From Gracilibacillus salitolerans (GTDB lineage: Bacteria; Bacillota; Bacilli; Bacillales; Amphibacillaceae): a stretch of 64,000 nt of DNA. The stretch is taken from positions 4,278,001 through 4,342,000 of the forward strand of contig NZ_CP045915.1 in NCBI RefSeq assembly GCF_009650095.1, read 5' to 3'. Position numbers and translations under genes: made by a program. Positions 1 to 64,000 of the stretch are shown piece after piece. Position 1 is the stretch's first letter, and every line of letters starts with the position of its first letter. The notes under the pieces are model-generated. The model made no database searches. It was given only the letters and a program-made list of their open reading frames with translations, and was not told the DNA's origin.

Positions 1-30
1 TATATAGTACGTTTATAGGTACAGTCAATT
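1..30 (+). promoter_or_regulatory. Operator-like dyad upstream of the first XRE gene
   Basis: Positions 7-22 read GTACGTTTATAGGTAC, a dyad with GTAC ends and a central TA. The segment 1-30 is nearly identical to 39165-39194 upstream of the paralogous XRE gene. Conservation of this upstream block together with the gene suggests an autoregulatory operator. The partner half, with a divergent gene, would lie before the window start. Confidence 0.5.
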
Positions 31-53
31 TTTTTATAAAGTGGGGTAGAACT

Positions 54-278
54 TTGAAAAAAGTAGAAATAAACCTTAATGAACTGCTTCATCACTATAA
101 TTTAAGTCTAAATCAATTACACTTAATTACTGGAGTTCGAAGAGCAACCTTAAGCGAGATGGCAAATGGCAAGCGACAAAGAATACAATTAGAGCATATA
201 GAAAAAATAGCAAATGCTTTGGATATTAGTGATATCAATGAGATCATTACCATCCAAGAATCAAACGAGGAATCTTGA
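54..278 (+). CDS. Small XRE-family helix-turn-helix regulator (copy 1)
   Basis: A 74-residue protein that is almost entirely a Cro/CI-type helix-turn-helix: a recognition segment around residues 17-40 (LNQLHLITGVRRATLSEMAN) followed by the conserved KRQRIQLEHIEKIANALDI stretch. It starts at TTG 54 behind a G-rich Shine-Dalgarno at 43-46. It is a close paralogue of the gene at 39220-39444, differing at only a minority of positions, and the upstream operator-like DNA is conserved too. Probably a DNA-binding repressor acting on its own promoter and a neighbour. No effector domain is visible, so the signal it answers to is unknown. Confidence 0.85.
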   Translation: MKKVEINLNELLHHYNLSLNQLHLITGVRRATLSEMANGKRQRIQLEHIEKIANALDISDINEIITIQESNEES

Positions 279-573
279 AAGAAGTCGCTAATTAGCATGA
301 TCATCAGGTCGTAACATATCATAAAACGCAGTATTGATACGTATCTTAAATTCAAACAGGTGAATTTCACATGGCAAAAACTGCAATTGTAAGTAGAGAT
401 TTAAATGGTAGGTGCCGCCATTATCAGTCAATTAATCGTTGAACAACAGGATAATAGAGCGAACAGGCCAACTCTCTTCTTTTAGTGAATAGTATATTTA
501 TACTTGCAGGAAATGACTTTGTGTTATCAATTGAACTTTTTCAACGAAAGCAACCCATTTTAAGTGTACAATG

Positions 574-718
574 ACAATAAAGTTATTTAATTTCAAAATC
601 TCAAACACACATAACCCTGTCCTAAAATTAGGGCAGGGTTTAAAATAAAGTTGTTTAATTTTTTGATGAAAAATACTTTATTAATCTTAAAAATACAATA
701 AAGTATTTAATATCATCT
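574..718. repeat. Three AT-rich direct repeats plus an inverted repeat
   Basis: Related units occur at 574-594 (ACAATAAAGTTATTTAATTT), 643-663 (AAATAAAGTTGTTTAATTTT) and 695-714 (ACAATAAAGTATTTAATATC). The third unit also forms a perfect 12-bp inverted repeat with 671-682 (AAATACTTTATT against AATAAAGTATTT at 698-709), extended by GATGA/TCATC on the outside. The array lies directly next to the GC-rich DUF899 gene, so a link to its insertion is conceivable but unproven. Confidence 0.5.
613..640. terminator. Rho-independent terminator-like hairpin
   Basis: A 13-bp stem with one G:T-type mismatch: AACCCTGTCCTAA at 613-625 and TTAGGGCAGGGTT at 628-640. A T-rich stretch follows at 651-664 on the plus strand. 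It could end transcription from the XRE gene or serve as a barrier before the DUF899 gene. Confidence 0.6.
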
Positions 719-800
719 AGTTATTATTCCATAACAGCGACCGATAAACCATCTGGTGGGCTTTCATCACGCTATATTTTATTTTTCTGTTATCCCTAGG

Positions 801-1577
801 TCACGGCTTGTCTTGGCAGCAGTGTCGGTCGGTGGCGGTGGCACTGGTGCCGAGGTCGTCGGAGTGTCCAGCCTCAAGCCGAGACCATTGGGCGGTCGGG
901 CGGCCGCCTAGCTGAAACTGACCGCCTTTGGAACCCCAGTGCTGCGGCCAGCCCACGGGTGAATCCTCCCAGAACTCTTGCCGGCCGTAGACAGTCAGAT
1001 CCAGGAGTCCGTACGACGGTGCCATCAGTTCGTTGCCGCGCCCGGTGGTCCAGTAGGTCTCGTAGACCTTGTCACCGTCCCGGAGATAACTGACCAGGAT
1101 GCCGAAGTGCCGGTCTACGATCAACCGGTCCACGGCGTCTTCGGGCACCGAGTACCAGGGAACCGTCCAGCCCATGAAGTCGCGATACCGCGAGCTCTCC
1201 TCGTACGGCCCCTCACAGAAAGTCGCATAGCTCACGTCTCGCGAATTCAGATAGGACAGCTCGTTGATGTGGGTCGTGGAGAAAGTGCAGCCCTCGCACT
1301 GCTCCGCGGCAGGTCTACCGGTGTGCCACATCTGATAGTAAGCGACAAGCTGGTGGCGGCCCTCGAACGTCTCCAGCAGCGTGATCGGACCATCCGGGCC
1401 GATCAGCGGGATGGTTGAGTCCACCTCGACCATCGGCAGCCGCCGTCGGGCCGCTGCAATCGCGTCACCTTCTCGGGTATGTGCCTTTTCCCGGATTCGC
1501 AACTCATCCAGTTTGGTCTGCCAGGTGGTCCGATCAACCACCGTTGGCAGAGCAGAGGTTCTGTAATTATGATTCAT
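801..1577 (-). CDS. DUF899 family thioredoxin-fold protein, foreign GC-rich gene
   Basis: A 258-residue protein of the DUF899 family (thioredoxin-like fold, function not established). Recognisable signatures are the N-terminal VDRTTWQTKLDELRIREKAH region, the central CEGCTFSTTHINELSYLNSR segment and the C-terminal YGRQEFWEDSPVGWPQHWG block. The base composition is wholly unlike the neighbours: codons overwhelmingly end in G or C, as in high-GC actinobacteria or proteobacteria, while flanking DNA is AT-rich. The ribosome binding site AAAGGAGAT just upstream lies in host-like AT-rich sequence, so the GC-rich body abruptly begins a few codons into the gene. This points to recent horizontal transfer of a single gene. 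GC-rich sequence on the opposite strand creates long spurious ORFs. An assembly or contamination artefact should be excluded. Confidence 0.85.
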   Translation of the reverse strand: MNHNYRTSALPTVVDRTTWQTKLDELRIREKAHTREGDAIAAARRRLPMVEVDSTIPLIGPDGPITLLETFEGRHQLVAYYQMWHTGRPAAEQCEGCTFSTTHINELSYLNSRDVSYATFCEGPYEESSRYRDFMGWTVPWYSVPEDAVDRLIVDRHFGILVSYLRDGDKVYETYWTTGRGNELMAPSYGLLDLTVYGRQEFWEDSPVGWPQHWGSKGGQFQLGGRPTAQWSRLEAGHSDDLGTSATATDRHCCQDKP

Positions 1578-1937
1578 GCAAATATCTCCTTTCGCTATTT
1601 TTTTACCTACACACTTGATAGTTTATCAACCATAAATACAAAGGACTTCTTCTCGATTGCTGAAAATTTTCTCATTCAACATATATCTAATTCGCTGATT
1701 AATCGTATTACCTTGAATCAAATCAGAGTATTGATCTAATAATAACCAAATCTTATTGAACTAGATATTTTTTATGCTACTTATGTTTTCGTTCATGAGT
1801 GATTTTGACATACCTACAATTTATATTTTGTCCATCTCTATTTCTTTTCAATTTTCTCCAATTACAACTCATATTTCATATTAATTATGGGTAAGATATT
1901 CACATTAACTTAAATTTTATAATGGAGGGTGAATGTA
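1578..1937. other. Divergent intergenic region
   Basis: This AT-rich stretch separates the minus-strand DUF899 gene from the plus-strand DUF3231 gene and must hold both promoters. The ribosome binding sites at either end are clear (AAAGGAGAT on the minus strand near 1583-1592; GGAGGGTG at 1924-1931). No confident promoter boxes or other features were identified. Confidence 0.4.
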
Positions 1938-2951
1938 ATGGAAATTCACGAAAAAGTAATCCGATTGACCTCAGCAGAGATAACTCAACTATGGAATACT
2001 TACATGAATGATAGCGCGACTATTTGTCATTTGGAACACGAATTACATAATGCCGAAGACGAACAAATTAAACCTATGATTCAACATGCTTTAGCTATAT
2101 CAAAATCACATATCAAAAGAGTTACAGAACTATTAAATAAAGAAGGTTACCCTGTTCCACATGGTTTTAAATTAGACGAAGACGTTCATACTACCTCCCC
2201 TAGATTATTTTCTGATGCTTATTCGTTAATCGCTATTAACGAATTAGGAAAAGTCGGGTTGAACGCATATAGTATGGCATTATCTGTTGCTGTGAGAGAA
2301 GATGTTTATACTTTTTTTAGTGACTGTTTACGTGAGTCAGATAATGTTATTAAGAAATCCAACGAGCTGTTGTTATCAAAGGGATTATATATAAAGTCAC
2401 CGTATCTGCCAACCCCTGAAAACTTCGACTTTGTGGAGAAAAAAAGTTTTCTTGCAGGGTACTTTGGAGAAAAAAGACCATTAACTGGAACTGAAATTAC
2501 GAACCTTTACACCAATTTCCAAAGGAATGCACTAGGGTCAGCCACTATGATTGGGTATAGTCAGGTTGCAGAAAAAAGTGATGTAACTGAATTTCTTTTA
2601 AGAGGTAAAGAAATTGCACAAAAGCATACCGAGATATTTGGGTCCTATTTAAACGAAAATGACCTCCCTAGTCCTATGAGGTGGGATACAGAAGTAACAG
2701 ATTCAACCACATACACATTTTCTGACAGAAAGATGATGTTTTATTCTACATCCTTATCTGCATTGAGTATTGGTTATTACGGAACCAGTATGTCAATGAG
2801 TCCTAGAAGAGATATTGGAATCACGTACAGCAGACTTGTAGGAGAAATCTTAAAATATGCAAATGATGGGGCTAAAATAATGATTAAATATGGGTGGTTA
2901 GAAGAGCCACCACGGGCACTTGATCGTGATGAGCTAGCAAAAGGAAGATAA
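1938..2951 (+). CDS. DUF3231 family protein, two ferritin-like repeats
   Basis: A 337-residue protein of the DUF3231 family, found in Bacillaceae and often in several copies; its role is not established. It is made of two related helical halves of about 165 residues. Both open with a motif of the type LTxxEIxxLxxxY (residues about 11-23 and 181-193) and contain MI.HALAISKSH- and LLRGKEIAQKH-type segments, which suggests paired four-helix-bundle, ferritin-like units. The ATG at 1938 is preferred over the upstream GTG at 1929 because GGAGGGTG at 1924-1931 is correctly spaced for it. The gene stands alone on the plus strand. No signal peptide is seen. Confidence 0.8.
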   Translation: MEIHEKVIRLTSAEITQLWNTYMNDSATICHLEHELHNAEDEQIKPMIQHALAISKSHIKRVTELLNKEGYPVPHGFKLDEDVHTTSPRLFSDAYSLIAINELGKVGLNAYSMALSVAVREDVYTFFSDCLRESDNVIKKSNELLLSKGLYIKSPYLPTPENFDFVEKKSFLAGYFGEKRPLTGTEITNLYTNFQRNALGSATMIGYSQVAEKSDVTEFLLRGKEIAQKHTEIFGSYLNENDLPSPMRWDTEVTDSTTYTFSDRKMMFYSTSLSALSIGYYGTSMSMSPRRDIGITYSRLVGEILKYANDGAKIMIKYGWLEEPPRALDRDELAKGR

Positions 2952-3177
2952 GGAAAAGTGGAAATATATGAATGGTCAAACAAAACAAAAATGATAAGGT
3001 ACCTCACACGCGAAGCCTACAGCTCCTGAATATATTTGATAATTTAATTTAGATTACTATCTTTAATCTCAGTATCAAACATTTTCCTTAACAAAAATAT
3101 CTTTTGGTAAATCATATTCAAATATGCAATGCACAACCTTGTCATTTTTGATCTTTGACTAACCTACTTAACATATA

Positions 3178-3351
3178 TTATCTATCACTTTTCAATTTTT
3201 GATAAACTTTAATTTGTTCATCTAATAATTCACTATATTTTAAAGTAGAGGGTGCGGTTAAGCCATCTCGAAATCCAATATCCACTAATTCACTTCGCAT
3301 AACTTCAATTCGTTGTAATAATAATTCTACATCGATTTCACTATTGCTCAT
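3178..3351 (-). CDS. Spo0E-like aspartyl-phosphate phosphatase (copy 1)
   Basis: A 57-residue protein of the Spo0E family. Members dephosphorylate the response regulator Spo0A and so hold back sporulation. The hallmark SxxxD motif is present near the C-terminus as SELLDEQI, preceded by the helical segment LQRIEVMRSELVDIGFRDGL, giving the expected two-helix hairpin. The ATG at 3351 is chosen because AAAGGGGA lies about 8 bases upstream; the upstream in-frame ATG at 3378 has no such site. It resembles the copy at 38923-39093 over its whole length. Confidence 0.8.
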   Translation of the reverse strand: MSNSEIDVELLLQRIEVMRSELVDIGFRDGLTAPSTLKYSELLDEQIKVYQKLKSDR

Positions 3352-3641
3352 ATTTGAATCCCCTTTATCCAAAAGCAATTAACAGAGATCAATATAAATA
3401 GCTCTATTGGGAATATGGAAGATCTAAGTATAGGCGATGAATATCGAAGAAAGACATTAGAGCTTGCTATTACATAAAGAGCACATATTTCGCCATAATC
3501 TTGAGATTAGCTTTTGTTCGCCATTCAATATTCATCCCGATTATAATATACCTCACCAAGAATCTTTCCAAATTCTGCATTTTTGTGCGACTAGCATAGA
3601 GTAAGATAAGAATTTGTCCCATAATAATTCGTGTATAAAAC

Positions 3642-3875
3642 TCAACTTTGTTTCTCCTCAAGAATCTCTTTCATATAAAAATTGCCGGTGCTTTTTTCTT
3701 CCATTTCAATTAATTGAATTACATCCAGTAAGGTGAGTACTGCTTCCTCTTTTGTATAGATCGCATCACCTAATAGGTTGCTAGCAGCTTGAATTAACTT
3801 ACTCTTCATATCTGATAATATCAACTTTGTATAAAGCTCACTTACAATTTTTTCTTGAGCTAATTCATGAGCCAA
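3642..3875 (-). CDS. Small hypothetical protein
   Basis: An unrecognised 77-residue, largely helical and acidic protein. A canonical AAGGAGG lies 8 bases upstream of the TTG start at 3875, which is the main argument that it is real. There is no transmembrane segment, cysteine pair or known motif. A further minus-strand reading frame (3470-3661) overlaps its end but lacks a credible ribosome binding site and is not annotated. Confidence 0.5.
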   Translation of the reverse strand: MAHELAQEKIVSELYTKLILSDMKSKLIQAASNLLGDAIYTKEEAVLTLLDVIQLIEMEEKSTGNFYMKEILEEKQS

Positions 3876-4635
3876 TAACAGGACCTCCTTTTCGAAATAG
3901 TAAACACACCCTACTTATGAGTTATTTTTGACTTCGTTATTAAACTTGTCATAGTAATTGATAAACAAAACATTGGGATGACTTTAAAAACAAATTTCTT
4001 ATAATCTAAATTTATCATATAATCAGAAAATAAGTGGTACTTAACTACGTACCATTAGTCTATAATAACTGAAAATTCTGCTGGAGAGTTTAAAATTTGT
4101 TAGATTCGCCTTTTTACGATTCTTTAAAGAAGGGGAATCACAGAGGAATGGTCCCCAAATGTAGAAATTGAAGCTCATCAAATGATTGGGATTTTATTTC
4201 AAAATAATTGTTCTTCTATCTCAGTTGTAAAGATGTTAAGCTGCTTCAAATTGGAGTTGAGGCGTTTCATGAATGTGATCATATCCGTTTTCACTTTTGA
4301 AAAAGAGTGGCGTTAGTCTGTCGCCCTAACAACATCGAATACGTGTCTTCATATCAAACAGCGAAGACGCCAAAACCAGTTTAGCCGGAAATTATATTAA
4401 CTCTCTTCATTTTTGAAAAATCATATCAAACACTCCAATTATGTTTTTTTCTAAGACACACTTCTTCCATCTTTACTCTTCTCCTTCTTGCCTTTTTCCT
4501 TATGTATAAATAATAATTCATACATTTCCCTTGCATAATATTAACACTTGTCTAATACATCCATCTAAATATAAGTAACATAGTATAATAGATTCGGGAA
4601 ACACAATCACAGTTTCCTAAAAATCCCATATACAG
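3876..4635. other. Long intergenic stretch, no recognisable gene
   Basis: About 760 bases without a supportable gene. Short open stretches around 4090-4320 are broken by many stops and may be the remains of a decayed gene, but no family could be recognised. The region carries the promoters for the minus-strand small gene and for the AraC regulator at 4648. Confidence 0.4.
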
Positions 4636-4647
4636 GTGGTGTTTATA

Positions 4648-5490
4648 GTGGAGTTAAATACTTTTCCAGAATCAGTATATTATTACTACAAGGAGTGGCA
4701 AGAATACAACATGAACATACATAAACATCCTGCGATCGAAATTATGTATGTAATCAAAGGAAAGTGTAAGGTGGAGATAGATAATCAGATTGTAGAGCTT
4801 CGTAAGAATCAATATATATTTATTCATAGTAATGTCCCTCACCGCTTAATTGTAGAAAAAAAATACCCATGCCGGATGTTGAACGTAGAGTTTGAGTGGA
4901 GAAAGGACAGGAACCATTTCACAAATGTTCATACTTTAATGAAGCATGATGAAAGATTAATGGAAATGTTTTTAGATGATGAAAATTATTTTGTTTTAAA
5001 AGATGTAGACAATGTTTATAATCATTTACGTTCACTTGTTTTAGAACTGGACCATAAAGTGCCTGGAAATGAGTTAATTATAGATATTTTATTAATTCAA
5101 TTATTAACCTCAGTGGCAAAAAATAGAACGGATCAAAAGGAACATATAAATGAAGCAAATGAGTATTTTATTAATCAGGTACTTGCTTTTATCCATGAGA
5201 ATTATGATTATGAAATAAAAGTACAAGATTTAGCAAAAGTCGTACATCTCCATCCAAGCTACTTACACCGTATCTTTAAGCAAACTATGAAGATAACCAT
5301 TAATGAGTATATAACAAAAGTTAGAATTGACAAAGCAAAGATGCTATTGGTAAATACAGATATACCTGTAACGGAAATATCTAACTATGTAGGTATAAAT
5401 ACTAGTCAATATTTTAGTAATATATTCAAGAAGTACACCGGCTTATCCCCTTCCAAATATAGAGAGTATTTTCAAGATTTCAAAAGTTAG
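4648..5490 (+). CDS. AraC-family transcriptional regulator
   Basis: A 280-residue regulator with an N-terminal cupin-like sensing domain (residues about 15-90, including HKHPAIEIMYVIKGKCKVEI and IHSNVPHRL) and a C-terminal double helix-turn-helix (about 180-278: VQDLAKVVHLHPSYLHRIFK, then VTEISNYVGINTSQYFSNIF and FKKYTGLSPSKYR). Such proteins usually activate sugar uptake genes upon binding a sugar. The GTG at 4648 is preferred because AGGTGG at 4634-4639 is suitably spaced, whereas the GTG at 4636 lies inside that site. The downstream sugar ABC importer on the same strand is the obvious target. Confidence 0.85.
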   Translation: MELNTFPESVYYYYKEWQEYNMNIHKHPAIEIMYVIKGKCKVEIDNQIVELRKNQYIFIHSNVPHRLIVEKKYPCRMLNVEFEWRKDRNHFTNVHTLMKHDERLMEMFLDDENYFVLKDVDNVYNHLRSLVLELDHKVPGNELIIDILLIQLLTSVAKNRTDQKEHINEANEYFINQVLAFIHENYDYEIKVQDLAKVVHLHPSYLHRIFKQTMKITINEYITKVRIDKAKMLLVNTDIPVTEISNYVGINTSQYFSNIFKKYTGLSPSKYREYFQDFKS

Positions 5491-5527
5491 AATTTTATAC
5501 AACTTTTATAATTATTGGTCAGAAAAA

Positions 5528-5541
5528 TGAAAGCGCTATTA
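5528..5541 (+). promoter_or_regulatory. cre-like site (CcpA)
   Basis: TGAAAGCGCTATTA matches the Bacillus catabolite-responsive element TGWAANCGNTNWCA at all but one constrained position. It lies between the AraC gene and the ABC importer, a fitting place for glucose repression of sugar uptake. Confidence 0.5.
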
Positions 5542-5571
5542 TTTTGCGAGTGCTATATTTAGGTTAACACA

Positions 5572-6060
5572 TAATAAGGAGGGATTTACCATCAATTTCA
5601 AATTTGCCTTTCACAGGCGGACAATATTGGTTATACAAGGGGTTAGTAAAAGATATAGTATCCGTCAGGGAATTTTAGAATATAGAAATAGCCTTTTACG
5701 GATAAGTCACAAAAACTTAAAGATGGTAACAGAGCTATGCCAACATGTTATTAGTGATATGCCCTCTATTATTCAAACAGAACACATAAACGGCAAGCAT
5801 GGAGGAGTGCAAATTATATTTTAATGTGAATAATGTATATCCAGCTCAGCATTACAGAAAAGTTAGAAATTTGTAAAGACATCCAGTATTTTGCCAATTA
5901 AGATGGTCTTTTACTAAATGATGAAAGCCTGATGGCATTGCTGACACGGACATGTCCTAACCTATCGTAGTGGGAAGATCTAGAAGCATTGAGTTTAATG
6001 AGGATATGGCAAAAAACCGAGAAGAAGAAGACTGAATATGCGACAAAAGTGTTTTCTAGA
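5572..6060 (+). pseudogene. Decayed gene between AraC regulator and ABC importer
   Basis: A ribosome binding site (AATAAGGAGGG at 5574-5584) is followed by about 480 bases with coding-like segments scattered over different frames and interrupted by stops. Examples are FTGGQYWLYKGLVKDIVSV in one frame and VGRSRSIEFNEDMAKNREEE in another. This looks like a gene of the importer operon, perhaps an enzyme, that has picked up several frameshifts and stops. The family could not be identified. Confidence 0.4.
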
Positions 6061-6080
6061 AAAATTGGAGGTGCAAATTG

Positions 6081-7367
6081 ATGAAAAAATATTTATTGAT
6101 TTTATTGATTGTTTTGGTATTAGTTGGTTGTTCGTCAAATGATAATTCAAGCAACGAGTCTAATGAGTCAAGCGATAATGGTGACGGGACAACCTTAGAA
6201 ATCTGGTGGAATGTTGATCAAGGTGAAGATCGTAGTGGCTATTACGATGCGATTGAAAGATATCAAGAACTTAACCCAGACGTGAGTATTAATGTACAAG
6301 TACTACCATATGAACAACTAAAACAAAAAATAACTACATCATCTGCAAATGGCAATCCACCAGATATAGCTCAAGGATTAGCCGAATGGATGGCAGACCT
6401 TAATTCCATGGGCACGCTTCATCATTTGACTGATTTTGTTAATGAGTGGGAAGAAAAAGATAGTGTACCTCAAGCAGTATGGGATAGTGTAACAATGAAT
6501 GAGGAAATTGTTGCATTCCCTAGTTATATTGGAACAAGAGCTAGAATGTATCATGAAGATGTTATAAATGAAACTGGTGTTTCATTACCTGACACCTGGG
6601 ACGACCTTTTAACTGTTGGTAAGGAATTAAAAGAAGCTGGAATAGAGAATCCTTTCGGAATTAGTGCAACTTCAGCGCGAGCACCCCAGGAACTAGCAGT
6701 TTATATTTGGTCAAACAACCTTGAAATTGTAGAAGAGATTAGTGACGGAGGATACCGGAACACTTGGCAAGAGGACGAGAATCAATTAGAAAGAGCGGCA
6801 GAAGTTTTCCAATTCTATAAAGATATGCTTGAACAAGGTATCATCTCACAAAATCAAACTAGTTGGGGTTATCAAGAACTAGATCAAAACTTTGCACAAG
6901 GAAGAGTTGCCATTACGCAAAACGGTCCTTGGATTCAAGGATATGAAGAAGAACAACCTGAAGGCATGAAGGATGTTAGAGTCGACGGTGTACCTCCATA
7001 CAATGAAACTCCTGCTACTTTCTTGGAAGTTGCACAATGGTATGTTTTCGAAGATTCTGATCAAAAAGAAGCCGCTTTGGAATTTCTGAAATGGATGGGG
7101 TCTGAAGAAGGGCAAAGCATCTATGCGAAGGGGAATAGAACAATTCGAAACGATATGGATTCAGAAGGTGAATGGAATGTTGCCTTCACAGAAATCGCTG
7201 AACATGGAAGATCATGGCCAGCTGTACCAATGGGAGGTATCATTGATGCCATGACTGAATCTATTCAAAAAGTTTTATTAGGTGACACTACACCAGAAGA
7301 AACAGCTATATGGCTATCTGATCAAATTAACCAATCGCTTGAAGAAAATAATTTACTAAGCGAATAA
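6081..7367 (+). CDS. Sugar ABC transporter substrate-binding lipoprotein
   Basis: A 428-residue extracellular solute-binding protein of family 1 that captures a sugar or oligosaccharide outside the membrane. The N-terminus is a lipoprotein signal peptide with lipobox LVGC at about residue 17, followed by a Ser/Asn/Asp-rich linker. The mature part begins LEIWWNVDQGEDRSG, and AFPSYIGTRARMYHEDVI is the typical ligand-lobe segment. The ATG at 6081, not the adjoining TTG at 6078, is the start, with TTGGAGGTG at 6065-6073. Two permease genes follow, and no ATPase is encoded, so an ATPase shared from elsewhere is expected. The substrate is not deducible. Confidence 0.9.
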   Translation: MKKYLLILLIVLVLVGCSSNDNSSNESNESSDNGDGTTLEIWWNVDQGEDRSGYYDAIERYQELNPDVSINVQVLPYEQLKQKITTSSANGNPPDIAQGLAEWMADLNSMGTLHHLTDFVNEWEEKDSVPQAVWDSVTMNEEIVAFPSYIGTRARMYHEDVINETGVSLPDTWDDLLTVGKELKEAGIENPFGISATSARAPQELAVYIWSNNLEIVEEISDGGYRNTWQEDENQLERAAEVFQFYKDMLEQGIISQNQTSWGYQELDQNFAQGRVAITQNGPWIQGYEEEQPEGMKDVRVDGVPPYNETPATFLEVAQWYVFEDSDQKEAALEFLKWMGSEEGQSIYAKGNRTIRNDMDSEGEWNVAFTEIAEHGRSWPAVPMGGIIDAMTESIQKVLLGDTTPEETAIWLSDQINQSLEENNLLSE

Positions 7368-7374
7368 CATGACA

Positions 7375-7412
7375 GATAGAATTCAGTTAACAACACTTAA
7401 CTGAATTCTATC
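7375..7412 (+). promoter_or_regulatory. Intercistronic hairpin between binding protein and permease
   Basis: A perfect 16-bp stem, GATAGAATTCAGTTAA at 7375-7390 and its complement at 7397-7412, with a 6-base loop. There is no U-tract, so it is more likely an mRNA-stabilising or partial-termination element that raises binding-protein level over permease level than a full terminator. Confidence 0.7.
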
Positions 7413-7439
7413 ATTTCACTACTATGAAGGAGTGTTATA

Positions 7440-8333
7440 ATGATCAGTTTTTTTAAAAAACATACAATAGCTTATGTTTTTATGTTGCCAGCTGTTGTCT
7501 TTTTAATTCTTTTACTACTAGTGCCCATTATCAATGTATTTATTAAGAGTTTTTATGAATCAAATTTACTCATTGTTGGGGACGATCTCTTTGTTGGACT
7601 ACAGAACTTTATCAATGTGATGCAAGACCCTCTCTTCTGGACAAACGTTAAAAATAGTATTGTCTATACCTTTGGATCGGTTGGTGGAGAATATGTTGTA
7701 GGTTTAGGGACAGCAATATTATTAAATCAAAATATTAAAGGAAGAGCATTTTTCAGAGGAGCTATGATTATTCCTTGGGTGGTACCAATCGTCGTTGCAG
7801 GTATGACTTGGAGATGGATGTTAAACCCCGATTATGGGATTATTAATGTTTTATTAATGAATATAGGGATTCTTGATCAAAGTATTAATTGGTTAGGAAG
7901 TGAAACAACGGCCATGTTTTCTGTTATTTGGATCAATGTGTGGAGGAGCTTCCCCTTCTATACTATTTCTTTTTTAGCGGTGTTACAAACTATCAATAAA
8001 AATGAACTAGAAGCAGCAGAAATAGACGGAGCCAACATGTTTCAAAAATTCTGGAACATTACCTTCCCTAAATTAAAAGGTATCTCCATAATCTTAATAG
8101 TATTACATTTAATCTGGACATTTAATAATTTCGATTTCATTTGGATCCTTACGGAGGGTGGCCCATTAAATGCTACTGAAACTTTAGCTATTGCGACTTA
8201 TAAAGAAGCTTTCATGAAATATCATTATGGAACAGCCTCAGCTATTTCCGTGCTAATGGTTGTCATTTTAATTGGGATGATGGCACTTTATTTCTGGTTA
8301 CAAAATAAGCAAGAAGCGAAGGGTGATAATTAA
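7440..8333 (+). CDS. Sugar ABC transporter permease (MalF type)
   Basis: A 297-residue inner-membrane protein with six predicted membrane helices, the first at about residues 10-32. The EAA loop that docks onto the ATPase is present as ELEAAEIDGANMFQKFWNIT near residue 190. It begins at ATG 7440 behind AAGGAG and forms the channel with the next gene, whose start overlaps this stop codon by one base. MalF-type permeases normally come first in such pairs, as here. Confidence 0.9.
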   Translation: MISFFKKHTIAYVFMLPAVVFLILLLLVPIINVFIKSFYESNLLIVGDDLFVGLQNFINVMQDPLFWTNVKNSIVYTFGSVGGEYVVGLGTAILLNQNIKGRAFFRGAMIIPWVVPIVVAGMTWRWMLNPDYGIINVLLMNIGILDQSINWLGSETTAMFSVIWINVWRSFPFYTISFLAVLQTINKNELEAAEIDGANMFQKFWNITFPKLKGISIILIVLHLIWTFNNFDFIWILTEGGPLNATETLAIATYKEAFMKYHYGTASAISVLMVVILIGMMALYFWLQNKQEAKGDN

Positions 8334-9181
8334 TGCATTTATCAAGAAAAAACAAGAAGAGAATATTGAGTATTGTAACTTACTTTTTTCTGTTAATTGC
8401 CAGTATTTATAGCTTATTCCCAATATTTTGGGCTTTTTTAACAGCGATAAAGCCGGCTGATGAGGTGAGATCCTCCACTCCAACACTGTTTACAGCAAAT
8501 CCAACATTTGAAAATTTTCGTTCTGTTTTATTTGAGACTCAGTTTCCTCGCTATTTTTTAAATAGTGTAATTGTTTCGGTAGGAAGTGTATTATTGTCGA
8601 TTTTTATAGGAGTACTAGCAGCATATGCCCTGAGCCGACTAAGCAAATCTCCAGGTGTCAAAACACTCGGAGTCGGTATGTTATTAGCACAAATGGTACC
8701 TGTAGTGTTATTAATGATCCCTTTATATCGAATCATGATGAATATGGGGTTACTAGACTCTTACACTGGCTTAATAATATCCTATACAGTTTTTGCTGTG
8801 CCAATTATTACGTGGATGTTAAAAGGCTTTTTTGATACCATACCAATTGAGATCGAAGAATCTGCCATGCTGGATGGATGTAATAAATTTTATTTAATTA
8901 TTCGTATCATGTTACCTTTATCCGTTCCTGCAATTGTTTCAGCTGGAATTTACGCATTAGTACATGCATGGAGTGAATTTGTACTAACATTCACATTTGT
9001 GTCAGATGATTCAATGCGGACTTTATCGACTGGTGTATTTAACTTCATGGGATTATGGATTGTGGACTGGGGACGTTTAATGGCAGCTGCTATATTAATT
9101 ATTATACCAATCGCCATAGTTTTTACCTTTATTCAAAAGTATTTAGTGAGCGGTCTTACTGCTGGTTCAACAAAAGGATAA
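8333..9181 (+). CDS. Sugar ABC transporter permease (MalG type)
   Basis: A 282-residue permease with about six membrane helices and the EAA motif IEIEESAMLDGCNKFYLIIR near residue 175. The C-terminus KYLVSGLTAGSTKG is characteristic of MalG-type partners. Translation is coupled to the upstream permease: the final A of the upstream TAA is the A of this ATG. It is the last gene of the AraC-linked operon, and a strong hairpin follows. Confidence 0.9.
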   Translation: MHLSRKNKKRILSIVTYFFLLIASIYSLFPIFWAFLTAIKPADEVRSSTPTLFTANPTFENFRSVLFETQFPRYFLNSVIVSVGSVLLSIFIGVLAAYALSRLSKSPGVKTLGVGMLLAQMVPVVLLMIPLYRIMMNMGLLDSYTGLIISYTVFAVPIITWMLKGFFDTIPIEIEESAMLDGCNKFYLIIRIMLPLSVPAIVSAGIYALVHAWSEFVLTFTFVSDDSMRTLSTGVFNFMGLWIVDWGRLMAAAILIIIPIAIVFTFIQKYLVSGLTAGSTKG

Positions 9182-9193
9182 TGAAAGGTTATA

Positions 9194-9221
9194 AAGCCAC
9201 AACAATTAGTTGTTGTGGCTT
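9194..9221 (+). terminator. Terminator of the AraC-linked ABC operon
   Basis: A perfect 12-bp stem, AAGCCACAACAA at 9194-9205 and TTGTTGTGGCTT at 9210-9221, with a 4-base loop, lies 12 bases after the stop codon of the last permease. Confidence 0.8.
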
Positions 9222-9348
9222 CTTGTGACTGCTAAACTATAGAGACAATACTCATTAGATAGTATCAGTGTATCGTAATATAAAGGTGCTAAAACTTTGC
9301 AATACAAAATGCAGAGTGTTACACAACTCACCACATTTTTTTATTAAA

Positions 9349-9401
9349 TATACCAATCACTTTTTATCGTTTACAACTAACTTAAAATAATGATTGGTAT
9401 A
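9349..9401 (-). repeat. 11-bp inverted repeat at the end of cysQ copy 1
   Basis: TATACCAATCA at 9349-9359 and its exact complement at 9391-9401 are 31 bases apart, just past the minus-strand cysQ stop codon. It may be a long-loop terminator, but no U-tract is visible on the minus strand. Confidence 0.35.
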
Positions 9402-9409
9402 TATAATTT

Positions 9410-10201
9410 CTATTTACTTACTAAAAACCACCCATTCAACAATTCTTTCCGATTATAATAAAAACGCTCATTATCTTCATATCGAGTAACTTTTCCACCA
9501 GCAGCTTCTACAATTGCTTGTCCTGCGCCAGTATCCCATTCCATTGTTGGTGCGTAACGTGGATAATAATCTGCTTTACCTTCAGCCACTAGGCAGAATT
9601 TAAGTGAACTACCAGATGACACTACTTCTACTTCTCCATCTAACTGATTAATAAATGCCTCTGTTTCTTCTGACATATGAGAGCGGCTAGCGACCACATT
9701 TGTAATATTACTTTCTTTGACTTCTGGTAAACTTACACTTTGGTTGATTAAATCTACTGAACTTGTTACTTTGACTTTTGATGCATCATTTAACTTATAT
9801 GCCCCTTCACCATTCACTCCAAAATAAAACGTATCAAGGGCTGGTGCATAAATAACTCCCATTTCTGGATATTTATCTTTAATTAGAGCTATATTAACCG
9901 TGAATTCACCGTTTTTCTTAATAAATTCTTTGGTACCATCTAGTGGATCAACTAACCAGAATTGTCCCCAATCTTTGCGAGCTTCGTATGGAATTTCCTT
10001 GCCCTCTTCACTTAATACCGGAATACTAGAATCGATTTTTTCTAGTCCAGACGCAATGGCATCGTGTGCTTTCTTGTCTGCTACAGTTAATGGAGAATCA
10101 TCCTCTTTAAATTCAACATCAAAGTCTTGGGCATATACTTCCATAATCTCATTTCCTGCTTCTAAACAAACATCAAATAAATCAACTATGTATTTGCTCA
10201 T
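9410..10201 (-). CDS. cysQ: CysQ-type 3'(2'),5'-bisphosphate nucleotidase (copy 1)
   Basis: A 263-residue member of the inositol-monophosphatase superfamily, closest to CysQ, which converts PAP, the by-product of PAPS-using reactions, to AMP. Metal-binding motifs are clear: LSEEGKEIP around residues 63-71, WLVDPLDGTKEF around 82-93, and the C-terminal MEWDTGAGQAIVEAAGG. ATG 10201 follows GGAGG. It is a close paralogue of 39594-40394; long stretches such as KADYYPRYAPTMEWDTGAGQ are identical. Here the adjacent sulfate permease gene is a ruin, so this copy may be redundant or may serve sulfation from a distance. Confidence 0.85.
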   Translation of the reverse strand: MSKYIVDLFDVCLEAGNEIMEVYAQDFDVEFKEDDSPLTVADKKAHDAIASGLEKIDSSIPVLSEEGKEIPYEARKDWGQFWLVDPLDGTKEFIKKNGEFTVNIALIKDKYPEMGVIYAPALDTFYFGVNGEGAYKLNDASKVKVTSSVDLINQSVSLPEVKESNITNVVASRSHMSEETEAFINQLDGEVEVVSSGSSLKFCLVAEGKADYYPRYAPTMEWDTGAGQAIVEAAGGKVTRYEDNERFYYNRKELLNGWFLVSK

Positions 10202-10240
10202 TTTAATCCTCCATCCTTTTTTATTTTAAAACAAAATTAT

Positions 10241-10535
10241 ATTAACTATAGTTACGGTGACTAGCATCACAACCTGCTAACAATAGTAATACTTCCCCTG
10301 GTTTAGGTATAATATCGCCAATTTACTTTTAATCCACTCATTGTTACGATGTACAACCAAGACTTCTGCATCATACCTTGACCTGAATTGTGATTCCTTA
10401 AATGAATTGGATAATAAGGTTGATTGGTGAGACACAACCGCTTCGACTAATTGTACTTCTCCACTTCCAAGATCACCTAAATTCAAATGTTTACCTGTTT
10501 CTAGTTTTAGTCCTTTTATTCGTTGTAACCTTAGG
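10241..10535 (-). pseudogene. Degenerate remnant of an SLC13 sulfate-type permease gene
   Basis: Minus-strand sequence here matches two pieces of the intact permease gene at 40415-42193. About 10250-10272 corresponds to its extreme C-terminal codons, and 10273-10530 to its cytoplasmic TrkA_C region (VQLVEAVVSHQS, RSRYDAEVLVVHRNNEWIKS). The transmembrane part between these pieces and the whole N-terminal half are missing, and a frameshift lies before position 10300. Position and orientation relative to cysQ copy 1 are the same as in the intact pair, so this is a decayed duplicate. Confidence 0.85.
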
Positions 10536-10842
10536 GATCATAATGGTTACAGATCAAAATAGTAACAATCTTACATTTGTGTTTAAATTAGTCTTACCGT
10601 TTAGCTTTTATCACGGATTCAGTAAATAACTAAAAGGATATTCTTATACACTTGCTTTCTTTACTATAATTATACATCATAACTGGGAAGTGACAGGCAT
10701 CAAAACTTAAAATTACAACTCCTTCTTTTATTAATTTATTGTAATTATTTCATATACTTCAACAACGCAAAAAACATATTATATTTGTATGACAATAAGT
10801 AAAAACCGTAACTGATCTATCCTCGCTTTTGATAATAGAAAA
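10536..10842. other. Non-coding stretch
   Basis: No gene, repeat or regulatory structure could be supported here. It joins the SLC13 remnant to the terminator of the PTS operon and may contain more decayed sequence of the duplicated segment. Confidence 0.4.
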
Positions 10843-10875
10843 GGCTTTATTATACGTAACGTGTATAATAAAGCC
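10843..10875 (-). terminator. Terminator of the PTS/amino-sugar operon
   Basis: A perfect 13-bp stem, GGCTTTATTATAC at 10843-10855 with its complement at 10863-10875. Read on the minus strand it is followed by TTTT, as expected for the end of the operon whose last gene stops at 10941. Confidence 0.85.
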
Positions 10876-10940
10876 CCGCGTTAGTCAACTCATTGAAATA
10901 TTTGAACTCTGCACAACTTTGAAAATAACGAATACTTTTT

Positions 10941-11819
10941 TTATAATTCTTGTAAAGATATTACACCATATAACCCAGCTTTATTTCCTAAACTAGACTT
11001 GATAATTTTAACATTTGCAAAACTAGGCATTACAAGTTCTTTCACTTTTTCAGAGACTTTTCGGACAGCTAATTTTTGTTCCATAATACCTCCCCCAATT
11101 ACGATTGCTTCCGGGTTAAATATATGGACTACATTAATTAAACCGACAACGACTTCCTGACACCAATTATCCAAAATACCCAATAGTTCCCTATCACCGT
11201 TGTTTATTTCTTCAAATAATTTTTCACCATTTGTACACTGACTATTTACCTTTTGAGCTTCCTTTAGTAATGCCGTAGTTGATGCATACCGCTCATAACA
11301 CCCTGAATTTCCACAACTACAAGAAAGACCATTAGGGTGCGTAATAATATGACCAAATTCACCAGCAACTTTATTTACCCCTCTATATAATTGAGAGTCA
11401 ATCACAATCCCGCCACCAATACCTGTTCCAAAAGTTAAAAATATGAAATTATCATACTTTGCAGCATCTCCAAAGTTTTTCTCTCCAATGATAGCGGCAT
11501 TGACATCATTTTCTACCACAACAGGTACCTGAAACTTCTTCTCGAGTATATCTTTAATTCTCATACCCGTATATTGAGGTATGTTTTCATTAGCATAGAT
11601 GATATACCCATCTTTATGATTAACTTGCCCTGCAGTACTTAAACTTATCGCATTAATAGTTGGATAATCTTCTATGATCGTTTCCAATTTTCGGATAATA
11701 TAGGAGCCGCCTTTTTTGCTTTCCGTATCTGTCTCTTTAGTCCATGCAAAGTTCCCTTTTTCATCTGAGATGCCATATTTAATTTTAGTACCACCTATAT
11801 CTGCAGCGAATATTTGCAT
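10941..11819 (-). CDS. ROK-family sugar kinase
   Basis: A 292-residue ROK protein without a DNA-binding domain, hence a kinase. It opens with the phosphate-binding motif FAADIGGTKIKYGI and has a second nucleotide motif at TFGTGIGGGIV near residue 128. The ROK zinc motif is present as the run from GHIITHPNG through CSCGNSGCYERYAS near residues 155-180. Likely substrates are N-acetylmannosamine, glucose or a related hexose; the NanE-like gene in the same operon favours an amino sugar. The internal ATG at 11819 is chosen because GAGGTG lies just upstream. It is the last gene of the operon. Confidence 0.85.
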   Translation of the reverse strand: MQIFAADIGGTKIKYGISDEKGNFAWTKETDTESKKGGSYIIRKLETIIEDYPTINAISLSTAGQVNHKDGYIIYANENIPQYTGMRIKDILEKKFQVPVVVENDVNAAIIGEKNFGDAAKYDNFIFLTFGTGIGGGIVIDSQLYRGVNKVAGEFGHIITHPNGLSCSCGNSGCYERYASTTALLKEAQKVNSQCTNGEKLFEEINNGDRELLGILDNWCQEVVVGLINVVHIFNPEAIVIGGGIMEQKLAVRKVSEKVKELVMPSFANVKIIKSSLGNKAGLYGVISLQEL

Positions 11820-11868
11820 GATTACACACCTCATATATTTTGCTATTTTAACAGTCAGACATACTATA

Positions 11869-12321
11869 TTAATTGTCTAGGCCATTTATTAAATGCTGGT
11901 AAAACTCTTCACTTGAAGTCGAAACGAAAAGTTTAGCCATTGTTTTTTCATTCATCAAAATATTTGCTAATTCACTCATTAATGACAGATGGGCATCTGA
12001 ATCCGTAGCTGAAAAAGTTACAATTAATTTAATTGGGTCAAAATTATTTGATCCAAATGAAATCGGTGGTTGAAGTGTTGTAAAACTAAGTCCTAAACTT
12101 TTTGCCCCATATTCTGGTCTTGTATGAGCAAATGCTACATGATTTCCTATCACAAAATAGGGACCTGTTTCTTTCACTATGTTGATCATAGAATCAACAT
12201 AGTGTTGATTAATTGTCCCTTTCTCTAATAATCTTTGGGAAGATTTTCGGATAGCTTCTTCCCAGTTACTTGCAACAAGTCCAATTTCAATATCATCAAT
12301 TGTAATTAATTCCTTCAACAT
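11869..12321 (-). CDS. PTS EIIA component, mannitol/fructose/ascorbate type
   Basis: A 150-residue cytoplasmic phosphocarrier of the PTS_EIIA_2 family. The phospho-accepting histidine is His66 in VAFAHTRPEYG, inside the segment PYFVIGNHVAFAHTRP. It takes phosphate from HPr and passes it to the EIIB domain encoded two genes upstream. The sequence around SLGLSFTTLQPPISFGS recalls ascorbate-type (UlaC) EIIA as much as mannitol-type, so the substrate class is not settled. ATG 12321 follows AAAGGAGG. Confidence 0.85.
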   Translation of the reverse strand: MLKELITIDDIEIGLVASNWEEAIRKSSQRLLEKGTINQHYVDSMINIVKETGPYFVIGNHVAFAHTRPEYGAKSLGLSFTTLQPPISFGSNNFDPIKLIVTFSATDSDAHLSLMSELANILMNEKTMAKLFVSTSSEEFYQHLINGLDN

Positions 12322-12347
12322 CGTATTGCCTCCTTTTGTACAATTGT

Positions 12348-12998
12348 TTAAAACTCTGAAGCTAGATCAGAAATAATGAGTTCAGATAAACTTTTTATTT
12401 TTTTATAATATTGCTGAGTATTACTATGTTTTGTTATATCATTTGGAACCCATATAGCTTTAACATTTGCTTTACTAGCTGCTAATAAACCATTTTCAGA
12501 ATCTTCTATAATAACAGCTTCTTCACTATGCACATTGGCTTTTTCCAATGCTTTTAAAAACAAATCCGGAGAGGGCTTGATGCTAGACACATCATCTGCT
12601 GTCACGATAGCGTCAAAATAATCAATTAAACCTAACCTTGTTAAATGTTTGATTGGTTTTGGCCTAGAAGATGAAGTTGCAAGCGTTAATGTCAAACCTG
12701 CATTTTTTATAGATTCTATAACTCGTACAACCCCATCTTTTGCTGGAAGTCTTTCACTACGCTCGATAAATATCTTATTTGTATCATTTAAAAATTTTTC
12801 TCTCTCAATCGATAAGTTACTTCTTTCCTCTAGTATCTCTATTAAGGTATCTGTATCGGCTCCAACACATTGCAAAAATTCATTCATTGATAAATGGTAA
12901 TTTTTATTTTTCATAAACCATTCTGCAAAGATGTCATACCAAATTACTTCTGTATCAATAATGACACCATCAAAATCCATAATGATAGCTTTTAACAT
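12348..12998 (-). CDS. HAD-family phosphatase, beta-phosphoglucomutase-like
   Basis: A 216-residue HAD hydrolase of subfamily IA. Motif I is MDFDGVIIDTE with nucleophile Asp8 and acid/base Asp10, motif II is TLATSSS near residue 110, the conserved lysine lies in SSIKPSPDLF, and motif IV is VIIEDSENGLLAA. A helical cap domain lies between motifs I and II. Members dephosphorylate sugar phosphates or isomerise hexose phosphates. Set between the two PTS genes, it probably acts on the imported sugar phosphate or clears a toxic one. ATG 12998 follows GAGGGGG. Confidence 0.85.
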   Translation of the reverse strand: MLKAIIMDFDGVIIDTEVIWYDIFAEWFMKNKNYHLSMNEFLQCVGADTDTLIEILEERSNLSIEREKFLNDTNKIFIERSERLPAKDGVVRVIESIKNAGLTLTLATSSSRPKPIKHLTRLGLIDYFDAIVTADDVSSIKPSPDLFLKALEKANVHSEEAVIIEDSENGLLAASKANVKAIWVPNDITKHSNTQQYYKKIKSLSELIISDLASEF

Positions 12999-13025
12999 AT
13001 CATGTCCCCCTCTGCTATAACTAAT

Positions 13026-14432
13026 CTATTTTTTTGAACCTTTGAGATTAGTAACTAGCTCTTCATACTCTGGTGCATTGAGATAATCTTCTATTGCTAT
13101 ATGATGAGCATTTGGCTGTTTCTCCTTCACTCTATCCATCAACGATTTGTGTGTTATGACAATATCGCATTCAATAGGTAAATCACTTACAGAGAGATGA
13201 AATACTTGAATACCTTCAAAACCTGCTTTTTCAATTTTCTTTTGCAGTACAGATGCTCCCATCGCACTGGATCCTAACCCTGCATCACAAGCATACGCAA
13301 TCTTACTAACATTCGAAAAATCAAATGTACTTTCTTCATTGCTATTGTTCTCGAAAACTGAAGATACTTTACTTTTCTTTCCTTTTAAATTTTCCATTTG
13401 TGTAGCAGCTGTCTGTAGTTGATCACCATTATTTTTAGCTCTTTTTAGAAATGGAATAGATACAAAAAATGTTACTGCCGCAGATGCTAGAATACCTAAA
13501 TATATTGGCAAGTGATCTCCTACTGCTGACATAATAGAAATTGAAATGATACTACCAGGTGACGCAACTCCGACAAGTCCAATATCAAATAATGTGAAAA
13601 TAAGTGTTCCAGTCATACCACCTAAAATTAAAGGCAAAATTAATATTGGGTTCATTAATACAAACGGAAAATATATTTCATGAATTCCACCAAATAAATG
13701 AATAACACTAGCACCATATGCAGTACCTTTTGAATTTCCTCTTCCGAAAATCATATAAGCAAGTAGAATTCCCAAGCCAGGTCCAGGGTTTGACTCCAAT
13801 ATAAACATGATTGATTTTCCGAGTTCTTCTATTTGAGTAAATCCTAGCGGTGTTAAAACTCCCTGCCCAATCGCATTGTTCAAGAACAAAATTTTAGCAG
13901 GTTCTATAAATATTGCTGTTAAAGGTAATAAACCATTGCTCATTAAAAATTCTACACCTGCTGCCAAAACACCTGTTAACGATTCAATTGCTGGAGCAAA
14001 TGCTACATTACCGACCACAGCTAATGTAGCACCGATAATACCTGATGAAAGGTTATTAACTAAAAGTTCGAAACCAGTAGGTATTTTTTTCTCAACTAAC
14101 GCATCAAATTTTTTAAGGATCCAAGCAGCTAAAGGACCCATAATCATTGCTCCTATAAACATGGTTATCTCAGCACCAATTATAATCCCCATAGTTGCAA
14201 TTGCTGCTATTACAGAACCCCTATAACCATGAACCATCCTACCTCCAGCAAACGCTATCAACAATGTTAATAAATACGTTAGCATTGGGCTTATAAAACT
14301 TTGTAGCAAGTCAATCTCAAAAGCAATTCCGATTGCTGTTAAAATCCCCCAAGCCATAAATGCCCCTAAGTTGGGTAAGACCATGCTACTTAGTTTGCTT
14401 CCAAACGCTTGTGTTTTCGCTCTCAATGACAT
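13026..14432 (-). CDS. PTS mannitol-type EIICB component
   Basis: A 468-residue membrane protein resembling the IICB part of MtlA. Residues 1-330 form the EIIC transport domain with several membrane helices and the hallmark GGIHEIYFPFVLMNP (about 248-262). After a linker, residues 373-468 form EIIB with phospho-cysteine Cys382 in ACDAGLGSSAMGAS. The EIIA is encoded separately at 11869. Despite the mannitol-type sequence, no mannitol-1-phosphate dehydrogenase lies nearby; instead there is a Gfo/Idh oxidoreductase and a NanE-like epimerase, so the substrate may be another polyol or an amino sugar. Confidence 0.9.
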   Translation of the reverse strand: MSLRAKTQAFGSKLSSMVLPNLGAFMAWGILTAIGIAFEIDLLQSFISPMLTYLLTLLIAFAGGRMVHGYRGSVIAAIATMGIIIGAEITMFIGAMIMGPLAAWILKKFDALVEKKIPTGFELLVNNLSSGIIGATLAVVGNVAFAPAIESLTGVLAAGVEFLMSNGLLPLTAIFIEPAKILFLNNAIGQGVLTPLGFTQIEELGKSIMFILESNPGPGLGILLAYMIFGRGNSKGTAYGASVIHLFGGIHEIYFPFVLMNPILILPLILGGMTGTLIFTLFDIGLVGVASPGSIISISIMSAVGDHLPIYLGILASAAVTFFVSIPFLKRAKNNGDQLQTAATQMENLKGKKSKVSSVFENNSNEESTFDFSNVSKIAYACDAGLGSSAMGASVLQKKIEKAGFEGIQVFHLSVSDLPIECDIVITHKSLMDRVKEKQPNAHHIAIEDYLNAPEYEELVTNLKGSKK

Positions 14433-14529
14433 TTTCCCATCCCCTTTATTTTTAGAAAATTAGTTATGCATCATACAAAACGGAGCTGCTTGCTCCATTT
14501 TGTATGTCAAGTTTTTTGTACTTCATTCA

Positions 14530-15525
14530 CTACATATCCACTTCTTTTCCTTCAGCCATTGAACGTTCAATTGCATCCACTACACGTAACGAATCATAAG
14601 CTTCTTTAGGTGTGATGACAGATTTTGTTCCATTCTGAATGTTATTCACAAATGCCATCAATTCCTCAAATAGATCGCCAGAAACCTGACCATTAGTATA
14701 ATACCAATGTCTGCTGTCTGGATAAGTTATCTTTTCATTAGTTACAAAACGAACGCCATTATCACTAGAATCAATATAGGTAACTCCCTTGGTTCCAACT
14801 AATTCTAATTTATCATCTATACTGGTTGGAGAGTTTTCAGGTAAAACCCAGCAAGCTTCCAAACATGCAATTGCCCCATTCTCATATGTGACTATTGCGT
14901 ATATTACATCTTTCATATCATGTTCTTTTAGTAATACACTTCTACCTTTCGCAAATACTTTTACTGGTTCGCATCCCATATACCAGTTGATATAGTCTAT
15001 GTCATGAATCATTACATGCATGCTTAAATCCGAAGCCCCAATGTAACGTTTAGGGCCTATTATTGGACTGTTTCTTCTACAATACAGATGGATAATATCT
15101 CCTAATTCATCATTATCCAATGCTTGTTTTACCATGTTAAATCTTGGGTCAAAACGCAATAGAAATCCTACCGTGAAAACCTTATCATAGTCTTTTGTAA
15201 TCTTATATAGTGCTTCACCATCCTCGAGCGTTTTCGCTAAAGGTTTCTCAAGCAAAATATGTTTATTATTCGCAACAGCAAATTCTACACATTCCCGATG
15301 AAGATTATCAGGTAAAACAATACTTACTGCATCAATTTCTGGATTTGAAAGAATCTCTTCAAAGTCTTTATAAGCCGTACAACCAAATTTTTCTTGAGCT
15401 TCTTGTCTCTTTTGGTCATCTCTTTCGCACACACCTGCTAGCTCAACTAATGGTAACTTTTCATATATTTCAGCATGATAATGTCCCATTTGTCCCAATC
15501 CTATTACGCCAACTTTAATTGTCAT
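14530..15525 (-). CDS. Gfo/Idh/MocA-family oxidoreductase
   Basis: A 331-residue NAD(P)-dependent sugar or polyol dehydrogenase. The Rossmann motif VGVIGLGQMGHYHAE is at residues 5-19, the catalytic-lysine segment LLEKPLAKTLEDG near residue 93, and a substrate-binding HVMIHDIDYINWYMG segment near 170. Homologues act on myo-inositol, glucose-type sugars or N-acetylamino sugars. It lies between NanE and the PTS transporter genes in one operon, so it probably oxidises the imported sugar (phosphate). The substrate cannot be read from sequence. Confidence 0.85.
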   Translation of the reverse strand: MTIKVGVIGLGQMGHYHAEIYEKLPLVELAGVCERDDQKRQEAQEKFGCTAYKDFEEILSNPEIDAVSIVLPDNLHRECVEFAVANNKHILLEKPLAKTLEDGEALYKITKDYDKVFTVGFLLRFDPRFNMVKQALDNDELGDIIHLYCRRNSPIIGPKRYIGASDLSMHVMIHDIDYINWYMGCEPVKVFAKGRSVLLKEHDMKDVIYAIVTYENGAIACLEACWVLPENSPTSIDDKLELVGTKGVTYIDSSDNGVRFVTNEKITYPDSRHWYYTNGQVSGDLFEELMAFVNNIQNGTKSVITPKEAYDSLRVVDAIERSMAEGKEVDM

Positions 15526-15587
15526 CTTTTATCATCCTTTATATATTTTTGTGTGATTAACTAAGCTCTTAATCAAAGTTCAGTAAC

Positions 15588-16271
15588 TCATTTACTTACA
15601 AACTCGGTAAAACGTCTTGTGATGAGTTGGGGTCTTGTAATTGCACTCCCAACTACAACAGCATGTGCTCCTAACTCTAGACACCTCTTTGCTTTCTCAG
15701 GAGTATCGATGTGTCCTTCAGCCAAAACAGGTATAGTTACTGTTCCTAGTATTTGTTTTAAAATATCAAAATCATTGTCAGCTATATTTTGACCTACTGT
15801 TTGTTCGGTATAACCGATTAGTGTTGTAGAAACACAGTCAAAACCTAATTGTTGAGCTTGTATTGCTTCATCAAGAGTAGCGATATCTGCCATTAAATAT
15901 TTTTCAGTTGAAATCTCTCTAATCTTCTTAACAAAATCTTTTAATGATTGATTATTGTGTCTATGTCGTATCGTTGCATCTAATGCGATCATTTCACAGT
16001 CTGTATTTGCCAATTCTTTTATCTCTTTATCAGTAGGAGTAATATAAATTGGAGAGTCATCGTAATCCTTCTTTACAATCCCAATCACTGGCAATTTTGT
16101 ATTTTTTTTAATTTCTTTAATATCTGCTGCGCTATTAGCTCTTATTCCTACTGCCTTCCCTTCTGTTGCTGCCTTTGCCATACGCCCCATTATAAAAGGA
16201 CTATGCAGTGGCTCATCTTCAAGCGCTTGGCAAGATACGATTATGCCATTTTTTACTTTATCCAATATCAT
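15588..16271 (-). CDS. nanE: N-acylmannosamine-6-phosphate 2-epimerase
   Basis: A 227-residue TIM-barrel protein of the NanE family, which converts N-acetylmannosamine-6-phosphate to N-acetylglucosamine-6-phosphate. Signatures are GIIVSCQALEDEPLHSP near the N-terminus, VGIRANS, the IVKKDY segment with the catalytic lysine, EMIALDATIRHR, LAEGHIDTPE and HAVVVGSAITRP. The ATG at 16271 sits behind AGGAGG and is preferred over the start at 16289, which overlaps that site. It is the first gene of the PTS operon and the strongest hint that an amino sugar is involved. Confidence 0.9.
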   Translation of the reverse strand: MILDKVKNGIIVSCQALEDEPLHSPFIMGRMAKAATEGKAVGIRANSAADIKEIKKNTKLPVIGIVKKDYDDSPIYITPTDKEIKELANTDCEMIALDATIRHRHNNQSLKDFVKKIREISTEKYLMADIATLDEAIQAQQLGFDCVSTTLIGYTEQTVGQNIADNDFDILKQILGTVTIPVLAEGHIDTPEKAKRCLELGAHAVVVGSAITRPQLITRRFTEFVSK

Positions 16272-16321
16272 TTCATTCTGCCTCCTCATGCCAGTTGCCC
16301 AAATCGGCTAAAAATAAATTA

Positions 16322-16391
16322 ATATTATACACCCCTCCCTTTTTGGAGTTTTAAAACTATTTTATTTTATTATTTTGGAGTAATGCTCCAA
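16322..16391 (-). promoter_or_regulatory. Promoter and palindromic operator of the PTS operon
   Basis: On the minus strand TATAAT (16322-16327) lies about 50 bases before the nanE start. Just upstream are two TTTTGGAG elements: one at about 16341-16348, and one forming the palindrome TTGGAG-N5-CTCCAA at 16375-16391. These are good candidates for binding by the neighbouring RpiR regulator. Confidence 0.5.
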
Positions 16392-16573
16392 TTCGGATTT
16401 ATTATATCATTATTTTGTGAAAAATCAACACTTTTTTTGTATAGTACTGTTAAAAGAAGCCGTTTTACCAAGGGACTCACTTCCGAAATGAATTATCGTT
16501 AATATAAAGTAAGACTTTCATCAGTGGGGGTTTTGCGAGTGATTAGCACCAAGATTACAAATTCATAAAAAAA

Positions 16574-16599
16574 TCCCGAGAACACCTTGGTTTTCGGGA
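16574..16599 (-). terminator. Terminator downstream of the RpiR gene
   Basis: TCCCGAGAAC (16574-16583) pairs with GTTTTCGGGA (16590-16599) with one mismatch. On the minus strand the stem is followed by a run of seven T, a typical Rho-independent terminator for the gene ending at 16746. Confidence 0.8.
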
Positions 16600-16675
16600 C
16601 AACATCGCATGTAGTATAATCTTTGACAATGTCATTTATCGTGATTTTTTAACTACAAGTATTCAGATACAAAAA

Positions 16676-16705
16676 ACTACCACATTTCTCAAACTGTGTG
16701 GTAGT
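16676..16705 (-). terminator. First terminator downstream of the RpiR gene
   Basis: A perfect 9-bp stem, ACTACCACA at 16676-16684 with TGTGGTAGT at 16697-16705. It is followed on the minus strand by a T-run. Together with 16574-16599 it makes a tandem terminator. Confidence 0.75.
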
Positions 16706-16745
16706 GAAATTTATCAGGAAATAAGCGCCATCGTAAATAATTTCA

Positions 16746-17561
16746 TTAATCCTTTGTTTTATATAAAATCGATTTAGCGATTTTTTGTTTTAAGTCAATT
16801 GATTTTTCTTTATTTTTCAGTGCAAATCCTGTTGTTAAAATATCAATAATAAACAACTGAGAAACTTTTGCCGATAGAGATCCTCCATCTATCAATGATT
16901 CTTTCATAGCAGTACTAACCACAATGTCTGAAAGTTGTGCAATTGGAGACAACGCATAATTTGTTATAGCTATCACGGTTGCATTACTTTTTTTCGCAAT
17001 TGAAATGGCATCAAGCGTATCTTTTGTCCTACCTGAAAGACTTAAAGCAATAACTACATCTTTATCACCGAGAGTAGCAGATTCCATAGCTTGAAATTGT
17101 GAATCAGTAACCGCTTTGACATTTCTACCAACTCTTAAAAAACTTGCTTGAGCTTCTTGTGCTGCTATTCCGCTAGCTCCAACGCCATAAATTAAGATTC
17201 TTTGAGCATGTACAATCGTGTCAATTGCCTTATTCAATACTTCATCATCTATAAGTGTGATCGTTTTGTCTATTGCTTCTTTGAAATTATTTTGAATCAT
17301 ATCAATATATGATTCAAATGTTGGTGTTTTGTGAGAGAAATCCTCTGTGGCAATTTGTAATTTCAATTCTTGAAAACCTTCAAATCCGATTTTCTTACAA
17401 AAGCGAATAACGGTTGCGTCCCCTACGCCAACGGATTGTGTTACTTCTTGTACGGAATGGTAAATAATATCCTTTCCTGTTTCTTTTATGTAATCTGCGA
17501 CTTTTTTCTCCGACTTAGTCAAATCAGAATAATATGAATCAATGATATTCAAGTATTTCAT
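16746..17561 (-). CDS. RpiR-family regulator with SIS domain
   Basis: A 271-residue regulator with an N-terminal HTH_6 domain (about 1-75; the segment VQEVTQSVGVGDATVIRFCK is the helix-turn-helix) and a C-terminal SIS domain (about 120-255; IYGVGASGIAAQEAQ and VIALSLSGRTKDTLDA). SIS domains bind sugar phosphates, typically amino-sugar phosphates in MurR-like members, which agrees with the adjacent NanE/PTS operon. The ATG at 17561 follows GAAGG. It is separated from the operon by tandem terminators, so it is transcribed on its own and probably controls the operon through the palindromes at 16341-16391. Confidence 0.85.
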   Translation of the reverse strand: MKYLNIIDSYYSDLTKSEKKVADYIKETGKDIIYHSVQEVTQSVGVGDATVIRFCKKIGFEGFQELKLQIATEDFSHKTPTFESYIDMIQNNFKEAIDKTITLIDDEVLNKAIDTIVHAQRILIYGVGASGIAAQEAQASFLRVGRNVKAVTDSQFQAMESATLGDKDVVIALSLSGRTKDTLDAISIAKKSNATVIAITNYALSPIAQLSDIVVSTAMKESLIDGGSLSAKVSQLFIIDILTTGFALKNKEKSIDLKQKIAKSILYKTKD

Positions 17562-17619
17562 TTCATTACCTTCTTTGCCATTTAAATTTATTCCTGCAAA
17601 CTCAATTATTTATGATTAT

Positions 17620-17860
17620 GTAGATTTTATCAAGTGTTGTAATATACTTGAATCATATTGAGACACCCACTCTTGAAAGCTAAATTGAGTTTTTGATTCG
17701 TAACAATCAACACTTCATTTAGTTCAGTAATTTTTTCTATTATATGATTCAGGATTGGCCTACCAGCTAACTCAAATAAAGGTTTCCCTTTGTTCTTTGT
17801 TAAGGGGTTTAATCTTGTTGCATATCCTGGTGCAAGAATGATATATTTCTCCGTTTTCAC
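17620..17860 (-). pseudogene. Truncated sugar-1-phosphate nucleotidyltransferase
   Basis: The open part encodes the N-terminus of a nucleotidyltransferase: IILAPGYATRLNPLTKNKGK is the nucleotide-binding signature, followed by PLFELAGRPILNHIIEKI. After about 65 residues the frame shifts; in the neighbouring frame FQEWVSQYDSSILQHLIKS continues the family-like sequence and then stops. The remaining two thirds of the enzyme are absent. The GYATRL form is typical of choline-phosphate or sugar-1-phosphate cytidylyl/thymidylyltransferases. It is isolated from any polysaccharide operon and is non-functional. Confidence 0.75.
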
Positions 17861-17935
17861 TCCTCGTACAATTAATCACCTTATCAATAGCTAGACGGTT
17901 TCGTATTGCTTTTACTCTAACATAATTTTACTAGA

Positions 17936-18064
17936 TCAGTTATCTTTATACATACGAAATCTTGCTTTAGGTAAGCGATATAAGACCACAAAAATGATAA
18001 ATACTAAAAAAGATAAAATGAATAAAACAAAGATAGATATTACCAATAACAAGAATAATAGTAT
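17936..18064 (-). pseudogene. Possible C-terminal remnant of a membrane protein gene
   Basis: A 42-codon minus-strand stretch reads as a strongly hydrophobic helix followed by a basic tail (FVVLYRLPKARFRMYKDN, stop at 17936). It has no start with a ribosome binding site and lies directly upstream of the broken nucleotidyltransferase, as would the end of a preceding operon gene. Together the two look like the scar of a lost surface-polysaccharide operon. Confidence 0.35.
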
Positions 18065-18166
18065 TTAAAAAATAAGAAAGCCAATGATGGCAATATGTAT
18101 TTTAATTCAGCCTTTCTTTTATTCAGGGTGATCTCTGAATCACTAGGTTCCCATTGTAAAAACAGA

Positions 18167-18198
18167 AAAACCGCTTTACAGTTATTATAAGCGGTTTT
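18167..18198 (-). terminator. Terminator of the DeoR-controlled minus-strand operon
   Basis: A perfect 10-bp stem, AAAACCGCTT at 18167-18176 and AAGCGGTTTT at 18189-18198, with T-rich sequence on the exit side of either strand. It lies 29 bases beyond the kinase stop codon. Confidence 0.8.
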
Positions 18199-18226
18199 CT
18201 AGTTATTTTTTCAGTGGTAATAACAC

Positions 18227-19540
18227 TTAAATAAAACATATTTGGACACCTGCTACAAATGAATCCCCTAACCCAATCGTATATTTTGGCTTATCAATAT
18301 ATTTAGTAGGAACTATTACAGCCTTATTATGATAACTGCTATTACTAATTATTTCTTTATTTTTCATTCCTATTTCACTCAAAGGAAGCTCCAACGTTTT
18401 TTCAATTTGTTGTTTCGAACCATATGAACCGAATATCGCCTTCGTAGTAGCAAGCATATTCCCATATATCAATCCACTCTCTATATCGCTTTGAAGATCT
18501 TCACCGACATACATGGAGTAATCTTTTGTATGGACAATGACACCTTTTTGAATGTTTAAATGTTCTTTAATAAACTTGACACCTTCCACACATGAAATAA
18601 TATCATCAATATTAATTGGAAAATCGTAAATTTTTAGAATTTGATCTAATTCTTCTTCATTCATACAAACAATATCCACTTCAGCATATATCGTTTCCAT
18701 ACATTGCTTTTTTACTTGGTCACTATGATAATGAGCATCCTCAAAGAATACTATACCTGATGGGTTATTGCTCCTATATTTTTTGATATGTTGCTTCACA
18801 AAGTTCAAGCGTTCCATTAGAACATCAGTATATTTAATAGCGTTAAAACTAGAAAGGACATTACTACTTATCTGTTTTGCATTGTCTTCTATATATTGAA
18901 AATATGGTTTTGAAAATGGTACCGTTTCATTAACTGTTATTTTTGTTATAATCAAGCGATTAGATGATGGTATTTCAAAGCTCTCATCTTTTAAGTGGAT
19001 ACTATCCCCTTTTTTAAATTGTAAAATAAAATGTATCTCTTGTTCTACCTGTTGGGAAACTTGATTAGTATGGATCAAATCCCCGTTGGAAGAAATCGTA
19101 TAAATATATGGGGAATCTAATATATCACATACTTCTTTCGAATCATCTGTTAAATGAACCAGTGAAGGGCACTCTATAGCAGCTAAGGCCATCGCACCTT
19201 GTGTTGCCGTTCCTCCCATACCATATTTGGTAGGAAATATATGTTCAATTAATTTTGTGTCCGCTATATCTACTTCTCCACCGATTCCCTCTCTACAAAA
19301 ATAAACTACTGTTCGAATGAAGTCTTCCATCGTATTTATAACTTTTGCTGGTTTCATTTGACTTAATTCTTCTTCCATATATTCTTCAAGAAGATCATTT
19401 ATAATATCTACATTAAAATCGCACAAAACATCTAAATTGCTCGTATAACCCATTGCTGGCATCTTATTATTAGATTGGCGATGATTAATCGCCTTATCCA
19501 TATTGTTATAACAATCTACATACTTTTCTTCCATCTTCAT
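18227..19540 (-). CDS. Sugar kinase of the ADP-dependent PFK/glucokinase family
   Basis: A 437-residue protein of the ADP_PFK_GK family (ribokinase-like fold), best known from euryarchaea and animals. Visible signatures are GYTSNLDVLCDFN near the N-terminus, substrate-loop YGMGGTATQGAMALAAIE near residue 107, FFEDAHYHSD corresponding to the HxE/metal region, VDIVCMNEEELDQIL with the NxxE motif, and the catalytic GLGDSF with Asp426. The chain ends eight residues after SFVAG. Whether it really uses ADP cannot be told from sequence. It is the last gene of the operon with an ABC importer and a class II aldolase, so it probably phosphorylates a ketose for aldol cleavage. Confidence 0.75.
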   Translation of the reverse strand: MKMEEKYVDCYNNMDKAINHRQSNNKMPAMGYTSNLDVLCDFNVDIINDLLEEYMEEELSQMKPAKVINTMEDFIRTVVYFCREGIGGEVDIADTKLIEHIFPTKYGMGGTATQGAMALAAIECPSLVHLTDDSKEVCDILDSPYIYTISSNGDLIHTNQVSQQVEQEIHFILQFKKGDSIHLKDESFEIPSSNRLIITKITVNETVPFSKPYFQYIEDNAKQISSNVLSSFNAIKYTDVLMERLNFVKQHIKKYRSNNPSGIVFFEDAHYHSDQVKKQCMETIYAEVDIVCMNEEELDQILKIYDFPINIDDIISCVEGVKFIKEHLNIQKGVIVHTKDYSMYVGEDLQSDIESGLIYGNMLATTKAIFGSYGSKQQIEKTLELPLSEIGMKNKEIISNSSYHNKAVIVPTKYIDKPKYTIGLGDSFVAGVQICFI

Positions 19541-19699
19541 CAGTAGCTCACCTCATTTTGATTTTCACTTACAATAGGTGTGAAAATATAATTAGCTTAA
19601 TAAGGCTAAATAGCCTTATCTCACTATCTATACTGTTTAAACCATTCTTTTTCTATTTCAATATATCACTGTGTAAAGCAAATACATCGTTCATTTAGG

Positions 19700-20536
19700 C
19701 TAACTTTTGATAGACCCAGACGTCATACCTGCAATAAAGTACTTTTGGAAGAATAAGAATAGAAGCAATACTGGAATGGATCCTAATATACTCATCGCCA
19801 TCATTTGATTCCACTCATAAGCATGTTGTCCCATTAGCAAATTAATACCTACAGGAACAGTTCTAAATTCAGTTGTCTTCGTTAACGCTAAAGCAAATAA
19901 ATATTCATTCCACGCTAACATAAATGTGTACATTCCGACAGAAACAATACCTGGAACTGCTACTGGTACTAATACAGTCCAAAGGGCCCTAAACCTAGAT
20001 CCACCATCGATCATGACTGCCTCATCTAATTCTTTTGAAAGTGTGTTGAAGTATCCGGTCATCATTAAAATGGCATAAGGTAATGTGAACAACAAATAGG
20101 TTAAAATAAGCGCACCGTATGAGTTATACAAATTCAGCGCTACCACTAGACTTAAGTAAGGAATCAATAAAGTTATTGGAGGTACTGCCTGTACACTGAT
20201 AATTAATGTATTAATAATTTTCTTTCCTGGATAATTAAACCTACTAAAACTATAAGAAGCTAGGATACTTACAAATAACGTTAAGATCACTACAATAAAC
20301 GCTACAAAATAACTATTAATAAAAAACCGAATTTTTTCTGGGTCAGAAAGAATCTGCGCATAAGCATTTAAAGTAAAATTATCAGAGATCCACACAGGTG
20401 GCCATGCAAATATTTCTGAATTGGGTTTGAAAGAATTCAAGAACATCCATAATACTGGAAACCCGGAAAATATGGTTCCTACCACTAATAGTGAAAATGT
20501 TATGAGCTTGATATACCACTTTTTCTCTCCTACCAT
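19700..20536 (-). CDS. Sugar ABC transporter permease (MalG type)
   Basis: A 278-residue permease with about six membrane helices, EAA motif KELDEAVMIDGGSRFRALWT, and the MalG-type C-terminus KYFIAGMTSGSIKS. The start is taken at ATG 20536, one base after the stop of the upstream permease and behind a GGGGGC ribosome site; the longer reading frame from 20578 would run into that gene. It forms the importer with 20538-21458 and the lipoprotein at 21529. Confidence 0.9.
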   Translation of the reverse strand: MVGEKKWYIKLITFSLLVVGTIFSGFPVLWMFLNSFKPNSEIFAWPPVWISDNFTLNAYAQILSDPEKIRFFINSYFVAFIVVILTLFVSILASYSFSRFNYPGKKIINTLIISVQAVPPITLLIPYLSLVVALNLYNSYGALILTYLLFTLPYAILMMTGYFNTLSKELDEAVMIDGGSRFRALWTVLVPVAVPGIVSVGMYTFMLAWNEYLFALALTKTTEFRTVPVGINLLMGQHAYEWNQMMAMSILGSIPVLLLFLFFQKYFIAGMTSGSIKS

Positions 20537-20537
20537 A

Positions 20538-21458
20538 TTATTCTTGCCCCCTTTGATGACGTACATAGAAGATGGCAACTATTGTACATATTACTAACAA
20601 AATTACTGCACTTGTTGAAGCCATAGCATATTGATATTCACTAAACCCTTGTTTGTAAATAAAGGTACTCAAGATTTCCGTTGCATCTATAGGACCTCCG
20701 CCAGTGGTCATCCAAATGAGCGCGAATTGCTGAATCGTCCATACGAAATCTAGGAGTATTAAACTTATTAAAATTGGTTTTAACTGTGGAAGGGTAATAT
20801 AGAAAAAGTTTTTTATATGATTTGCACCATCAATAGCAGATGATTCATACAATTGAGATTGGATACCTTGTAAGCCTGCCAAGATACTGATCATAAATAA
20901 TGGATATCCGGCCCAAATATTAATCATCGTTACCGAGAATAAAGCAAGATCTCTAGAAGCTAACCATTCTAAGTTAGTACTGGATAGATTTAACTCTACC
21001 AATAAAAAGTTAATAAACCCATTTGGATTTAATAACATTTTCCATAAAACAGCTATAACAGCTGCAGTAAACATCCATGGTAACGAAAAAATCACTCTGA
21101 ACATTGCCTGTAATTTTGGACCAATGTATTTGGTATTCAGAACCATTGCAAATGTGATACCTATAATCATATGTGCAATCACGCTACCACCAACAAATAT
21201 TAACGTGTTTTTGACAGCCACCCAAAATGATTCATTCGTTAATAATTCTTGAAAATTTTGAAAACCTACAAATACTGGATTATCATTGATAATAACATTA
21301 TCAAAAAAAGAATATTGAATAACCATATAAATAGGTACAACTAATAGGACAACCATTAGAATTACGGTTGGTAACTGATATAAATATGGTTCTGTTTTTT
21401 TCTTTAAATAGCCTGATCTTTTTTTCGATCTTCCTCTATTTACATTTTGAGATGTCAC
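20538..21458 (-). CDS. Sugar ABC transporter permease (MalF type)
   Basis: A 306-residue permease with a basic N-terminal tail, about six membrane helices and EAA motif QLYESSAIDGANHIKNFFYI near residue 208. It uses a GTG start at 21458 with AAAGGTGG upstream. Between it and the binding-protein gene is a strong hairpin (21484-21510). No ATPase is encoded in the cluster. Confidence 0.9.
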   Translation of the reverse strand: MTSQNVNRGRSKKRSGYLKKKTEPYLYQLPTVILMVVLLVVPIYMVIQYSFFDNVIINDNPVFVGFQNFQELLTNESFWVAVKNTLIFVGGSVIAHMIIGITFAMVLNTKYIGPKLQAMFRVIFSLPWMFTAAVIAVLWKMLLNPNGFINFLLVELNLSSTNLEWLASRDLALFSVTMINIWAGYPLFMISILAGLQGIQSQLYESSAIDGANHIKNFFYITLPQLKPILISLILLDFVWTIQQFALIWMTTGGGPIDATEILSTFIYKQGFSEYQYAMASTSAVILLVICTIVAIFYVRHQRGQE

Positions 21459-21483
21459 GAGACATTACCACCTTTCTATACAT

Positions 21484-21510
21484 CGGGATGTATGGTGGCC
21501 ATACATCCCG
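21484..21510 (-). promoter_or_regulatory. Intercistronic hairpin between binding protein and permease
   Basis: A perfect 12-bp stem, CGGGATGTATGG and CCATACATCCCG, with a 3-base loop. There is no U-tract. Its position matches that of the hairpins at 7375-7412 and 34218-34252, so it probably sets the ratio of binding protein to permease. Confidence 0.7.
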
Positions 21511-21528
21511 TTGTTAACTTAATTGTTA

Positions 21529-22866
21529 TTATTCAAATGCCTCTTCCCATATACTCTGTGTCTCTGATAACATTTCTGATGCTTCTCCTGTATCACCCTC
21601 GATATAAAGTTGTAATTGCTCGGCAAATGTTCTCATTAACTCTTCTGATGTCGGAAGACCAGTGAATTCGTTTACAGGATTTGAGTCTTGGTATAGTTCA
21701 TAAGCTTTTAAGAATAAGTCATCTGCATCTGAATAGTCAGGATCAGCATCCGCATTACCAGGGAAAGCGTTCGCATAAACCGCAAGTTCAGCATTAACCT
21801 CTGGACTCATCATGTATTCTACTAGTTGCCATGCTTCCTCTTTATGCTCACTATTTTCAGCAACTCCTATACCCCAGTTGGCTACATCCATACCACTTTC
21901 TCCACTGAAGCCTTCTTGCACTGGTACAGGGACAAAGTCGAAATTCATATCGGGGGCTCCCTCTTGTATTGTATTTAGGTGAGCTAACGAATCGATCATA
22001 AAGGCCACTCGACCATTTGTAAATTCTTCTACCATGTCAGCTTCTTTCATAGCATACGCACCTGGTGCCACTACTCCAGCGTCAAACAATCCTTTCATAA
22101 ACTCCACAGTATCTATTAAATCCGAATTGTCTGTTAGGTTCGGTTGACCATTATCTAACATAGAACCTCCAGAAGCCCATAACCAACTCATGAAATTATT
22201 TTGTATTCCACTTGGTGATTCAGTTGATAACGGAATAGCCCATCCTGCTTTACCTGTCTCGGAATAAACGGTATTTGCTACTTCAGTAAACTCTGATCGT
22301 GTTTCCGGAATATCCTCTATACCTGCCTCTTCTAAAATATCCATATTCACATACATTGGATACGCAAAGTTAGCCACAGGAATCATGAATGTATTCCCAT
22401 CCACTTGTATTTGGTCGGATAGCTGACTTTGATCATATCCACTATCATCCATTAAAGTTGATAAATTTGCGATAGAACCTTGTTTGGCAAAATCATATAC
22501 CCAAGCTCCATCAAGTCCTACCACATCTGCCATTGTACTTGCTGCCGCTCCTGCTGCAATTTGTGTTTTTGTATCAGCATATGGATTACTTAAAAGCTCC
22601 ACATTGATACCCGTCTCTTCCGTGAACCCATCAACAATTTCTCGAAGCACTCCATCGGGCAATTCTACTCCCCACCATTGTTGAAACTCTAATGTTACTT
22701 CATCATTATCACCTTCACCATTAGATTCGTTATCATTATTTGTAGCAGTTTCGGAGATGGACTCACTATCACCTCCCGAACCCATACAACCTGACAGTGT
22801 TATTACTGCTAATACAATCAATAAAATATTCAGAATACCTTTGTTATAAAAGTTGTTAATTTTCAA
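21529..22866 (-). CDS. Sugar ABC transporter substrate-binding lipoprotein
   Basis: A 445-residue family 1 solute-binding protein. A signal peptide with lipobox LSGC at about residue 27 is followed by a Ser/Glu/Asn/Asp-rich linker. The mature start reads VTLEFQQWWGVELPDGVLRE, and QSIWEEAFE is the typical C-terminus. The start codon is TTG at 22866 behind GAGGAGG. The strongly acidic mature chain fits a halotolerant host. It shares an operon with the upstream class II aldolase gene (22966) and the downstream permeases and kinase. Confidence 0.9.
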   Translation of the reverse strand: MKINNFYNKGILNILLIVLAVITLSGCMGSGGDSESISETATNNDNESNGEGDNDEVTLEFQQWWGVELPDGVLREIVDGFTEETGINVELLSNPYADTKTQIAAGAAASTMADVVGLDGAWVYDFAKQGSIANLSTLMDDSGYDQSQLSDQIQVDGNTFMIPVANFAYPMYVNMDILEEAGIEDIPETRSEFTEVANTVYSETGKAGWAIPLSTESPSGIQNNFMSWLWASGGSMLDNGQPNLTDNSDLIDTVEFMKGLFDAGVVAPGAYAMKEADMVEEFTNGRVAFMIDSLAHLNTIQEGAPDMNFDFVPVPVQEGFSGESGMDVANWGIGVAENSEHKEEAWQLVEYMMSPEVNAELAVYANAFPGNADADPDYSDADDLFLKAYELYQDSNPVNEFTGLPTSEELMRTFAEQLQLYIEGDTGEASEMLSETQSIWEEAFE

Positions 22867-22965
22867 TTTAAATCCTCCTCATATATTGCCGTTTAGAATA
22901 TTTAGACAGGACCTTACAATTGTTATTGAACATTGATTATCTTTGTCATATGGCATAAACTTATC

Positions 22966-23844
22966 TTATAATTGCATTGGTTGATACAAATCAGCTTTGC
23001 CAGACGAACCAAATAGTCGCATCTTTTTCGAAATAATCGACATAGCCGCTTCCCTTGAACTTGGAAATAAGGCATCCGGCTCATAACCATCGGGATTATT
23101 GCTTAGAGTATTGCGAAGTTCTGTAAAAAAAGCCCGTTTCATCTCACTAGATAGATTGATCTTTCCAACACCATACTTAGTAGATTCTCGAATATCATCA
23201 TCTGAATTGTCGGAACCTCCATGTAAGACAAGAGGAATATTCACATTTTCATAAATTTGAGACAATCGATCAATCTGGAGTTTAGGTTTCATAGATTTTG
23301 GATATATCCCATGAGAAGTGCCTATAGCAATAGCTAGTGTATCTACATTTGTTTTCTCTACAAAATCTCTTGCTTGTTCTGGATCTGTGAACAATATTTC
23401 TTCTCCTCCTCCTTCAGAACCAGTTCCTGTATCCCCAATGGTACCTAGTTCACCTTCAACAGAGATGTGTTGTGAATGAGCAATTTTTACAGCTTCTCTC
23501 GTTATTGCTACATTTTCTTCATAAGGTAAATGTGATCCATCAATCATCACGGACGTAAAACCATTTCTAATCGCCCGAACAATATCATTGAGATCACCAC
23601 CATGATCAAGATGAATAACAATTGGCACATTAGCACGATTTGCGGCTTGCACAACATAAGCAGCAAACTCATCTCCCATTAGAGCAATTTCATTCGGATG
23701 AATTTGAAGAATGGCAGGTGATCTTTCTTTTTCCGCCGTTTGTATTACAGCGCTTACAAATTCACTGTTCGCAATATTAAATGACCCCACTGAAAACTTC
23801 TCCTTATACGCTACACTTAATAATTTCTCCATTGTCGTTAACAT
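22966..23844 (-). CDS. Class II ketose-(bis)phosphate aldolase (copy 1)
   Basis: A 292-residue zinc-dependent aldolase of the FbaA/GatY/KbaY family, cleaving a ketose phosphate to dihydroxyacetone phosphate and an aldehyde. Catalytic Asp80 and zinc ligand His81 lie in IHLDHGG, Glu130 in VEGELG, His178 in GTSHG, His208 in VLHGGS and Asn230 in GKIN, all as in GatY-type enzymes. ATG 23844 sits behind AAGAAGGTG. It is the first gene of the minus-strand operon and is preceded by a dense array of TTTGTTT boxes. A paralogue lies across the regulator at 25363. The exact substrate is uncertain. Confidence 0.85.
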   Translation of the reverse strand: MLTTMEKLLSVAYKEKFSVGSFNIANSEFVSAVIQTAEKERSPAILQIHPNEIALMGDEFAAYVVQAANRANVPIVIHLDHGGDLNDIVRAIRNGFTSVMIDGSHLPYEENVAITREAVKIAHSQHISVEGELGTIGDTGTGSEGGGEEILFTDPEQARDFVEKTNVDTLAIAIGTSHGIYPKSMKPKLQIDRLSQIYENVNIPLVLHGGSDNSDDDIRESTKYGVGKINLSSEMKRAFFTELRNTLSNNPDGYEPDALFPSSREAAMSIISKKMRLFGSSGKADLYQPMQL

Positions 23845-23920
23845 TTGAACACCTTCTTCATTAAAATTTTTTGAGTTTAAGTTATTGCATTTTTCTTTTT
23901 TGAATCACCTCCTGAAATTT

Positions 23921-24060
23921 TCGTTTTGTTTATTTTATGTCCTAATACTAAACACATTTTGTTCGTTTGTCAATAGAAAAAACAAAATAAACAAAAAACA
24001 AACATTTTTTGTTTAAAAATTCGTTTATATAACGATATCCTTTTTTGTTTACTGACTAAA
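23921..24060. promoter_or_regulatory. Cluster of TTTGTTT boxes, probable DeoR operators
   Basis: TTTGTTT-like elements on both strands crowd this segment: TTTTGTTTATTTT at 23924-23936, TTTTGTTCGTTTGT at 23957-23970, AACAAAATAAACAAA from 23981, then ACAAAC and TTTTTTGTTTA around 24000-24015, and TTTTTTGTTTAC at about 24041-24052. DeoR-family sugar regulators bind repeated boxes of this type. The cluster overlaps the expected promoter of the aldolase/ABC/kinase operon. Confidence 0.65.
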
Positions 24061-24107
24061 AAAGCTAAATTCACACATAATATATGTTGTAATGTTTATT
24101 CGGTTTT

Positions 24108-24118
24108 CATGCTATAAT
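24108..24118 (+). promoter_or_regulatory. Candidate extended -10 promoter
   Basis: TGCTATAAT is a perfect extended -10 element on the plus strand, with a weak TTGTAA about 20 bases upstream. It would give the deoR transcript a leader of roughly 250 bases containing the second operator group. Confidence 0.4.
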
Positions 24119-24254
24119 GTTATCTTACAAAACACATACAGAGGCTATTTTAAGAGCATTAACTCATTATCCTTTGATAGTCCTCACACTCCAACAAGTC
24201 TGTAACATAAAAACATTAATATCAGTATCTTTGATCAGCAGCAGTAATAAACGC

Positions 24255-24331
24255 AAAGCAAACATCAATTGTTTGTTTTGTGTTTAATTTGTTTATTTAC
24301 CCTTGATTTATTTGTTGATATCCTATATTAT
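24255..24331 (+). promoter_or_regulatory. Second DeoR operator group and deoR promoter
   Basis: The palindromic run around 24257-24277 (AAACATCAATTGTTT with flanking bases) is followed by TTTTGTGTTTAATTTGTTTA. A promoter-like TTGATT (24304-24309) and TATTAT (24326-24331), 16 bases apart, lies directly downstream. This fits autoregulation of the deoR gene and of the genes behind it. Confidence 0.5.
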
Positions 24332-24376
24332 ACAGTTATAAATTAATAAATTATTAAGTGAATAGGAGAATAAATA

Positions 24377-25129
24377 ATGGTCAATGACAATAGACAAAAG
24401 AAAATCATGGAATTGATAATGAAAAAGGGTAACCTATCTGTTCAAGATCTAGCTGATGAATTTCAAGTATCTGATATGACTATTCGAAGAGAATTACAAA
24501 AATTAGATCAAAATAAAATGTTCGAAAGATATCATGGCGGAGTTCGTTATGTAAAGGAAGTATCTCCTGAACAACGAGAAACAGAGTATACAGATGAAAA
24601 GAAACAAATTGCTAATTATTGTTTATCCCTAATCTCATCTAAGGATACTATTTTTTTGGATTCAGGAACTACTGCTCATTATATTGCAAAAGGGTTGGCT
24701 GACTCATTACTTGAGAATGTCACAGTAATTACTCATTCACTAACAACAGCATATTCACTTCGAAATGCAAATAATGTTTCTTTATTCATGGCAGGAGGTG
24801 AATTTCGTCAGAATTCTCAAGGGTTCTTTGGAAGTAACACCAAATCTTTTCTAGAAAATTTATATGTTAATAAAGCGTTTATAGGAACTAGCGGAATCAT
24901 TGAAAGAGGCTATAGTGTATTCCAATTCGCTGATGCTGAAATCAAACAAACGATGATTGACTCAAGTGAGGAAACCTATATTATAGGAGATTCATCCAAA
25001 TTCGGTAAACGCTCGATGAACCTATTTGCTCCACTTGAAAATGTCGATATGATCGTGACAGATCATAGCTTATCGGATTATTGGGTATCATTTATTGAAA
25101 ATAAGGAAGTCAATTTGACAAGAGTATAA
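24377..25129 (+). CDS. DeoR-family transcriptional regulator
   Basis: A 250-residue DeoR/GlpR-type repressor. The N-terminal helix-turn-helix is LSVQDLADEFQVSDMTIRRE (about 19-38), followed by the conserved YHGGVRY hinge. The C-terminal sugar-phosphate sensor contains IFLDSGTTAHYIAKGL (about 94-109), VITHSL and FIGTSGI. It lies between two divergent groups of sugar genes, each fronted by TTTGTTT boxes, and probably represses both until a phosphorylated sugar binds. ATG 24377 follows AGGAG. A hairpin after the gene separates it from the next aldolase. Confidence 0.9.
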   Translation: MVNDNRQKKIMELIMKKGNLSVQDLADEFQVSDMTIRRELQKLDQNKMFERYHGGVRYVKEVSPEQRETEYTDEKKQIANYCLSLISSKDTIFLDSGTTAHYIAKGLADSLLENVTVITHSLTTAYSLRNANNVSLFMAGGEFRQNSQGFFGSNTKSFLENLYVNKAFIGTSGIIERGYSVFQFADAEIKQTMIDSSEETYIIGDSSKFGKRSMNLFAPLENVDMIVTDHSLSDYWVSFIENKEVNLTRV

Positions 25130-25152
25130 TAGTCTCACAAATAAACTTAAAA

Positions 25153-25190
25153 AAGGAAGCGAATTTTTTATGAAAATTCTTCCTTGTATT
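25153..25190 (+). terminator. Terminator of deoR
   Basis: A stem with a two-base bulge (AAGGAAGCGAATTTT pairing with AAAATTCTTCCTT), followed on the plus strand by TGTATTTTTATT. It lies 24 bases after the deoR stop codon. Confidence 0.7.
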
Positions 25191-25218
25191 TTTATTAATA
25201 ATTCCTGTTTTTTCATAC

Positions 25219-25235
25219 TTTGAAAACGTTTCAAA
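25219..25235 (+). promoter_or_regulatory. cre-like palindrome upstream of aldolase copy 2
   Basis: TTTGAAAACGTTTCAAA is an almost perfect palindrome around a central CG and matches the CcpA cre consensus with one deviation. It lies 130 bases upstream of the second aldolase gene, suggesting carbon-catabolite control. Confidence 0.5.
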
Positions 25236-25362
25236 TACTACTAGCTATTCACCACTTTAAGGAGGTGATAAATATAAATAATAGAGACTGGTAATAATAT
25301 GATGATCTTTAGAGTGTTCATTAGATGAAACTAATTATTTAATAAAAGGAGAGGTTACGAAT

Positions 25363-26274
25363 ATGTTAATTACAATGAAAGAATTATTAACGGTTGCCAA
25401 TGAAAATCAATTTGCTGTAGGAGCATTCAATGTTGCAGACAGTACATTTTTAAGAGCTGTTGTAGAAGAGGCAGAGCAATTAAATTCACCAGCAATCATT
25501 GCTATCCATCCATCTGAACATGAATTTTTAACAGATGAATTTTTCTCATACGTTAAACATCGTGTCTACGAAAGTAAAGTGCCCTTTGTCTTACACTTGG
25601 ATCATGGTGGATCTTTGAAAGAAGTTGTAAGGGCAATTAGTTGTGGCTTTTCTTCTGTAATGATTGATGGGTCCTTACTTCCTTACGAAGATAATATCAG
25701 TATTACTAAAAAGATCGTTGAAATTGCACATTCTGTCGGTGTATCGGTAGAAGGCGAATTAGGAACAATCGGTAATACAGGAACATCTGTAGAAGGTGGT
25801 GTATCGAAAGTTACATATACTGATCCTGATCAAGCAAATGATTTTGTGGTTAGAACAGGTGTTGATTCTCTAGCAGTGGCGATTGGTACAGCACATGGTA
25901 TCTATCCAAAAAATATTAAACCGGAATTGCAAATGGACGTTCTTAAAGAAATTCATAGAAATGTAGATATTCCACTAGTATTACATGGGGGATCATCCAA
26001 TCCAGATAAAGAAATTGCTGAATCTGTCAAACTAGGAATTGGTAAAATTAATATCTCTAGTGATATGAAGTTTGCCTACTATAAAAAAGCACGAGAAATT
26101 TTAAGTTCAACAGAATACTGGGATCCGAATGTTATTTATCCAGAATGCATCCTAGAAGCTCGTAAAGTAATCAATCATAAAATGCATCTTTTCAACTCCG
26201 TCGGAAAAGCTAGTTTATATGACAAATTGGAATCTAAAAGGAATGATGAATTGAAACTCGAGAGCTTATACTAA
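25363..26274 (+). CDS. Class II ketose-(bis)phosphate aldolase (copy 2)
   Basis: A 303-residue paralogue of the aldolase at 22966 with the same active-site set: LHLDHGG (Asp and His zinc ligand), SVEGELGTIGNTG, GTAHGIYPK, LVLHGGSSNPD and GKINIS. ATG 25363 is preceded by AAAAGGAGAGG. It is followed by the lyxose/mannose isomerase gene on the same strand. Two aldolases around one regulator could act on different ketose phosphates or form a mixed complex. The C-terminal 15 residues are a divergent charged tail. Confidence 0.85.
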   Translation: MLITMKELLTVANENQFAVGAFNVADSTFLRAVVEEAEQLNSPAIIAIHPSEHEFLTDEFFSYVKHRVYESKVPFVLHLDHGGSLKEVVRAISCGFSSVMIDGSLLPYEDNISITKKIVEIAHSVGVSVEGELGTIGNTGTSVEGGVSKVTYTDPDQANDFVVRTGVDSLAVAIGTAHGIYPKNIKPELQMDVLKEIHRNVDIPLVLHGGSSNPDKEIAESVKLGIGKINISSDMKFAYYKKAREILSSTEYWDPNVIYPECILEARKVINHKMHLFNSVGKASLYDKLESKRNDELKLESLY

Positions 26275-26343
26275 AATTTTTATATTCAAATAGTCTATTA
26301 AGATGGTTGAAACATTACAAAGTTCCATGGAAATTTATAGTGA

Positions 26344-26362
26344 GATGGTTGAAATAACCATC
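26344..26362 (+). other. Small hairpin between aldolase and isomerase genes
   Basis: A 7-bp stem, GATGGTT and AACCATC, with a 5-base loop. A second GATGGTTGAAA copy lies at 26302-26312. There is no U-tract. It may be an RNA-processing or stability element within the operon. Confidence 0.4.
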
Positions 26363-26441
26363 ATGTATTTTGCATTAAATTTTCGAAGACATAACAAATA
26401 GCAGATACTATGTCATCAACAAATAACAGGAGTTGAATGAA

Positions 26442-26978
26442 ATGGATAAACTTCAGATAAAGGAGTATCAAGTATTAGTTAAAAATATACTCGCTGATTC
26501 AGGTATTATTTTAACGGGAGATGAACAACAAGCTATTGAGATAGCCGATTTTGGGCTCAATGCGATCGAAACAACAGGACTACAATTAATTACTTATGTG
26601 AATACGAAACGTTACTGTGCAAAAGACTTAGTTTTACTACCGAATCAAACTTGTCCTGAGCATCGTCATCCTCCTAGAAAAAATGGAGATCCTGGCAAGT
26701 TAGAAACGTTCCGGTGCCGAAAGGGAATCGTGTATTTATATGTAGAAGGTGAAACAACTATTGCACCAATAGCAACTCCTCCTGCAGAGGATTTCAAATA
26801 CTACACAGTATTCCATGAAATAGTATTACAAGCAGGAGAGCAATTTACCATCCCTGAAAATACGAAACACTGGTTTAAAGCGGGAGAAGAAGCAACAATC
26901 ATATCTGAGTTCTCATCTAATAGTGATGATGAATCAGATATCTTCACAGATCCAAGAATAAAGCGTGTTCAGGATTAA
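26442..26978 (+). CDS. D-lyxose/D-mannose family sugar isomerase
   Basis: A 178-residue cupin-fold isomerase of the D-lyxose ketol-isomerase family, which interconverts D-lyxose with D-xylulose and D-mannose with D-fructose. The metal-binding set is visible: His74 and His76 in CPEHRHPP, Glu88 in KLETFRC and His143 in NTKHWF. ATG 26442 is chosen because CAGGAG lies just before it. It forms a pair with aldolase copy 2. With the importer, the kinase and the aldolases it gives a logical route from an imported aldose to triose phosphate. Confidence 0.85.
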   Translation: MDKLQIKEYQVLVKNILADSGIILTGDEQQAIEIADFGLNAIETTGLQLITYVNTKRYCAKDLVLLPNQTCPEHRHPPRKNGDPGKLETFRCRKGIVYLYVEGETTIAPIATPPAEDFKYYTVFHEIVLQAGEQFTIPENTKHWFKAGEEATIISEFSSNSDDESDIFTDPRIKRVQD

Positions 26979-27030
26979 TTAACTAATATATTTGCAATAT
27001 AAATACTCGATTATCAATTGAATAAAAATT

Positions 27031-27065
27031 GACATAGCCCTAGCTAATGATACTAGGGTTATGTC
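27031..27065. terminator. Terminator after the isomerase gene
   Basis: GACATAGCCCTAG (27031-27043) pairs with CTAGGGTTATGTC (27053-27065) with one wobble. On the minus strand a T-rich stretch follows, so it may act in both directions between the convergent isomerase and histidine kinase genes. Confidence 0.65.
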
Positions 27066-27413
27066 AAAAATCAACAACTCTTAATCAATGTTTGTAACAC
27101 TTTGTTAAGGATATTATGCGATGCTCGTTTCAATCAGTTGTATCCTGTCATTTCTCTTTTAAATAGTAGCTGATAGACATTAACACGTCATAAAGTGAGA
27201 CTTATCAGGAAGTTAGCGTCCGTTTATCCCCCACTTAGCTTCTTTGCTATAGCTCGAATCTTTTCATTCAGGGTATTACGGACGATTACACCGTGATACA
27301 CAATTGATTTCAATATTACGAACAACGCCATTTCCCTTCATTCATAAAATAGTTATTACACTTTCTTCATGATGTTTAACCAAAAATCTCCATTTACTAA
27401 AAATCACACATAG
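27066..27413. repeat. Non-coding stretch with a dispersed repeat
   Basis: No gene is seen. The segment 27190-27220 repeats elements found at 16504-16518 and 16711-16729 (ATAAAGTGAGACTT, TTATCAGGAAGTTAGCGTC). The following 27221-27300 stretch may be the rest of the same element, but no second complete copy is in the window. Confidence 0.35.
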
Positions 27414-29186
27414 TTAGTCATTTACCCTTAGATTAATGGGTACTATTATTTTGACTGATGTTCCTTCACCCTGTCTACTATCAATTGCCAATCCATATGG
27501 CTCTCCGAATATTAGCTTTAACCGTTGATGCACATTCATTAATCCGATACCTTTATTATTGAATTTTTTTTGTTGAACCAGATTTTTACGAACTAATTCA
27601 AGCTCTTCTTCAGGTATCCCTGATCCATTATCTTGAATTTCAATTTCGATATAATCTGTGTACTGCACTGTCGAAATAGTCACTTCGACTTTATCTTCAT
27701 TCTCTTCGTTAGCATGCTTCATTACATTTTCAACTATTGGTTGCAATGTTAATCTAGGAATGTATGTGTTTTTTGCTTTTAAGGGTAGATGAGTATAAAA
27801 TCGAAAATTACCTTCGAGCCTAAATTCAATAATTGTAGCGTATAACTCTATATATTCATACTCTTCATATAGTGGGACCATTTTTTCATCATTTACATCT
27901 AAACTATATCTCAACATGTTACTTAAGGCATCAACAACATATTGAATTTCACGAACACCTTTCTTTTGAGCTGTCCAACTAATAGCATTAAGTGTATTTG
28001 ATAAGAAATGAGGTGTAATCTTTTCTTGTAAAGACTGTAATTGCTCCTCTTTGGCTAATAATTGCATTCTGGTCTTTGCTAATTCTGCTTCATATACTTG
28101 CTTAATTAATTGATCGATTTGGTGTACCATCCGATTAAAGTGCCTACTTAAATCTCCTATCTCGTGTTTTTTATTTAAAATAAAGCGTGTTTCAAAATCA
28201 CCTTTTTCTACTTGTTGCATAGCGTTTTTCAATCTTAGAATAGGATTAAATAAATCCCATCGAATAAAGAAAGTAATGATGAATAAAATTACTACCATAA
28301 ATACCATAACACCTAAGAGTAGCTGTACTAATTCTCGAGTCTCCGATTGCATTTCTTCGTAAGGTATTATTCCGGTCATCTTCCAATCTAACAAAGAAAC
28401 TTCTTTCACTAATAACAAGTATCGATGTCCATTTAATGATATATCTATTAAATCATTCTCTTGGGAATCATTCACCTTTTCTAATAATTCCTCATCAAGC
28501 TCCGCATTATAAGAAGTATAGGATAAGATCTCATCACTATTACTCAGGATAACAGATCCATATTTCATTAAGTCTATATTTTCTATTACATTTGTAATCT
28601 CTTCTAACTCTATCTCTAATAGTATTATACCTACTTTATTTCCTGTTTTTACATCGATGACACTTCTTCCAATAGATACGCAACGTCTACCTCCACAATC
28701 ATAGACTGGACTATATGCAATATACTGTTGCTGCAATTGTTCTTGTAAACTCCTTTCAATTGCAGTTAAATCTCTATTTCTTGCTAATCTTCCGATACTA
28801 TCAAAATATTTATGATTATTATATAATGTCAATTTGGATATATAATTATGGGAAAATAACACGTTTTGTGCATATTCTGAAAAAAATTTAGCTTCTGAAT
28901 ACATATCATACTCGTTTTTATATGGATCATCTTTTAATAGTTCTTGCATTTCCGAATGAATGGAAAGCTGGGTTAATATTTCGTCAGCATCTTCCATCAT
29001 ATTATCCCCTTGGGACTTTATTTGAGATAAGGTTTGTTGATTAGAACGAATCACCATATCTAACAAAACTTCTGATACATGGGAATAACCAATAATTCCA
29101 ATTGAGATTAATGGTAAAAAGCCAAATAGTAATAACGTAATGATAAACCGCTGAAAGAGCGTAGTATTATTAAGGAGCTTCTTCAT
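27414..29186 (-). CDS. YesM-type sensor histidine kinase
   Basis: A 590-residue membrane kinase of the YesM/LytS class. Membrane helices lie at about 13-33 and 285-308, with an extracytoplasmic sensor domain between. A HAMP domain (about 310-365) is followed by a coiled-coil and the His_kinase domain with phospho-acceptor His393 in KITPHFLSNTLNAIS (Ser replaces the usual Tyr of FLYN). HATPase boxes are IVENVMKHANEEN, DNGSGIP and GIGLMNVHQRL. It overlaps the response regulator stop codon by four bases. Such pairs switch on sugar ABC importers, here the cluster at 32.4-35.6 kb. The partner regulator is broken, so the kinase may be idle. Confidence 0.9.
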   Translation of the reverse strand: MKKLLNNTTLFQRFIITLLLFGFLPLISIGIIGYSHVSEVLLDMVIRSNQQTLSQIKSQGDNMMEDADEILTQLSIHSEMQELLKDDPYKNEYDMYSEAKFFSEYAQNVLFSHNYISKLTLYNNHKYFDSIGRLARNRDLTAIERSLQEQLQQQYIAYSPVYDCGGRRCVSIGRSVIDVKTGNKVGIILLEIELEEITNVIENIDLMKYGSVILSNSDEILSYTSYNAELDEELLEKVNDSQENDLIDISLNGHRYLLLVKEVSLLDWKMTGIIPYEEMQSETRELVQLLLGVMVFMVVILFIITFFIRWDLFNPILRLKNAMQQVEKGDFETRFILNKKHEIGDLSRHFNRMVHQIDQLIKQVYEAELAKTRMQLLAKEEQLQSLQEKITPHFLSNTLNAISWTAQKKGVREIQYVVDALSNMLRYSLDVNDEKMVPLYEEYEYIELYATIIEFRLEGNFRFYTHLPLKAKNTYIPRLTLQPIVENVMKHANEENEDKVEVTISTVQYTDYIEIEIQDNGSGIPEEELELVRKNLVQQKKFNNKGIGLMNVHQRLKLIFGEPYGLAIDSRQGEGTSVKIIVPINLRVND

Positions 29187-30250
29187 CTTTTCAAATTTTC
29201 CCGTCTCTTCATCTGATACTGTTTTGGTGTGATTTTTTCTTGTTTCTTAAATAAGTTTATGAAATAATTTGGCTGTTGAAACCCTATTTTCATTGCAACT
29301 TGATCTATCGTTAAATTCGATTGCTTAAGTAAAAGCTTTGCATTTTTTATTCTGATTTGTTGTAAATAGTCCTTATAGTTCATCCCTGTTTCTTGCTTAA
29401 AAATTTTACTTAAATACGCAGGAGAAACACCATTCAATTGCGCTAATTCTTTTAATGAAATACTAGTGCTGTATTTCTGCTCCATCATATCCTTACATTT
29501 ATTAATAATGTCATAGCACGCACATGACGAACCCTCCAGCACATGGTCAACCGTCGTCATACAAAATTCAAGAAGAAAATTACTTAAATCAGGTATTCTA
29601 GTAGTAAGTAGTTCATCTATCAATCCTTCAGAATATTCACTCCACTTTTCATTCAAATTATCTTGTGACGTTAACCTTTTTTTGATCGAAATAATAAATT
29701 CTCTCATATATCCTCGAATTTTGAGATGATCTCCTTCAGAGCAGGAATTTACAGTCTCTAAGTAATGATCAACTAATGATGGTATATTATGTTTACCACC
29801 CAATTCAATTTCATTTATTAGGTTTGACTCAGCTTGAACTAGTGGAAAATTCCATGTTAGTTGTGTAGTCACTAAACTATTAGAGAATTCGTTCGAAAAC
29901 TCAGCTAATATTCGTCTAATATCTTCTTCATTCAAGGGTTTTAGTAAATAATCTTTAACTCCATATTGGATTGCTAATCTTGCATACTCGAATTCATTAT
30001 AACCACTGATAATAATTATTTAAGTATAAGGCCACTTTTTATGAGCACGTTTGATTAGGCTTAAACCATCCATCTTTGGCATTTGTATATCAACTAATAA
30101 TAAATCAATTTGATGTCTCTCTAGACATTGCAGAGCTTCTATACCGTTAGAAGCTCTGCCCTTAATTTGATAATTTTGATCTAAACTAGCAATGAAATCT
30201 GCGATATTATTTCTTACTCTTTTCTCATCTTCGGCTATTAAAATATTCAT
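29183..30250 (-). pseudogene. YesN-type response regulator interrupted by a stop codon
   Basis: Residues 1-76 form the start of a receiver domain with phospho-acceptor Asp54 in LLLVDIQMPKMDG. After KKWPYT a TAA at 30020-30022 stops the frame, yet the same frame continues with IIIISGYNEFEYARLAIQYG, the rest of the receiver domain and an AraC-type HTH (LKELAQLNGVSPAYLSKIFK). Removing this one codon gives a normal-length protein of about 355 residues. A lysine or glutamine codon is expected at this place, so a single substitution explains it. It is a recent nonsense mutation or a sequencing error. ATG 30250 follows AGGTGA. Confidence 0.85.
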
Positions 30251-30289
30251 TATTATCACCTGCTCATGAGAAGATATACTCTTTGATAG

Positions 30290-32434
30290 TTACGCATGTC
30301 CTTTGACACGTAATGAATGGTATTTCGCTCTACTTCCATTCATAAGGGAGAAACCTAATTGCCCAGATAAATAAGGGTTGTTCTTATCTTCAAATTGTAT
30401 CATAACTTCATTATTGACTTCCACAGTTATATTGGAACCGCTTACGTTAATATTGATAATATATTTTTCTCCATGTTTCCAAGGGAAAGTGACTCGATCT
30501 AATTCTTGATATTCTAAGTTTTTCTTTAATAATATTAGACTATTATCTGGTCCTAAACCTACTGCATAAGACCTCATTGCCCCCTGCACCCTAAAATTCA
30601 TCAAGTGATAGTCACCAATCTCAGGAGTCACAGCCAGTTGCAGTTGATAATCTTTCCAATTAAGATCCCCTGTGTATGCTTCGGAAGGCTCATCAGCATG
30701 ATAGGTACCTATTAAGGACTGTTCATTTAATGTCCACAGACCTCGCAAGTACGTAAGCTGACTTACTTCTTTGTGTAGATTGTTCCAATGTTCAACCTGC
30801 TCTTTCTGAAAATCTAATACGTAATCAGGCTCTCCTGCAAACTCCATATTATCAACGTAGGTTATTAAAGAAGGTAGCTCAAGATGGCGACGCTCTTCTT
30901 GAACAGGAATAAATTCTACACCAGCTTCTTCAATACATACACCTTCCATATAAGGTATCTTATATTCTAACGATAGCCATTTGTTTACGGTCATTAATTG
31001 AGTTTGACTATAATAACGTTTGTTAGAATTTCTATCCTTTACATATAATCTTACATTTACTTCTTCATTTTCCTGTGTTGGTAATAAAACTTTTGCCTTA
31101 ATCGTTTGACCAGGATATAAAATCGGTGAAAATGCTGGATCATATCTACTGTCATTAAAATCATCCGGTGTATAATATGTTTTTACAAATGCTCGATAGG
31201 CATGGCCACCATTAGCGTAATCATACATTAACTTGAGCGATCGATTCCCTTCATAAGCTCTTTCTGTTACATTTTCCATTTTCGTTGTTACCTGTTCTGG
31301 AGCATCTACTTCTGTTCTAAAAGCATGAGTAGAACCTGGATATTCAAAATGAAAATATCTTGTAGGTGTATCGAGTATTTTTTCCCATTCTTTAGGTATT
31401 TCTTGTTTCATAACTTGATAACCTAATTTACCAATATAAGAAGCACACCAAGGTAGATCTAGAATATTTAGTGACCCGATCACACTTGAACAACATAGAA
31501 AATCATTAATTGGTTCTCTCCAATAAAATGGTATACCATCTAAGCCATTCCTTACCCCCATTATTGTTCCTACATTCGCAACATTACAATCGGTATCCCA
31601 ACCACACATATTACAAATGTTAATAGCTTGTGAAAAATCCCCTTCACCATACAAAAGAGATAACACAATCACAGCCGAATTCGGTATTATATGACAATTA
31701 CCAGGATATTTATCATAACCATAATGATCGTATACATAACGAAAGGCTTGACGCCAATCATTTGGATATTCATGATAAAAACGTTGAATGTCCTTCGTCA
31801 TACTTGCATATTCGCAATCTTCAGGTATAACACTTAATCCAGCTTCTATGATTTTATCCATATCCATTTCTCTGAATGACTCTGCTATAGCTGCAGCAAT
31901 GAACATACCTCCGTATTTTCCATTACCATCATGTGAAACACTGGCCATTTTTTCCGCATAATCACTAGCAAGCTGAGGATCACCCGGAGCAATTAATCCC
32001 CATACATCGATAAATATTTGTCCGCCAATTTGTTCCGCCACTGCTTCACCATTTTGGGTAATAGAACCAGATAAAGGAGCGTGTATACCACTTTTCAAAT
32101 TTAAATAAGCAGTATTTTCAGTTGAAATGCCATAACCACCCCACCAAAAAAATCCATGTCCATCAGGCGCATAATTCAACCACGTATCGCCCATCTCTTT
32201 CGCTGTAATGTCTGTAGAAGCTGTATAATCCTCTAAAGCACGTATGAAAAACATCGGACCATTGGTATCATCGTCTGCCGCAAAATTTTTAAAGTCATGT
32301 AGATAACCGGTGATTTCACCAAATGTCCGTTCAATTCTGTCATATGTCCATTGCTCAATATTACCTCCGTGCCTTACACCGATTACTTTTCCTAACCAAC
32401 CTGCATACACTTTTTCCATATAATCTCTTTGCAT
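30290..32434 (-). CDS. ADP-ribosylglycohydrolase-family protein with C-terminal lectin-like domain
   Basis: A 714-residue cytoplasmic protein. The N-terminal half (about 1-340) is an ADP-ribosylglycohydrolase fold with both metal-binding motifs, Asp54-Asp56/Thr57 in AADDDTNGP and Asp280/Asp282 in CGWDTDCNVANVGT. The C-terminal half (about 350-714) is beta-rich and ends in a concanavalin-like region (YHADEPSEAYTGDLNWKDYQ, VTPEIGDYHLMNFRV). Family members in carbohydrate operons are thought to hydrolyse N- or O-glycosidic bonds of ribosyl compounds, but this two-domain type is uncharacterised. No signal peptide is seen. It is co-transcribed with an ABC importer and two-component system. Confidence 0.8.
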   Translation of the reverse strand: MQRDYMEKVYAGWLGKVIGVRHGGNIEQWTYDRIERTFGEITGYLHDFKNFAADDDTNGPMFFIRALEDYTASTDITAKEMGDTWLNYAPDGHGFFWWGGYGISTENTAYLNLKSGIHAPLSGSITQNGEAVAEQIGGQIFIDVWGLIAPGDPQLASDYAEKMASVSHDGNGKYGGMFIAAAIAESFREMDMDKIIEAGLSVIPEDCEYASMTKDIQRFYHEYPNDWRQAFRYVYDHYGYDKYPGNCHIIPNSAVIVLSLLYGEGDFSQAINICNMCGWDTDCNVANVGTIMGVRNGLDGIPFYWREPINDFLCCSSVIGSLNILDLPWCASYIGKLGYQVMKQEIPKEWEKILDTPTRYFHFEYPGSTHAFRTEVDAPEQVTTKMENVTERAYEGNRSLKLMYDYANGGHAYRAFVKTYYTPDDFNDSRYDPAFSPILYPGQTIKAKVLLPTQENEEVNVRLYVKDRNSNKRYYSQTQLMTVNKWLSLEYKIPYMEGVCIEEAGVEFIPVQEERRHLELPSLITYVDNMEFAGEPDYVLDFQKEQVEHWNNLHKEVSQLTYLRGLWTLNEQSLIGTYHADEPSEAYTGDLNWKDYQLQLAVTPEIGDYHLMNFRVQGAMRSYAVGLGPDNSLILLKKNLEYQELDRVTFPWKHGEKYIININVSGSNITVEVNNEVMIQFEDKNNPYLSGQLGFSLMNGSRAKYHSLRVKGHA

Positions 32435-32455
32435 ATTTTACACCTCTCCTATAAT

Positions 32456-33274
32456 TTAACCTTTTATACTTCCTTCTGCTATCCCTTCAATAAACCTTCT
32501 TTGCAAAACTAAGAAAATAATCGCAATTGGTAGAATCGTAATCAATCCAGCAGCAGATATCATTGACCAATCCGAAGTATATTGACCTGTAAATGCAAGG
32601 AATTTTGTTGCAACCGTTTTAATTTCATTGGATTGTAAAAAAGCATTAGCAAAAAAGAATTCATTCCATGTCCATAAAGCAACAATTAATACCACTGTTA
32701 AAAAAGCAGGACTTGCGAGTGGTGCTAAGATTTTAGTAATCACTTGAAATTCTGTACAACCATCCACTTTCGCACTATCAATTAATTCATTAGGAATCGC
32801 TACAAAAAATGACCGTAGCATAAATATATTGAACGGTAAAAAGATCGCTGAATAAATAATAATGATCCCTATCAATGAATCCATTAAATTCAGTTGCTGC
32901 CACATAAAGAATAAGGGAACTAAAAATAACCCCATTGGAATCGATAAAATAAATAGTAAAGCTCCCATCACGACATCCATACCTCTAAATCTAAGTTTTG
33001 CTAGAGCATATGCTGCTAACCCTGCACTAAAACAGATAATCACAATACACGAAATTCCTACAATGGTACTATTTAAAAACGCCGCAGCATATCCACCCTT
33101 TTCCCAAGCTTCTGTAATGTTATTGAATTCCAATCGAGAAGGAAATTGTAATGGGTTATCTCGAAACTCCTCTTTCGGCTTTAAAGCATTTGACACTAGG
33201 AGAATGATCGGACCTATAGCAAATGCAGAAAAGATTAATAAAGGAATATGTCTCCAATCCATCCACTTTTTCAC
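32456..33274 (-). CDS. Sugar ABC transporter permease (MalG type)
   Basis: A 272-residue permease with about six membrane helices, EAA motif ELIDSAKVDGCTEFQVITKI and C-terminus RRFIEGIAEGSIKG. The GTG start shares its G with the TAG stop of the upstream permease, so translation depends on the ribosome reaching that stop. Because the upstream gene carries a frameshift, expression of this gene may suffer. Confidence 0.88.
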   Translation of the reverse strand: MKKWMDWRHIPLLIFSAFAIGPIILLVSNALKPKEEFRDNPLQFPSRLEFNNITEAWEKGGYAAAFLNSTIVGISCIVIICFSAGLAAYALAKLRFRGMDVVMGALLFILSIPMGLFLVPLFFMWQQLNLMDSLIGIIIIYSAIFLPFNIFMLRSFFVAIPNELIDSAKVDGCTEFQVITKILAPLASPAFLTVVLIVALWTWNEFFFANAFLQSNEIKTVATKFLAFTGQYTSDWSMISAAGLITILPIAIIFLVLQRRFIEGIAEGSIKG

Positions 33275-34180
33275 TACACATCCCAGCCTTTCTTACGTAA
33301 TAGCGTAAATCCTGAAATAACAATAATACTGAATAATCCCAATGCCAAAGCAACTGCACTTGCATAACCTGGTTGCTGATTATAGATAGCGAGCTTATAC
33401 ATATAGGTTGCTAATAATTCAGAAGCATGACTCGGACCTCCATTAGTCATTACAAACACATAATCAAAGGCAGCAAAGGACCAAATGATGAGTAGCATAT
33501 AAATTAATACGAACGGTCGGTCTTAATTGTGGCAACACAACATGCCAAAAAATACGAAATTGGTTTGCTCCTTCTACTTTTGCTGCTTCTTCTAATGTTT
33601 GATCTGTTTGTTGCAAACCAACTAAAAATAGAACAACCAAAAATCCGACAAAGTGCCAACCATCTGCTAACGCAACTGCGTATAATACAATGTCAGAATT
33701 GCCTAACCACGAGAGCGCGAATTGCTCTAACCCTACATCTTCAAAAAAGGTATTAATGCCAACGAACGGATTATACAACCATAACCAAATTTTTGCCGTT
33801 ACAACAGTCGCAATAATATAAGGCAGAAAAATCACCATACGATAAAAAGTTTTTCCGAATTGAATACGACTAATGAATACTGCAATAATTAACCCAAAAA
33901 ACACGGGAATAGTTAGAAAAAACACTAACCACTTAAAGTTTTTTAATAACGCCGTATAAAAAATATCATCTTGGAATAATCGGATAAAATTATCGAAACC
34001 GATAAAATTAGGATCAGCAATCCCGTTCCAATCCGTAAAAGCTAAAGCAATCGTGCCAATAATTGGTGCTCCTACCACAAGCGATAAGATTAAAATAGTG
34101 GGTGACAACAAGATCCAAGGTAGTAACCGCTGCTTCCAAATATTTATATTTTGATCTGATAAATGCCTGTTTACTTTCAT
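33274..34180 (-). pseudogene. Sugar ABC permease (MalF type) with a frameshift
   Basis: The first 230 or so codons give a normal MalF-type permease ending in the EAA motif (LEEAAKVEGANQFRIFWHVV, then LPQLRPTV). There the frame runs off into an unrelated tail, while the -1 frame resumes with FVLIYMLLIIWSFAAFDYVF and finishes the protein normally with LRKKGWDV at 33274. One base has been lost around 33511-33518. Restored, the product would be about 302 residues. A true mutation would disable the importer; a sequencing or assembly error is the alternative. ATG 34180 follows GTGAGGA. Confidence 0.85.
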
Positions 34181-34217
34181 TCCTCACACCCTCTTTGTTG
34201 TTTATGAATAAGAGGAC

Positions 34218-34252
34218 AAAAGCCCCTAAATAATGCGTTAATAGGGACTTTT
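34218..34252 (-). promoter_or_regulatory. Intercistronic hairpin between binding protein and permease
   Basis: AAAAGCCCCTA (34218-34228) pairs with TAGGGACTTTT (34242-34252) with one mismatch. It is the third hairpin in the same relative position in this window, lying just after the binding-protein gene. Confidence 0.6.
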
Positions 34253-34267
34253 TATTAACATGTAGAT

Positions 34268-35599
34268 TTACTCCTCAAATTCAAACAATAAATCTTCCTC
34301 TTCATCTCTTTCAGCTTGTTCCTGTGTCATTTCTAAATATTCTTCAACAGGGGTCTCTCCTAGTAAAACACCGTCGATATTTTCCCATAAATATTGTTCA
34401 GAATTCGCTCCCCAATACGTCCAGGCAGCATAACCTGTCCGATCTTCTTCAAAAGCACTTTGTAATGTTTCGTATACACTTGCACCTAGTGCGCCTAATT
34501 CCTCAGATTCGTTCGGATCTACTGAATTAACGGGCAGAAATTTACCATGATTCAGCCATTTTTGTGCTATTTCTTCTCCATAATACCAATCAAGAAATCT
34601 GGCTGCTTCTTCCGTATGCTCAGAATTTGCGTTAATTCCTCCAGACTCCCCTAATGCAATAGGGACATTTTCTTCCACATCTTCACGCCACGGAGGCATC
34701 ACAAAATAATCTACCTCAAAGGATGGTGAATCTGTACTGAATCTAGTTAGTGACCAAGTACCTTCCATATGCATGGCAGATTGTTCATTATAAAATAAGC
34801 TCCATGCATCATCTGTCGAGATCGCGTGTGATTGTTGATCACTTATATAGCCTTCTTGCCACATATCTCGATAGGTTTCAACTGCTCCTTGCACAACGTC
34901 ATCTGTCCAAGGTATTTTATTTTGAAGAACTTCCTTAAATCTTTCCGGTCCTACGTATGCATTAAATACGACAGATAACCACCACTCATTCGCTGTTCTG
35001 AAGTCTGTAGTTCCAAAAGAAAAGGGCATTTGTCCATTCTCATGTATCGATTGGTTTAATGACATAAATTCTTCAAAATTATTTGGTGGTTCCCAGCCAT
35101 TTTGTTCGAAAAGGTCTTTATTATACCAAATAAGTAATGATTCAAACTCACTTGGCAAACCATATAATTCACCATCTGAAAAACCAATATCGTAAGCCCA
35201 ATCAGCATATCGATCACTCCAGCCATATTCATCCGCATACTCATCTAATGGAACGAGATAATCTGCTTTTTGGAATTGGGAGAGGGTAGATGCTCCATCC
35301 ATTAAAATGACATCTGGTCCTCCTCCTGAAGCTAATTGCTGTCTTTGTAAAGTTGCAGGATCTTCATTCGTAATCCAATTCACATCAATATCAGGATTAT
35401 CTTCTTCAAATGCTCCTATGATTTCTTCTTCTATGAATTGTTCTGCTCCTTCCGAGTCAGCAGGTGCCGTCATATAAGATATTTCTACCGGCTCTTCTCC
35501 CTCTTCTTCTGAAGTTGTGTTATCGTCTGAATCAGAACTACATCCAACAACAAACAATAAGATAAGTCCAAGAAATAAAAATAACACCTTGCGTTTCAT
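34268..35599 (-). CDS. Sugar ABC transporter substrate-binding lipoprotein
   Basis: A 443-residue family 1 solute-binding protein with a signal peptide and lipobox VVGC at about residue 20, then a Ser/Asp/Glu-rich linker. Typical motifs are VEISYMTAPADSEGAEQFIE at the mature start, YGLPSEFESLLIWYNKDLFE and FNAYVGPERF. ATG 35599 is chosen because AAAAAGGAGG precedes it; the longer frame from 35632 begins before that site. It is the first gene of the operon with two permeases, the ADP-ribosylglycohydrolase-like protein and the two-component system. Confidence 0.9.
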   Translation of the reverse strand: MKRKVLFLFLGLILLFVVGCSSDSDDNTTSEEEGEEPVEISYMTAPADSEGAEQFIEEEIIGAFEEDNPDIDVNWITNEDPATLQRQQLASGGGPDVILMDGASTLSQFQKADYLVPLDEYADEYGWSDRYADWAYDIGFSDGELYGLPSEFESLLIWYNKDLFEQNGWEPPNNFEEFMSLNQSIHENGQMPFSFGTTDFRTANEWWLSVVFNAYVGPERFKEVLQNKIPWTDDVVQGAVETYRDMWQEGYISDQQSHAISTDDAWSLFYNEQSAMHMEGTWSLTRFSTDSPSFEVDYFVMPPWREDVEENVPIALGESGGINANSEHTEEAARFLDWYYGEEIAQKWLNHGKFLPVNSVDPNESEELGALGASVYETLQSAFEEDRTGYAAWTYWGANSEQYLWENIDGVLLGETPVEEYLEMTQEQAERDEEEDLLFEFEE

Positions 35600-35726
35600 A
35601 TTGCCGCCTCCTTTTTGTAATCGTTTTCTCACTAGTTATTATACATTCGCGTTTATTTAAATTATATATACAAAAATGTTCGATTTTTTACGTAAGATTA
35701 ACCAATATCCATTTTTGATAATAGAA

Positions 35727-35770
35727 TAAAAGAAGGTGACAAGCTGTAAATAGCTCGTCACCTTCTTTTA
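35727..35770 (-). terminator. Terminator of the ribokinase gene
   Basis: A perfect 14-bp stem, TAAAAGAAGGTGAC at 35727-35740 with GTCACCTTCTTTTA at 35757-35770, and a smaller internal AGCT stem. It lies directly after the ribokinase stop codon and separates it from the ABC operon downstream. Confidence 0.88.
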
Positions 35771-35776
35771 TACTTT

Positions 35777-36676
35777 TCAAGAGGGATTAGTACTTAAGAA
35801 ATGTGCTACTTCTTGATCTGTTGGCATACCGGTTTGCGCTCCAATTTGTTGTACGGCCAAAGCTGAAGCTACATTAACCATTTTACATGCTGTGTATAGA
35901 TCTTGATGCTTAACCCAATAATACACAAATGCCCCATTAAAGGTATCCCCTGCACCTGTGGTATCTACTGCCTTTACATGGTAAACTGGTATCTCTTGAA
36001 AATGATCTTTATCCATAAATAATACTCCACGCTTTCCTTTGGTAATAATAAGTTTGTTTTTCCACTTATTTAAAACTTCTCTTTCATTACCAGGGAAAAT
36101 TTGTTCTCGTTCAATTTCATTTGGGGTAATAAAAGTTGTCTTTTCCAATAAACCTTGCTGCAACTTATTTGCCGGAGCTGGATTTAAAACCAAAGGAATA
36201 TGATGTTTATGACATAATGTTGCGGTATGTTCAATGGTATCCATCGGTATTTCTAGTTGAACTAGTACAATATCACTTCTTTTAATAAGATCTTCGTGGT
36301 CTTGTACATATTCAGGTGTTACAAAATTATTTGCTCCTGGTATCACAACAATACTATTGTCATGATTGGTTAATGTAATCATAGCTACCCCAGATTCTTG
36401 ATTGGGCACTTTGCTTACGCCTTCTGTATCGACGTTTTCTTTTACTAGATTATTCAATAACTGTTTTCCAAAATCATCATCCCCTACTCTGCCAATCATT
36501 TGAACATGTGCACCCAATCTAGATGCTGCGACTGCTTGATTCGTACCTTTACCACCAGGTTCTTTGTGAAATCTATCACCTAAGATCGTTTCACCCACTT
36601 TGGGACTTCTAGTAGTCGATCCAAATAAGTCCATATTTATACTTCCTATGACAGTTACTATTGGTATTCTTTTCAA
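35777..36676 (-). CDS. rbsK: Ribokinase
   Basis: A 299-residue PfkB-family kinase that phosphorylates D-ribose to ribose-5-phosphate. Signature 1 is GGKGTNQAVAASRLG (about 39-53), and signature 2 with the catalytic Asp is AVDTTGAGDTFNGAFVYYW near residue 245. VIGSINMDLFG at the N-terminus and MIGRVGDDDFGKQLL are typical of RbsK. The start is TTG 36676 behind GAGGGGG. It is transcribed alone between a cre-like site and a strong terminator. With the adjacent ADP-ribosylglycohydrolase-like gene it suggests salvage of a ribosyl compound. Confidence 0.9.
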   Translation of the reverse strand: MKRIPIVTVIGSINMDLFGSTTRSPKVGETILGDRFHKEPGGKGTNQAVAASRLGAHVQMIGRVGDDDFGKQLLNNLVKENVDTEGVSKVPNQESGVAMITLTNHDNSIVVIPGANNFVTPEYVQDHEDLIKRSDIVLVQLEIPMDTIEHTATLCHKHHIPLVLNPAPANKLQQGLLEKTTFITPNEIEREQIFPGNEREVLNKWKNKLIITKGKRGVLFMDKDHFQEIPVYHVKAVDTTGAGDTFNGAFVYYWVKHQDLYTACKMVNVASALAVQQIGAQTGMPTDQEVAHFLSTNPS

Positions 36677-36695
36677 TTCAGTACCCCCTCACAAT

Positions 36696-36709
36696 TGATA
36701 ACGATTTCA
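36696..36709 (-). promoter_or_regulatory. cre-like site upstream of rbsK
   Basis: TGATAACGATTTCA fits the CcpA consensus TGWAANCGNTNWCA except at one base. It lies 20 bases before the TTG start of rbsK, a position suited to roadblock repression. Confidence 0.45.
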
Positions 36710-37152
36710 GAAAATGTTATTACAAAAAATGTTTGGTGTCAAAGTCTAGAAAAGTCTCATGTGAACAAAACAGCTCATATCTTATGTTCTATTAACTAAA
36801 ATTTATTTAAAATTAACCCATTTCAAACCTGCAAAATTTATCCTTACGTTTATCCTTGTTTAACGTTTTTTCCTTATCACTCTCACTAATTTGAATACTT
36901 TAACTGATGATTTATGTATTTCAAGCATATTCTCTACTGTAGCAACGGACATATCTGTACCACCGAAACTAGATGTCTATTTTTTCCTATTAATATATAA
37001 GTAGCCTCCATCATAGCACCTTTTATCTGCCTATTTTCCACTACGTGACATTTCATAAAATTACATAATTTACCTAAAGGCGAAATATATTTCGTTCCAA
37101 GCTCTGGCTTATTTTAAGAGAATAGCTAAAAGGTTGGATTTTTATAAATGAT
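36710..37152. other. Intergenic region with a perfect palindrome before XRE-comK
   Basis: No gene is supported, though the minus strand has a short coding-like stretch near 36872-36975. The 14-bp perfect palindrome CGAAATATATTTCG at 37081-37094 lies about 60 bases before the XRE gene and is the best operator candidate for the XRE-comK unit. Confidence 0.45.
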
Positions 37153-37407
37153 TTGGAAAAAGATAATTTTCTATACGTAATAGGAGAATACTATAAGAAA
37201 CAGCGTATTGCCAAAGGCTGGACCCAAAGTGAAGTAGCCGAGGCTCTAAATATAAGTGTTCGTTCGATTCAACAATTTGAAAAAGGTGAGCTTAATCTAG
37301 CAATAACCCGCTTTGTAGAATTAACAGAGTTATTAAATGTACCTTATTCCATTGTAAAAGAACAATTCAAAGCATATAGCTATCATTCCTTTCAAGAGCA
37401 AGTATGA
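37153..37407 (+). CDS. XRE-family regulator overlapping comK
   Basis: An 84-residue protein that is a single Cro/CI helix-turn-helix domain: IAKGWTQSEVAEALNISVRS (residues about 19-38) followed by IQQFEKGELNLAITRFVELT. It resembles other XRE proteins and differs from the two paralogues at 54 and 39220. The TTG start at 37153 is weak, with AAAGGTTGG rather far upstream, so the exact start is uncertain. Its stop overlaps the comK ATG by four bases (ATGA), so the two are translated together. It probably represses or tunes comK through the palindrome at 37081. Confidence 0.75.
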   Translation: MEKDNFLYVIGEYYKKQRIAKGWTQSEVAEALNISVRSIQQFEKGELNLAITRFVELTELLNVPYSIVKEQFKAYSYHSFQEQV

Positions 37408-37898
37408 GAAGTAACGAATCGAAAGGAAAAGAAAAAGAGATGATAAAAGATTATAGAATAACTAGAAAAACGTTAGCCATTGTACCAAACAAAGATATAT
37501 TCGAACAGTCTAAAATAATTGAAATGGAGCAAGAGATTTACCATCCATCTTCTCCATTTCCAATCATCAAAGAAAACTGTATGCATTACGGCGCCATTTA
37601 TGATGGTCGTAAAAAATCGGTTCAACATCACCTAGACTTCCACCAAAAGATACCCATCCCGATGGCTACTTCCAAAGGAATATATACCTTCCCTACCGAA
37701 TCACCACAAAATGATAATTGTTGTTGGTTGTTTTTCCATGGAGTGAAAGACATCTTTACCAATACTAAAAATAACCTTCCAAATACAATCGTTCTATTAA
37801 TTAACGAGAAATGGTTGACCTTAGATAATTCCACATATACTTTAAAAACTCAATATGATCGTACGGGAATGTGTAAGGTTATTTTTGATCAATTATGA
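37404..37898 (+). CDS. comK: Competence transcription factor ComK
   Basis: A 164-residue ComK-family protein, the master activator of DNA-uptake genes in Bacillus. Conserved parts are YRITRKTLAIVPNKD at the N-terminus, MHYGAIYDGRKKSVQHHLDF, then KIPIPMATSKGIYTFPTESP and NCCWLFFHGV. It is shorter than the roughly 190-residue B. subtilis protein, lacking part of the C-terminal tail. The start at 37404 overlaps the XRE gene; ATG 37440 with AAAGGA upstream is an alternative. Pairing with an XRE gene in one unit is unusual, since comK is commonly monocistronic. Confidence 0.85.
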   Translation: MRSNESKGKEKEMIKDYRITRKTLAIVPNKDIFEQSKIIEMEQEIYHPSSPFPIIKENCMHYGAIYDGRKKSVQHHLDFHQKIPIPMATSKGIYTFPTESPQNDNCCWLFFHGVKDIFTNTKNNLPNTIVLLINEKWLTLDNSTYTLKTQYDRTGMCKVIFDQL

Positions 37899-37953
37899 TG
37901 AGCGGTTTGATTACTGCCATTAGCACTACCGAATTCTTAAAATTAATAAAAAA

Positions 37954-37997
37954 ATAATAGTCCCAGGATGAACACAATTTCATCGTGGGACTATTAT
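37954..37997. terminator. Bidirectional terminator between comK and sigma factor gene
   Basis: A 12-bp perfect stem, ATAATAGTCCCA (37954-37965) with TGGGACTATTAT (37986-37997), and additional inner pairs. The minus-strand exit has a T-run, so it chiefly ends the sigma-factor transcript; comK converges on it from the other side. Confidence 0.8.
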
Positions 37998-38092
37998 GTG
38001 ACTAGCCTCTACTACCTACCCATTCAACAACATCAGCTTAGCGCTAGATAATGACAGTACCCCTTAAGATTCGAGTCACTTCTTCTGCACCA

Positions 38093-38584
38093 TTAAATAT
38101 ATTCCTTCTCTACCATAACCTTCTGAATCTTCTTCCTAGCTACCTTCCCCCAATTCTTCACTGCATTTTCTGTTACTCCTTCTTCTTCCGCTATCTTTCT
38201 AACAGACTGATCTTTCAACACAAATTTATCAAACCAACACCACTGCTTATCAGTCAACGCCTTCTGAATATCTACTAATAATGGCCTATCTACTTCCAAC
38301 TCATCTACCACTACCAAATCTTCTATTGTAACTTGATTAAACCATCGCTGAAATTGATCACGCTCGCGATTTTCTTTGCGAATTTTGTTAAGGAAACTTC
38401 TTGTAATGCCATAATAAGCATAGGTGGAAAACTTTGATTTTGATGGATCATAGTTTTGAAAAGCATCCCACAAGGCAATTAACCCTTCTTGATAAAATTC
38501 CCCATCGACATCTCGAATTTGATATTTGTGCATAATGTGATAAATCACCTTTTCACAATCCTTCAACATACCCTCAAATCTCAT
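38093..38584 (-). CDS. Sigma-70 family RNA polymerase sigma factor
   Basis: A 163-residue small sigma factor. Region 2 is at about 10-80: HKYQIRDVDGEFYQEGLIAL and YDPSKSKFSTYAYYGITRSF, the -10 recognition and melting region. Region 4 is at about 100-160: DKQWCWFDKFVLKDQSVRKI then AEEEGVTENAVKNWGKVARK, a helix-turn-helix for the -35 box. There is no region 3. ATG 38584 is preferred over the GTG before it, with AGGAGTT upstream. It converges on comK. No anti-sigma gene is adjacent, but a small ORF precedes it. A role in competence or late growth is plausible, by position only. Confidence 0.8.
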   Translation of the reverse strand: MRFEGMLKDCEKVIYHIMHKYQIRDVDGEFYQEGLIALWDAFQNYDPSKSKFSTYAYYGITRSFLNKIRKENRERDQFQRWFNQVTIEDLVVVDELEVDRPLLVDIQKALTDKQWCWFDKFVLKDQSVRKIAEEEGVTENAVKNWGKVARKKIQKVMVEKEYI

Positions 38585-38598
38585 CACTTGATGAACTC

Positions 38599-38709
38599 CT
38601 ACATGACAAGCACTTGCCTCACGTATTCCGCGGTAAAGTGATCATATAAAAGTTCCTCGTCTATGTCATATGGTGATATTTGTATGCCATCCTTTGAAAA
38701 TAGCTCCAA
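38599..38709 (-). CDS. Possible 36-residue ORF coupled to the sigma factor gene
   Basis: A TTG-initiated frame encodes an acidic peptide starting MELFSKDGIQISPYDIDEE and ending AEYVRQVLVM. Its TAG stop lies inside the AGGAG ribosome site of the sigma factor gene, an arrangement typical of translational coupling. No clear ribosome site precedes the TTG, and no family is recognised. It could be a sigma-factor partner or a leader peptide, or a chance frame. Confidence 0.35.
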   Translation of the reverse strand: MELFSKDGIQISPYDIDEELLYDHFTAEYVRQVLVM

Positions 38710-38922
38710 TTACCATTATTTTTGGGATTTTCATCTGAGAAAATGGGATTATTGCATAAATCTATCATAGTTCATCGCTATTTATAGATTTTCTTTTACA
38801 AGCCCCATTAACCAACATCTGACCTTTTGACTTATTATGCGAGAAATATAGACTTAATTACCGATAGGTCTGCCCCTAATACGTGATACACATTGTACTT
38901 CATACAAGAAAAGCAATATTGC

Positions 38923-39093
38923 TCAACACTTCATTTTCTGATAAGCTTTTATTTCTTCATCTAATAATCTGCTATGTCTTAAAGTAGAGGGAGCAGTTAA
39001 TCCCTCTTGAGATCCAATTTTTAATAATTCATGACGCATCTTTTCAATTCGTTCTGATAGCAAATAAATTTCTATCTCTTTTCCCTTATTCAT
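38923..39093 (-). CDS. Spo0E-like aspartyl-phosphate phosphatase (copy 2)
   Basis: A 56-residue Spo0E-family protein with the SxxxD signature as SRLLDEEI and the first helix as LSERIEKMRHELLKIGSQEG. Predicted to remove phosphate from Spo0A and delay sporulation. ATG 39093 is chosen with GGTGGGGA just before it. It is divergent from the XRE gene at 39220; the shared 127-base promoter region contains two dyads, so the XRE protein may control this phosphatase. It is a paralogue of 3178-3351. Confidence 0.82.
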   Translation of the reverse strand: MNKGKEIEIYLLSERIEKMRHELLKIGSQEGLTAPSTLRHSRLLDEEIKAYQKMKC

Positions 39094-39136
39094 GTTTATC
39101 CCCACCATCTACTAATACTTTAACTCCGCAATCTAT

Positions 39137-39194
39137 ACGTATAAGCGTACAACTATTAACTATATTATATAGTACGCTTACAGGTACAGTCAAT
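39137..39194. promoter_or_regulatory. Divergent operator pair between Spo0E-like and XRE genes
   Basis: Two dyads of the form TACG-N2-TA-N2-CGTA occur: TACGTATAAGCGTA (about 39137-39149) and GTACGCTTACAGGTAC (39172-39187). As a pair they form a 9-bp inverted repeat, TAAGCGTAC and GTACGCTTA, 21 bases apart. The right-hand dyad is conserved upstream of XRE copy 1 (7-22). This is good evidence for an XRE-bound, shared operator. Confidence 0.6.
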
Positions 39195-39219
39195 ACTATA
39201 TAAAAAGTGAGGTATTCCG

Positions 39220-39444
39220 TTGAAAAAAGTAGAAATTGCACTTAACGAATTATTGCATCAATACAACCTCAGCTTAAATCAACTGCACCTTTTAACTGGT
39301 ATAAGAAGAGCAGCATTAAGTGAGTTAGCAAATGGTAAAAGACAGAGGATTCAATTAGACCATATAGAAAAAATTGCAAATGCTCTTGATATTAATGATA
39401 TTAACAAAATTATAACGATTAAAGATGAAAATAAAGAATACTAA
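39220..39444 (+). CDS. Small XRE-family regulator (copy 2)
   Basis: A 74-residue helix-turn-helix protein, paralogue of 54-278, with recognition segment LNQLHLLTGIRRAALSELAN and conserved KRQRIQLDHIEKIANALDI. It has a TTG start at 39220 with GTGAGG upstream. It is divergently arranged with the Spo0E-like gene and convergent with cysQ. The same XRE-cysQ-SLC13 order occurs at the left of the window. Function: probably a repressor of itself and of the Spo0E-like gene. Confidence 0.85.
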   Translation: MKKVEIALNELLHQYNLSLNQLHLLTGIRRAALSELANGKRQRIQLDHIEKIANALDINDINKIITIKDENKEY

Positions 39445-39516
39445 ATATCTTTCTATTTCGTGATCATGAAACTATATAATGATTATGCTCAATAATTCAC
39501 ATGATAAAACGAGAAG

Positions 39517-39556
39517 AAACTCCCGTTGCAATATTTCCATGCATTTACGGGAGTTT
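39517..39556. terminator. Terminator between convergent XRE and cysQ genes
   Basis: A perfect 10-bp stem, AAACTCCCGT (39517-39526) with ACGGGAGTTT (39547-39556) and a 20-base loop. Its position between two converging genes suits termination in both directions. Confidence 0.7.
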
Positions 39557-39593
39557 ACTCTAGTCCGTTATATTTAGAAAAAAGAAACTAAAT

Positions 39594-40394
39594 TTATTCC
39601 TCTACCCTACTAACTAAAAACCAACCATTCAATAGATTCTCTCTATTATAATAAAACCGCTCATCATCTTCATGTCGAGTAACAGATCCACCCGCTGCTT
39701 CAACAATGGCTTGACCTGCACCTGTATCCCATTCCATCGTTGGTGCATATCGTGGATAGTAGTCTGCTTTTCCTTCTGCTACTAAACAAAACTTTAACGA
39801 GCTTCCTGATGAAACAACCTCTGCTTCTCCATCTAGTTGATCAATAAACTCTTCCGTTTCTTTCGACATATGAGAACGACTAGCAACCACATTAATAACC
39901 TCAGACTCATTCACTTCAGGTAACCGAATACTTTGATTAACTAACTCTTCTTCATTCGCTACATTTACTTGAGAAGCATTGGTTAACTTATAAGCACCTT
40001 CACCCTTTACACCGAAATAGAAAGTATCTAATGCTGGAGCGTAAATAACGCCAAGGATTGGATAGTGCCCATCAATTAGTGCGATGTTCACCGTGAATTC
40101 ACCATTTTTCTTAATAAATTCTTTCGTTCCGTCTAAAGGATCCACTAACCAAAATTGCTCCCATTTCTTGCGCTCTTCAAATGGGATTTCCCTGCCTTCT
40201 TCACTTAACACAGGTATTGTAGAATCTATCTTATTTAGACCTTCTGCAATTACGTTATGGGATCTTTTATCCGCAATCGTTAAAGGTGAGTCATCCTTCT
40301 TTACTTCCACCTCAAAGTCTTGTTGATAGACATCCCTTATTTCTTTACCTGCATCTAAGCAAATTTTGAATAAATCATTGATATATGTATGCAT
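39594..40394 (-). CDS. cysQ: CysQ-type 3'(2'),5'-bisphosphate nucleotidase (copy 2)
   Basis: A 266-residue inositol-monophosphatase-superfamily protein that hydrolyses PAP to AMP and phosphate, removing the inhibitory product of sulfotransferases. Metal-site motifs are LSEEGREIPF, WLVDPLDGTKEF and MEWDTGAGQAIVEAAGG. ATG 40394 follows GAAGGAGG; the longer frame from 40424 starts inside the upstream gene. It lies 20 bases after the SLC13 permease gene and belongs to the sulfation module with cysD, cysNC and the sulfotransferase. Paralogue of 9410-10201. Confidence 0.87.
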   Translation of the reverse strand: MHTYINDLFKICLDAGKEIRDVYQQDFEVEVKKDDSPLTIADKRSHNVIAEGLNKIDSTIPVLSEEGREIPFEERKKWEQFWLVDPLDGTKEFIKKNGEFTVNIALIDGHYPILGVIYAPALDTFYFGVKGEGAYKLTNASQVNVANEEELVNQSIRLPEVNESEVINVVASRSHMSKETEEFIDQLDGEAEVVSSGSSLKFCLVAEGKADYYPRYAPTMEWDTGAGQAIVEAAGGSVTRHEDDERFYYNRENLLNGWFLVSRVEE

Positions 40395-40414
40395 AAAACA
40401 TCCTCCTTCATTTA

Positions 40415-42193
40415 TTAAAACCATACCACATTCACGATGGTTACGGTTATCAGCATCACGATGATACTTAACGGGGTTCCAACCTTGATATAATCACTAA
40501 AGGTATATCCACCAGGACCATACACAATTAAGTTGGTCTGATAGCCAATTGGTGTAATAAAACTTGCAGAAGCTGCAATAGCGATCGTCACGGCGAATCC
40601 CATATAATCTAAGGACAGCACCTCTGCCATCTCGATACCGATAGGCAACATTAACACGGCTGCTGCACTATTTGTAATCAACTCTGTGAAAATGTTGGTC
40701 AAAATATATACAGCGATTAATATCGCAATAATGCCAAGTGGTTCACCTATTTCTAAAAGTCCATTTGCCATCCATGATGCAAGTCCTGTTTTGGTCATCG
40801 CCGTTCCTACACCAAAGGCACTAGCAATTAATAGCAACACATGAAACTGTATTTTTTTCTTTGCTTCCTCTGGACTGATAATTTTGGTAATGATAAAAAT
40901 GAATACAGCTAAAAGCATGGCCTTAAACATCGATAACACATTTAATGTTACTGCTAGAATCATGGTAATAAGGACAATTAAAGAAAACCAGCCTTTTTTA
41001 CGATTCTCATTTAAATGATTCGGCGTTTCCATCGAGGATACAACATAAAAGTCATTTGATTGTTGATACGTTCGTATAAAATCTGAGCCGGTTAGTAATA
41101 ATAAAACGTCACCAGGCTTTAAGACAATATCTCCTATTTTACTTTTGATCCGTTCATTATTTCGGTGTACGGCTAAAACACCAGCATCAAACCTTGAACG
41201 AAATTGTGACTGCTTAATGGACTTAGATAACAAGGAGGATTGATGTGACACTACTGCCTCTACTAACTGAACATCACCATTCTTCAAATCATCCAAATCT
41301 AAATGAGTGCCTGTTTCTAATTGAAGCCCCTTTAATTGTTGTAATTCAGCAATCGTCGAGATTAATCCGGTAAAGATAAGTCGATCTCCAGCACGCACGA
41401 TCGTTGTCGACTTCACCGGAGAAACTCTTTCTGATTCACGAATAATTTCCACTAAATATAATCCTTTTAATTCACGTAAACCCGCTTTTTCCACTGTTTC
41501 ATTAATAAAAGCAAAACTATTAGAAACCGTCATTTCTGCGATATACTCACGGCTATCCTGTTTCACCTGTTCACTAAAACCCTTATTATGAGGAAGTAAC
41601 TTATAACCGATCGTAAACAAATAGATAAACCCGATAATCAAAACAGGTACACCTACAACAGCTAGTTGAAATAAGGTGAAACCTTTTAACCCATAATCTA
41701 ATAACATACCGTGAACGACTAGGTTTGTAGATGTACCAATCACCGTAATCGTTCCACCTAAAATAGTGACATAGGATAGTGGGATTAAAAATTTAGAGGG
41801 GGCGATTCCTCTTTCTTCACACCACTTCTTGATCATTGGCGTAAAGGTAACCACTATTGGGGTATTATTCAAAAAGGCAGACGATAAAGAGATCGGTAAA
41901 TAAAAACGAAACATAGAACCTCTAACCTTCTTGCTTTTACTCAACCACTGCTTCATCATCTGTTCGAGTAGACCATGTTTTTGAACAGCTCCTGCTACGA
42001 TAAATAATAAGGCAATCGTAAGCATCCCTTGATTTGAAAAGCCTTTAAATGCTTCTTCTGGAGTTAATAGTCCTGTTAAAACAAAAATTACTAAAGCAGA
42101 AAACACTATCATATCAGGACGAGTAAGTTCTAATAACAAAGCTACAAACATAACGACAATAACCACTAATACAAATCCCATTTCAAGTGTCAA
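40415..42193 (-). CDS. SLC13/DASS-family anion permease with TrkA_C domains, probable sulfate importer
   Basis: A 592-residue membrane protein. N- and C-terminal transport halves with about 11 to 13 helices carry typical DASS motifs (FLNNTPIVVTFTPMIKKWCE, then GTSTNLVVHG; in the second half TNSAAAVLMLPIG and PIGYQTNLIVYGPGGY). Between them at about 200-370 lie two cytoplasmic TrkA_C domains (VRAGDRLIFTG, LKPGDVLLLLTG). Such proteins carry sulfate in bacteria. TTG 42193 is the probable start since GGAGGTGA is correctly spaced before it; the ATG at 42211 overlaps that site. The location between cysNC and cysQ supports sulfate uptake for PAPS synthesis. Confidence 0.88.
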   Translation of the reverse strand: MTLEMGFVLVVIVVMFVALLLELTRPDMIVFSALVIFVLTGLLTPEEAFKGFSNQGMLTIALLFIVAGAVQKHGLLEQMMKQWLSKSKKVRGSMFRFYLPISLSSAFLNNTPIVVTFTPMIKKWCEERGIAPSKFLIPLSYVTILGGTITVIGTSTNLVVHGMLLDYGLKGFTLFQLAVVGVPVLIIGFIYLFTIGYKLLPHNKGFSEQVKQDSREYIAEMTVSNSFAFINETVEKAGLRELKGLYLVEIIRESERVSPVKSTTIVRAGDRLIFTGLISTIAELQQLKGLQLETGTHLDLDDLKNGDVQLVEAVVSHQSSLLSKSIKQSQFRSRFDAGVLAVHRNNERIKSKIGDIVLKPGDVLLLLTGSDFIRTYQQSNDFYVVSSMETPNHLNENRKKGWFSLIVLITMILAVTLNVLSMFKAMLLAVFIFIITKIISPEEAKKKIQFHVLLLIASAFGVGTAMTKTGLASWMANGLLEIGEPLGIIAILIAVYILTNIFTELITNSAAAVLMLPIGIEMAEVLSLDYMGFAVTIAIAASASFITPIGYQTNLIVYGPGGYTFSDYIKVGTPLSIIVMLITVTIVNVVWF

Positions 42194-42222
42194 TGAGGAA
42201 TCACCTCCCATTTAAAGCGTAT

Positions 42223-42254
42223 AAGCTACTACCATTTTCACTTGATAGTAGCTT
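42223..42254 (-). terminator. Hairpin between cysNC and the permease gene
   Basis: A perfect 9-bp stem, AAGCTACTA (42223-42231) with TAGTAGCTT (42246-42254), lies right after the cysNC stop codon. The U-tract is poor, so it may only attenuate transcription into the permease gene. Confidence 0.5.
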
Positions 42255-42262
42255 TCCAACTG

Positions 42263-44089
42263 TTAGTCCAAAAATTTCATTATTTCTTTGACTACATAAT
42301 CTGTAGCTTCTTCTAATGAATATTCACTTGTATCGATTTCAATCTCAGGATTTTTTGGTTGTTCATATGGACTGGAAATACCCGTAAAGTTTGGAATCTC
42401 ACCTAGACGAGCTTTCTTGTATAACCCTTTTACATCTCGTTGTTCACATACTTCAAGTGGAGTACTTACAAAAATCTCGATATAGGAATCCCCAATAATT
42501 TCACGAGCATTTTGTCTGTCACTTTCATAAGGTGAAATGAAAGAGGTTATTGCAACAAGGCCGGCATCATTCATTAATTTACCAACTTCCGCAATACGAC
42601 GAATATTCTCGACACGATCCTGTTCTTTAAAGCCAAGGTTTTTATTCAAACCATGGCGAACATTATCCCCATCTAATAACATCGTATGATGCCCTGTTGC
42701 TACAAGGCGTTTTTCCACTTCATTAGCAAGAGTTGACTTCCCAGATCCTGAAAGTCCTGTAAACCATAGTGTTAATGGTTTTTGCCCTTTTTGTTGAGCG
42801 CGTACTTCTCTTGAAATATCTGTTTCCTGCCAAACCACATTAGTAGAACGACGTAAGGCATGTTCAATCACACCACATGCAGAAGTCATATTGGTAACCC
42901 GATCAATTAAAATAAGCCCACCTAATGCTTCATTATTTTCAAATTTATCGAAGACCATATTCTCTGATAAAGAAATATCACATTCTACCAGTTCATTTTT
43001 AAAGATTTTATCAGCTGGAATCTCTTTACCTGTGTTAATATCAATTTTATGTTTAATCGACATCACAGTCCCTGGCAACATTTTGGTTCCGACTTTAACC
43101 AAGTAGTTTCTACCTTCTACTAATTCCGCGTCATCCATCCAAAGAATAGAAGCAGAAAACATATCAGTAACCTGAATATTCTCTGAAGAGGTTAAGACAC
43201 ATCCTCTAGAAACATCGACTTCACGATCCAATTGAACCGTTACAGGCTGACCAGCACTTGCTTCTGAAGCTTCATATTCTGTAACAAGTATGCTTTTCAC
43301 TTTTGCTCTTTCCTGACTTGGAAGTGAAATGATCTCATCGCCTTCTTTAATATTACCAGCTTCTATTTGTCCCTGGAAACCTCTAAATGTATGATTTGGA
43401 CGACTTACACGCTGCACTGGCATAACAAATTCCTGTTCAGCAGCATCGTCAACTACTTCGATATCTTCTAAATAGGGCAATAATGCTTTTCCGTCATACC
43501 AAAGCGTATGGTCTGATTTTTTAGTAATATTATCGCCTTCTGTTGCAGATACAGGGATCACTTGAATACTTTCCAAATTAAAACCATAAGTCATTTGTTG
43601 AAAGTCTTTTTTAATCTCTTCAAAACGTTTTTGATCATAGCCTACTAAATCCATTTTATTAACAGCAAGGACAATATGTTTAATTCCCATTAATGCACAA
43701 ATACGTGCATGGCGTTTTGTTTGGCTAATGACACCTTTTGTTGCATCCACCAAGATTACAGCTAAATCAGCGAAGGACGCCCCAACTGCCATATTACGCG
43801 TATATTCCTCATGCCCAGGAGTATCGGCAACAATGAATGAACGATTGTCTGTTGTAAAATAACGATAAGCTACATCTATGGTAATCCCTTGTTCCCGTTC
43901 AGCCATTAAACCGTCAAGTAAAAGAGAATAATCTATTTCTCCACCACGGCTACCTACCTTTGAATCTAGTTCTAAGGCTTTTTCCTGATCCGCAAATAAT
44001 AGTTTAGCATCATACAGCATATGACCAATCAAAGTTGATTTTCCGTCATCGACGCTACCACATGTAATAAACTTCAATAAACCCTTCAT
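42263..44089 (-). CDS. cysNC: Fused sulfate adenylyltransferase subunit 1 and APS kinase (CysN-CysC)
   Basis: A 608-residue bifunctional enzyme. The N-terminal GTPase CysN (about 1-420) has P-loop GSVDDGKST, AEREQGITIDVAYRYF, VADTPGHEEY and NKMDLVGYD; it drives APS synthesis by CysD. The C-terminal APS kinase (about 430-608) has P-loop GLSGSGKSTLANEVE, DGDNVRHGLN, and FISPYESDRQNAREI; it makes PAPS. ATG 44089, one base after the cysD stop, is chosen over the ORF start at 44146, which lies inside cysD. No PAPS reductase or sulfite reductase gene is nearby, so PAPS is more likely used for sulfation. Confidence 0.93.
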   Translation of the reverse strand: MKGLLKFITCGSVDDGKSTLIGHMLYDAKLLFADQEKALELDSKVGSRGGEIDYSLLLDGLMAEREQGITIDVAYRYFTTDNRSFIVADTPGHEEYTRNMAVGASFADLAVILVDATKGVISQTKRHARICALMGIKHIVLAVNKMDLVGYDQKRFEEIKKDFQQMTYGFNLESIQVIPVSATEGDNITKKSDHTLWYDGKALLPYLEDIEVVDDAAEQEFVMPVQRVSRPNHTFRGFQGQIEAGNIKEGDEIISLPSQERAKVKSILVTEYEASEASAGQPVTVQLDREVDVSRGCVLTSSENIQVTDMFSASILWMDDAELVEGRNYLVKVGTKMLPGTVMSIKHKIDINTGKEIPADKIFKNELVECDISLSENMVFDKFENNEALGGLILIDRVTNMTSACGVIEHALRRSTNVVWQETDISREVRAQQKGQKPLTLWFTGLSGSGKSTLANEVEKRLVATGHHTMLLDGDNVRHGLNKNLGFKEQDRVENIRRIAEVGKLMNDAGLVAITSFISPYESDRQNAREIIGDSYIEIFVSTPLEVCEQRDVKGLYKKARLGEIPNFTGISSPYEQPKNPEIEIDTSEYSLEEATDYVVKEIMKFLD

Positions 44090-44090
44090 T

Positions 44091-44990
44091 CTAGAAATAC
44101 CCCTCTCTCTTACGACGTTCCATACTACCAGCAGCTTCCTGATCAATCACTCGGCTTGTCCGTTCAGAAGAAACCGCACCTAACGTTTCTTCAATAATAT
44201 CATCTAACGTATCTGCCTCTGATTCAACACCACCAGTAAGAGGGTAACAACCTAATGTACGAAAGCGAACTTTCTTATACTGAATTTCTTCACCAGGTTC
44301 TAACTTCAAACGATCATCATCCACCATTACAATATTGCCATCACGTTCAACAATTGGACGCTCTTTCGCAAAGTATAATGGCACAATATCAATTTCTTCC
44401 TGACGGATATACTGCCAAATATCTTTTTCCGTCCAGTTAGAAAGAGGAAATACACGCATGCTTTCACCCTTATTAATTTTGGTGTTATAAAGCTTCCACA
44501 TTTCAGGCTTTTGATTCTTCGGATCCCAGGCATGGTTCTTGTTACGGAAAGAGAAAACTCTTTCTTTCGCACGTGATTTTTCCTCGTCACGACGACCACC
44601 ACCAAATGCAGCATCAAAACCGTATTTATCAAGACCTTGTTTTAAGGCCTGTGTCTTCATAATATCCGTGTAGCTTGCGCCATGATCAAATGGGTTAATG
44701 CCTTGTTCTACACCTTCTTGATTGGTATGTTCTAGCATTTCAATACCTAATTCTTTTGCTTTACGATCACGGAAATCGATCATTTCTTTAAACTTCCATG
44801 TTGTATTAATATGCATGAAAGGAAATGGAGGTTTCTCCGGATAAAAAGCTTTTATTGCAAGATGTAACATAACAGAACTGTCTTTACCAATTGAATATAA
44901 CATAACTGGATTTTCGCATTCTGCAGCTACTTCTCTTATTATGTATATTGCTTCTGCCTCGAGTTGGTCGAGGTGGGTTAGGTGATCCAT
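44091..44990 (-). CDS. cysD: Sulfate adenylyltransferase subunit 2 (CysD)
   Basis: A 299-residue ATP pyrophosphatase of the PAPS-reductase-like fold that forms APS from ATP and sulfate with CysN. PP-loop motif [20 protein letters not shown] is near the N-terminus, then [20 protein letters not shown] and the C-terminal [23 protein letters not shown] 44990 follows TAAGGAGG. It is directly upstream of cysNC and 92 bases downstream of the sulfotransferase gene. Many Bacillaceae use a single-chain Sat instead of CysDN, so this type may have been acquired with the polysaccharide locus. Confidence 0.93.
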
Positions 44991-45082
44991 GATAGTGCCT
45001 CCTTAGAAAAATACGATCATAAAATACTCTTTATATATTCTATTGCTACTTAGAGTAGCTTCTATTTATATTAATTTAAATT

Positions 45083-45862
45083 TTAATTAGAATAGTAATA
45101 CTTTTCTACAACATTATCAATATTTTCTATTTGTGTGTCAGAAAGCTGGTGTTTCCACTTTTCTAATGATTCTATTTTCATTTTATACGGAGGGAAAGGA
45201 GAATGTAATTCTAAAAATTTTGCAATATTCACTAAGCATGGTTCCGGATTCTTAACTAAACTTTCATAATTTATAACCATTAATCTATTCCCCAATGATA
45301 ATTTTAGTTCATCCATCTTCTTTGCGTGTGAGCACCATCTTAATGCAGCTCTTTCTTCTGGCGCCATACTTTCATACTCGGAAACATTTTCAGTAGTTAT
45401 ACCTAAAAATTCATTTGGGATAGGGAAATCACTCCAATTTTTTTGCCAACGTAGAACTCCTTCATGTTTTAACATACTTGCAACAACAGAATATGGCTCT
45501 CTTTGTATTCCAATAAATTTTGCATTTGGGAATATAGAAGATAACTCCTCACTGATCCAGATATTGGAATGACTTTTATCAACATAATGTTTAGGAGCTA
45601 CTTTTGCATGTTCAATTTTATATTTCCGAACCAAATTCGGTAGTAATCTCTCTTTTTTTTCCTTATTTAAAGCAATAGTTGTAGCCATTGTAAAAATTTT
45701 TGGTTTTTCAATTGTCGCATTAATTAAGTGGTGACTATCTAATACATAGCCCAACAGATGTGTACCGGAGCGACCACTTCCTAAAACAAAAATTTTTCTT
45801 GTGTCTTTTGATTCATCCTTTGCAGCTAAATATTTAAGGCTTAAGTTTTTTATCAGTGACAT
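45083..45862 (-). CDS. PAPS-dependent sulfotransferase
   Basis: A 259-residue sulfotransferase of the Sulfotransfer_1/3 fold. The 5'-phosphosulfate loop is VLGSGRSGTHLLGYVLDS (about 26-43), and the 3'-phosphate-binding segment is FIGIQREPYSVVASMLKHEG (about 116-135, with Arg121 and Ser129). It would move sulfate from PAPS to a hydroxyl, most likely of the polysaccharide made by the surrounding genes. There is no signal peptide, so sulfation would happen in the cytoplasm, before export. It sits between the flippase gene and cysD. ATG 45862 follows GAGGAG. Confidence 0.85.
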   Translation of the reverse strand: MSLIKNLSLKYLAAKDESKDTRKIFVLGSGRSGTHLLGYVLDSHHLINATIEKPKIFTMATTIALNKEKKERLLPNLVRKYKIEHAKVAPKHYVDKSHSNIWISEELSSIFPNAKFIGIQREPYSVVASMLKHEGVLRWQKNWSDFPIPNEFLGITTENVSEYESMAPEERAALRWCSHAKKMDELKLSLGNRLMVINYESLVKNPEPCLVNIAKFLELHSPFPPYKMKIESLEKWKHQLSDTQIENIDNVVEKYYYSN

Positions 45863-45905
45863 TCTAAAACTCCTCTACTCTTATTTTATTTTTATTGCTT
45901 ATTAC

Positions 45906-47228
45906 TTACAGCCTTCTTTTAAATAACTTAAAGCCATTTCCGACTATAGAAGGGTATATTTTAACTTTTTTATAAACCCAAAATGCTAGTAATGCATTCC
46001 ATAACATTAAGCTTACTGATGTTGCTATTGCAGCCCCATTAATTCCCCATACCGGAATTAATAGTGAATTTAATATAATATTACATATCGCAGAAATAAC
46101 TACTCCAAATGCGCTGAATTTTTCATTACCTGTCATATTTAATAAGTTACCCACTGACCCAAATGCAGCACTTACTAATTGACCTAGACTCAAAATAGCT
46201 AATGCTATTCCACCTCTTGCAAAATCAGCACCATAAATAAAATGCAGAATCCAACTACCGAAAATTATAAATATTAATGAAACAGGGAGAGCGAAAGCAA
46301 ATGCTACTCTATTACTCAAGGTTACAATTCTTTGAAGTTTACACTTTTCCTCTTTGATAAACAATTTCGAAAATTGTGGCGCCATGACTGAATTAACCGC
46401 TGAAAGTGCAAAAACTATTAATGTTGCTGCATTTATAACAACTTGGTAGATTCCTACTTCTATTGAAGAGCGAATTGCACCTAACATAATAATATCAAGT
46501 TTATTATTAATTAACATCATTCCACCAACAAATAATAAAGGTAACGCACTATGAACCCATTTTTTAATTTCATATTTTGGTTTTTTACTTTTAATGTTGA
46601 TTAGTAAATTATTATATAGTAAAGCAGCACCAATTAAAAAAGCTATAAGTACTGATAGAACTCTTAAAAACATGGCTTCAATTGAATTTATTTCTTCAAA
46701 AAAAATAGTGGCAATTAGTGAAAAAGAAATAAATACAAATGGTAGAATTATATGTTCTGGCAACTGCCCAATTATTACTCTATTTATACCTCTTAAGGCA
46801 GCTGCTCTTAACGAATTTAATGCCATTAAGGGTAATAATAATAACGATATTAGAAAAGTATTATAAGCAATTGAATCATTATCACCTACAAAGTACCAAC
46901 TAATGAGAAACGAAAAAAACATAATAAATATTGCTATTAACAAGACACTTTTATTTGTTAAATTAATTAAACCTTTTAAAAAATTCCATTCTGATTTAGT
47001 TTTATATGAGGCGCTAAATCTAACAATGACATTTGGTAAACCTAAAGTTGTTGGTACGCTTAATATACTAATAATAGAAATTGCATATGCATAATGACCA
47101 TAGTTTTCAACTCCCAATGTGCGTGCTAGTATTATACTGACAAGAAAAGTAAGGAAAGTTCCTGTTATTTTAATAATAAAACTTCCAGACAATACTTTTG
47201 CTAGTTGAGAGTTTTTTAATTTGTTCAT
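45906..47228 (-). CDS. wzx: Wzx-type polysaccharide flippase (MOP family)
   Basis: A 440-residue protein with about 12 to 14 membrane helices of the polysaccharide-synthesis exporter type. It flips lipid-linked repeat units across the membrane. The N-terminus LSGSFIIKITGTFLTFLVSI, the LARTLGVENYGHYAYA motif and NLLNMTGNEKFSA are characteristic. ATG 47228 is selected because GGAGG is 5 bases before it. It is next to the sulfotransferase and pyruvyl transferase genes. Confidence 0.9.
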   Translation of the reverse strand: MNKLKNSQLAKVLSGSFIIKITGTFLTFLVSIILARTLGVENYGHYAYAISIISILSVPTTLGLPNVIVRFSASYKTKSEWNFLKGLINLTNKSVLLIAIFIMFFSFLISWYFVGDNDSIAYNTFLISLLLLPLMALNSLRAAALRGINRVIIGQLPEHIILPFVFISFSLIATIFFEEINSIEAMFLRVLSVLIAFLIGAALLYNNLLINIKSKKPKYEIKKWVHSALPLLFVGGMMLINNKLDIIMLGAIRSSIEVGIYQVVINAATLIVFALSAVNSVMAPQFSKLFIKEEKCKLQRIVTLSNRVAFAFALPVSLIFIIFGSWILHFIYGADFARGGIALAILSLGQLVSAAFGSVGNLLNMTGNEKFSAFGVVISAICNIILNSLLIPVWGINGAAIATSVSLMLWNALLAFWVYKKVKIYPSIVGNGFKLFKRRL

Positions 47229-47269
47229 GCGATCCTCCATGACTTTTACAATTATTAAGCACAAATAAA

Positions 47270-48361
47270 TCATTCTAATAAATATTTATCTAATTGCATA
47301 AAATGTTGTTCTGATTTTTTAGCTTGTTTTGAAACATCAATTAAATTTAATTGCATACCCTTATATACATCAGCAACATCTAAATTTTCAAGTTGATTAA
47401 AATCGGTATATAAACCATCAAAGCCCACATCCTTCATTACGTTTGTCATCTTTTGGCTATAAACGATAGGAAATACAGGCTTATTAAACACCCACCCTAG
47501 AATCATAGCATGAAATCTTGTTGCAACAACAAATTTAGAATTTGCAATCGTTTGTAATGCTTCTTTTATATTATATTTGTAATAATGTTTCTTAACCTTT
47601 ATTTTATTTCTATCAGGTAATAATTCTAAAATCTCTTCAACAGCTTCTTTGTCACCTTCCTTTTCACAAAATGACATAAGTGTAACATAATATCCCTTTT
47701 CATTTAAATAAATAATAGTGTCCTTGATCTTTTTATAATAAATTTCATCATAATTCTCTAACTGCTTTCTAACCGATGGCCTAATTACAGAAATAACAAC
47801 ATTATTTTTTTCTTCTTTTATCTTTAAATCCTCTTTTAATTGAAAAACAATATCATCTGCTAACCTTACATTAGGAAGATCTTTAAATAATTCATATGAA
47901 TAACTATCTCTAAAGCAAATATCTGTATACTTGGAAAATAAATTTTTATATGCTAGAAAATATTCACTATCAATAAATGGCCCAAAGTTGGCTCCTAATA
48001 AATAAAAAGGTTTATTTTTAATTTGCATACCTTCTTTATTTTCAAATTGATTTTTCCAATTATTAACTTGCATAAAAATAGAACCTCCTATATTTACGGC
48101 AGCATCACACTTTTTTGCAATTTTTGTACGTAAAAAAGGCCTATTTACTTTAAGTACTCTAAAAATAAAATTACCTACCTTGACTAACAATGTGTCACTA
48201 GGGAATATACTAATATTTTGTAGATCTTCAAAAAGTTTCTTATAACCTTTTGGAGCATATAATAAAAACTGAGTATTAGTGTATCTTTCACATAGTAGCT
48301 TTATAAATAAGTCATCTCCTAAATTCAAATTTGAATAAGCATAAATCATGACTTTCTTCAT
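47270..48361 (-). CDS. Polysaccharide pyruvyl transferase family protein
   Basis: A 363-residue protein of the PS_pyruv_trans family (CsaB/WcaK type) that puts pyruvate ketals on sugars using phosphoenolpyruvate. Features include the N-terminal MIYAYSNLNLGDDLFIKLL, YLLGANFGPFIDSEYFLAYK, ICFRDSYSYELFK and the C-terminal FVVATRFHAMILGWVFNKP. ATG 48361 with AAGGAAAG upstream is assumed. Pyruvyl groups add negative charge, as does the sulfation predicted next door, so the polymer is probably strongly anionic. Confidence 0.85.
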   Translation of the reverse strand: MKKVMIYAYSNLNLGDDLFIKLLCERYTNTQFLLYAPKGYKKLFEDLQNISIFPSDTLLVKVGNFIFRVLKVNRPFLRTKIAKKCDAAVNIGGSIFMQVNNWKNQFENKEGMQIKNKPFYLLGANFGPFIDSEYFLAYKNLFSKYTDICFRDSYSYELFKDLPNVRLADDIVFQLKEDLKIKEEKNNVVISVIRPSVRKQLENYDEIYYKKIKDTIIYLNEKGYYVTLMSFCEKEGDKEAVEEILELLPDRNKIKVKKHYYKYNIKEALQTIANSKFVVATRFHAMILGWVFNKPVFPIVYSQKMTNVMKDVGFDGLYTDFNQLENLDVADVYKGMQLNLIDVSKQAKKSEQHFMQLDKYLLE

Positions 48362-48373
48362 TTTTAAAACCAA

Positions 48374-49012
48374 CTTTCCTTTTTAAATACAGATTGTAAT
48401 TGAATAGTGCATAGGTCTTTTATATGTAATAAAAATTAAAAATTGAATAGAGAACACATAAACACATTACCTATTTCGAAATTATTCGCTGTACTCTAAT
48501 CAATCTTGAGTAACTTTATGACATACTACAAATTGGAAAACTATTTCTTTAAATAGAAATCTGTATACTTCAAATCCTCAATAAAATAAATTGGAGTAGG
48601 ACGTTATTGTGTAAGAATCTTCCTATATAGTAAAATATTCTAAATTTTTTATATAAATTAATTTTCATAAATAAGAATTATTATTAAAGGAGGACGAGAA
48701 ATTAATATTTCAAAGTGTACTCACGTACAGTTGCACCGTTATTATTTTTGTTTAAATTCCTAGTTCCATTCATATTAAGCCAGTTTGTTAACATAACCAA
48801 AATGATATTTTTTGCATTAGAATTATACATAGACCTAAGAGCCTTGAAAAGATGCCTCTGCGGGTACGAATTCCTAAATATAAAGCCTATCAGAAGACTT
48901 GACTTACTGAGCTAAAGTTGATTGTAATGACCTAACTAGGACTTATCCCTGAAACTATACTAACATCCCTATTTTAATAGAGCTCCTTTTTATAATATAT
49001 CTTATATTTAGA
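48374..49012. other. Intergenic stretch inside the polysaccharide locus
   Basis: About 640 bases without a supported minus-strand gene. On the plus strand AAAGGAGG at 48687-48694 precedes a hydrophobic 66-codon frame (48715-48915), but the spacing to its GTG is 20 bases and no family is recognised. It might be the relic of an inserted element. An internal promoter for the downstream sulfation genes could be here. Confidence 0.35.
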
Positions 49013-49942
49013 TTATTTAAGACCTTTTCGACGATTATAGGCAGCATAAATCGGTCGGAAGCTTAAAATATAAGTTTTAAATAGAATTTTCTTATTGTAT
49101 TTAGTTGTTCTATACCTATATAGAAGTTCTCTAGCTTCCTTGCGTTTATTTATGGAAATCAAAAACCTTGCTTTGGAAATCAACCTACTTATCATATACT
49201 CTTCAAAATAGATAGAGGTATTTCCTTTATTTCGTTCTTTAATAAGAACTTCTTCTGCGTAACTCATAAAGGATTTATTGTATTCTATTTCCTTTCGTGT
49301 TGCCATATTTTCTGCATCTTTATAGTATCTAGCGAGCGATTTATTTGAGAAAACTATTTTATATTTTAAAGCAATTCTACACCACATGTCTAAATCTTCA
49401 CCTCTGGTAATACCCAATGGAAAGTAACCTACTTTATTAAAAACCTCCTTAGGTATTACCACGGAAGACGCTGAAATCAACGGAGTTTTAATGGACTCTT
49501 TAAAGTAACTTCCAACTATTCCTTCCCAATTTAGATCAAAACTATTATTCTCATTAGATGGATCGACTGCCCCGTTACTTTTTACAAACTCATAGGAAGT
49601 AGCGTATGCTCCATTCTTTGGATACATGTTAATAAGTTTATTAATTGTCTCTAAAAATTCTGGCTTCCATGCATCGTCTGCATCTAAAAAAGCGATATAA
49701 TCGAAATTCGCGTTATATATCCCTTTATTTCTGGCTGCTGATACACCTGCATTTTTTTGCTGAATCACTTTTATTTTAGAATTATTAATACTTCTAATTT
49801 TCTCTACACTAAAATCAGTTGAGCCATCATCTATTACAATAATTTCAAAATTCTTGTAAGTCTGATTTAGAACGGAATCAATAGCTCTTTTGATAGCCTT
49901 TTCTTTATTATACAGTGGAATCACTACTGTGAAATGCATCAT
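49013..49942 (-). CDS. Family 2 glycosyltransferase
   Basis: A 309-residue GT-A fold enzyme. The nucleotide-sugar site is TVVIPLYNKEKAIKRAIDSV at the start, IIVIDDGSTD near residue 40 and the DxD motif AFLDADDAWKPEFLE near 86; the acceptor region contains TRGEDLDMWCRIAL (ED acid motif). It adds one sugar of the repeat unit in the cytoplasm; donor and acceptor are unknown. ATG 49942 follows GGTGAT. Confidence 0.88.
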   Translation of the reverse strand: MMHFTVVIPLYNKEKAIKRAIDSVLNQTYKNFEIIVIDDGSTDFSVEKIRSINNSKIKVIQQKNAGVSAARNKGIYNANFDYIAFLDADDAWKPEFLETINKLINMYPKNGAYATSYEFVKSNGAVDPSNENNSFDLNWEGIVGSYFKESIKTPLISASSVVIPKEVFNKVGYFPLGITRGEDLDMWCRIALKYKIVFSNKSLARYYKDAENMATRKEIEYNKSFMSYAEEVLIKERNKGNTSIYFEEYMISRLISKARFLISINKRKEARELLYRYRTTKYNKKILFKTYILSFRPIYAAYNRRKGLK

Positions 49943-50283
49943 ATCACCATTTTTCAATCTATATTTATTATCACACTTAAATTTCTTTCAACTTTCTTGT
50001 ATATTCATTAGTTCAGTAAGTGCCAATCCCATACACGTTTCAAACTCAATGCAATTTTAGATTACTACTGAGTAATTTTTAGTGAATGACTCAAAACAAA
50101 TTTTGAAGTATTATTACTATTATGAGTTTATATTATTTTTCTATCCTAGAGTCATATTTTTATATAAATTCATATATTCCTCCAACAAGCTTAATATCAT
50201 AGATGTCCTTCATAAGGATTTTGAATACTTATAATAAAAGAAAAATCGGCAATTTAAAATATTTTCGATTACACTTCTTCCGT
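49943..50283. other. Intergenic stretch, nothing recognised
   Basis: AT-rich, with no open frame, strong hairpin or repeat that could be supported. It separates the GT2 and ATP-grasp genes of the polysaccharide locus. Confidence 0.4.
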
Positions 50284-51195
50284 TTACTCACAATTAGGAG
50301 TTTTTATCCACTCCCCCATTTCCATATCAAACTCTTTTGGCTGGATTTTTCCGTAACCTGATTGATGAAAGAATGTCATTTCTCCAAAGTATACTTTTCC
50401 ATTTACATAGTAAAAATCAACTCTCACATGTGGTATATTCTTAGACAAAATTTTACTCAAATTAATCATCTTATTTAGCTCAATAGGTTTTGGTACTACC
50501 TCTGACAACTCTCTTGGATAAGATATACTTCCATTCATTAAATTCCATTCTAAGTCATACAAATTTCTTCTCGTCTTAGATTTATCAGTTATATTGAAAT
50601 CAACTGCTATAAAGCGAGGTATACCATTGAAACAGAAGAATCTATAATCTTTAAGATCTGTTCCATGTTCATCTTCCATATATTTTTCACATACAATTCG
50701 CGGCTTCACATTTTTATATGGCCACTCCCCATATATATAGTAGTAATTTTTCTTTAGACACTTTGTTATTTTTTCTTTCGCCGCATTAATATCAAGTCTA
50801 CTTTTATCTTTACAAATTACTAGTCCACCTGAGTCGTGAGTACATTTTAAGACAAATTGGTTTGGTAACTCACTGAAATCAATTTCATCAAAACTATCAT
50901 ATACTCCCAGTAGCGGTGTAAGATATTCTTCTCCAATAGTTGTTACAATATATTTTCGAACTTCATATTTATCAACTAATTGTGTATATATTGGATTTCT
51001 ATCATATAATTTTAAATATTGTAACTTTTCATTAAATGTTTTAGGATCTTTCAAGTTAAGTTTATTGCCAGTCTTTAATTTATAAGTAATTTTTAAATAT
51101 AATGTATCTGGAATGAATCTAAAAATTTTTAATCGTAATATATATAAAAGTGTTATTTTAGGTTCATTTAATGCTGTTTTCAACTGTCTAAACAT
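50284..51195 (-). CDS. TupA-like ATP-grasp protein
   Basis: A 303-residue protein of the ATPgrasp_TupA family, common in capsule and teichuronopeptide loci; TupA-like proteins are thought to ligate an amino acid or peptide to a sugar acid. Signatures are LKDPKTFNEKLQYLKLYDRN, then TPLLGVYDSFDEIDFSELPN, FVLKCTHDSGG, YGEWPYKNVKPRIVCEKYM, DYRFFCFNG and the metal-binding HVRVDFYYVNGKVYFGEMTF. An amide-linked substituent on the polymer is therefore possible. ATG 51195 follows GGTGAT. Confidence 0.85.
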   Translation of the reverse strand: MFRQLKTALNEPKITLLYILRLKIFRFIPDTLYLKITYKLKTGNKLNLKDPKTFNEKLQYLKLYDRNPIYTQLVDKYEVRKYIVTTIGEEYLTPLLGVYDSFDEIDFSELPNQFVLKCTHDSGGLVICKDKSRLDINAAKEKITKCLKKNYYYIYGEWPYKNVKPRIVCEKYMEDEHGTDLKDYRFFCFNGIPRFIAVDFNITDKSKTRRNLYDLEWNLMNGSISYPRELSEVVPKPIELNKMINLSKILSKNIPHVRVDFYYVNGKVYFGEMTFFHQSGYGKIQPKEFDMEMGEWIKTPNCE

Positions 51196-51269
51196 ATAAT
51201 ATCACCACTATTACTCTATATTTTATTTGTATTTTTCAATCTGCTTTGTATTTTAGAATTATACTTTTG

Positions 51270-52472
51270 TTACAAACCATTAGTTTTCCTTCTGCTTTCA
51301 ACTACAATTACCCTGCTTATTATACTTCCTACAGCTAATAGAATACTAAAATGCTTACTATTATAGTAAACTAAACCAATAGACATTACTATGTAAGAAA
51401 TAATTATTGCAATAAAAGTATAGCAAATTGTTTTATATTTATTATTTTTAGCAGTCTTAAACAAATCTTTTAATACTACAAAATGAAGAAGATAAAAGAC
51501 TAATACTCCTAATATTCCTGTACCAACCAATAGTTCAATAAAATTATTATGGGAATAAAAGTTTCCTCCTCCATAACTACTCAATAAATATTTATAATTA
51601 TCTATACCATATCCGGTAAGCGGTTGGTCTTTAAACATCTCTAATCCAAAAGAAGTCAACTGATTTCTAACATTTATTGATGCCTCCTCATTACTATCTT
51701 CGATTATAAATGAGATTAAGTTTTCAACTCTATTGCCGATTATCTCATAAAAAATTGGAACATTGAATATTAAATAAGAAATGACGAGTAATATAAATAA
51801 ACCTATTACTACAAACTTGATTTTGTTGCTAAACCCTTTTCTATTTCTAAAGTATAATATAATTATCATATTTAATATTATAAATAATAATGCTTTTCTG
51901 GAACCTGTTAATAAAATAGTGGGAACCATTATAAACAATAATAATATATACCAATATTTTTTTTCTTCCAAAATAAAATAGATGCAAAATGTTGCTGCTA
52001 TACCAATTATAATCCCGACTGAGTTCACGTTTCCTAATTGATCTCCAAATCTTATCAACGTAGAAAAATCTGAAGAAAGTAATATATATATACTCGCTAT
52101 ACTTCCTGAATATACAAAGGAAACCATAAATCTCTCTAACTTATCAATAGTATCTATATAATTAACTAGAGAAATCATGACTAAAAAAATAAAAAACAAA
52201 GATCTAATTTGTATTATTACAGCATCTTGATTAATTGAAAATATGATTGAAATAATAACTAATAAAAAAAACATTAAATAAATTAATAGCGCATTATTAA
52301 AGACAAGTTTTCTTTTACTGAGCAAAAAGTTTGTCCATATCAAAAAAATAAGTAATAACGATATAATATTACTAATTAAACTTAAACCTTCTATAAATAC
52401 AAATATATATAAGCTAAGAATGAAAAAAAATATTATTATATTTATTAACTTATTTAGAGATAACTGCTTCAT
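51270..52472 (-). CDS. wzy: O-antigen ligase/polymerase family protein (Wzy)
   Basis: A 400-residue protein with 10 to 12 membrane helices and the Wzy_C loop: GSRKALLFIILN near residue 190, then LTSFGLEMFKDQPLTGYGID and YSHNNFIELLVGTGILG. It joins flipped repeat units on the outer face of the membrane. ATG 52472 is chosen because AAGGTGAAG lies directly upstream. With Wzx it marks the locus as Wzx/Wzy-dependent. Confidence 0.88.
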   Translation of the reverse strand: MKQLSLNKLINIIIFFFILSLYIFVFIEGLSLISNIISLLLIFLIWTNFLLSKRKLVFNNALLIYLMFFLLVIISIIFSINQDAVIIQIRSLFFIFLVMISLVNYIDTIDKLERFMVSFVYSGSIASIYILLSSDFSTLIRFGDQLGNVNSVGIIIGIAATFCIYFILEEKKYWYILLLFIMVPTILLTGSRKALLFIILNMIIILYFRNRKGFSNKIKFVVIGLFILLVISYLIFNVPIFYEIIGNRVENLISFIIEDSNEEASINVRNQLTSFGLEMFKDQPLTGYGIDNYKYLLSSYGGGNFYSHNNFIELLVGTGILGVLVFYLLHFVVLKDLFKTAKNNKYKTICYTFIAIIISYIVMSIGLVYYNSKHFSILLAVGSIISRVIVVESRRKTNGL

Positions 52473-52580
52473 TAGCTTCACCTTAATTCTATATTTACTA
52501 CGGCAAGACCAATATTCATGATCATTGAAGCACTACATTATAATCTAGTATATTTAGATATAAAGGAGATGCAACCGATT

Positions 52581-53663
52581 TTAACCGCTCTTGATTACGT
52601 CATTAATGTAATCTGTCCACATTTTAATTATATCTTTTGGATAATATTTTTCTATTACTTTTTGTGCTTCTTCCCCGTACTGTTCAGCAACTTCCGGCCT
52701 TTCTATCAAAAATAAAATTGCAGAAGCTATTTTATCAACCTCTCCAGTAGGAACTATTAATCCATTCTTACCATTTTCTATAAGTAATTCTGCACCACCC
52801 GGACTACAATTGGTCGTAACAACTGGCAATCCCACCGCCATAGCCTCTATTAAAGCATTAGGTATACCCTCGTAATCTGAGGTGAGAACAAACATTCTAG
52901 AATTTTTTAATTTGTTTTTAACATCATTCACTTTTCCTGCGAAGAAAACATTATCTGACAAATTATATTCCTTAACCATCTCTTGAACCTTCAACAAATC
53001 AGGACCATCACCATAAAACACTAGCTTTATATCTCTATGTGTTTCAACTACTTTATAAAATGCCTTCACCATTACATCTTGCCTTTTTTGTTTAATATTA
53101 AATCTAGCAACAAACGCAATTTCATTTTTCTTACTTCCGGATGGTATGCGTTCCTCACGATCAATTGTTACAGGGTTTGGTATTACTATACTTTTTTTTC
53201 GAATTATTTCTTTATAATATTCCTTGGCACCTTCTGTTTGAAATACCGCTCCGGAAGCAAACCTATAAAAAGATCTCATAAAAGAGAGAGAGAGACTTTT
53301 TTCATTATAGGGATCGGATCTTTCACATATTATGACTGGGATATTTTTAAATGCTGCACTTAAAATAGAAAGAAAGTTTGAGTTATTTAGAAATGATATG
53401 ATTAAATCTGGATTAGTAGCTTCAATAACTCTTCTCATCTGAAAAATCGGAAGTGTCTTTTTAGAATAAATGCTAGTTTGTGCTTTGTTTCCAGGTATAT
53501 ATTTAATTTCTTTATCTAAGAAGTAGTGATTATTATCACTTGCATAAGTATAAACACTAACCTGATAACCTAAGCGGTTAAGATTATTCGCAAGGAAAGA
53601 GAGCATCTTTCCTGCCCCACCATAGTTCATTAGAGATATTACAAATAAAATTTTTACCTTCAA
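52581..53663 (-). CDS. Family 4 glycosyltransferase
   Basis: A 360-residue GT-B enzyme. N-terminal glycine-rich SLMNYGGAGKMLSFLANNLN, LIISFLNNSNFLS, and C-terminal donor-site EX7E-like region DYEGIPNALIEAMAVGLPVV followed by TTNCSPGGAELLI. Similar to GalNAc- or GlcNAc-transferring members, but the sugar is not certain. The TTG at 53663 is the probable start, with GAAGGG upstream at a somewhat long distance. Confidence 0.87.
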   Translation of the reverse strand: MKVKILFVISLMNYGGAGKMLSFLANNLNRLGYQVSVYTYASDNNHYFLDKEIKYIPGNKAQTSIYSKKTLPIFQMRRVIEATNPDLIISFLNNSNFLSILSAAFKNIPVIICERSDPYNEKSLSLSFMRSFYRFASGAVFQTEGAKEYYKEIIRKKSIVIPNPVTIDREERIPSGSKKNEIAFVARFNIKQKRQDVMVKAFYKVVETHRDIKLVFYGDGPDLLKVQEMVKEYNLSDNVFFAGKVNDVKNKLKNSRMFVLTSDYEGIPNALIEAMAVGLPVVTTNCSPGGAELLIENGKNGLIVPTGEVDKIASAILFLIERPEVAEQYGEEAQKVIEKYYPKDIIKMWTDYINDVIKSG

Positions 53664-53717
53664 AGAAAATCAATTCCCTTCTCCTAAAAGCTACTTAAAA
53701 TAAATTTGATTTTTTGT

Positions 53718-54614
53718 TTATAAGAATTTATGGGGAATACTTTTATAAGACTTCTTAGCATATATTTTGTAAATAGTATAGGGTAATATATACATTAACC
53801 TTGATAAGATTTCCAAGTATTTAGTATTTTTTATAAATCTCTCACTTACATTATTTAAGCACTTACTAATGAAATTAGATGCCTTATATGCGAACCTTAT
53901 GGGAACTGGTAAACTCGTTAGTAGATTTTTATCTTTTTTAATTTCATTCCAAATTGAGGCTCTATCATCAATTTGCACTTTTGCTCTGAAACCTGCATTT
54001 GAACCTCTTACCCTAAATCTAGTATAAACACCATTTACATACCCGATAGGATTATCCCTTGCGATATATCTATAGAAGGCACCATCTTGCCCATATCTTT
54101 TCTCAATAGGAAATCTAATATTACTATCTATTAGTATTTTTCTTAATATAACTACACAGGAAGTTTGTATTTTTAGAGATATAAAACAATCTATAAATAT
54201 ATTACCACTATAAATACTAGTATTTATAGATTTTGTCTTATTCGTGTTTTCCCAAAACATCTCATATGAATGCTGGCTCCAAATATAACCATTTGATTCC
54301 ATTTCTGAAATTTGAATTGTTAGTTTATCTTTATCCCATATATCATCAGAGTCAAGAAAGGCTATATATTTCCCAGAAGATTTTTCTATTCCTAAATTTC
54401 TCGCAGATGCCGGACCGCCATTTTTTTTATTTATTATTATTATTGATGATCCGAATATATTTTTTACCTCTTCCATACTTTCTGAAGACCCATCATTTAT
54501 GACCAAAATTTCTATATTTTTATAAGTTTGTTTTACAACACTATTAATAGCTTCTATAAGCCAATGCATTCCTGAGTAAAATGGTATTACTACACTAACT
54601 AAAGGTTGTTCCAT
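53718..54614 (-). CDS. Family 2 glycosyltransferase
   Basis: A 298-residue GT-A enzyme with VSVVIPFYSGMHWLIEAINS at the N-terminus, ILVINDGSSE, and the DxD motif FLDSDDIWDKDKL near residue 91. The C-terminal third is basic and may contact the membrane. Its start codon lies next to the end of the CapG gene and is preceded by GGGGG, part of the CapG stop region, so the two are probably coupled. Confidence 0.88.
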   Translation of the reverse strand: MEQPLVSVVIPFYSGMHWLIEAINSVVKQTYKNIEILVINDGSSESMEEVKNIFGSSIIIINKKNGGPASARNLGIEKSSGKYIAFLDSDDIWDKDKLTIQISEMESNGYIWSQHSYEMFWENTNKTKSINTSIYSGNIFIDCFISLKIQTSCVVILRKILIDSNIRFPIEKRYGQDGAFYRYIARDNPIGYVNGVYTRFRVRGSNAGFRAKVQIDDRASIWNEIKKDKNLLTSLPVPIRFAYKASNFISKCLNNVSERFIKNTKYLEILSRLMYILPYTIYKIYAKKSYKSIPHKFL

Positions 54615-54617
54615 TGA

Positions 54618-55742
54618 TTATTTCCCCCAAACAACTCTGTTCACATAATCGGTATAAGATATGATTATTCTTAATACTTTTTCAGACACATTTGGCATGT
54701 TATAATCCTCTACCAATCTTAAAGTACATTTTTCTTGTGATTCTAGTACATCAAGTCCTTGTAACACTCTGTCTTTTCCTAAGCCAACCATCATTACAGA
54801 CGCTTCTTCCATAGCTTCTGGTCTTTCGTGAGCTTGTCTTATATTAAGGGCTTTAAATCCAAGAATTGAAGACTCTTCACTAATTGTTCCACTATCACTA
54901 AGAACTGCTTTAGCTTTCATTTGAAGTTTGACATAATCATTAAATCCTAGAGGTTTCATAGTTTTCACTAATGGATTAAATTCGATCCCTTTGGACTCAA
55001 TCACTTTTCTGGTTCTAGGGTGTGTACTCACTATAACTGGCATTGTATATTTTTCAGCAATTGCATTTAAGTTATCAATTAAATCTTGGAAATTGGCGTC
55101 TGAATTAATGTTTTCTTCTCTGTGAGCAGATACTACAAAATAGTTACCTTCTTCTAAATCCAGTTTTTCTAAAACTGTTGAATTCTCTATATCTTCCTTT
55201 CTTGAGTTAAGAACTTCAAACATAGGGCTTCCTGTTTTTATAATTCTATCAGATGGAAATCCTTCTCTGAGAAGATATTCTCTAGCAATATCACTGTATG
55301 TTAAATTAATATCCGCTGTATGATCTACAATTTTTCTATTTGTTTCTTCCGGGACCCTTTGGTCAAAACATCTATTTCCTGCTTCCATATGAAATATAGG
55401 AATATGACGTCTTTTAGCTGCAATAGCACATAAACAGCTATTGGTATCACCTAACACTAAAAATGCATTTGGTTCTACTTCTTCCATAATAGGATCAATT
55501 TTAACAAGTATATTTCCAATAGTTTCTACTGCCGTTCCAGTAGCTGCATTAAGAAAATAATCAGGTTTTTTTAGATTAAAATCTTTAAAGAACACTTCAT
55601 TTAATTCATAATCATAATTTTGTCCTGTATGGACAAGGGTATGTTCTATTGCATTTGATTGTTCTAACTTATTAATAACTGCTGAAAGTCTAATTATTTC
55701 TGGTCTAGTACCAACAACGGTCATAACTTTTAACTTCTTCAT
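54618..55742 (-). CDS. capG: UDP-N-acetylglucosamine 2-epimerase family enzyme (CapG/FnlC type)
   Basis: A 374-residue non-hydrolysing epimerase of the WecB/FnlC group. Motifs include VVGTRPEIIRLSAVINKLE at the N-terminus, HTGQNYDYELNEVFF, then HMEAGNRCFDQRVPEETNRK and SDSGTISEESSILG. In the L-FucNAc pathway it carries out the last step, making UDP-L-FucNAc from UDP-L-PneNAc. That role follows from the capE and capF genes directly upstream in the order E-F-G, as in Staphylococcus aureus type 5/8 loci. Confidence 0.9.
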   Translation of the reverse strand: MKKLKVMTVVGTRPEIIRLSAVINKLEQSNAIEHTLVHTGQNYDYELNEVFFKDFNLKKPDYFLNAATGTAVETIGNILVKIDPIMEEVEPNAFLVLGDTNSCLCAIAAKRRHIPIFHMEAGNRCFDQRVPEETNRKIVDHTADINLTYSDIAREYLLREGFPSDRIIKTGSPMFEVLNSRKEDIENSTVLEKLDLEEGNYFVVSAHREENINSDANFQDLIDNLNAIAEKYTMPVIVSTHPRTRKVIESKGIEFNPLVKTMKPLGFNDYVKLQMKAKAVLSDSGTISEESSILGFKALNIRQAHERPEAMEEASVMMVGLGKDRVLQGLDVLESQEKCTLRLVEDYNMPNVSEKVLRIIISYTDYVNRVVWGK

Positions 55743-55745
55743 CGA

Positions 55746-56855
55746 TTATACCTCCAAATAGTAAGTATCTGGCTTCTCTGGATCAAAGAATTCGTTCGCC
55801 CACATAATAGTAACCATATCTGTATTTCCTAGATTTTCAATATTATGTGTATAACCTGTTGGTATGTCTACTACTTCTAATTTGTCACCACTAACAAAAT
55901 ATTCAATAATCTTATCTGAGTCAATTTTTCTAAAACGAATAACTCCATTTCCGCTCACTACTAGGAACTTTTCATTTTTTGTATGATGCCAATGATTACC
56001 CTTAGTTATACCAGGCTTAGAAATATTAACTGAAACTTGTCCTCTTTCTGGCGTCTTAATAAACTCTGTGAAAGAACCTCTATCGTCTACATTCATATTG
56101 AGGTCATAACTAAAATTATCTCTTGGTAAGTAACTAAGATAAGTACTATATAATTTTTTGGTAAAAGGATCAGACATATCTGGAACTGAACGTTCTTTTC
56201 GACTTTGTTTAAATGAATTAATTAAATTAACTATTTCTCCTAGAGTAATAGAATGAGTAACTGGTACTTCACAAAAGTCTCCAACTTTGTTTTCATTTCC
56301 ATTCAGTCCATTTATTAACTCTTCTATTACATCATCTATATAGATTAGATTCATTAAAACTGATGGATCATTCACAGTAATCGGAAGATCATGTGCAATA
56401 TTGTGACAAAATGTAGCTACCGCACTGTTATAATTAGGTTTACACCATTTACCGAAAACATTAGGGAAACGATATACTAATGCTTTTGCTCCTGTTTGAT
56501 AACTGTATTCAAAGAGTAATTCTTCCCCTGCTTTTTTACTGAGACCGTAAGGGTTATCTATATTAGCTTGAATAGAAGATGAGATCATTACTGGGCAGTT
56601 GTTTTGATGCTTTTTGAGTGTTTCTAATAATGTTGACGTAAAGCCATAGTTTTCATCCATGAATTCAGACTGGTCTTTTGGTCGATTCACTCCAGCAAGA
56701 TGAAATACAAAATCTGCATCTTTACAATAGTCATTAAGTAAAGCAAAGTCCTTTTCCCTACCATATTCAAAGATATCTGTATATTTTCGGTTGTTTAATT
56801 CTGCTACAAGATTTTTTCCAATAAATCCCTTAGCTCCGGTTACTAATATCTTCAT
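55746..56855 (-). CDS. capF: CapF-type bifunctional UDP-sugar reductase/epimerase
   Basis: A 369-residue two-domain enzyme. The N-terminal short-chain dehydrogenase domain (about 1-245) has the Rossmann motif KILVTGAKGFIGKNL and catalytic NPYGLSKKAGEELL. The C-terminal cupin (about 255-369) has the metal ligands of KGNHWHHTKNEKFLVVSG and VDIPTGYTHNIENLG. In the CapE-CapF-CapG route the cupin epimerises C3 and the SDR domain reduces C4 to give UDP-L-PneNAc. Its ATG overlaps the capE stop by one base. Confidence 0.9.
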   Translation of the reverse strand: MKILVTGAKGFIGKNLVAELNNRKYTDIFEYGREKDFALLNDYCKDADFVFHLAGVNRPKDQSEFMDENYGFTSTLLETLKKHQNNCPVMISSSIQANIDNPYGLSKKAGEELLFEYSYQTGAKALVYRFPNVFGKWCKPNYNSAVATFCHNIAHDLPITVNDPSVLMNLIYIDDVIEELINGLNGNENKVGDFCEVPVTHSITLGEIVNLINSFKQSRKERSVPDMSDPFTKKLYSTYLSYLPRDNFSYDLNMNVDDRGSFTEFIKTPERGQVSVNISKPGITKGNHWHHTKNEKFLVVSGNGVIRFRKIDSDKIIEYFVSGDKLEVVDIPTGYTHNIENLGNTDMVTIMWANEFFDPEKPDTYYLEV

Positions 56856-57874
56856 TACTTATTCCAACCTTTCAATTCGTCTTGCACATATTCAAGCATC
56901 AATAATTTATCTTTAATAGCCTCAATATTTAACCTCTCTGTATTATGAGAGTTATATTCATCTTCAGAAGATAGCTTTTGATCTCCTTCTACGAAATATT
57001 TATCATAATTAAGATCTCTCTTATCCGCAGGCACTCGATAAAAACCACCCAAATCTTGTGCAACTACATGTTCTTCTCTAGTTAGTAACGTTTCATAAAG
57101 TTTCTCGCCATGTCGAGTTCCTATAACTTTTATCTCGTTATCTACATTAAATAGCTCCTTAATAGCTTGAGCTAAATCCCCAATAGTAGATGCTGGTGAC
57201 TTTTGAACCATGATATCACCAGCTTCAGCATTCTCAAATGCAAACACTACCAATTCTACAGCTTCTTCAAGACTCATTAAAAACCTAGTCATACTTGGGT
57301 CTGTAACAGTTAATGGTTGTCCATTCTTTATCTGTTCAATAAATAAGGGAATGACAGAGCCTCTAGAAGCCATTACATTACCATAACGAGTACCACAGAT
57401 CAGAGTCCTATTTGAGTCCACTGTTTTTGCTTTTGCTACAAAAACTTTTTCCATCATTGCTTTGGAGATTCCCATTGCGTTAATTGGGTAAGCTGCTTTG
57501 TCAGTTGACAAACAAATTACTTTCTCAACACCACTTTCTACCGCACCTGTTAGTACATTTTCCGTGCCGATTACATTTGTTTTTACCGCTTCTAATGGAA
57601 AAAACTCACATGACGGCACTTGTTTAAGTGCGGCTGCATGAAAAATGTAATCAACACCATGCATGGCGTTTTTCACACTCCCTAAGTCCCTTATATCACC
57701 TAAGTAGAATTTTAGGTTTTCATTTTTATAAAGTTTCCGCATATCATCTTGTTTTTTTTCGTCACGAGAAAAGATTCTGATTTCTTTTATATCTGTATCT
57801 AAAAATCTTTTCATAACAGCATTACCAAAAGAACCTGTACCACCTGTTATTAATAAAGTTTTATTTTTAAACAT
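56855..57874 (-). CDS. capE: CapE-type UDP-GlcNAc 4,6-dehydratase/5-epimerase
   Basis: A 339-residue short-chain dehydrogenase. Cofactor motif LLITGGTGSFGNAVMKRFLD, the active-site MSK-type motif in LSTDKAAYPINAMGISKAMM and the substrate loop TRYGNVMASRGSVIPLF all fit the FnlA/CapE group. It performs the first step of UDP-L-FucNAc synthesis from UDP-GlcNAc. The gene order capE-capF-capG is complete, and the glycosyltransferase just upstream resembles an L-FucNAc transferase. Confidence 0.9.
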   Translation of the reverse strand: MFKNKTLLITGGTGSFGNAVMKRFLDTDIKEIRIFSRDEKKQDDMRKLYKNENLKFYLGDIRDLGSVKNAMHGVDYIFHAAALKQVPSCEFFPLEAVKTNVIGTENVLTGAVESGVEKVICLSTDKAAYPINAMGISKAMMEKVFVAKAKTVDSNRTLICGTRYGNVMASRGSVIPLFIEQIKNGQPLTVTDPSMTRFLMSLEEAVELVVFAFENAEAGDIMVQKSPASTIGDLAQAIKELFNVDNEIKVIGTRHGEKLYETLLTREEHVVAQDLGGFYRVPADKRDLNYDKYFVEGDQKLSSEDEYNSHNTERLNIEAIKDKLLMLEYVQDELKGWNK

Positions 57875-57887
57875 ATAACTACCTCTC

Positions 57888-59087
57888 TCACTTAATAAAG
57901 TGTTTCTCTAATATATCGACCGAGTCCTCAACTTTTAAGTGTTTCAACATATATCTCCGGCCGTTTTTTCCTTTTACTAATAAGTCCTCACTATTTGCCA
58001 TCTCTTTAATTCTTGCTACAAATGAATTAACATCCCCAGAATAAACCCATTCACCACATTGGGCATCAGCTATTAATTTTTTAAGGTCCGAAACATCGTC
58101 TGTTACTGCAAGAACTGGTTTTGCATATTCCATATATGACAAGATTCGAGATGGATAATTTGGAATTGTGAATCGTGGGTCAAGTACAATCAACCCTACA
58201 TTACATTCTTTAGTAATCTGCTCATATTCATTTCTTGGTAAATTTTCAATTACAAGAGCATTTTTTATACTGTTATCTTTTATGGTCTGCTCTAACTTAT
58301 ATCTATCTGTTCCCCTTCCGACAAATAGAAAGAAGATATTAGTTTCATCCTTACAATACTGTACTGCCTTACACAGAATATCTATATACTGTGGCTTTCC
58401 CATATTACCACCAAACAAGAAAACACACGCATCCTTTGGAATACCATATCGTTCACGCATGGGAAATCCATTCTGTTCAGTATTATTAGCTATTTTTTTT
58501 GTGTTCGGGAAAATTTCTACTTTACTAGAATCTAACCAAGAATTGTGATCTAATATATATTTTTTATTAGCAGAAGACATGCATCCAATAACATCAGCAG
58601 TTTGATACAATCTTTTTTCTTTTCCTGTAAAATATTTAAATAAGAGACTATTACTCTTCATAATACCAAGATCAACTGCATTTTGAGGGAATATATCCTT
58701 AAGCATTAAATAAGCTGGGCATTTAAACTTTCTCTTAGCCCAAGCTACTAAACCTGCATTAGTTACAGGAGGGGCCTCAAAGAGAATAAAATCAAACTCT
58801 CGTTCTCCAATATACTTAGTAATACCTTGCTTCATCAACACTGGGATTTTCAAAGTAGTTATCCCCTTTTCAATTAAACCTACATCATAATAATTTCCAG
58901 TTACTATTCGAAGTACATCAAAGCCACGTTCTTTTCCTATTCCTGTCTTCTTTTTACTCTTTGCTTGCTCTGAGACAGCAACAGTTATTTCATGGCCAGA
59001 CTCATGAAGAGCATCTGCTAAATCAGTATAAATTGTGGCACCCTTATCTGGTTCCGGGAACGAAGTGGCAATGTATAATACTCTCAA
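57888..59087 (-). CDS. Family 4 glycosyltransferase, WbuB-like L-FucNAc transferase
   Basis: A 399-residue GT-B protein with N-terminal LYIATSFPEPDKGATIYTDL, LMLKDIFPQNAVDLG (the motif of WbuB-like proteins), the donor-site segment FLFGGNMGKPQYIDIL and RILSYMEYAKPVLAVTDDVS. WbuB enzymes transfer L-FucNAc, which fits the adjoining CapEFG genes. TTG 59087 is the start, with AAGGAG about 10 bases upstream. Confidence 0.85.
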   Translation of the reverse strand: MRVLYIATSFPEPDKGATIYTDLADALHESGHEITVAVSEQAKSKKKTGIGKERGFDVLRIVTGNYYDVGLIEKGITTLKIPVLMKQGITKYIGEREFDFILFEAPPVTNAGLVAWAKRKFKCPAYLMLKDIFPQNAVDLGIMKSNSLLFKYFTGKEKRLYQTADVIGCMSSANKKYILDHNSWLDSSKVEIFPNTKKIANNTEQNGFPMRERYGIPKDACVFLFGGNMGKPQYIDILCKAVQYCKDETNIFFLFVGRGTDRYKLEQTIKDNSIKNALVIENLPRNEYEQITKECNVGLIVLDPRFTIPNYPSRILSYMEYAKPVLAVTDDVSDLKKLIADAQCGEWVYSGDVNSFVARIKEMANSEDLLVKGKNGRRYMLKHLKVEDSVDILEKHFIK

Positions 59088-59123
59088 TTAAATCATTCTC
59101 CTTATTTTCACTTAAAAGCCTTT

Positions 59124-59849
59124 TTACAGATTCCACAAATGATAAATTTGGTGACATTCTACTTGTTTACAACCAACATTATGATAAAAGTTAATTGCAC
59201 CCATGTTTCGTACTTGGGTACCAACTTTAATTTCTTTAACACCTTGTTGGTGTGCCCCATATTCTACTGCCTTAAAGAGACTAGTCCCAATGCCACCTTT
59301 AGTCTCTTTCTTAGAAACAGCAATTAGCTCAATTACACATACATTATCTACATATGAAAATAATAAGAAACCATTTATAACGCCTATTTCATCCTTAGAT
59401 AATGCATAAAACTTGTCCGGATTTCCAAAAGAATTAATAAGCCATTGTTGATAGACACGATCTCCACCTCGTTTAGCTAATTCAAGGTCCTCTGTAAATT
59501 TCGAGAACTTAAAATCTGCTATTTCAGTGATTTGATCATTTTTTTCTAATGCTTGGTGAATTGTTACGCTCTTTGGTTTTTCATCTAAACCTACTAGTTC
59601 TTTCTCAAATTGAATATTTATATCTGCTAAAAACGCTGGTGTATCTTTCCCAATAAACTGTGCATTAATAGGGTCAGAGTTTTTATTCACGATTGATATA
59701 AATTGATAATCTTTAAACCTAGTCTTTAATTCAGCCCATTCATTGAATGTAAGAGGTTTATGTAAAGTAGCTTTAGCACTTGTAACACCGAAAAACTCTG
59801 TATCCCATGCCAATTTATTGAAGGTCACTGCCTCTTCAAGATTTATCAA
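59124..59849 (-). CDS. GNAT-family N-acetyltransferase
   Basis: A 241-residue protein with an N-terminal extension and a C-terminal GNAT domain (about 140-235: VCVIELIAVSKKETKGGIGT contains the acetyl-CoA loop, then VGTQVRNMGAINFYHNVG). The overall layout recalls WecD, which acetylates a 4-amino-4,6-dideoxy sugar nucleotide. Placed with a dehydratase, an aminotransferase and an initiating transferase, it probably N-acetylates a UDP-4-amino sugar. It begins at TTG 59849 behind GGGGTGA. Confidence 0.82.
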   Translation of the reverse strand: MINLEEAVTFNKLAWDTEFFGVTSAKATLHKPLTFNEWAELKTRFKDYQFISIVNKNSDPINAQFIGKDTPAFLADINIQFEKELVGLDEKPKSVTIHQALEKNDQITEIADFKFSKFTEDLELAKRGGDRVYQQWLINSFGNPDKFYALSKDEIGVINGFLLFSYVDNVCVIELIAVSKKETKGGIGTSLFKAVEYGAHQQGVKEIKVGTQVRNMGAINFYHNVGCKQVECHQIYHLWNL

Positions 59850-59868
59850 GAAAAATTCACCCCTTACC

Positions 59869-60498
59869 TTACATTCCTACATCCGTATTATTTTTTGAAC
59901 TCGTACGCTTTTCAGTTACAAATACATCTTCACGCTTAAGAACAGATATGGTTGTTTTGAAAAATATTTTAATATCAAGCCACAATGAAAGGTGGTCTAT
60001 ATAGTAAATATCATTTTGAATTCTTTCTTTCCAAGGGATAGTGTTTCTAAAGTATGCTTGATTATATCCTGTCACACCCGGTTTAATTTCAAGCTTCCTT
60101 TCCTCGTTACCCTTATATAAATCACAATGTTCTGGTAAGTCAGGTCTAGGACCGATAATACTCATATCGCCTTTAATTATATTTAATAATTGAGGAGTCT
60201 CATCCAAACTTGTCTTACGGATAAACTTTCCTATTCGTGTTAATCTTGGATCATCTTCTGCATTAAAAGTTGAACCATCCTCATTTCTTAAGTCAGGAAC
60301 GTTAATTTTCATAGAGCGTAGCTTATACATTTTAAAAACCTTTCCATCTTTGCCGAGACGGGGTGCATTGTAGAAGATTGTTCCTCGATCTTGAAAGTAA
60401 ATAATCGGACCCAGTATTGCAAAGATAATAAGTAAAAGTGGCAGGGCAATAATAGCTAACAATAAATCAAACAACCTTTTGAAAAATCCCTTATACAT
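59869..60498 (-). CDS. Initiating undecaprenyl-phosphate sugar transferase
   Basis: A 209-residue bacterial sugar transferase of the EpsL/PglC size. One membrane-inserted helix near residues 6-30 (RLFDLLLAIIALPLLLIIFA) is followed by the catalytic domain: KMYKLRSM, RLTRIGKFIRKTSLDETPQL, then IIGPRPDLPEH and KPGVTGYNQA. It places the first sugar phosphate on undecaprenyl phosphate. Start ATG 60498 is taken because TAGGTGAG precedes it; the gene overlaps the aminotransferase gene by 8 bases. Confidence 0.92.
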   Translation of the reverse strand: MYKGFFKRLFDLLLAIIALPLLLIIFAILGPIIYFQDRGTIFYNAPRLGKDGKVFKMYKLRSMKINVPDLRNEDGSTFNAEDDPRLTRIGKFIRKTSLDETPQLLNIIKGDMSIIGPRPDLPEHCDLYKGNEERKLEIKPGVTGYNQAYFRNTIPWKERIQNDIYYIDHLSLWLDIKIFFKTTISVLKREDVFVTEKRTSSKNNTDVGM

Positions 60499-61744
60499 TC
60501 TGCTCACCTACTTGGAACTCTACACTTTTAGTACCATGTAACACTTCTTTTAAAATATCACAAATATAATCAACGTCCTCATTGCTCAATAAAGTGTGGA
60601 GAGGAAGAGTAATTTCATTCTTGTATACATTAAAGGCATTTGGATAATGCTCAATATCAAACCCTAAATTCTTATACGCTGTAAACATAGGTAATGGTTT
60701 ATAATGAACATTACATGTCACACCCGCATCCGCCAGCTTAATAATTATTTCGTTTCTCGCAGATTCTTCTATTCCGGGTATCCTTATTAGATAAAGGTGA
60801 CCTGAAGAAGAAAAGTTGTCTCCAAAATGTTTTAATCTATTAATTCCTAGTGGTAATAGCGCTTTATCATACATTTCTACTATCTCTTTACGCCTTTTCA
60901 TTAAGCCTTCATATCTTTTAAATTGAATCAATCCGAAACCAGCCACTATATCTGTCATATTACATTTGTACGCCGGATAAACAATATCATATTCCCAAGC
61001 ACCTTTTTGTGTCTTGGCCAATGCGTCTTTTGACTGCCCATGTAAACTGTATAGCATGAATTGCTTATACAACCACTCATTGTCTAACCCTTCAACATTG
61101 CGCCAAACGACTGCTCCACCTTCTGCTGTGGTTAGATTTTTAACTGCATGAAATGAATAACAAGTAAAGTCTGCAACTTGTCCACATTTCATTCCATTTC
61201 TCTCTGCTCCAAATGAATGAGCAGCGTCAGTCATCACAATTACTCTATTAAATAGTTCTTGAAGTTCATTGTTTGCCCTAAATAGATTTTTCTTGCTTTC
61301 TACGGCTTTAAAGATTGAATCGTAATCACACATTCTTCCCGCTATATCAACCGGAATAATTGCTTTAGTCTTTTCCGTAATTGCTTCTGCAAGTTTTGAA
61401 TAGTCCATTTCAAAAGAATTTGGAGCCGTGTCTACTAGAACAATCTTTGCACCAACATGGTCTATAATTGAAGCTGATGCTGTAAATGTATAAGCTGAAG
61501 TAATGACTTCATCTCCTGGCCCTATTCCAAAAATGCGAAGTGTAAGTTCCATTGCAGCTGTGGCAGAGTTAAGGCACACAGCTTTGTTTACACCAACATA
61601 TTCAGCTATTTTCTTTTCAAACTCTTTCGTTCTAGGTCCAGTTGTAATCCACCCAGACTTCATAACTTCAATAACTTCTTCAATTTCCGCATCTGTTATA
61701 TCAGGCGGAGAAAAAGGTATATTTCGGACTTGAGTTTGTTTCAT
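60491..61744 (-). CDS. DegT/DnrJ/EryC1-family sugar aminotransferase
   Basis: A 417-residue PLP enzyme that aminates a 4-keto sugar nucleotide. The PLP lysine is Lys202 in CYSFHAVKNLTTAEGG; other marks are SGWITTGPRTKEFE, NSATAAMELTLRIFGIGPGD, MTDAAHSFGAE and the C-terminal CNVHYKPLPMFTAY. ATG 61744 is preferred, with GTGAGG upstream. Together with the 4,6-dehydratase at the window end it should make a UDP-4-amino-4,6-dideoxy-HexNAc, the precursor of di-N-acetylbacillosamine-like sugars. Confidence 0.92.
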   Translation of the reverse strand: MKQTQVRNIPFSPPDITDAEIEEVIEVMKSGWITTGPRTKEFEKKIAEYVGVNKAVCLNSATAAMELTLRIFGIGPGDEVITSAYTFTASASIIDHVGAKIVLVDTAPNSFEMDYSKLAEAITEKTKAIIPVDIAGRMCDYDSIFKAVESKKNLFRANNELQELFNRVIVMTDAAHSFGAERNGMKCGQVADFTCYSFHAVKNLTTAEGGAVVWRNVEGLDNEWLYKQFMLYSLHGQSKDALAKTQKGAWEYDIVYPAYKCNMTDIVAGFGLIQFKRYEGLMKRRKEIVEMYDKALLPLGINRLKHFGDNFSSSGHLYLIRIPGIEESARNEIIIKLADAGVTCNVHYKPLPMFTAYKNLGFDIEHYPNAFNVYKNEITLPLHTLLSNEDVDYICDILKEVLHGTKSVEFQVGEQNV

Positions 61745-61755
61745 ATTAGTATTCC

Positions 61756-61920
61756 TCACTTTTTATTTTGGTATTTTACTTTGCTAATACTTCTTACAAA
61801 GGTTTTTAGTAGATTAACACTTAATTGGGAATCTTCGAATCTATTGTTCCAATCAACTGCTAAACCACTAGATTTGTTATCTATATCTAATAGCCAAATC
61901 GTGCCTTCTATGCAACACAT
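61756..61920 (-). CDS. Small ORF of 54 residues coupled to the aminotransferase gene
   Basis: An ATG at 61920 opens a frame (MCCIEGTIWLLDIDNKSSGL at its start; C-terminus SISKVKYQNKK). Its TGA stop lies within the ribosome binding region of the aminotransferase gene. GGGGAGGAG precedes it, at a rather long 13 bases. The sequence is non-repetitive and looks coding, but no family was recognised. It could be a true small protein or the C-terminal remnant of a larger gene, since an in-frame stop lies just upstream. Confidence 0.4.
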   Translation of the reverse strand: MCCIEGTIWLLDIDNKSSGLAVDWNNRFEDSQLSVNLLKTFVRSISKVKYQNKK

Positions 61921-62160
61921 TTACGCAAAGTAGCTCCTCCCCTTCACACTACAAAGCTACCCTAAACCTAGTTTCTTACTATTTTATATAACATTTAATA
62001 AATCTATAAAATTCACTGTAAGAGACTCAACCCCATACCCTGCAGTATTTATAGAGTTCACTCTAACTATGATAGTCAGTTTTTCATACATTCAATATAC
62101 AAATAGAGAACAAGATGTCAACCGAATAAACCACAGCTGTTCCCTATAGAAAAATCATAA
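61921..62160. other. Intergenic stretch before the prepilin remnant
   Basis: No gene or strong structure is seen here. It forms part of a 920-base interval in the polysaccharide locus that also contains a prepilin pseudogene (62161-62520), a hairpin (62544-62582) and a short ribosome-site-led peptide (62646-62687). Confidence 0.35.
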
Positions 62161-62520
62161 CTAAGGAATACAAATATCAGAACCATCCTCAATATGGTCA
62201 TGCTCACTACAATTAAATTCCCCACTTTGATAGGTAAATAATCCAGCTGTAGGACACAATGGATCACTATAATATTCAATAAAAAAATGTTTAAACACAC
62301 TATCTAATTCAGTATTCTCTAATATCAACTGATCGTGTTAATTTTCCAACCCATAACTGAGTACTCTGCACACAAAGCTCTTCTTTATTTTTAATAAAAT
62401 TTCCAATAATCGGGGCACTTATTGCTAAAAGAGTACTAAGCGAGACAATAGCAGTTAGAAGCTCTATAAAAGTGAATCAAAAATGTTTCCCGATACTATG
62501 TTTAAGTTCTTCTTCTAAAT
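62161..62520 (-). pseudogene. Degenerate type IV prepilin gene
   Basis: Read on the minus strand, a leader-like HLEEELKHSIGKHF is followed by a TGA at 62477-62479 where the conserved Gly before the prepilin peptidase site should be (GGA to TGA). FTFIELLTAIVSLSTLLAIS is then the unmistakable prepilin N-terminus with Glu5. The frame continues through KNKEELCVQSTQLW, shifts near 62310-62335, and ends in SDPLCPTAGLFTYQSGEFNC with the cysteine arrangement and SEHDH typical of Gram-positive prepilins, stopping at 62161. At least one stop and one frameshift make it non-functional. Confidence 0.75.
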
Positions 62521-62543
62521 GCTTATGTTCTTAAGTAAATTAG

Positions 62544-62582
62544 CCCTAAGTGTCTGTCGCTACTAACCCGTGACCCTTAGGG
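62544..62582. other. Hairpin-forming segment
   Basis: CCCTAAG (62544-62550) pairs with CTTAGGG (62576-62582) across a 25-base loop. It lies between the prepilin remnant and the short peptide frame and is of unknown role. Confidence 0.3.
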
Positions 62583-62645
62583 TAATAATTTTGTTGTTTT
62601 AGTTTCTTTAAAAAAGAAGGGCATTAAACCCCACCTCACACTATA

Positions 62646-62687
62646 CTAATGACGATAAACGCCTAATGCTCCGTAGACCCACAGCAT
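62646..62687 (-). other. 13-codon peptide frame with a perfect ribosome site
   Basis: AAAGGAGG (62697-62704 on the minus strand) is followed after nine bases by ATG and a 13-residue peptide, MLWVYGALGVYRH. Such an ideal ribosome site on so short a frame suggests a leader peptide, or the truncated relic of a small hydrophobic protein. Confidence 0.25.
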
Positions 62688-62841
62688 AGCCGAGTACCTC
62701 CTTTGATAAAGGTGAGGGAGACAATACCTAAAAATATAGTTTGCAATATCTATCGTCGTACGATTATTGCGATACAATGTTTGCCATCAATTAGATAGGA
62801 CCCTTTGATGAATTTTTCAACGATAAATAGCTTAGACATTT

Positions 62842-64000
62842 TTATTTTGCAACTTCCATCTCTTTTTTTCTCTGATCAGTATAGACAATATTCATCATTT
62901 GCTTTTTTAACTGTTCATTTCGCATCCCTCTAAAACGATTAATTAAGTCTAGAATTTGTTCTTCTTCCACTTCAACGGTTTTTCCAATATAAATTTTATC
63001 AAATACGGCTTTTGGATGTATCTCGTTCTCACCAAGCAATTCTTCATACATCTTTTCACCAGGACGCATTCCTGAAAACTTTATCGAGATCTCTTCTTCT
63101 GTATAGCCTGATAGTTTGATTAAGTTTTTCGCTAAATCTACTATTTTGACTGGCTCCCCCATATCTAAAACAAATATTTCTCCACCTCTAGCAAGAGTAC
63201 CCGCTTGAATTACTAGTCTTGAAGCTTCTGGAATTGTCATGAAATAACGTGTCATATCCGGATGGGTCACCGTTATTGGTCCTCCTTGTTCGATTTGCTT
63301 TTTAAATAATGGAATCACACTACCCCTACTGCCTAACACATTCCCAAAACGCACTGCCACAAATTTGGTACTACTTTTCTTTGCGATATGTTGTACAACC
63401 ATTTCTGCAATTCTTTTACTTGCCCCCATTACATTGGTCGGATTAACGGCTTTATCAGTAGAAACTAAAACAAAGGTATGAATGCCAAACACATCTGCCG
63501 CTTCCGCTACATTTTTCGTTCCGATAATATTATTTTTTACCGCTTCGTGAGGGTTGTATTCCATTAACGGTACATGTTTATGTGCTGCCGCATGATAGAT
63601 GATCCTTGGATTATGTTCTTGTACAACCTCAAAAATGCGCTGTCGATCCTGCACATCTGCTATTATAGGTATAATTTCAATTTCATCTTGTTGGTATTTC
63701 TGCCTTAGTTCCATATCAATTGAATAAATACTAAACTCACCATGGCCAACTAATAATATTTTTGATGGTGTAAAACGCATTAACTGTCTACAAATCTCAG
63801 ACCCTATTGAACCGCCAGCTCCAGTTACCATTACGGTATTACCTGTTACATACTCAGAAATTGAATTAATATCTAATTCAACTGGATCACGTCCCAATAC
63901 ATCTTCGACATCCACATTTTTCAAAGAACTTACTGATATTTTCCCTGATACGATATCTTCTATTTTCGGTACCATCTGTACTTTAACATTAGTACTATTG
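62842..64000 (-). CDS. Long-form UDP-GlcNAc 4,6-dehydratase (CapD/EpsC type), partial
   Basis: The C-terminal 386 or so residues of a polysaccharide-synthesis dehydratase; the frame continues past the window end without a stop, so the true start and the expected N-terminal membrane domain lie beyond 64000. MVPKIEDIVSGKISVSSLKN is the usual junction to the catalytic domain; TVMVTGAGGSIGSEICRQL binds NAD(P), and STDKAVNPTNVMGASKRIAE carries the active-site M-x3-K version of the SDR motif. It provides the 4-keto sugar used by the aminotransferase and is upstream of the locus in transcription order. Confidence 0.92.
   Translation of the reverse strand, partial: NSTNVKVQMVPKIEDIVSGKISVSSLKNVDVEDVLGRDPVELDINSISEYVTGNTVMVTGAGGSIGSEICRQLMRFTPSKILLVGHGEFSIYSIDMELRQKYQQDEIEIIPIIADVQDRQRIFEVVQEHNPRIIYHAAAHKHVPLMEYNPHEAVKNNIIGTKNVAEAADVFGIHTFVLVSTDKAVNPTNVMGASKRIAEMVVQHIAKKSSTKFVAVRFGNVLGSRGSVIPLFKKQIEQGGPITVTHPDMTRYFMTIPEASRLVIQAGTLARGGEIFVLDMGEPVKIVDLAKNLIKLSGYTEEEISIKFSGMRPGEKMYEELLGENEIHPKAVFDKIYIGKTVEVEEEQILDLINRFRGMRNEQLKKQMMNIVYTDQRKKEMEVAK

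Follow-up and report, generated by a model that had tools for sequence, protein, structure and literature searches.

A predicted sulfation module in an exopolysaccharide operon of Gracilibacillus salitolerans, and its relation to sulfotransferases of other surface glycans

Introduction

In sulfate activation, APS is made by CysD together with the CysN part and PAPS by the CysC part, while CysQ clears the inhibitory PAP. In rhizobia, NodP (CysD-like) and NodQ (a CysN-CysC fusion) supply PAPS to NodH, whose acceptor is a lipochitooligosaccharide, unlike the exopolymer proposed here; we know of no permease and cysQ cassette in an eps operon in that system. NodH itself is a PF13469 sulfotransferase (PMC11625862). 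Closer precedents come from capsule clusters: in the sections of the two papers drawn on here, PAPS genes are accompanied by sulfated capsules in Cobetia (PMC11766843) and Vibrio (PMC11641403), and the polymer of Cobetia marina KMM 1449 was studied by NMR, its sulfate being detected by FTIR and turbidimetry (PMC11766843). An exopolymer of Virgibacillus dokdonensis is described as containing 9.9% sulfur (elemental analysis) and showing an infrared band, sulfate having been deduced from the composition (PMC9570845). Among the matches listed from open-licence PMC papers, there was no earlier report for this phylum of sulfotransferases in polysaccharide loci (Firmicutes or Gram-positive), nor of sulfated flagellin.

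The locus described here lies in a stretch of 64,000 nucleotides of the Gracilibacillus salitolerans genome (the window). Its gene layout follows the Cobetia and Vibrio pattern, with PAPS genes and a sulfotransferase placed in a polysaccharide locus in addition to the assimilatory genes, and the five genes that close this Wzx/Wzy-type eps operon very probably constitute a dedicated sulfation module.

A predicted sulfation cassette at the end of an eps operon

The cassette ends an eps-type operon on the minus strand that carries an epsC RNA (EAR; 62618..62729, RF01735, 87 bits against a cut-off of 42), a cis-regulatory RNA of eps operons. In the direction of transcription there follow a putative DegT-type aminotransferase (60491..61759, from reading of the ORF alone), a stretch encoding a glycosyltransferase, a GNAT acetyltransferase and the initiating sugar-phosphate transferase (57888..60507; PF00534, PF00583, PF02397), and Epimerase_2, CapF-like and CapE-like genes (54618..57874; PF02350, PF14667 + PF01370, PF02719 + PF08485), which we take to be probably for UDP-N-acetyl-L-fucosamine synthesis. 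Next come a family 2 glycosyltransferase (53718..54614, PF00535), a group 1 glycosyltransferase (52581..53663, PF00534), a wzy-like polymerase of the O-antigen ligase family (51270..52481, PF04932), a TupA-like ATP-grasp protein (50284..51195, PF14305) and a second family 2 glycosyltransferase (49013..49957, PF00535).

Profile searches of the window then give the order pyruvyl transferase, wzx, PF13469 sulfotransferase, cysD, cysNC, SLC13/RCK permease and cysQ. The polysaccharide pyruvyl transferase (CsaB/WcaK-like; 47270..48373) belongs to PF04230 (120 bits, cut-off 25.3) and scores below the CsaB equivalog TIGR03609 (85.3 against 213.1 bits); the first-pass annotation had correctly placed this gene, and the position 48361 at which it bounded it is an in-frame ATG within an ORF that extends to 48373. 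The oligosaccharide flippase gene wzx (45906..47273; PF01943, 72 bits, cut-off 28.2) precedes the gene of the predicted PAPS-dependent sulfotransferase (Sulfotransfer_3; 45083..45862). The small subunit of ATP sulfurylase, cysD, occupies 44091..44990 (PRK12563, 514.2 bits, cut-off 413; TIGR02039, 494.4 bits, cut-off 396.6), and the cysNC fusion of the ATP sulfurylase GTPase subunit with APS kinase occupies 42263..44086 (PRK05506, 870.3 bits, cut-off 715), the true start probably being the ATG at 44086. Both proteins thus pass curated equivalog or subfamily cut-offs with their motifs intact, CysNC having GSVDDGKST, DTPGHE, NKMD and GLSGSGKS (GTPase and APS kinase P-loops).

The permease gene (40415..42211; PF03600, 228.7 bits; PF02080; PF00939, Na_sulph_symp) encodes an anion transporter with internal TrkA_C (RCK) domains that scores below the curated cut-off of the DASS profile TIGR00785 (133.3 against 198.6 bits) while belonging to PF03600 and PF00939, and is here classed as SLC13-type, with sulfate import presumed. 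One of its homologues is found in an assimilatory (cysH) cluster (L149) and others in sat cassettes, and a whole-genome profile search found at least four further PF03600 genes over the cut-off, so that the cassette permease is not the sole member of its family in the genome. The last gene, cysQ (39594..40424, likely ATG start 40394), encodes a 3'(2'),5'-bisphosphate nucleotidase for PAP removal (TIGR01331, 297.1 bits, cut-off 228.8; PF00459); a second cysQ, 78% identical to it, lies elsewhere in the window (9410-10201). Neither this second copy nor the epsC RNA had been mentioned in the first-pass annotation.

The seven genes had been recognised on a single strand from the letters alone, and this assignment holds: all are present with intact reading frames and are placed in families by profile scores. 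Between wzx and cysQ, consecutive genes are spaced by -10 to 92 bp, the spacing expected of a single operon. Between 39000 and 50500, promoter-like sites were fewer than in shuffled sequences (42 against 54.9) and terminators were at chance level (5 against 4.7).

A route through the module can be proposed in which the SLC13 permease would import sulfate, CysD and CysNC would supply PAPS, and the sulfotransferase would transfer its sulfate, in the cytoplasm, to a hydroxyl group on either the lipid-linked repeat unit or a nucleotide sugar. The PAP left by this reaction would be removed by CysQ, and the pyruvylated, sulfated unit would be flipped by Wzx and then polymerised. The cytoplasmic placement of the reaction is suggested by PAPS being cytoplasmic and by the enzyme having no membrane segment.

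The sulfotransferase and its acceptor

The PF13469 match of the sulfotransferase (70.9 bits, cut-off 27) spans positions 2-212 of the 216 of the profile. The clear PAPS loop claimed by the first-pass annotation is found as GSGRSGT, which we take to be the 5'-phosphosulfate loop, and in an alignment of 44 sequences the residues G28, G30, R31, G33, T34, E52, R121 and S129 are invariant; R121 and S129 presumably form the 3'-phosphate motif (R...S), and E52 lines up with the second E of the GEET motif of tyrosylprotein sulfotransferases (TPST), to which we attribute a catalytic role. The predicted structure (pLDDT 94.2) has a sulfotransferase fold and matches PAP-bound sulfotransferases, the best PDB entries being 4gbm, 5wrj and 3ap3.

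It is unlikely, if worth weighing, that the module makes PAPS for a sulfotransferase acting on a surface protein, a lipid or a flagellin glycan and not on the exopolymer. This reading draws on the tyrosylprotein sulfotransferases that rank among the top structural matches, on two further PF13469 sulfotransferases that this genome encodes in its flagellar glycosylation island, on a relative of the window sulfotransferase (52% identity, genome G082) that adjoins flagellin ORFs, and on Oceanobacillus limi, where the cassette itself sits in a flagellar island, between pseudaminic-acid-type genes and a flagellin gene. It is opposed by the position of the sulfotransferase gene, which lies 43 bp downstream of wzx inside the eps operon, and by the cassette being within an eps or capsule locus in 10 of 14 genomes.

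With exopolymer sulfation retained as the preferred reading, the two sulfotransferases of the flagellar island imply that the exopolymer may not be the only product supplied by the cassette, whose PAPS may also serve them. In 7 of the 14 CysD-positive genomes, flagellar islands contain sulfotransferase or sulfotransferase-like genes, and the presence of sulfotransferases in flagellin glycosylation islands suggests sulfated flagella.

Probable separation from sulfate assimilation

The same genome has a separate assimilatory cluster, cysH-cysJ-cysI-sat-cysC, behind a SAM riboswitch (S-box). A whole-genome PF01507 search places CysH, with cysJ and cysI, 0.43 Mb from the cassette, and the ORF lists of the window, read by eye, hold no sulfite reductase gene, in agreement with the earlier observation that neither gene was nearby. 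The earlier suggestion to look for a separate assimilatory set was thus answered by this cluster. That the cassette is the sole route of sulfate activation, which the first-pass annotation had named among the grounds for rejecting its proposal, is ruled out by the sat and second cysC of the genome. Expression of the module would be expected to follow that of the eps operon and to be separate from that of the cysHJI-sat-cysC cluster.

The first-pass annotation had also called for a comparison of sulfotransferase and cassette across genomes, and the two go together. Within the genus, CysD and PF13469 occur in the same 9 genomes, the remaining 8 of 17 having neither; family-wide, the table of CysD against PF13469 reads 13/1/20/125 (Fisher 1.7e-9, ignoring relatedness). 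Of the 33 PF13469-positive genomes of the family, 29 have CysD or Sat no more than 20 kb from a PF13469 match, the four exceptions being G025, G034, G051 and G081; the same holds for 40 of 55 sulfotransferase places. This count used 55 of 59 PF13469 rows. Those dropped were three repeat matches to frames already counted, from G024 (one) and G027 (two), and a match below the cut-off (G049), and Sat rows were counted for the genomes with a counted PF13469 match plus a few more. In G046 (C29) and G081 a cge-like sulfotransferase locus is present and the cassette is not adjacent. All 14 CysD-positive genomes of the family have cysD, cysNC and cysQ together, a conservation that makes a chance grouping of genes unlikely, and the permease is found in 13. 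CysD is 86-98% conserved, yet among 12 sulfotransferases only 28 of 66 pairs align at E<1e-3; the linked enzymes are so diverse that this group might yield new carbohydrate sulfotransferases.

It is improbable that the cassette is a redundant second assimilatory activation set, beside the eps operon by accident and with an incidental sulfotransferase. Such a role is known elsewhere, since CysDNC adjoins cysH, cysJ and cysI in Metasolibacillus-type loci (L032, L033, L190), and sat was undetected in two CysD-positive genomes with cysH (G025, G034), where assimilation could be an additional role of the cassette; G025 has a split cysNC frame and a single glycosyltransferase-like gene close by. Against it stand the complete assimilatory cluster of the G. 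salitolerans genome, with sat and cysC under the S-box, the 9/9 against 0/8 distribution of PF13469 in the genus, a genome with the cassette and no cysH over the cut-off (G074), and the 12 of 14 cassettes that lie in glycan loci also holding a sulfotransferase or sulfotransferase-like gene. None of the 14 CysH places in CysD-positive genomes is known to have a PF13469 place within 20 kb. The further possibility, that the protein does not function as a PAPS enzyme and that the cassette is a relic of an earlier state of the locus, draws on its having just 43 other homologues at E<=0.001 (best 53% identity) among relatives with short exact words in common, and is very unlikely given the retained invariant loop and catalytic-type residues, the confident model with a sulfotransferase fold and the five open genes of the module.

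In a further search, PF13469 was found in only 8 of the 30 genomes, mostly Clostridia but including Oceanobacillus limi and Calidifontibacillus, behind 32 of 80 CysNC loci, so the sulfation reading is not carried over to Lachnospiraceae. A Pfam search of PKTATT-type proteins adjoining three such loci returned no family; a fold search with that of O. limi gave weak matches (best E 4.9e-4), mostly to sulfotransferases and also to others. Class-wide, 14 of 398 genomes had CysD over the cut-off, and of six neighbourhoods read, out of seven retrieved, L190 is assimilatory, L191-L193 have cysD-cysNC with no recognised sulfur or sulfotransferase genes nearby, and two from the genus Salinicoccus have a PKTATT/HKTATT-like gene near cysD-cysNC (L187, by reading; L189, 26% identity).

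Interchangeable cassettes and other surface glycans

Relatives have a second cassette, sat-SLC13-cysC(-cysQ), in the same place; it was present in 10 of the 12 sulfotransferase loci that were retrieved from among 18 genomes. Its ATP sulfurylase is non-homologous, yet adjoins the same sulfotransferase orthologue: at the CapE/CgeB/StfV/CapF/GT61 locus the sat cassette is found in L120, L121, L122 and L128, and the cysD-cysNC cassette in L113. The permease tree suggests exchange of the cassette as a whole unit. Taken together, the separate assimilatory set, the co-occurrence, the glycan-locus context and this apparent replacement support, at the level of genes, what had been proposed from the window alone, namely that the cassette would supply PAPS for exopolymer sulfation apart from assimilation.

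A broader proposal is tentative and about evenly poised, leaning slightly towards doubt: halophilic Bacillaceae might run a general surface-sulfation system in which sulfotransferases for exopolymer, cge/GT61-type and flagellin glycans draw on two interchangeable PAPS cassettes (cysD-cysNC-SLC13-cysQ and sat-SLC13-cysC-cysQ), the flagella thus being sulfated. Sulfated flagellin glycans, if confirmed, would be a convergence with the sulfated archaellum glycans of haloarchaea.

Comparison with known systems

With this locus, sulfated exopolymers in Firmicutes acquire a basis at the level of genes. The conserved cassette would serve as a genome-readable marker of sulfated surface glycans, distinct from assimilation once its neighbours are considered, and it directs attention to flagella and to a cge-like, possibly spore-surface, glycan as candidate targets.

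In the parts of the accounts used here, the capsule cluster of Cobetia marina KMM 1449 likewise has a bifunctional cysN/cysC, cysD, cysQ, a sulfate permease and sulfotransferases, but belongs to a Gram-negative gammaproteobacterium with an ABC-transporter (Kps) capsule in place of a Wzx/Wzy eps operon (PMC11766843). That of Vibrio sp. KMM 8419 resembles the present locus in having cysC, cysN and cysD each in a second copy alongside sulfotransferases, and differs in being Gram-negative, in naming cysN and cysC separately and in its ABC-transporter capsule (PMC11641403). The wps-1 cluster of Actinoplanes missouriensis is likewise Gram-positive and of the Wzx/Wzy/Wzz type, and comes with two predicted sulfotransferases and a proposed sulfated polysaccharide, though from an actinomycete, and the main text does not use the terms PAPS or cysD (PMC13390465). 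The archaellin of Halobacterium salinarum, where sulfotransferases modify the motility-filament glycan of a halophile, is comparable with the flagellar reading only, and concerns an archaeal N-glycan on an unrelated filament (PMC11980604). This kind of gene set is therefore already known, the same four-gene set being present in the Gram-negative halophile C. marina; cassette exchange and the flagellar link are absent from that account, in the parts used here (PMC11766843). What is new is the phylum, the interchangeable cassettes and the sulfotransferases in flagellin glycosylation islands.

A probable PAPS-supply cassette in an exopolysaccharide operon

The genome of Gracilibacillus salitolerans is one contig of 5.09 Mb that includes the window, and an eps-type operon on its minus strand enters the window from beyond the window end, its start lying just outside with genes that, by reading, are Wzz-like, tyrosine kinase-like, PHP phosphatase-like and UTP-glucose uridylyltransferase-like. 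The 1.08 kb stretch ahead of the DegT-type gene contains an epsC/EAR RNA (62618-62729), an element that drives readthrough of long eps operons. After this RNA come genes for sugar-modifying enzymes, glycosyltransferases, a Wzy-like protein, a pyruvyl transferase, Wzx and the sulfotransferase, followed by cysD, cysNC, an SLC13/RCK permease and cysQ. Between the DegT-type gene and cysQ, neighbouring genes are less than 100 bp apart with two exceptions: a gap of 326 bp precedes the gene at 49013 for a family 2 glycosyltransferase, and one of 639 bp (48374-49012; 26.9% G+C) precedes the pyruvyl transferase gene. This longer gap holds no convincing gene and may be a remnant or contain an internal promoter. 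G+C content is 37-39% in the cassette genes, 24-32% in those for the sulfotransferase, Wzx, the pyruvyl transferase, the next glycosyltransferase and Wzy, and 35% in capE. We infer all functional steps of the module from protein families and gene context.

For the sulfotransferase (PF13469; 45083..45862, minus strand), a comparison with 486 candidates gave 43 other relatives at E<=0.001, the best with 53% identity. Its structural model (pLDDT 94.2) matches the CurM sulfotransferase, PAP-bound tyrosylprotein sulfotransferases and heparan 3-O-sulfotransferases, and TPST1 is recovered by profile search at 1.6e-11, the PAPS loop and one glutamate being aligned. A hydropathy scan, whose highest 19-residue value is 0.76, gave no membrane segment.

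Linkage of sulfotransferases to predicted PAPS-supply genes

With kinship ignored, CysD exceeds the curated cut-off in 14 of the 159 family genomes and PF13469 in 33, and 13 of the 14 lie within these 33; the lone exception, Oceanobacillus limi (G101), has a sulfotransferase-like gene that belongs to no Pfam family. Within the genus the two sets coincide (nine genomes with both and eight with neither, kinship again ignored, one of the eight, G029, being 73% complete). PF13469 lies within 20 kb of CysD or Sat in 29 of the 33 genomes and at 40 of 55 places, also irrespective of kinship, the genomes without such linkage being G025, G034, G051 and G081; chance linkage is estimated at about 1-2% per gene, from one or two such genes per ~4 Mb. 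In contrast, none of the 14 CysH places over the cut-off in the 14 CysD genomes, the scope of that search, has a known position less than 20 kb from any PF13469 place: four share a contig with one, ~0.4 Mb apart, and the rest are on other contigs.

The surroundings of the cassette, with genes named by reading or from blast matches to labelled proteins, the window's among them, form an eps or capsule locus in 10 of the 14 CysD genomes (the window's own, G011, G016, G024, G027, G028, G030, G033, G035 and G082), a flagellar glycosylation island in G101 and a CapE/CgeB/CapF/GT61 locus in G074; G025 has a single glycosyltransferase-like neighbour, and in G034 the contig begins at this point. The permease is present in 13 of the 14, G011 being without it. 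Each of the 12 cassette-bearing glycan loci includes a gene for a sulfotransferase or a sulfotransferase-like protein; in G024 and G101 this gene is ~11 kb from cysD. The CysD proteins of the 13 other genomes are 86-98% identical to that of the window, and only 28 of 66 pairs of sulfotransferases (one per locus, n=12) align at E<1e-3; thus the supply genes are constant and the transferases variable.

Apparent exchange of the supply genes

Eighteen genomes that lack CysD have a sulfotransferase gene and sat within 20 kb of each other, and one such locus was taken from each of 12 of them (stretches of 12-20 kb). The set sat-SLC13-cysC occurs in ten of the 12, and seven of the ten add cysQ. The other two are without a permease: in L127 Sat is long and probably fused, and L129 carries cysC-sat. 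No cysH, cysI or cysJ was found in the 12 stretches (by blast for 11, by reading for L120). Four loci with this sat cassette (L120, L121, L122 and L128) share the genes CapE, CgeB-like, StfV, CapF and GT61, and the same locus occurs with the cysD-cysNC cassette in L113; the sulfotransferases of L113 and L120 have 71% identity. The strongest evidence for PAPS supply as the presumed job of the cassette is that one slot, next to one and the same sulfotransferase, is filled by two unrelated ATP sulfurylases. L113 and L117, both with a cysD-cysNC cassette, pair in the permease tree (support 1.0) and fall outside the sat-cassette permease group (0.97), a placement that suggests exchange of the cassette as a whole unit. 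The tree is not clean: L027 (cysD-cysNC cassette, Calidifontibacillus) joins divergent sat-linked permeases with low support. Two further copies of the CapE/GT61-type locus, L157 and L141, have no cassette inside the fetched stretch, and the CgeB-like gene was not seen in L141. This recurrent locus, with either PAPS cassette or none, possibly makes a spore-surface glycan.

Relation to sulfate assimilation

The genome has a separate assimilatory cluster, cysH-cysJ-cysI-sat-cysC, 0.43 Mb away. Family searches identified its cysH, sat and cysC, whereas cysJ and cysI were assigned by reading. The cluster is preceded by a SAM riboswitch (86.6 bits); the S-box responds to methionine supply. A second cysQ (9410-10201, minus strand; 78% identity to the cassette copy) lies among unrelated carbohydrate-uptake genes of the window, so that the cassette cysQ is an extra copy. 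In G016 (L149, 7890-17034) a homologue of the cassette permease, at 56%, comes next after assimilatory cysH-cysJ-cysI-sat-cysC, an arrangement that supports a sulfate role for this type of permease.

In G025 and G034, where no sat was detected, assimilation may also be served by the cassette. The assimilatory contig of G034 stops just after cysI, and its missing sat is possibly an assembly gap; in G025 the cluster, without sat, has further genes downstream of cysI. The cysNC frame of G025 is split in two (L109, 8004-9829), through either decay or an assembly error.

CysDNC by itself is not diagnostic, being assimilatory in L032, L033 and L190 and present in many Lachnospiraceae. In two loci of the latter (L062, 9088-16673, and L099, 9085-15358) cysD-cysNC lies, by reading, near glycosyltransferase and sulfate-type ABC transporter genes, in L062 additionally with cysQ, and in L074 (1-18018) near glycosyltransferase genes downstream of two flagellin-like genes. 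PKTATT/HKTATT-type proteins adjoin cysD-cysNC in L037 (11915-13381), L048 (11951-13387), L058 (11843-13027) and L187 (10577-11542); they may be undescribed sulfotransferases, and a scan of the first three, of PKTATT type, returned no Pfam family.

Flagellar islands

The window's genome also has a flagellar glycosylation island (L118, G000:C1:1836001-1856000, 3530-17348) with, by reading, flagellin, Maf-like, NeuB/NeuA-like and RmlA/RmlB-like genes. Its two PF13469 genes (11559-12548 and 16338-17348) point to a possible sulfated flagellin glycan. Sulfotransferase or sulfotransferase-like genes accompany flagellin genes in G024, G025 (by a PF13469 match of 29.9 bits), G030, G034, G082 and G101; the protein nearest to the window's sulfotransferase among the fetched loci is from G082 (52%). 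The G101 cassette (L116, 9751-15157) is flanked by pseudaminic-acid-type genes, assigned by reading and weak blast matches, and, directly after, by a gene for a 599-residue flagellin. Another G101 flagellin is preceded by a sulfotransferase-like gene (L147, 8130-9125). No Pfam model exceeds its cut-off for this transferase family, which some UniRef entries label sulfotransferase and whose structural match is weak. The literature matches listed include no report of sulfated bacterial flagellin, and a term search of the available text of two papers on Gram-positive flagellar islands did not return sulfotransferase, sulfate or sulfated.

Relation to known systems

On the strength of sulfotransferase genes, a 2026 paper proposes, in its accessible passages, that an actinomycete makes a putative sulfated polysaccharide (PMC13390465). 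The titles, abstract starts and passages of the literature matches listed describe no Firmicutes locus of the present kind. In the passages available, Cobetia marina KMM 1449 has, like the window, cysN/cysC, cysD, cysQ and a sulfate permease inside a polysaccharide locus, in its case a capsule locus whose polymer is sulfated (PMC11766843), and Vibrio sp. KMM 8419 appears as a second case (PMC11641403). The kind of module is therefore filed as already known, and what is new is the phylum.
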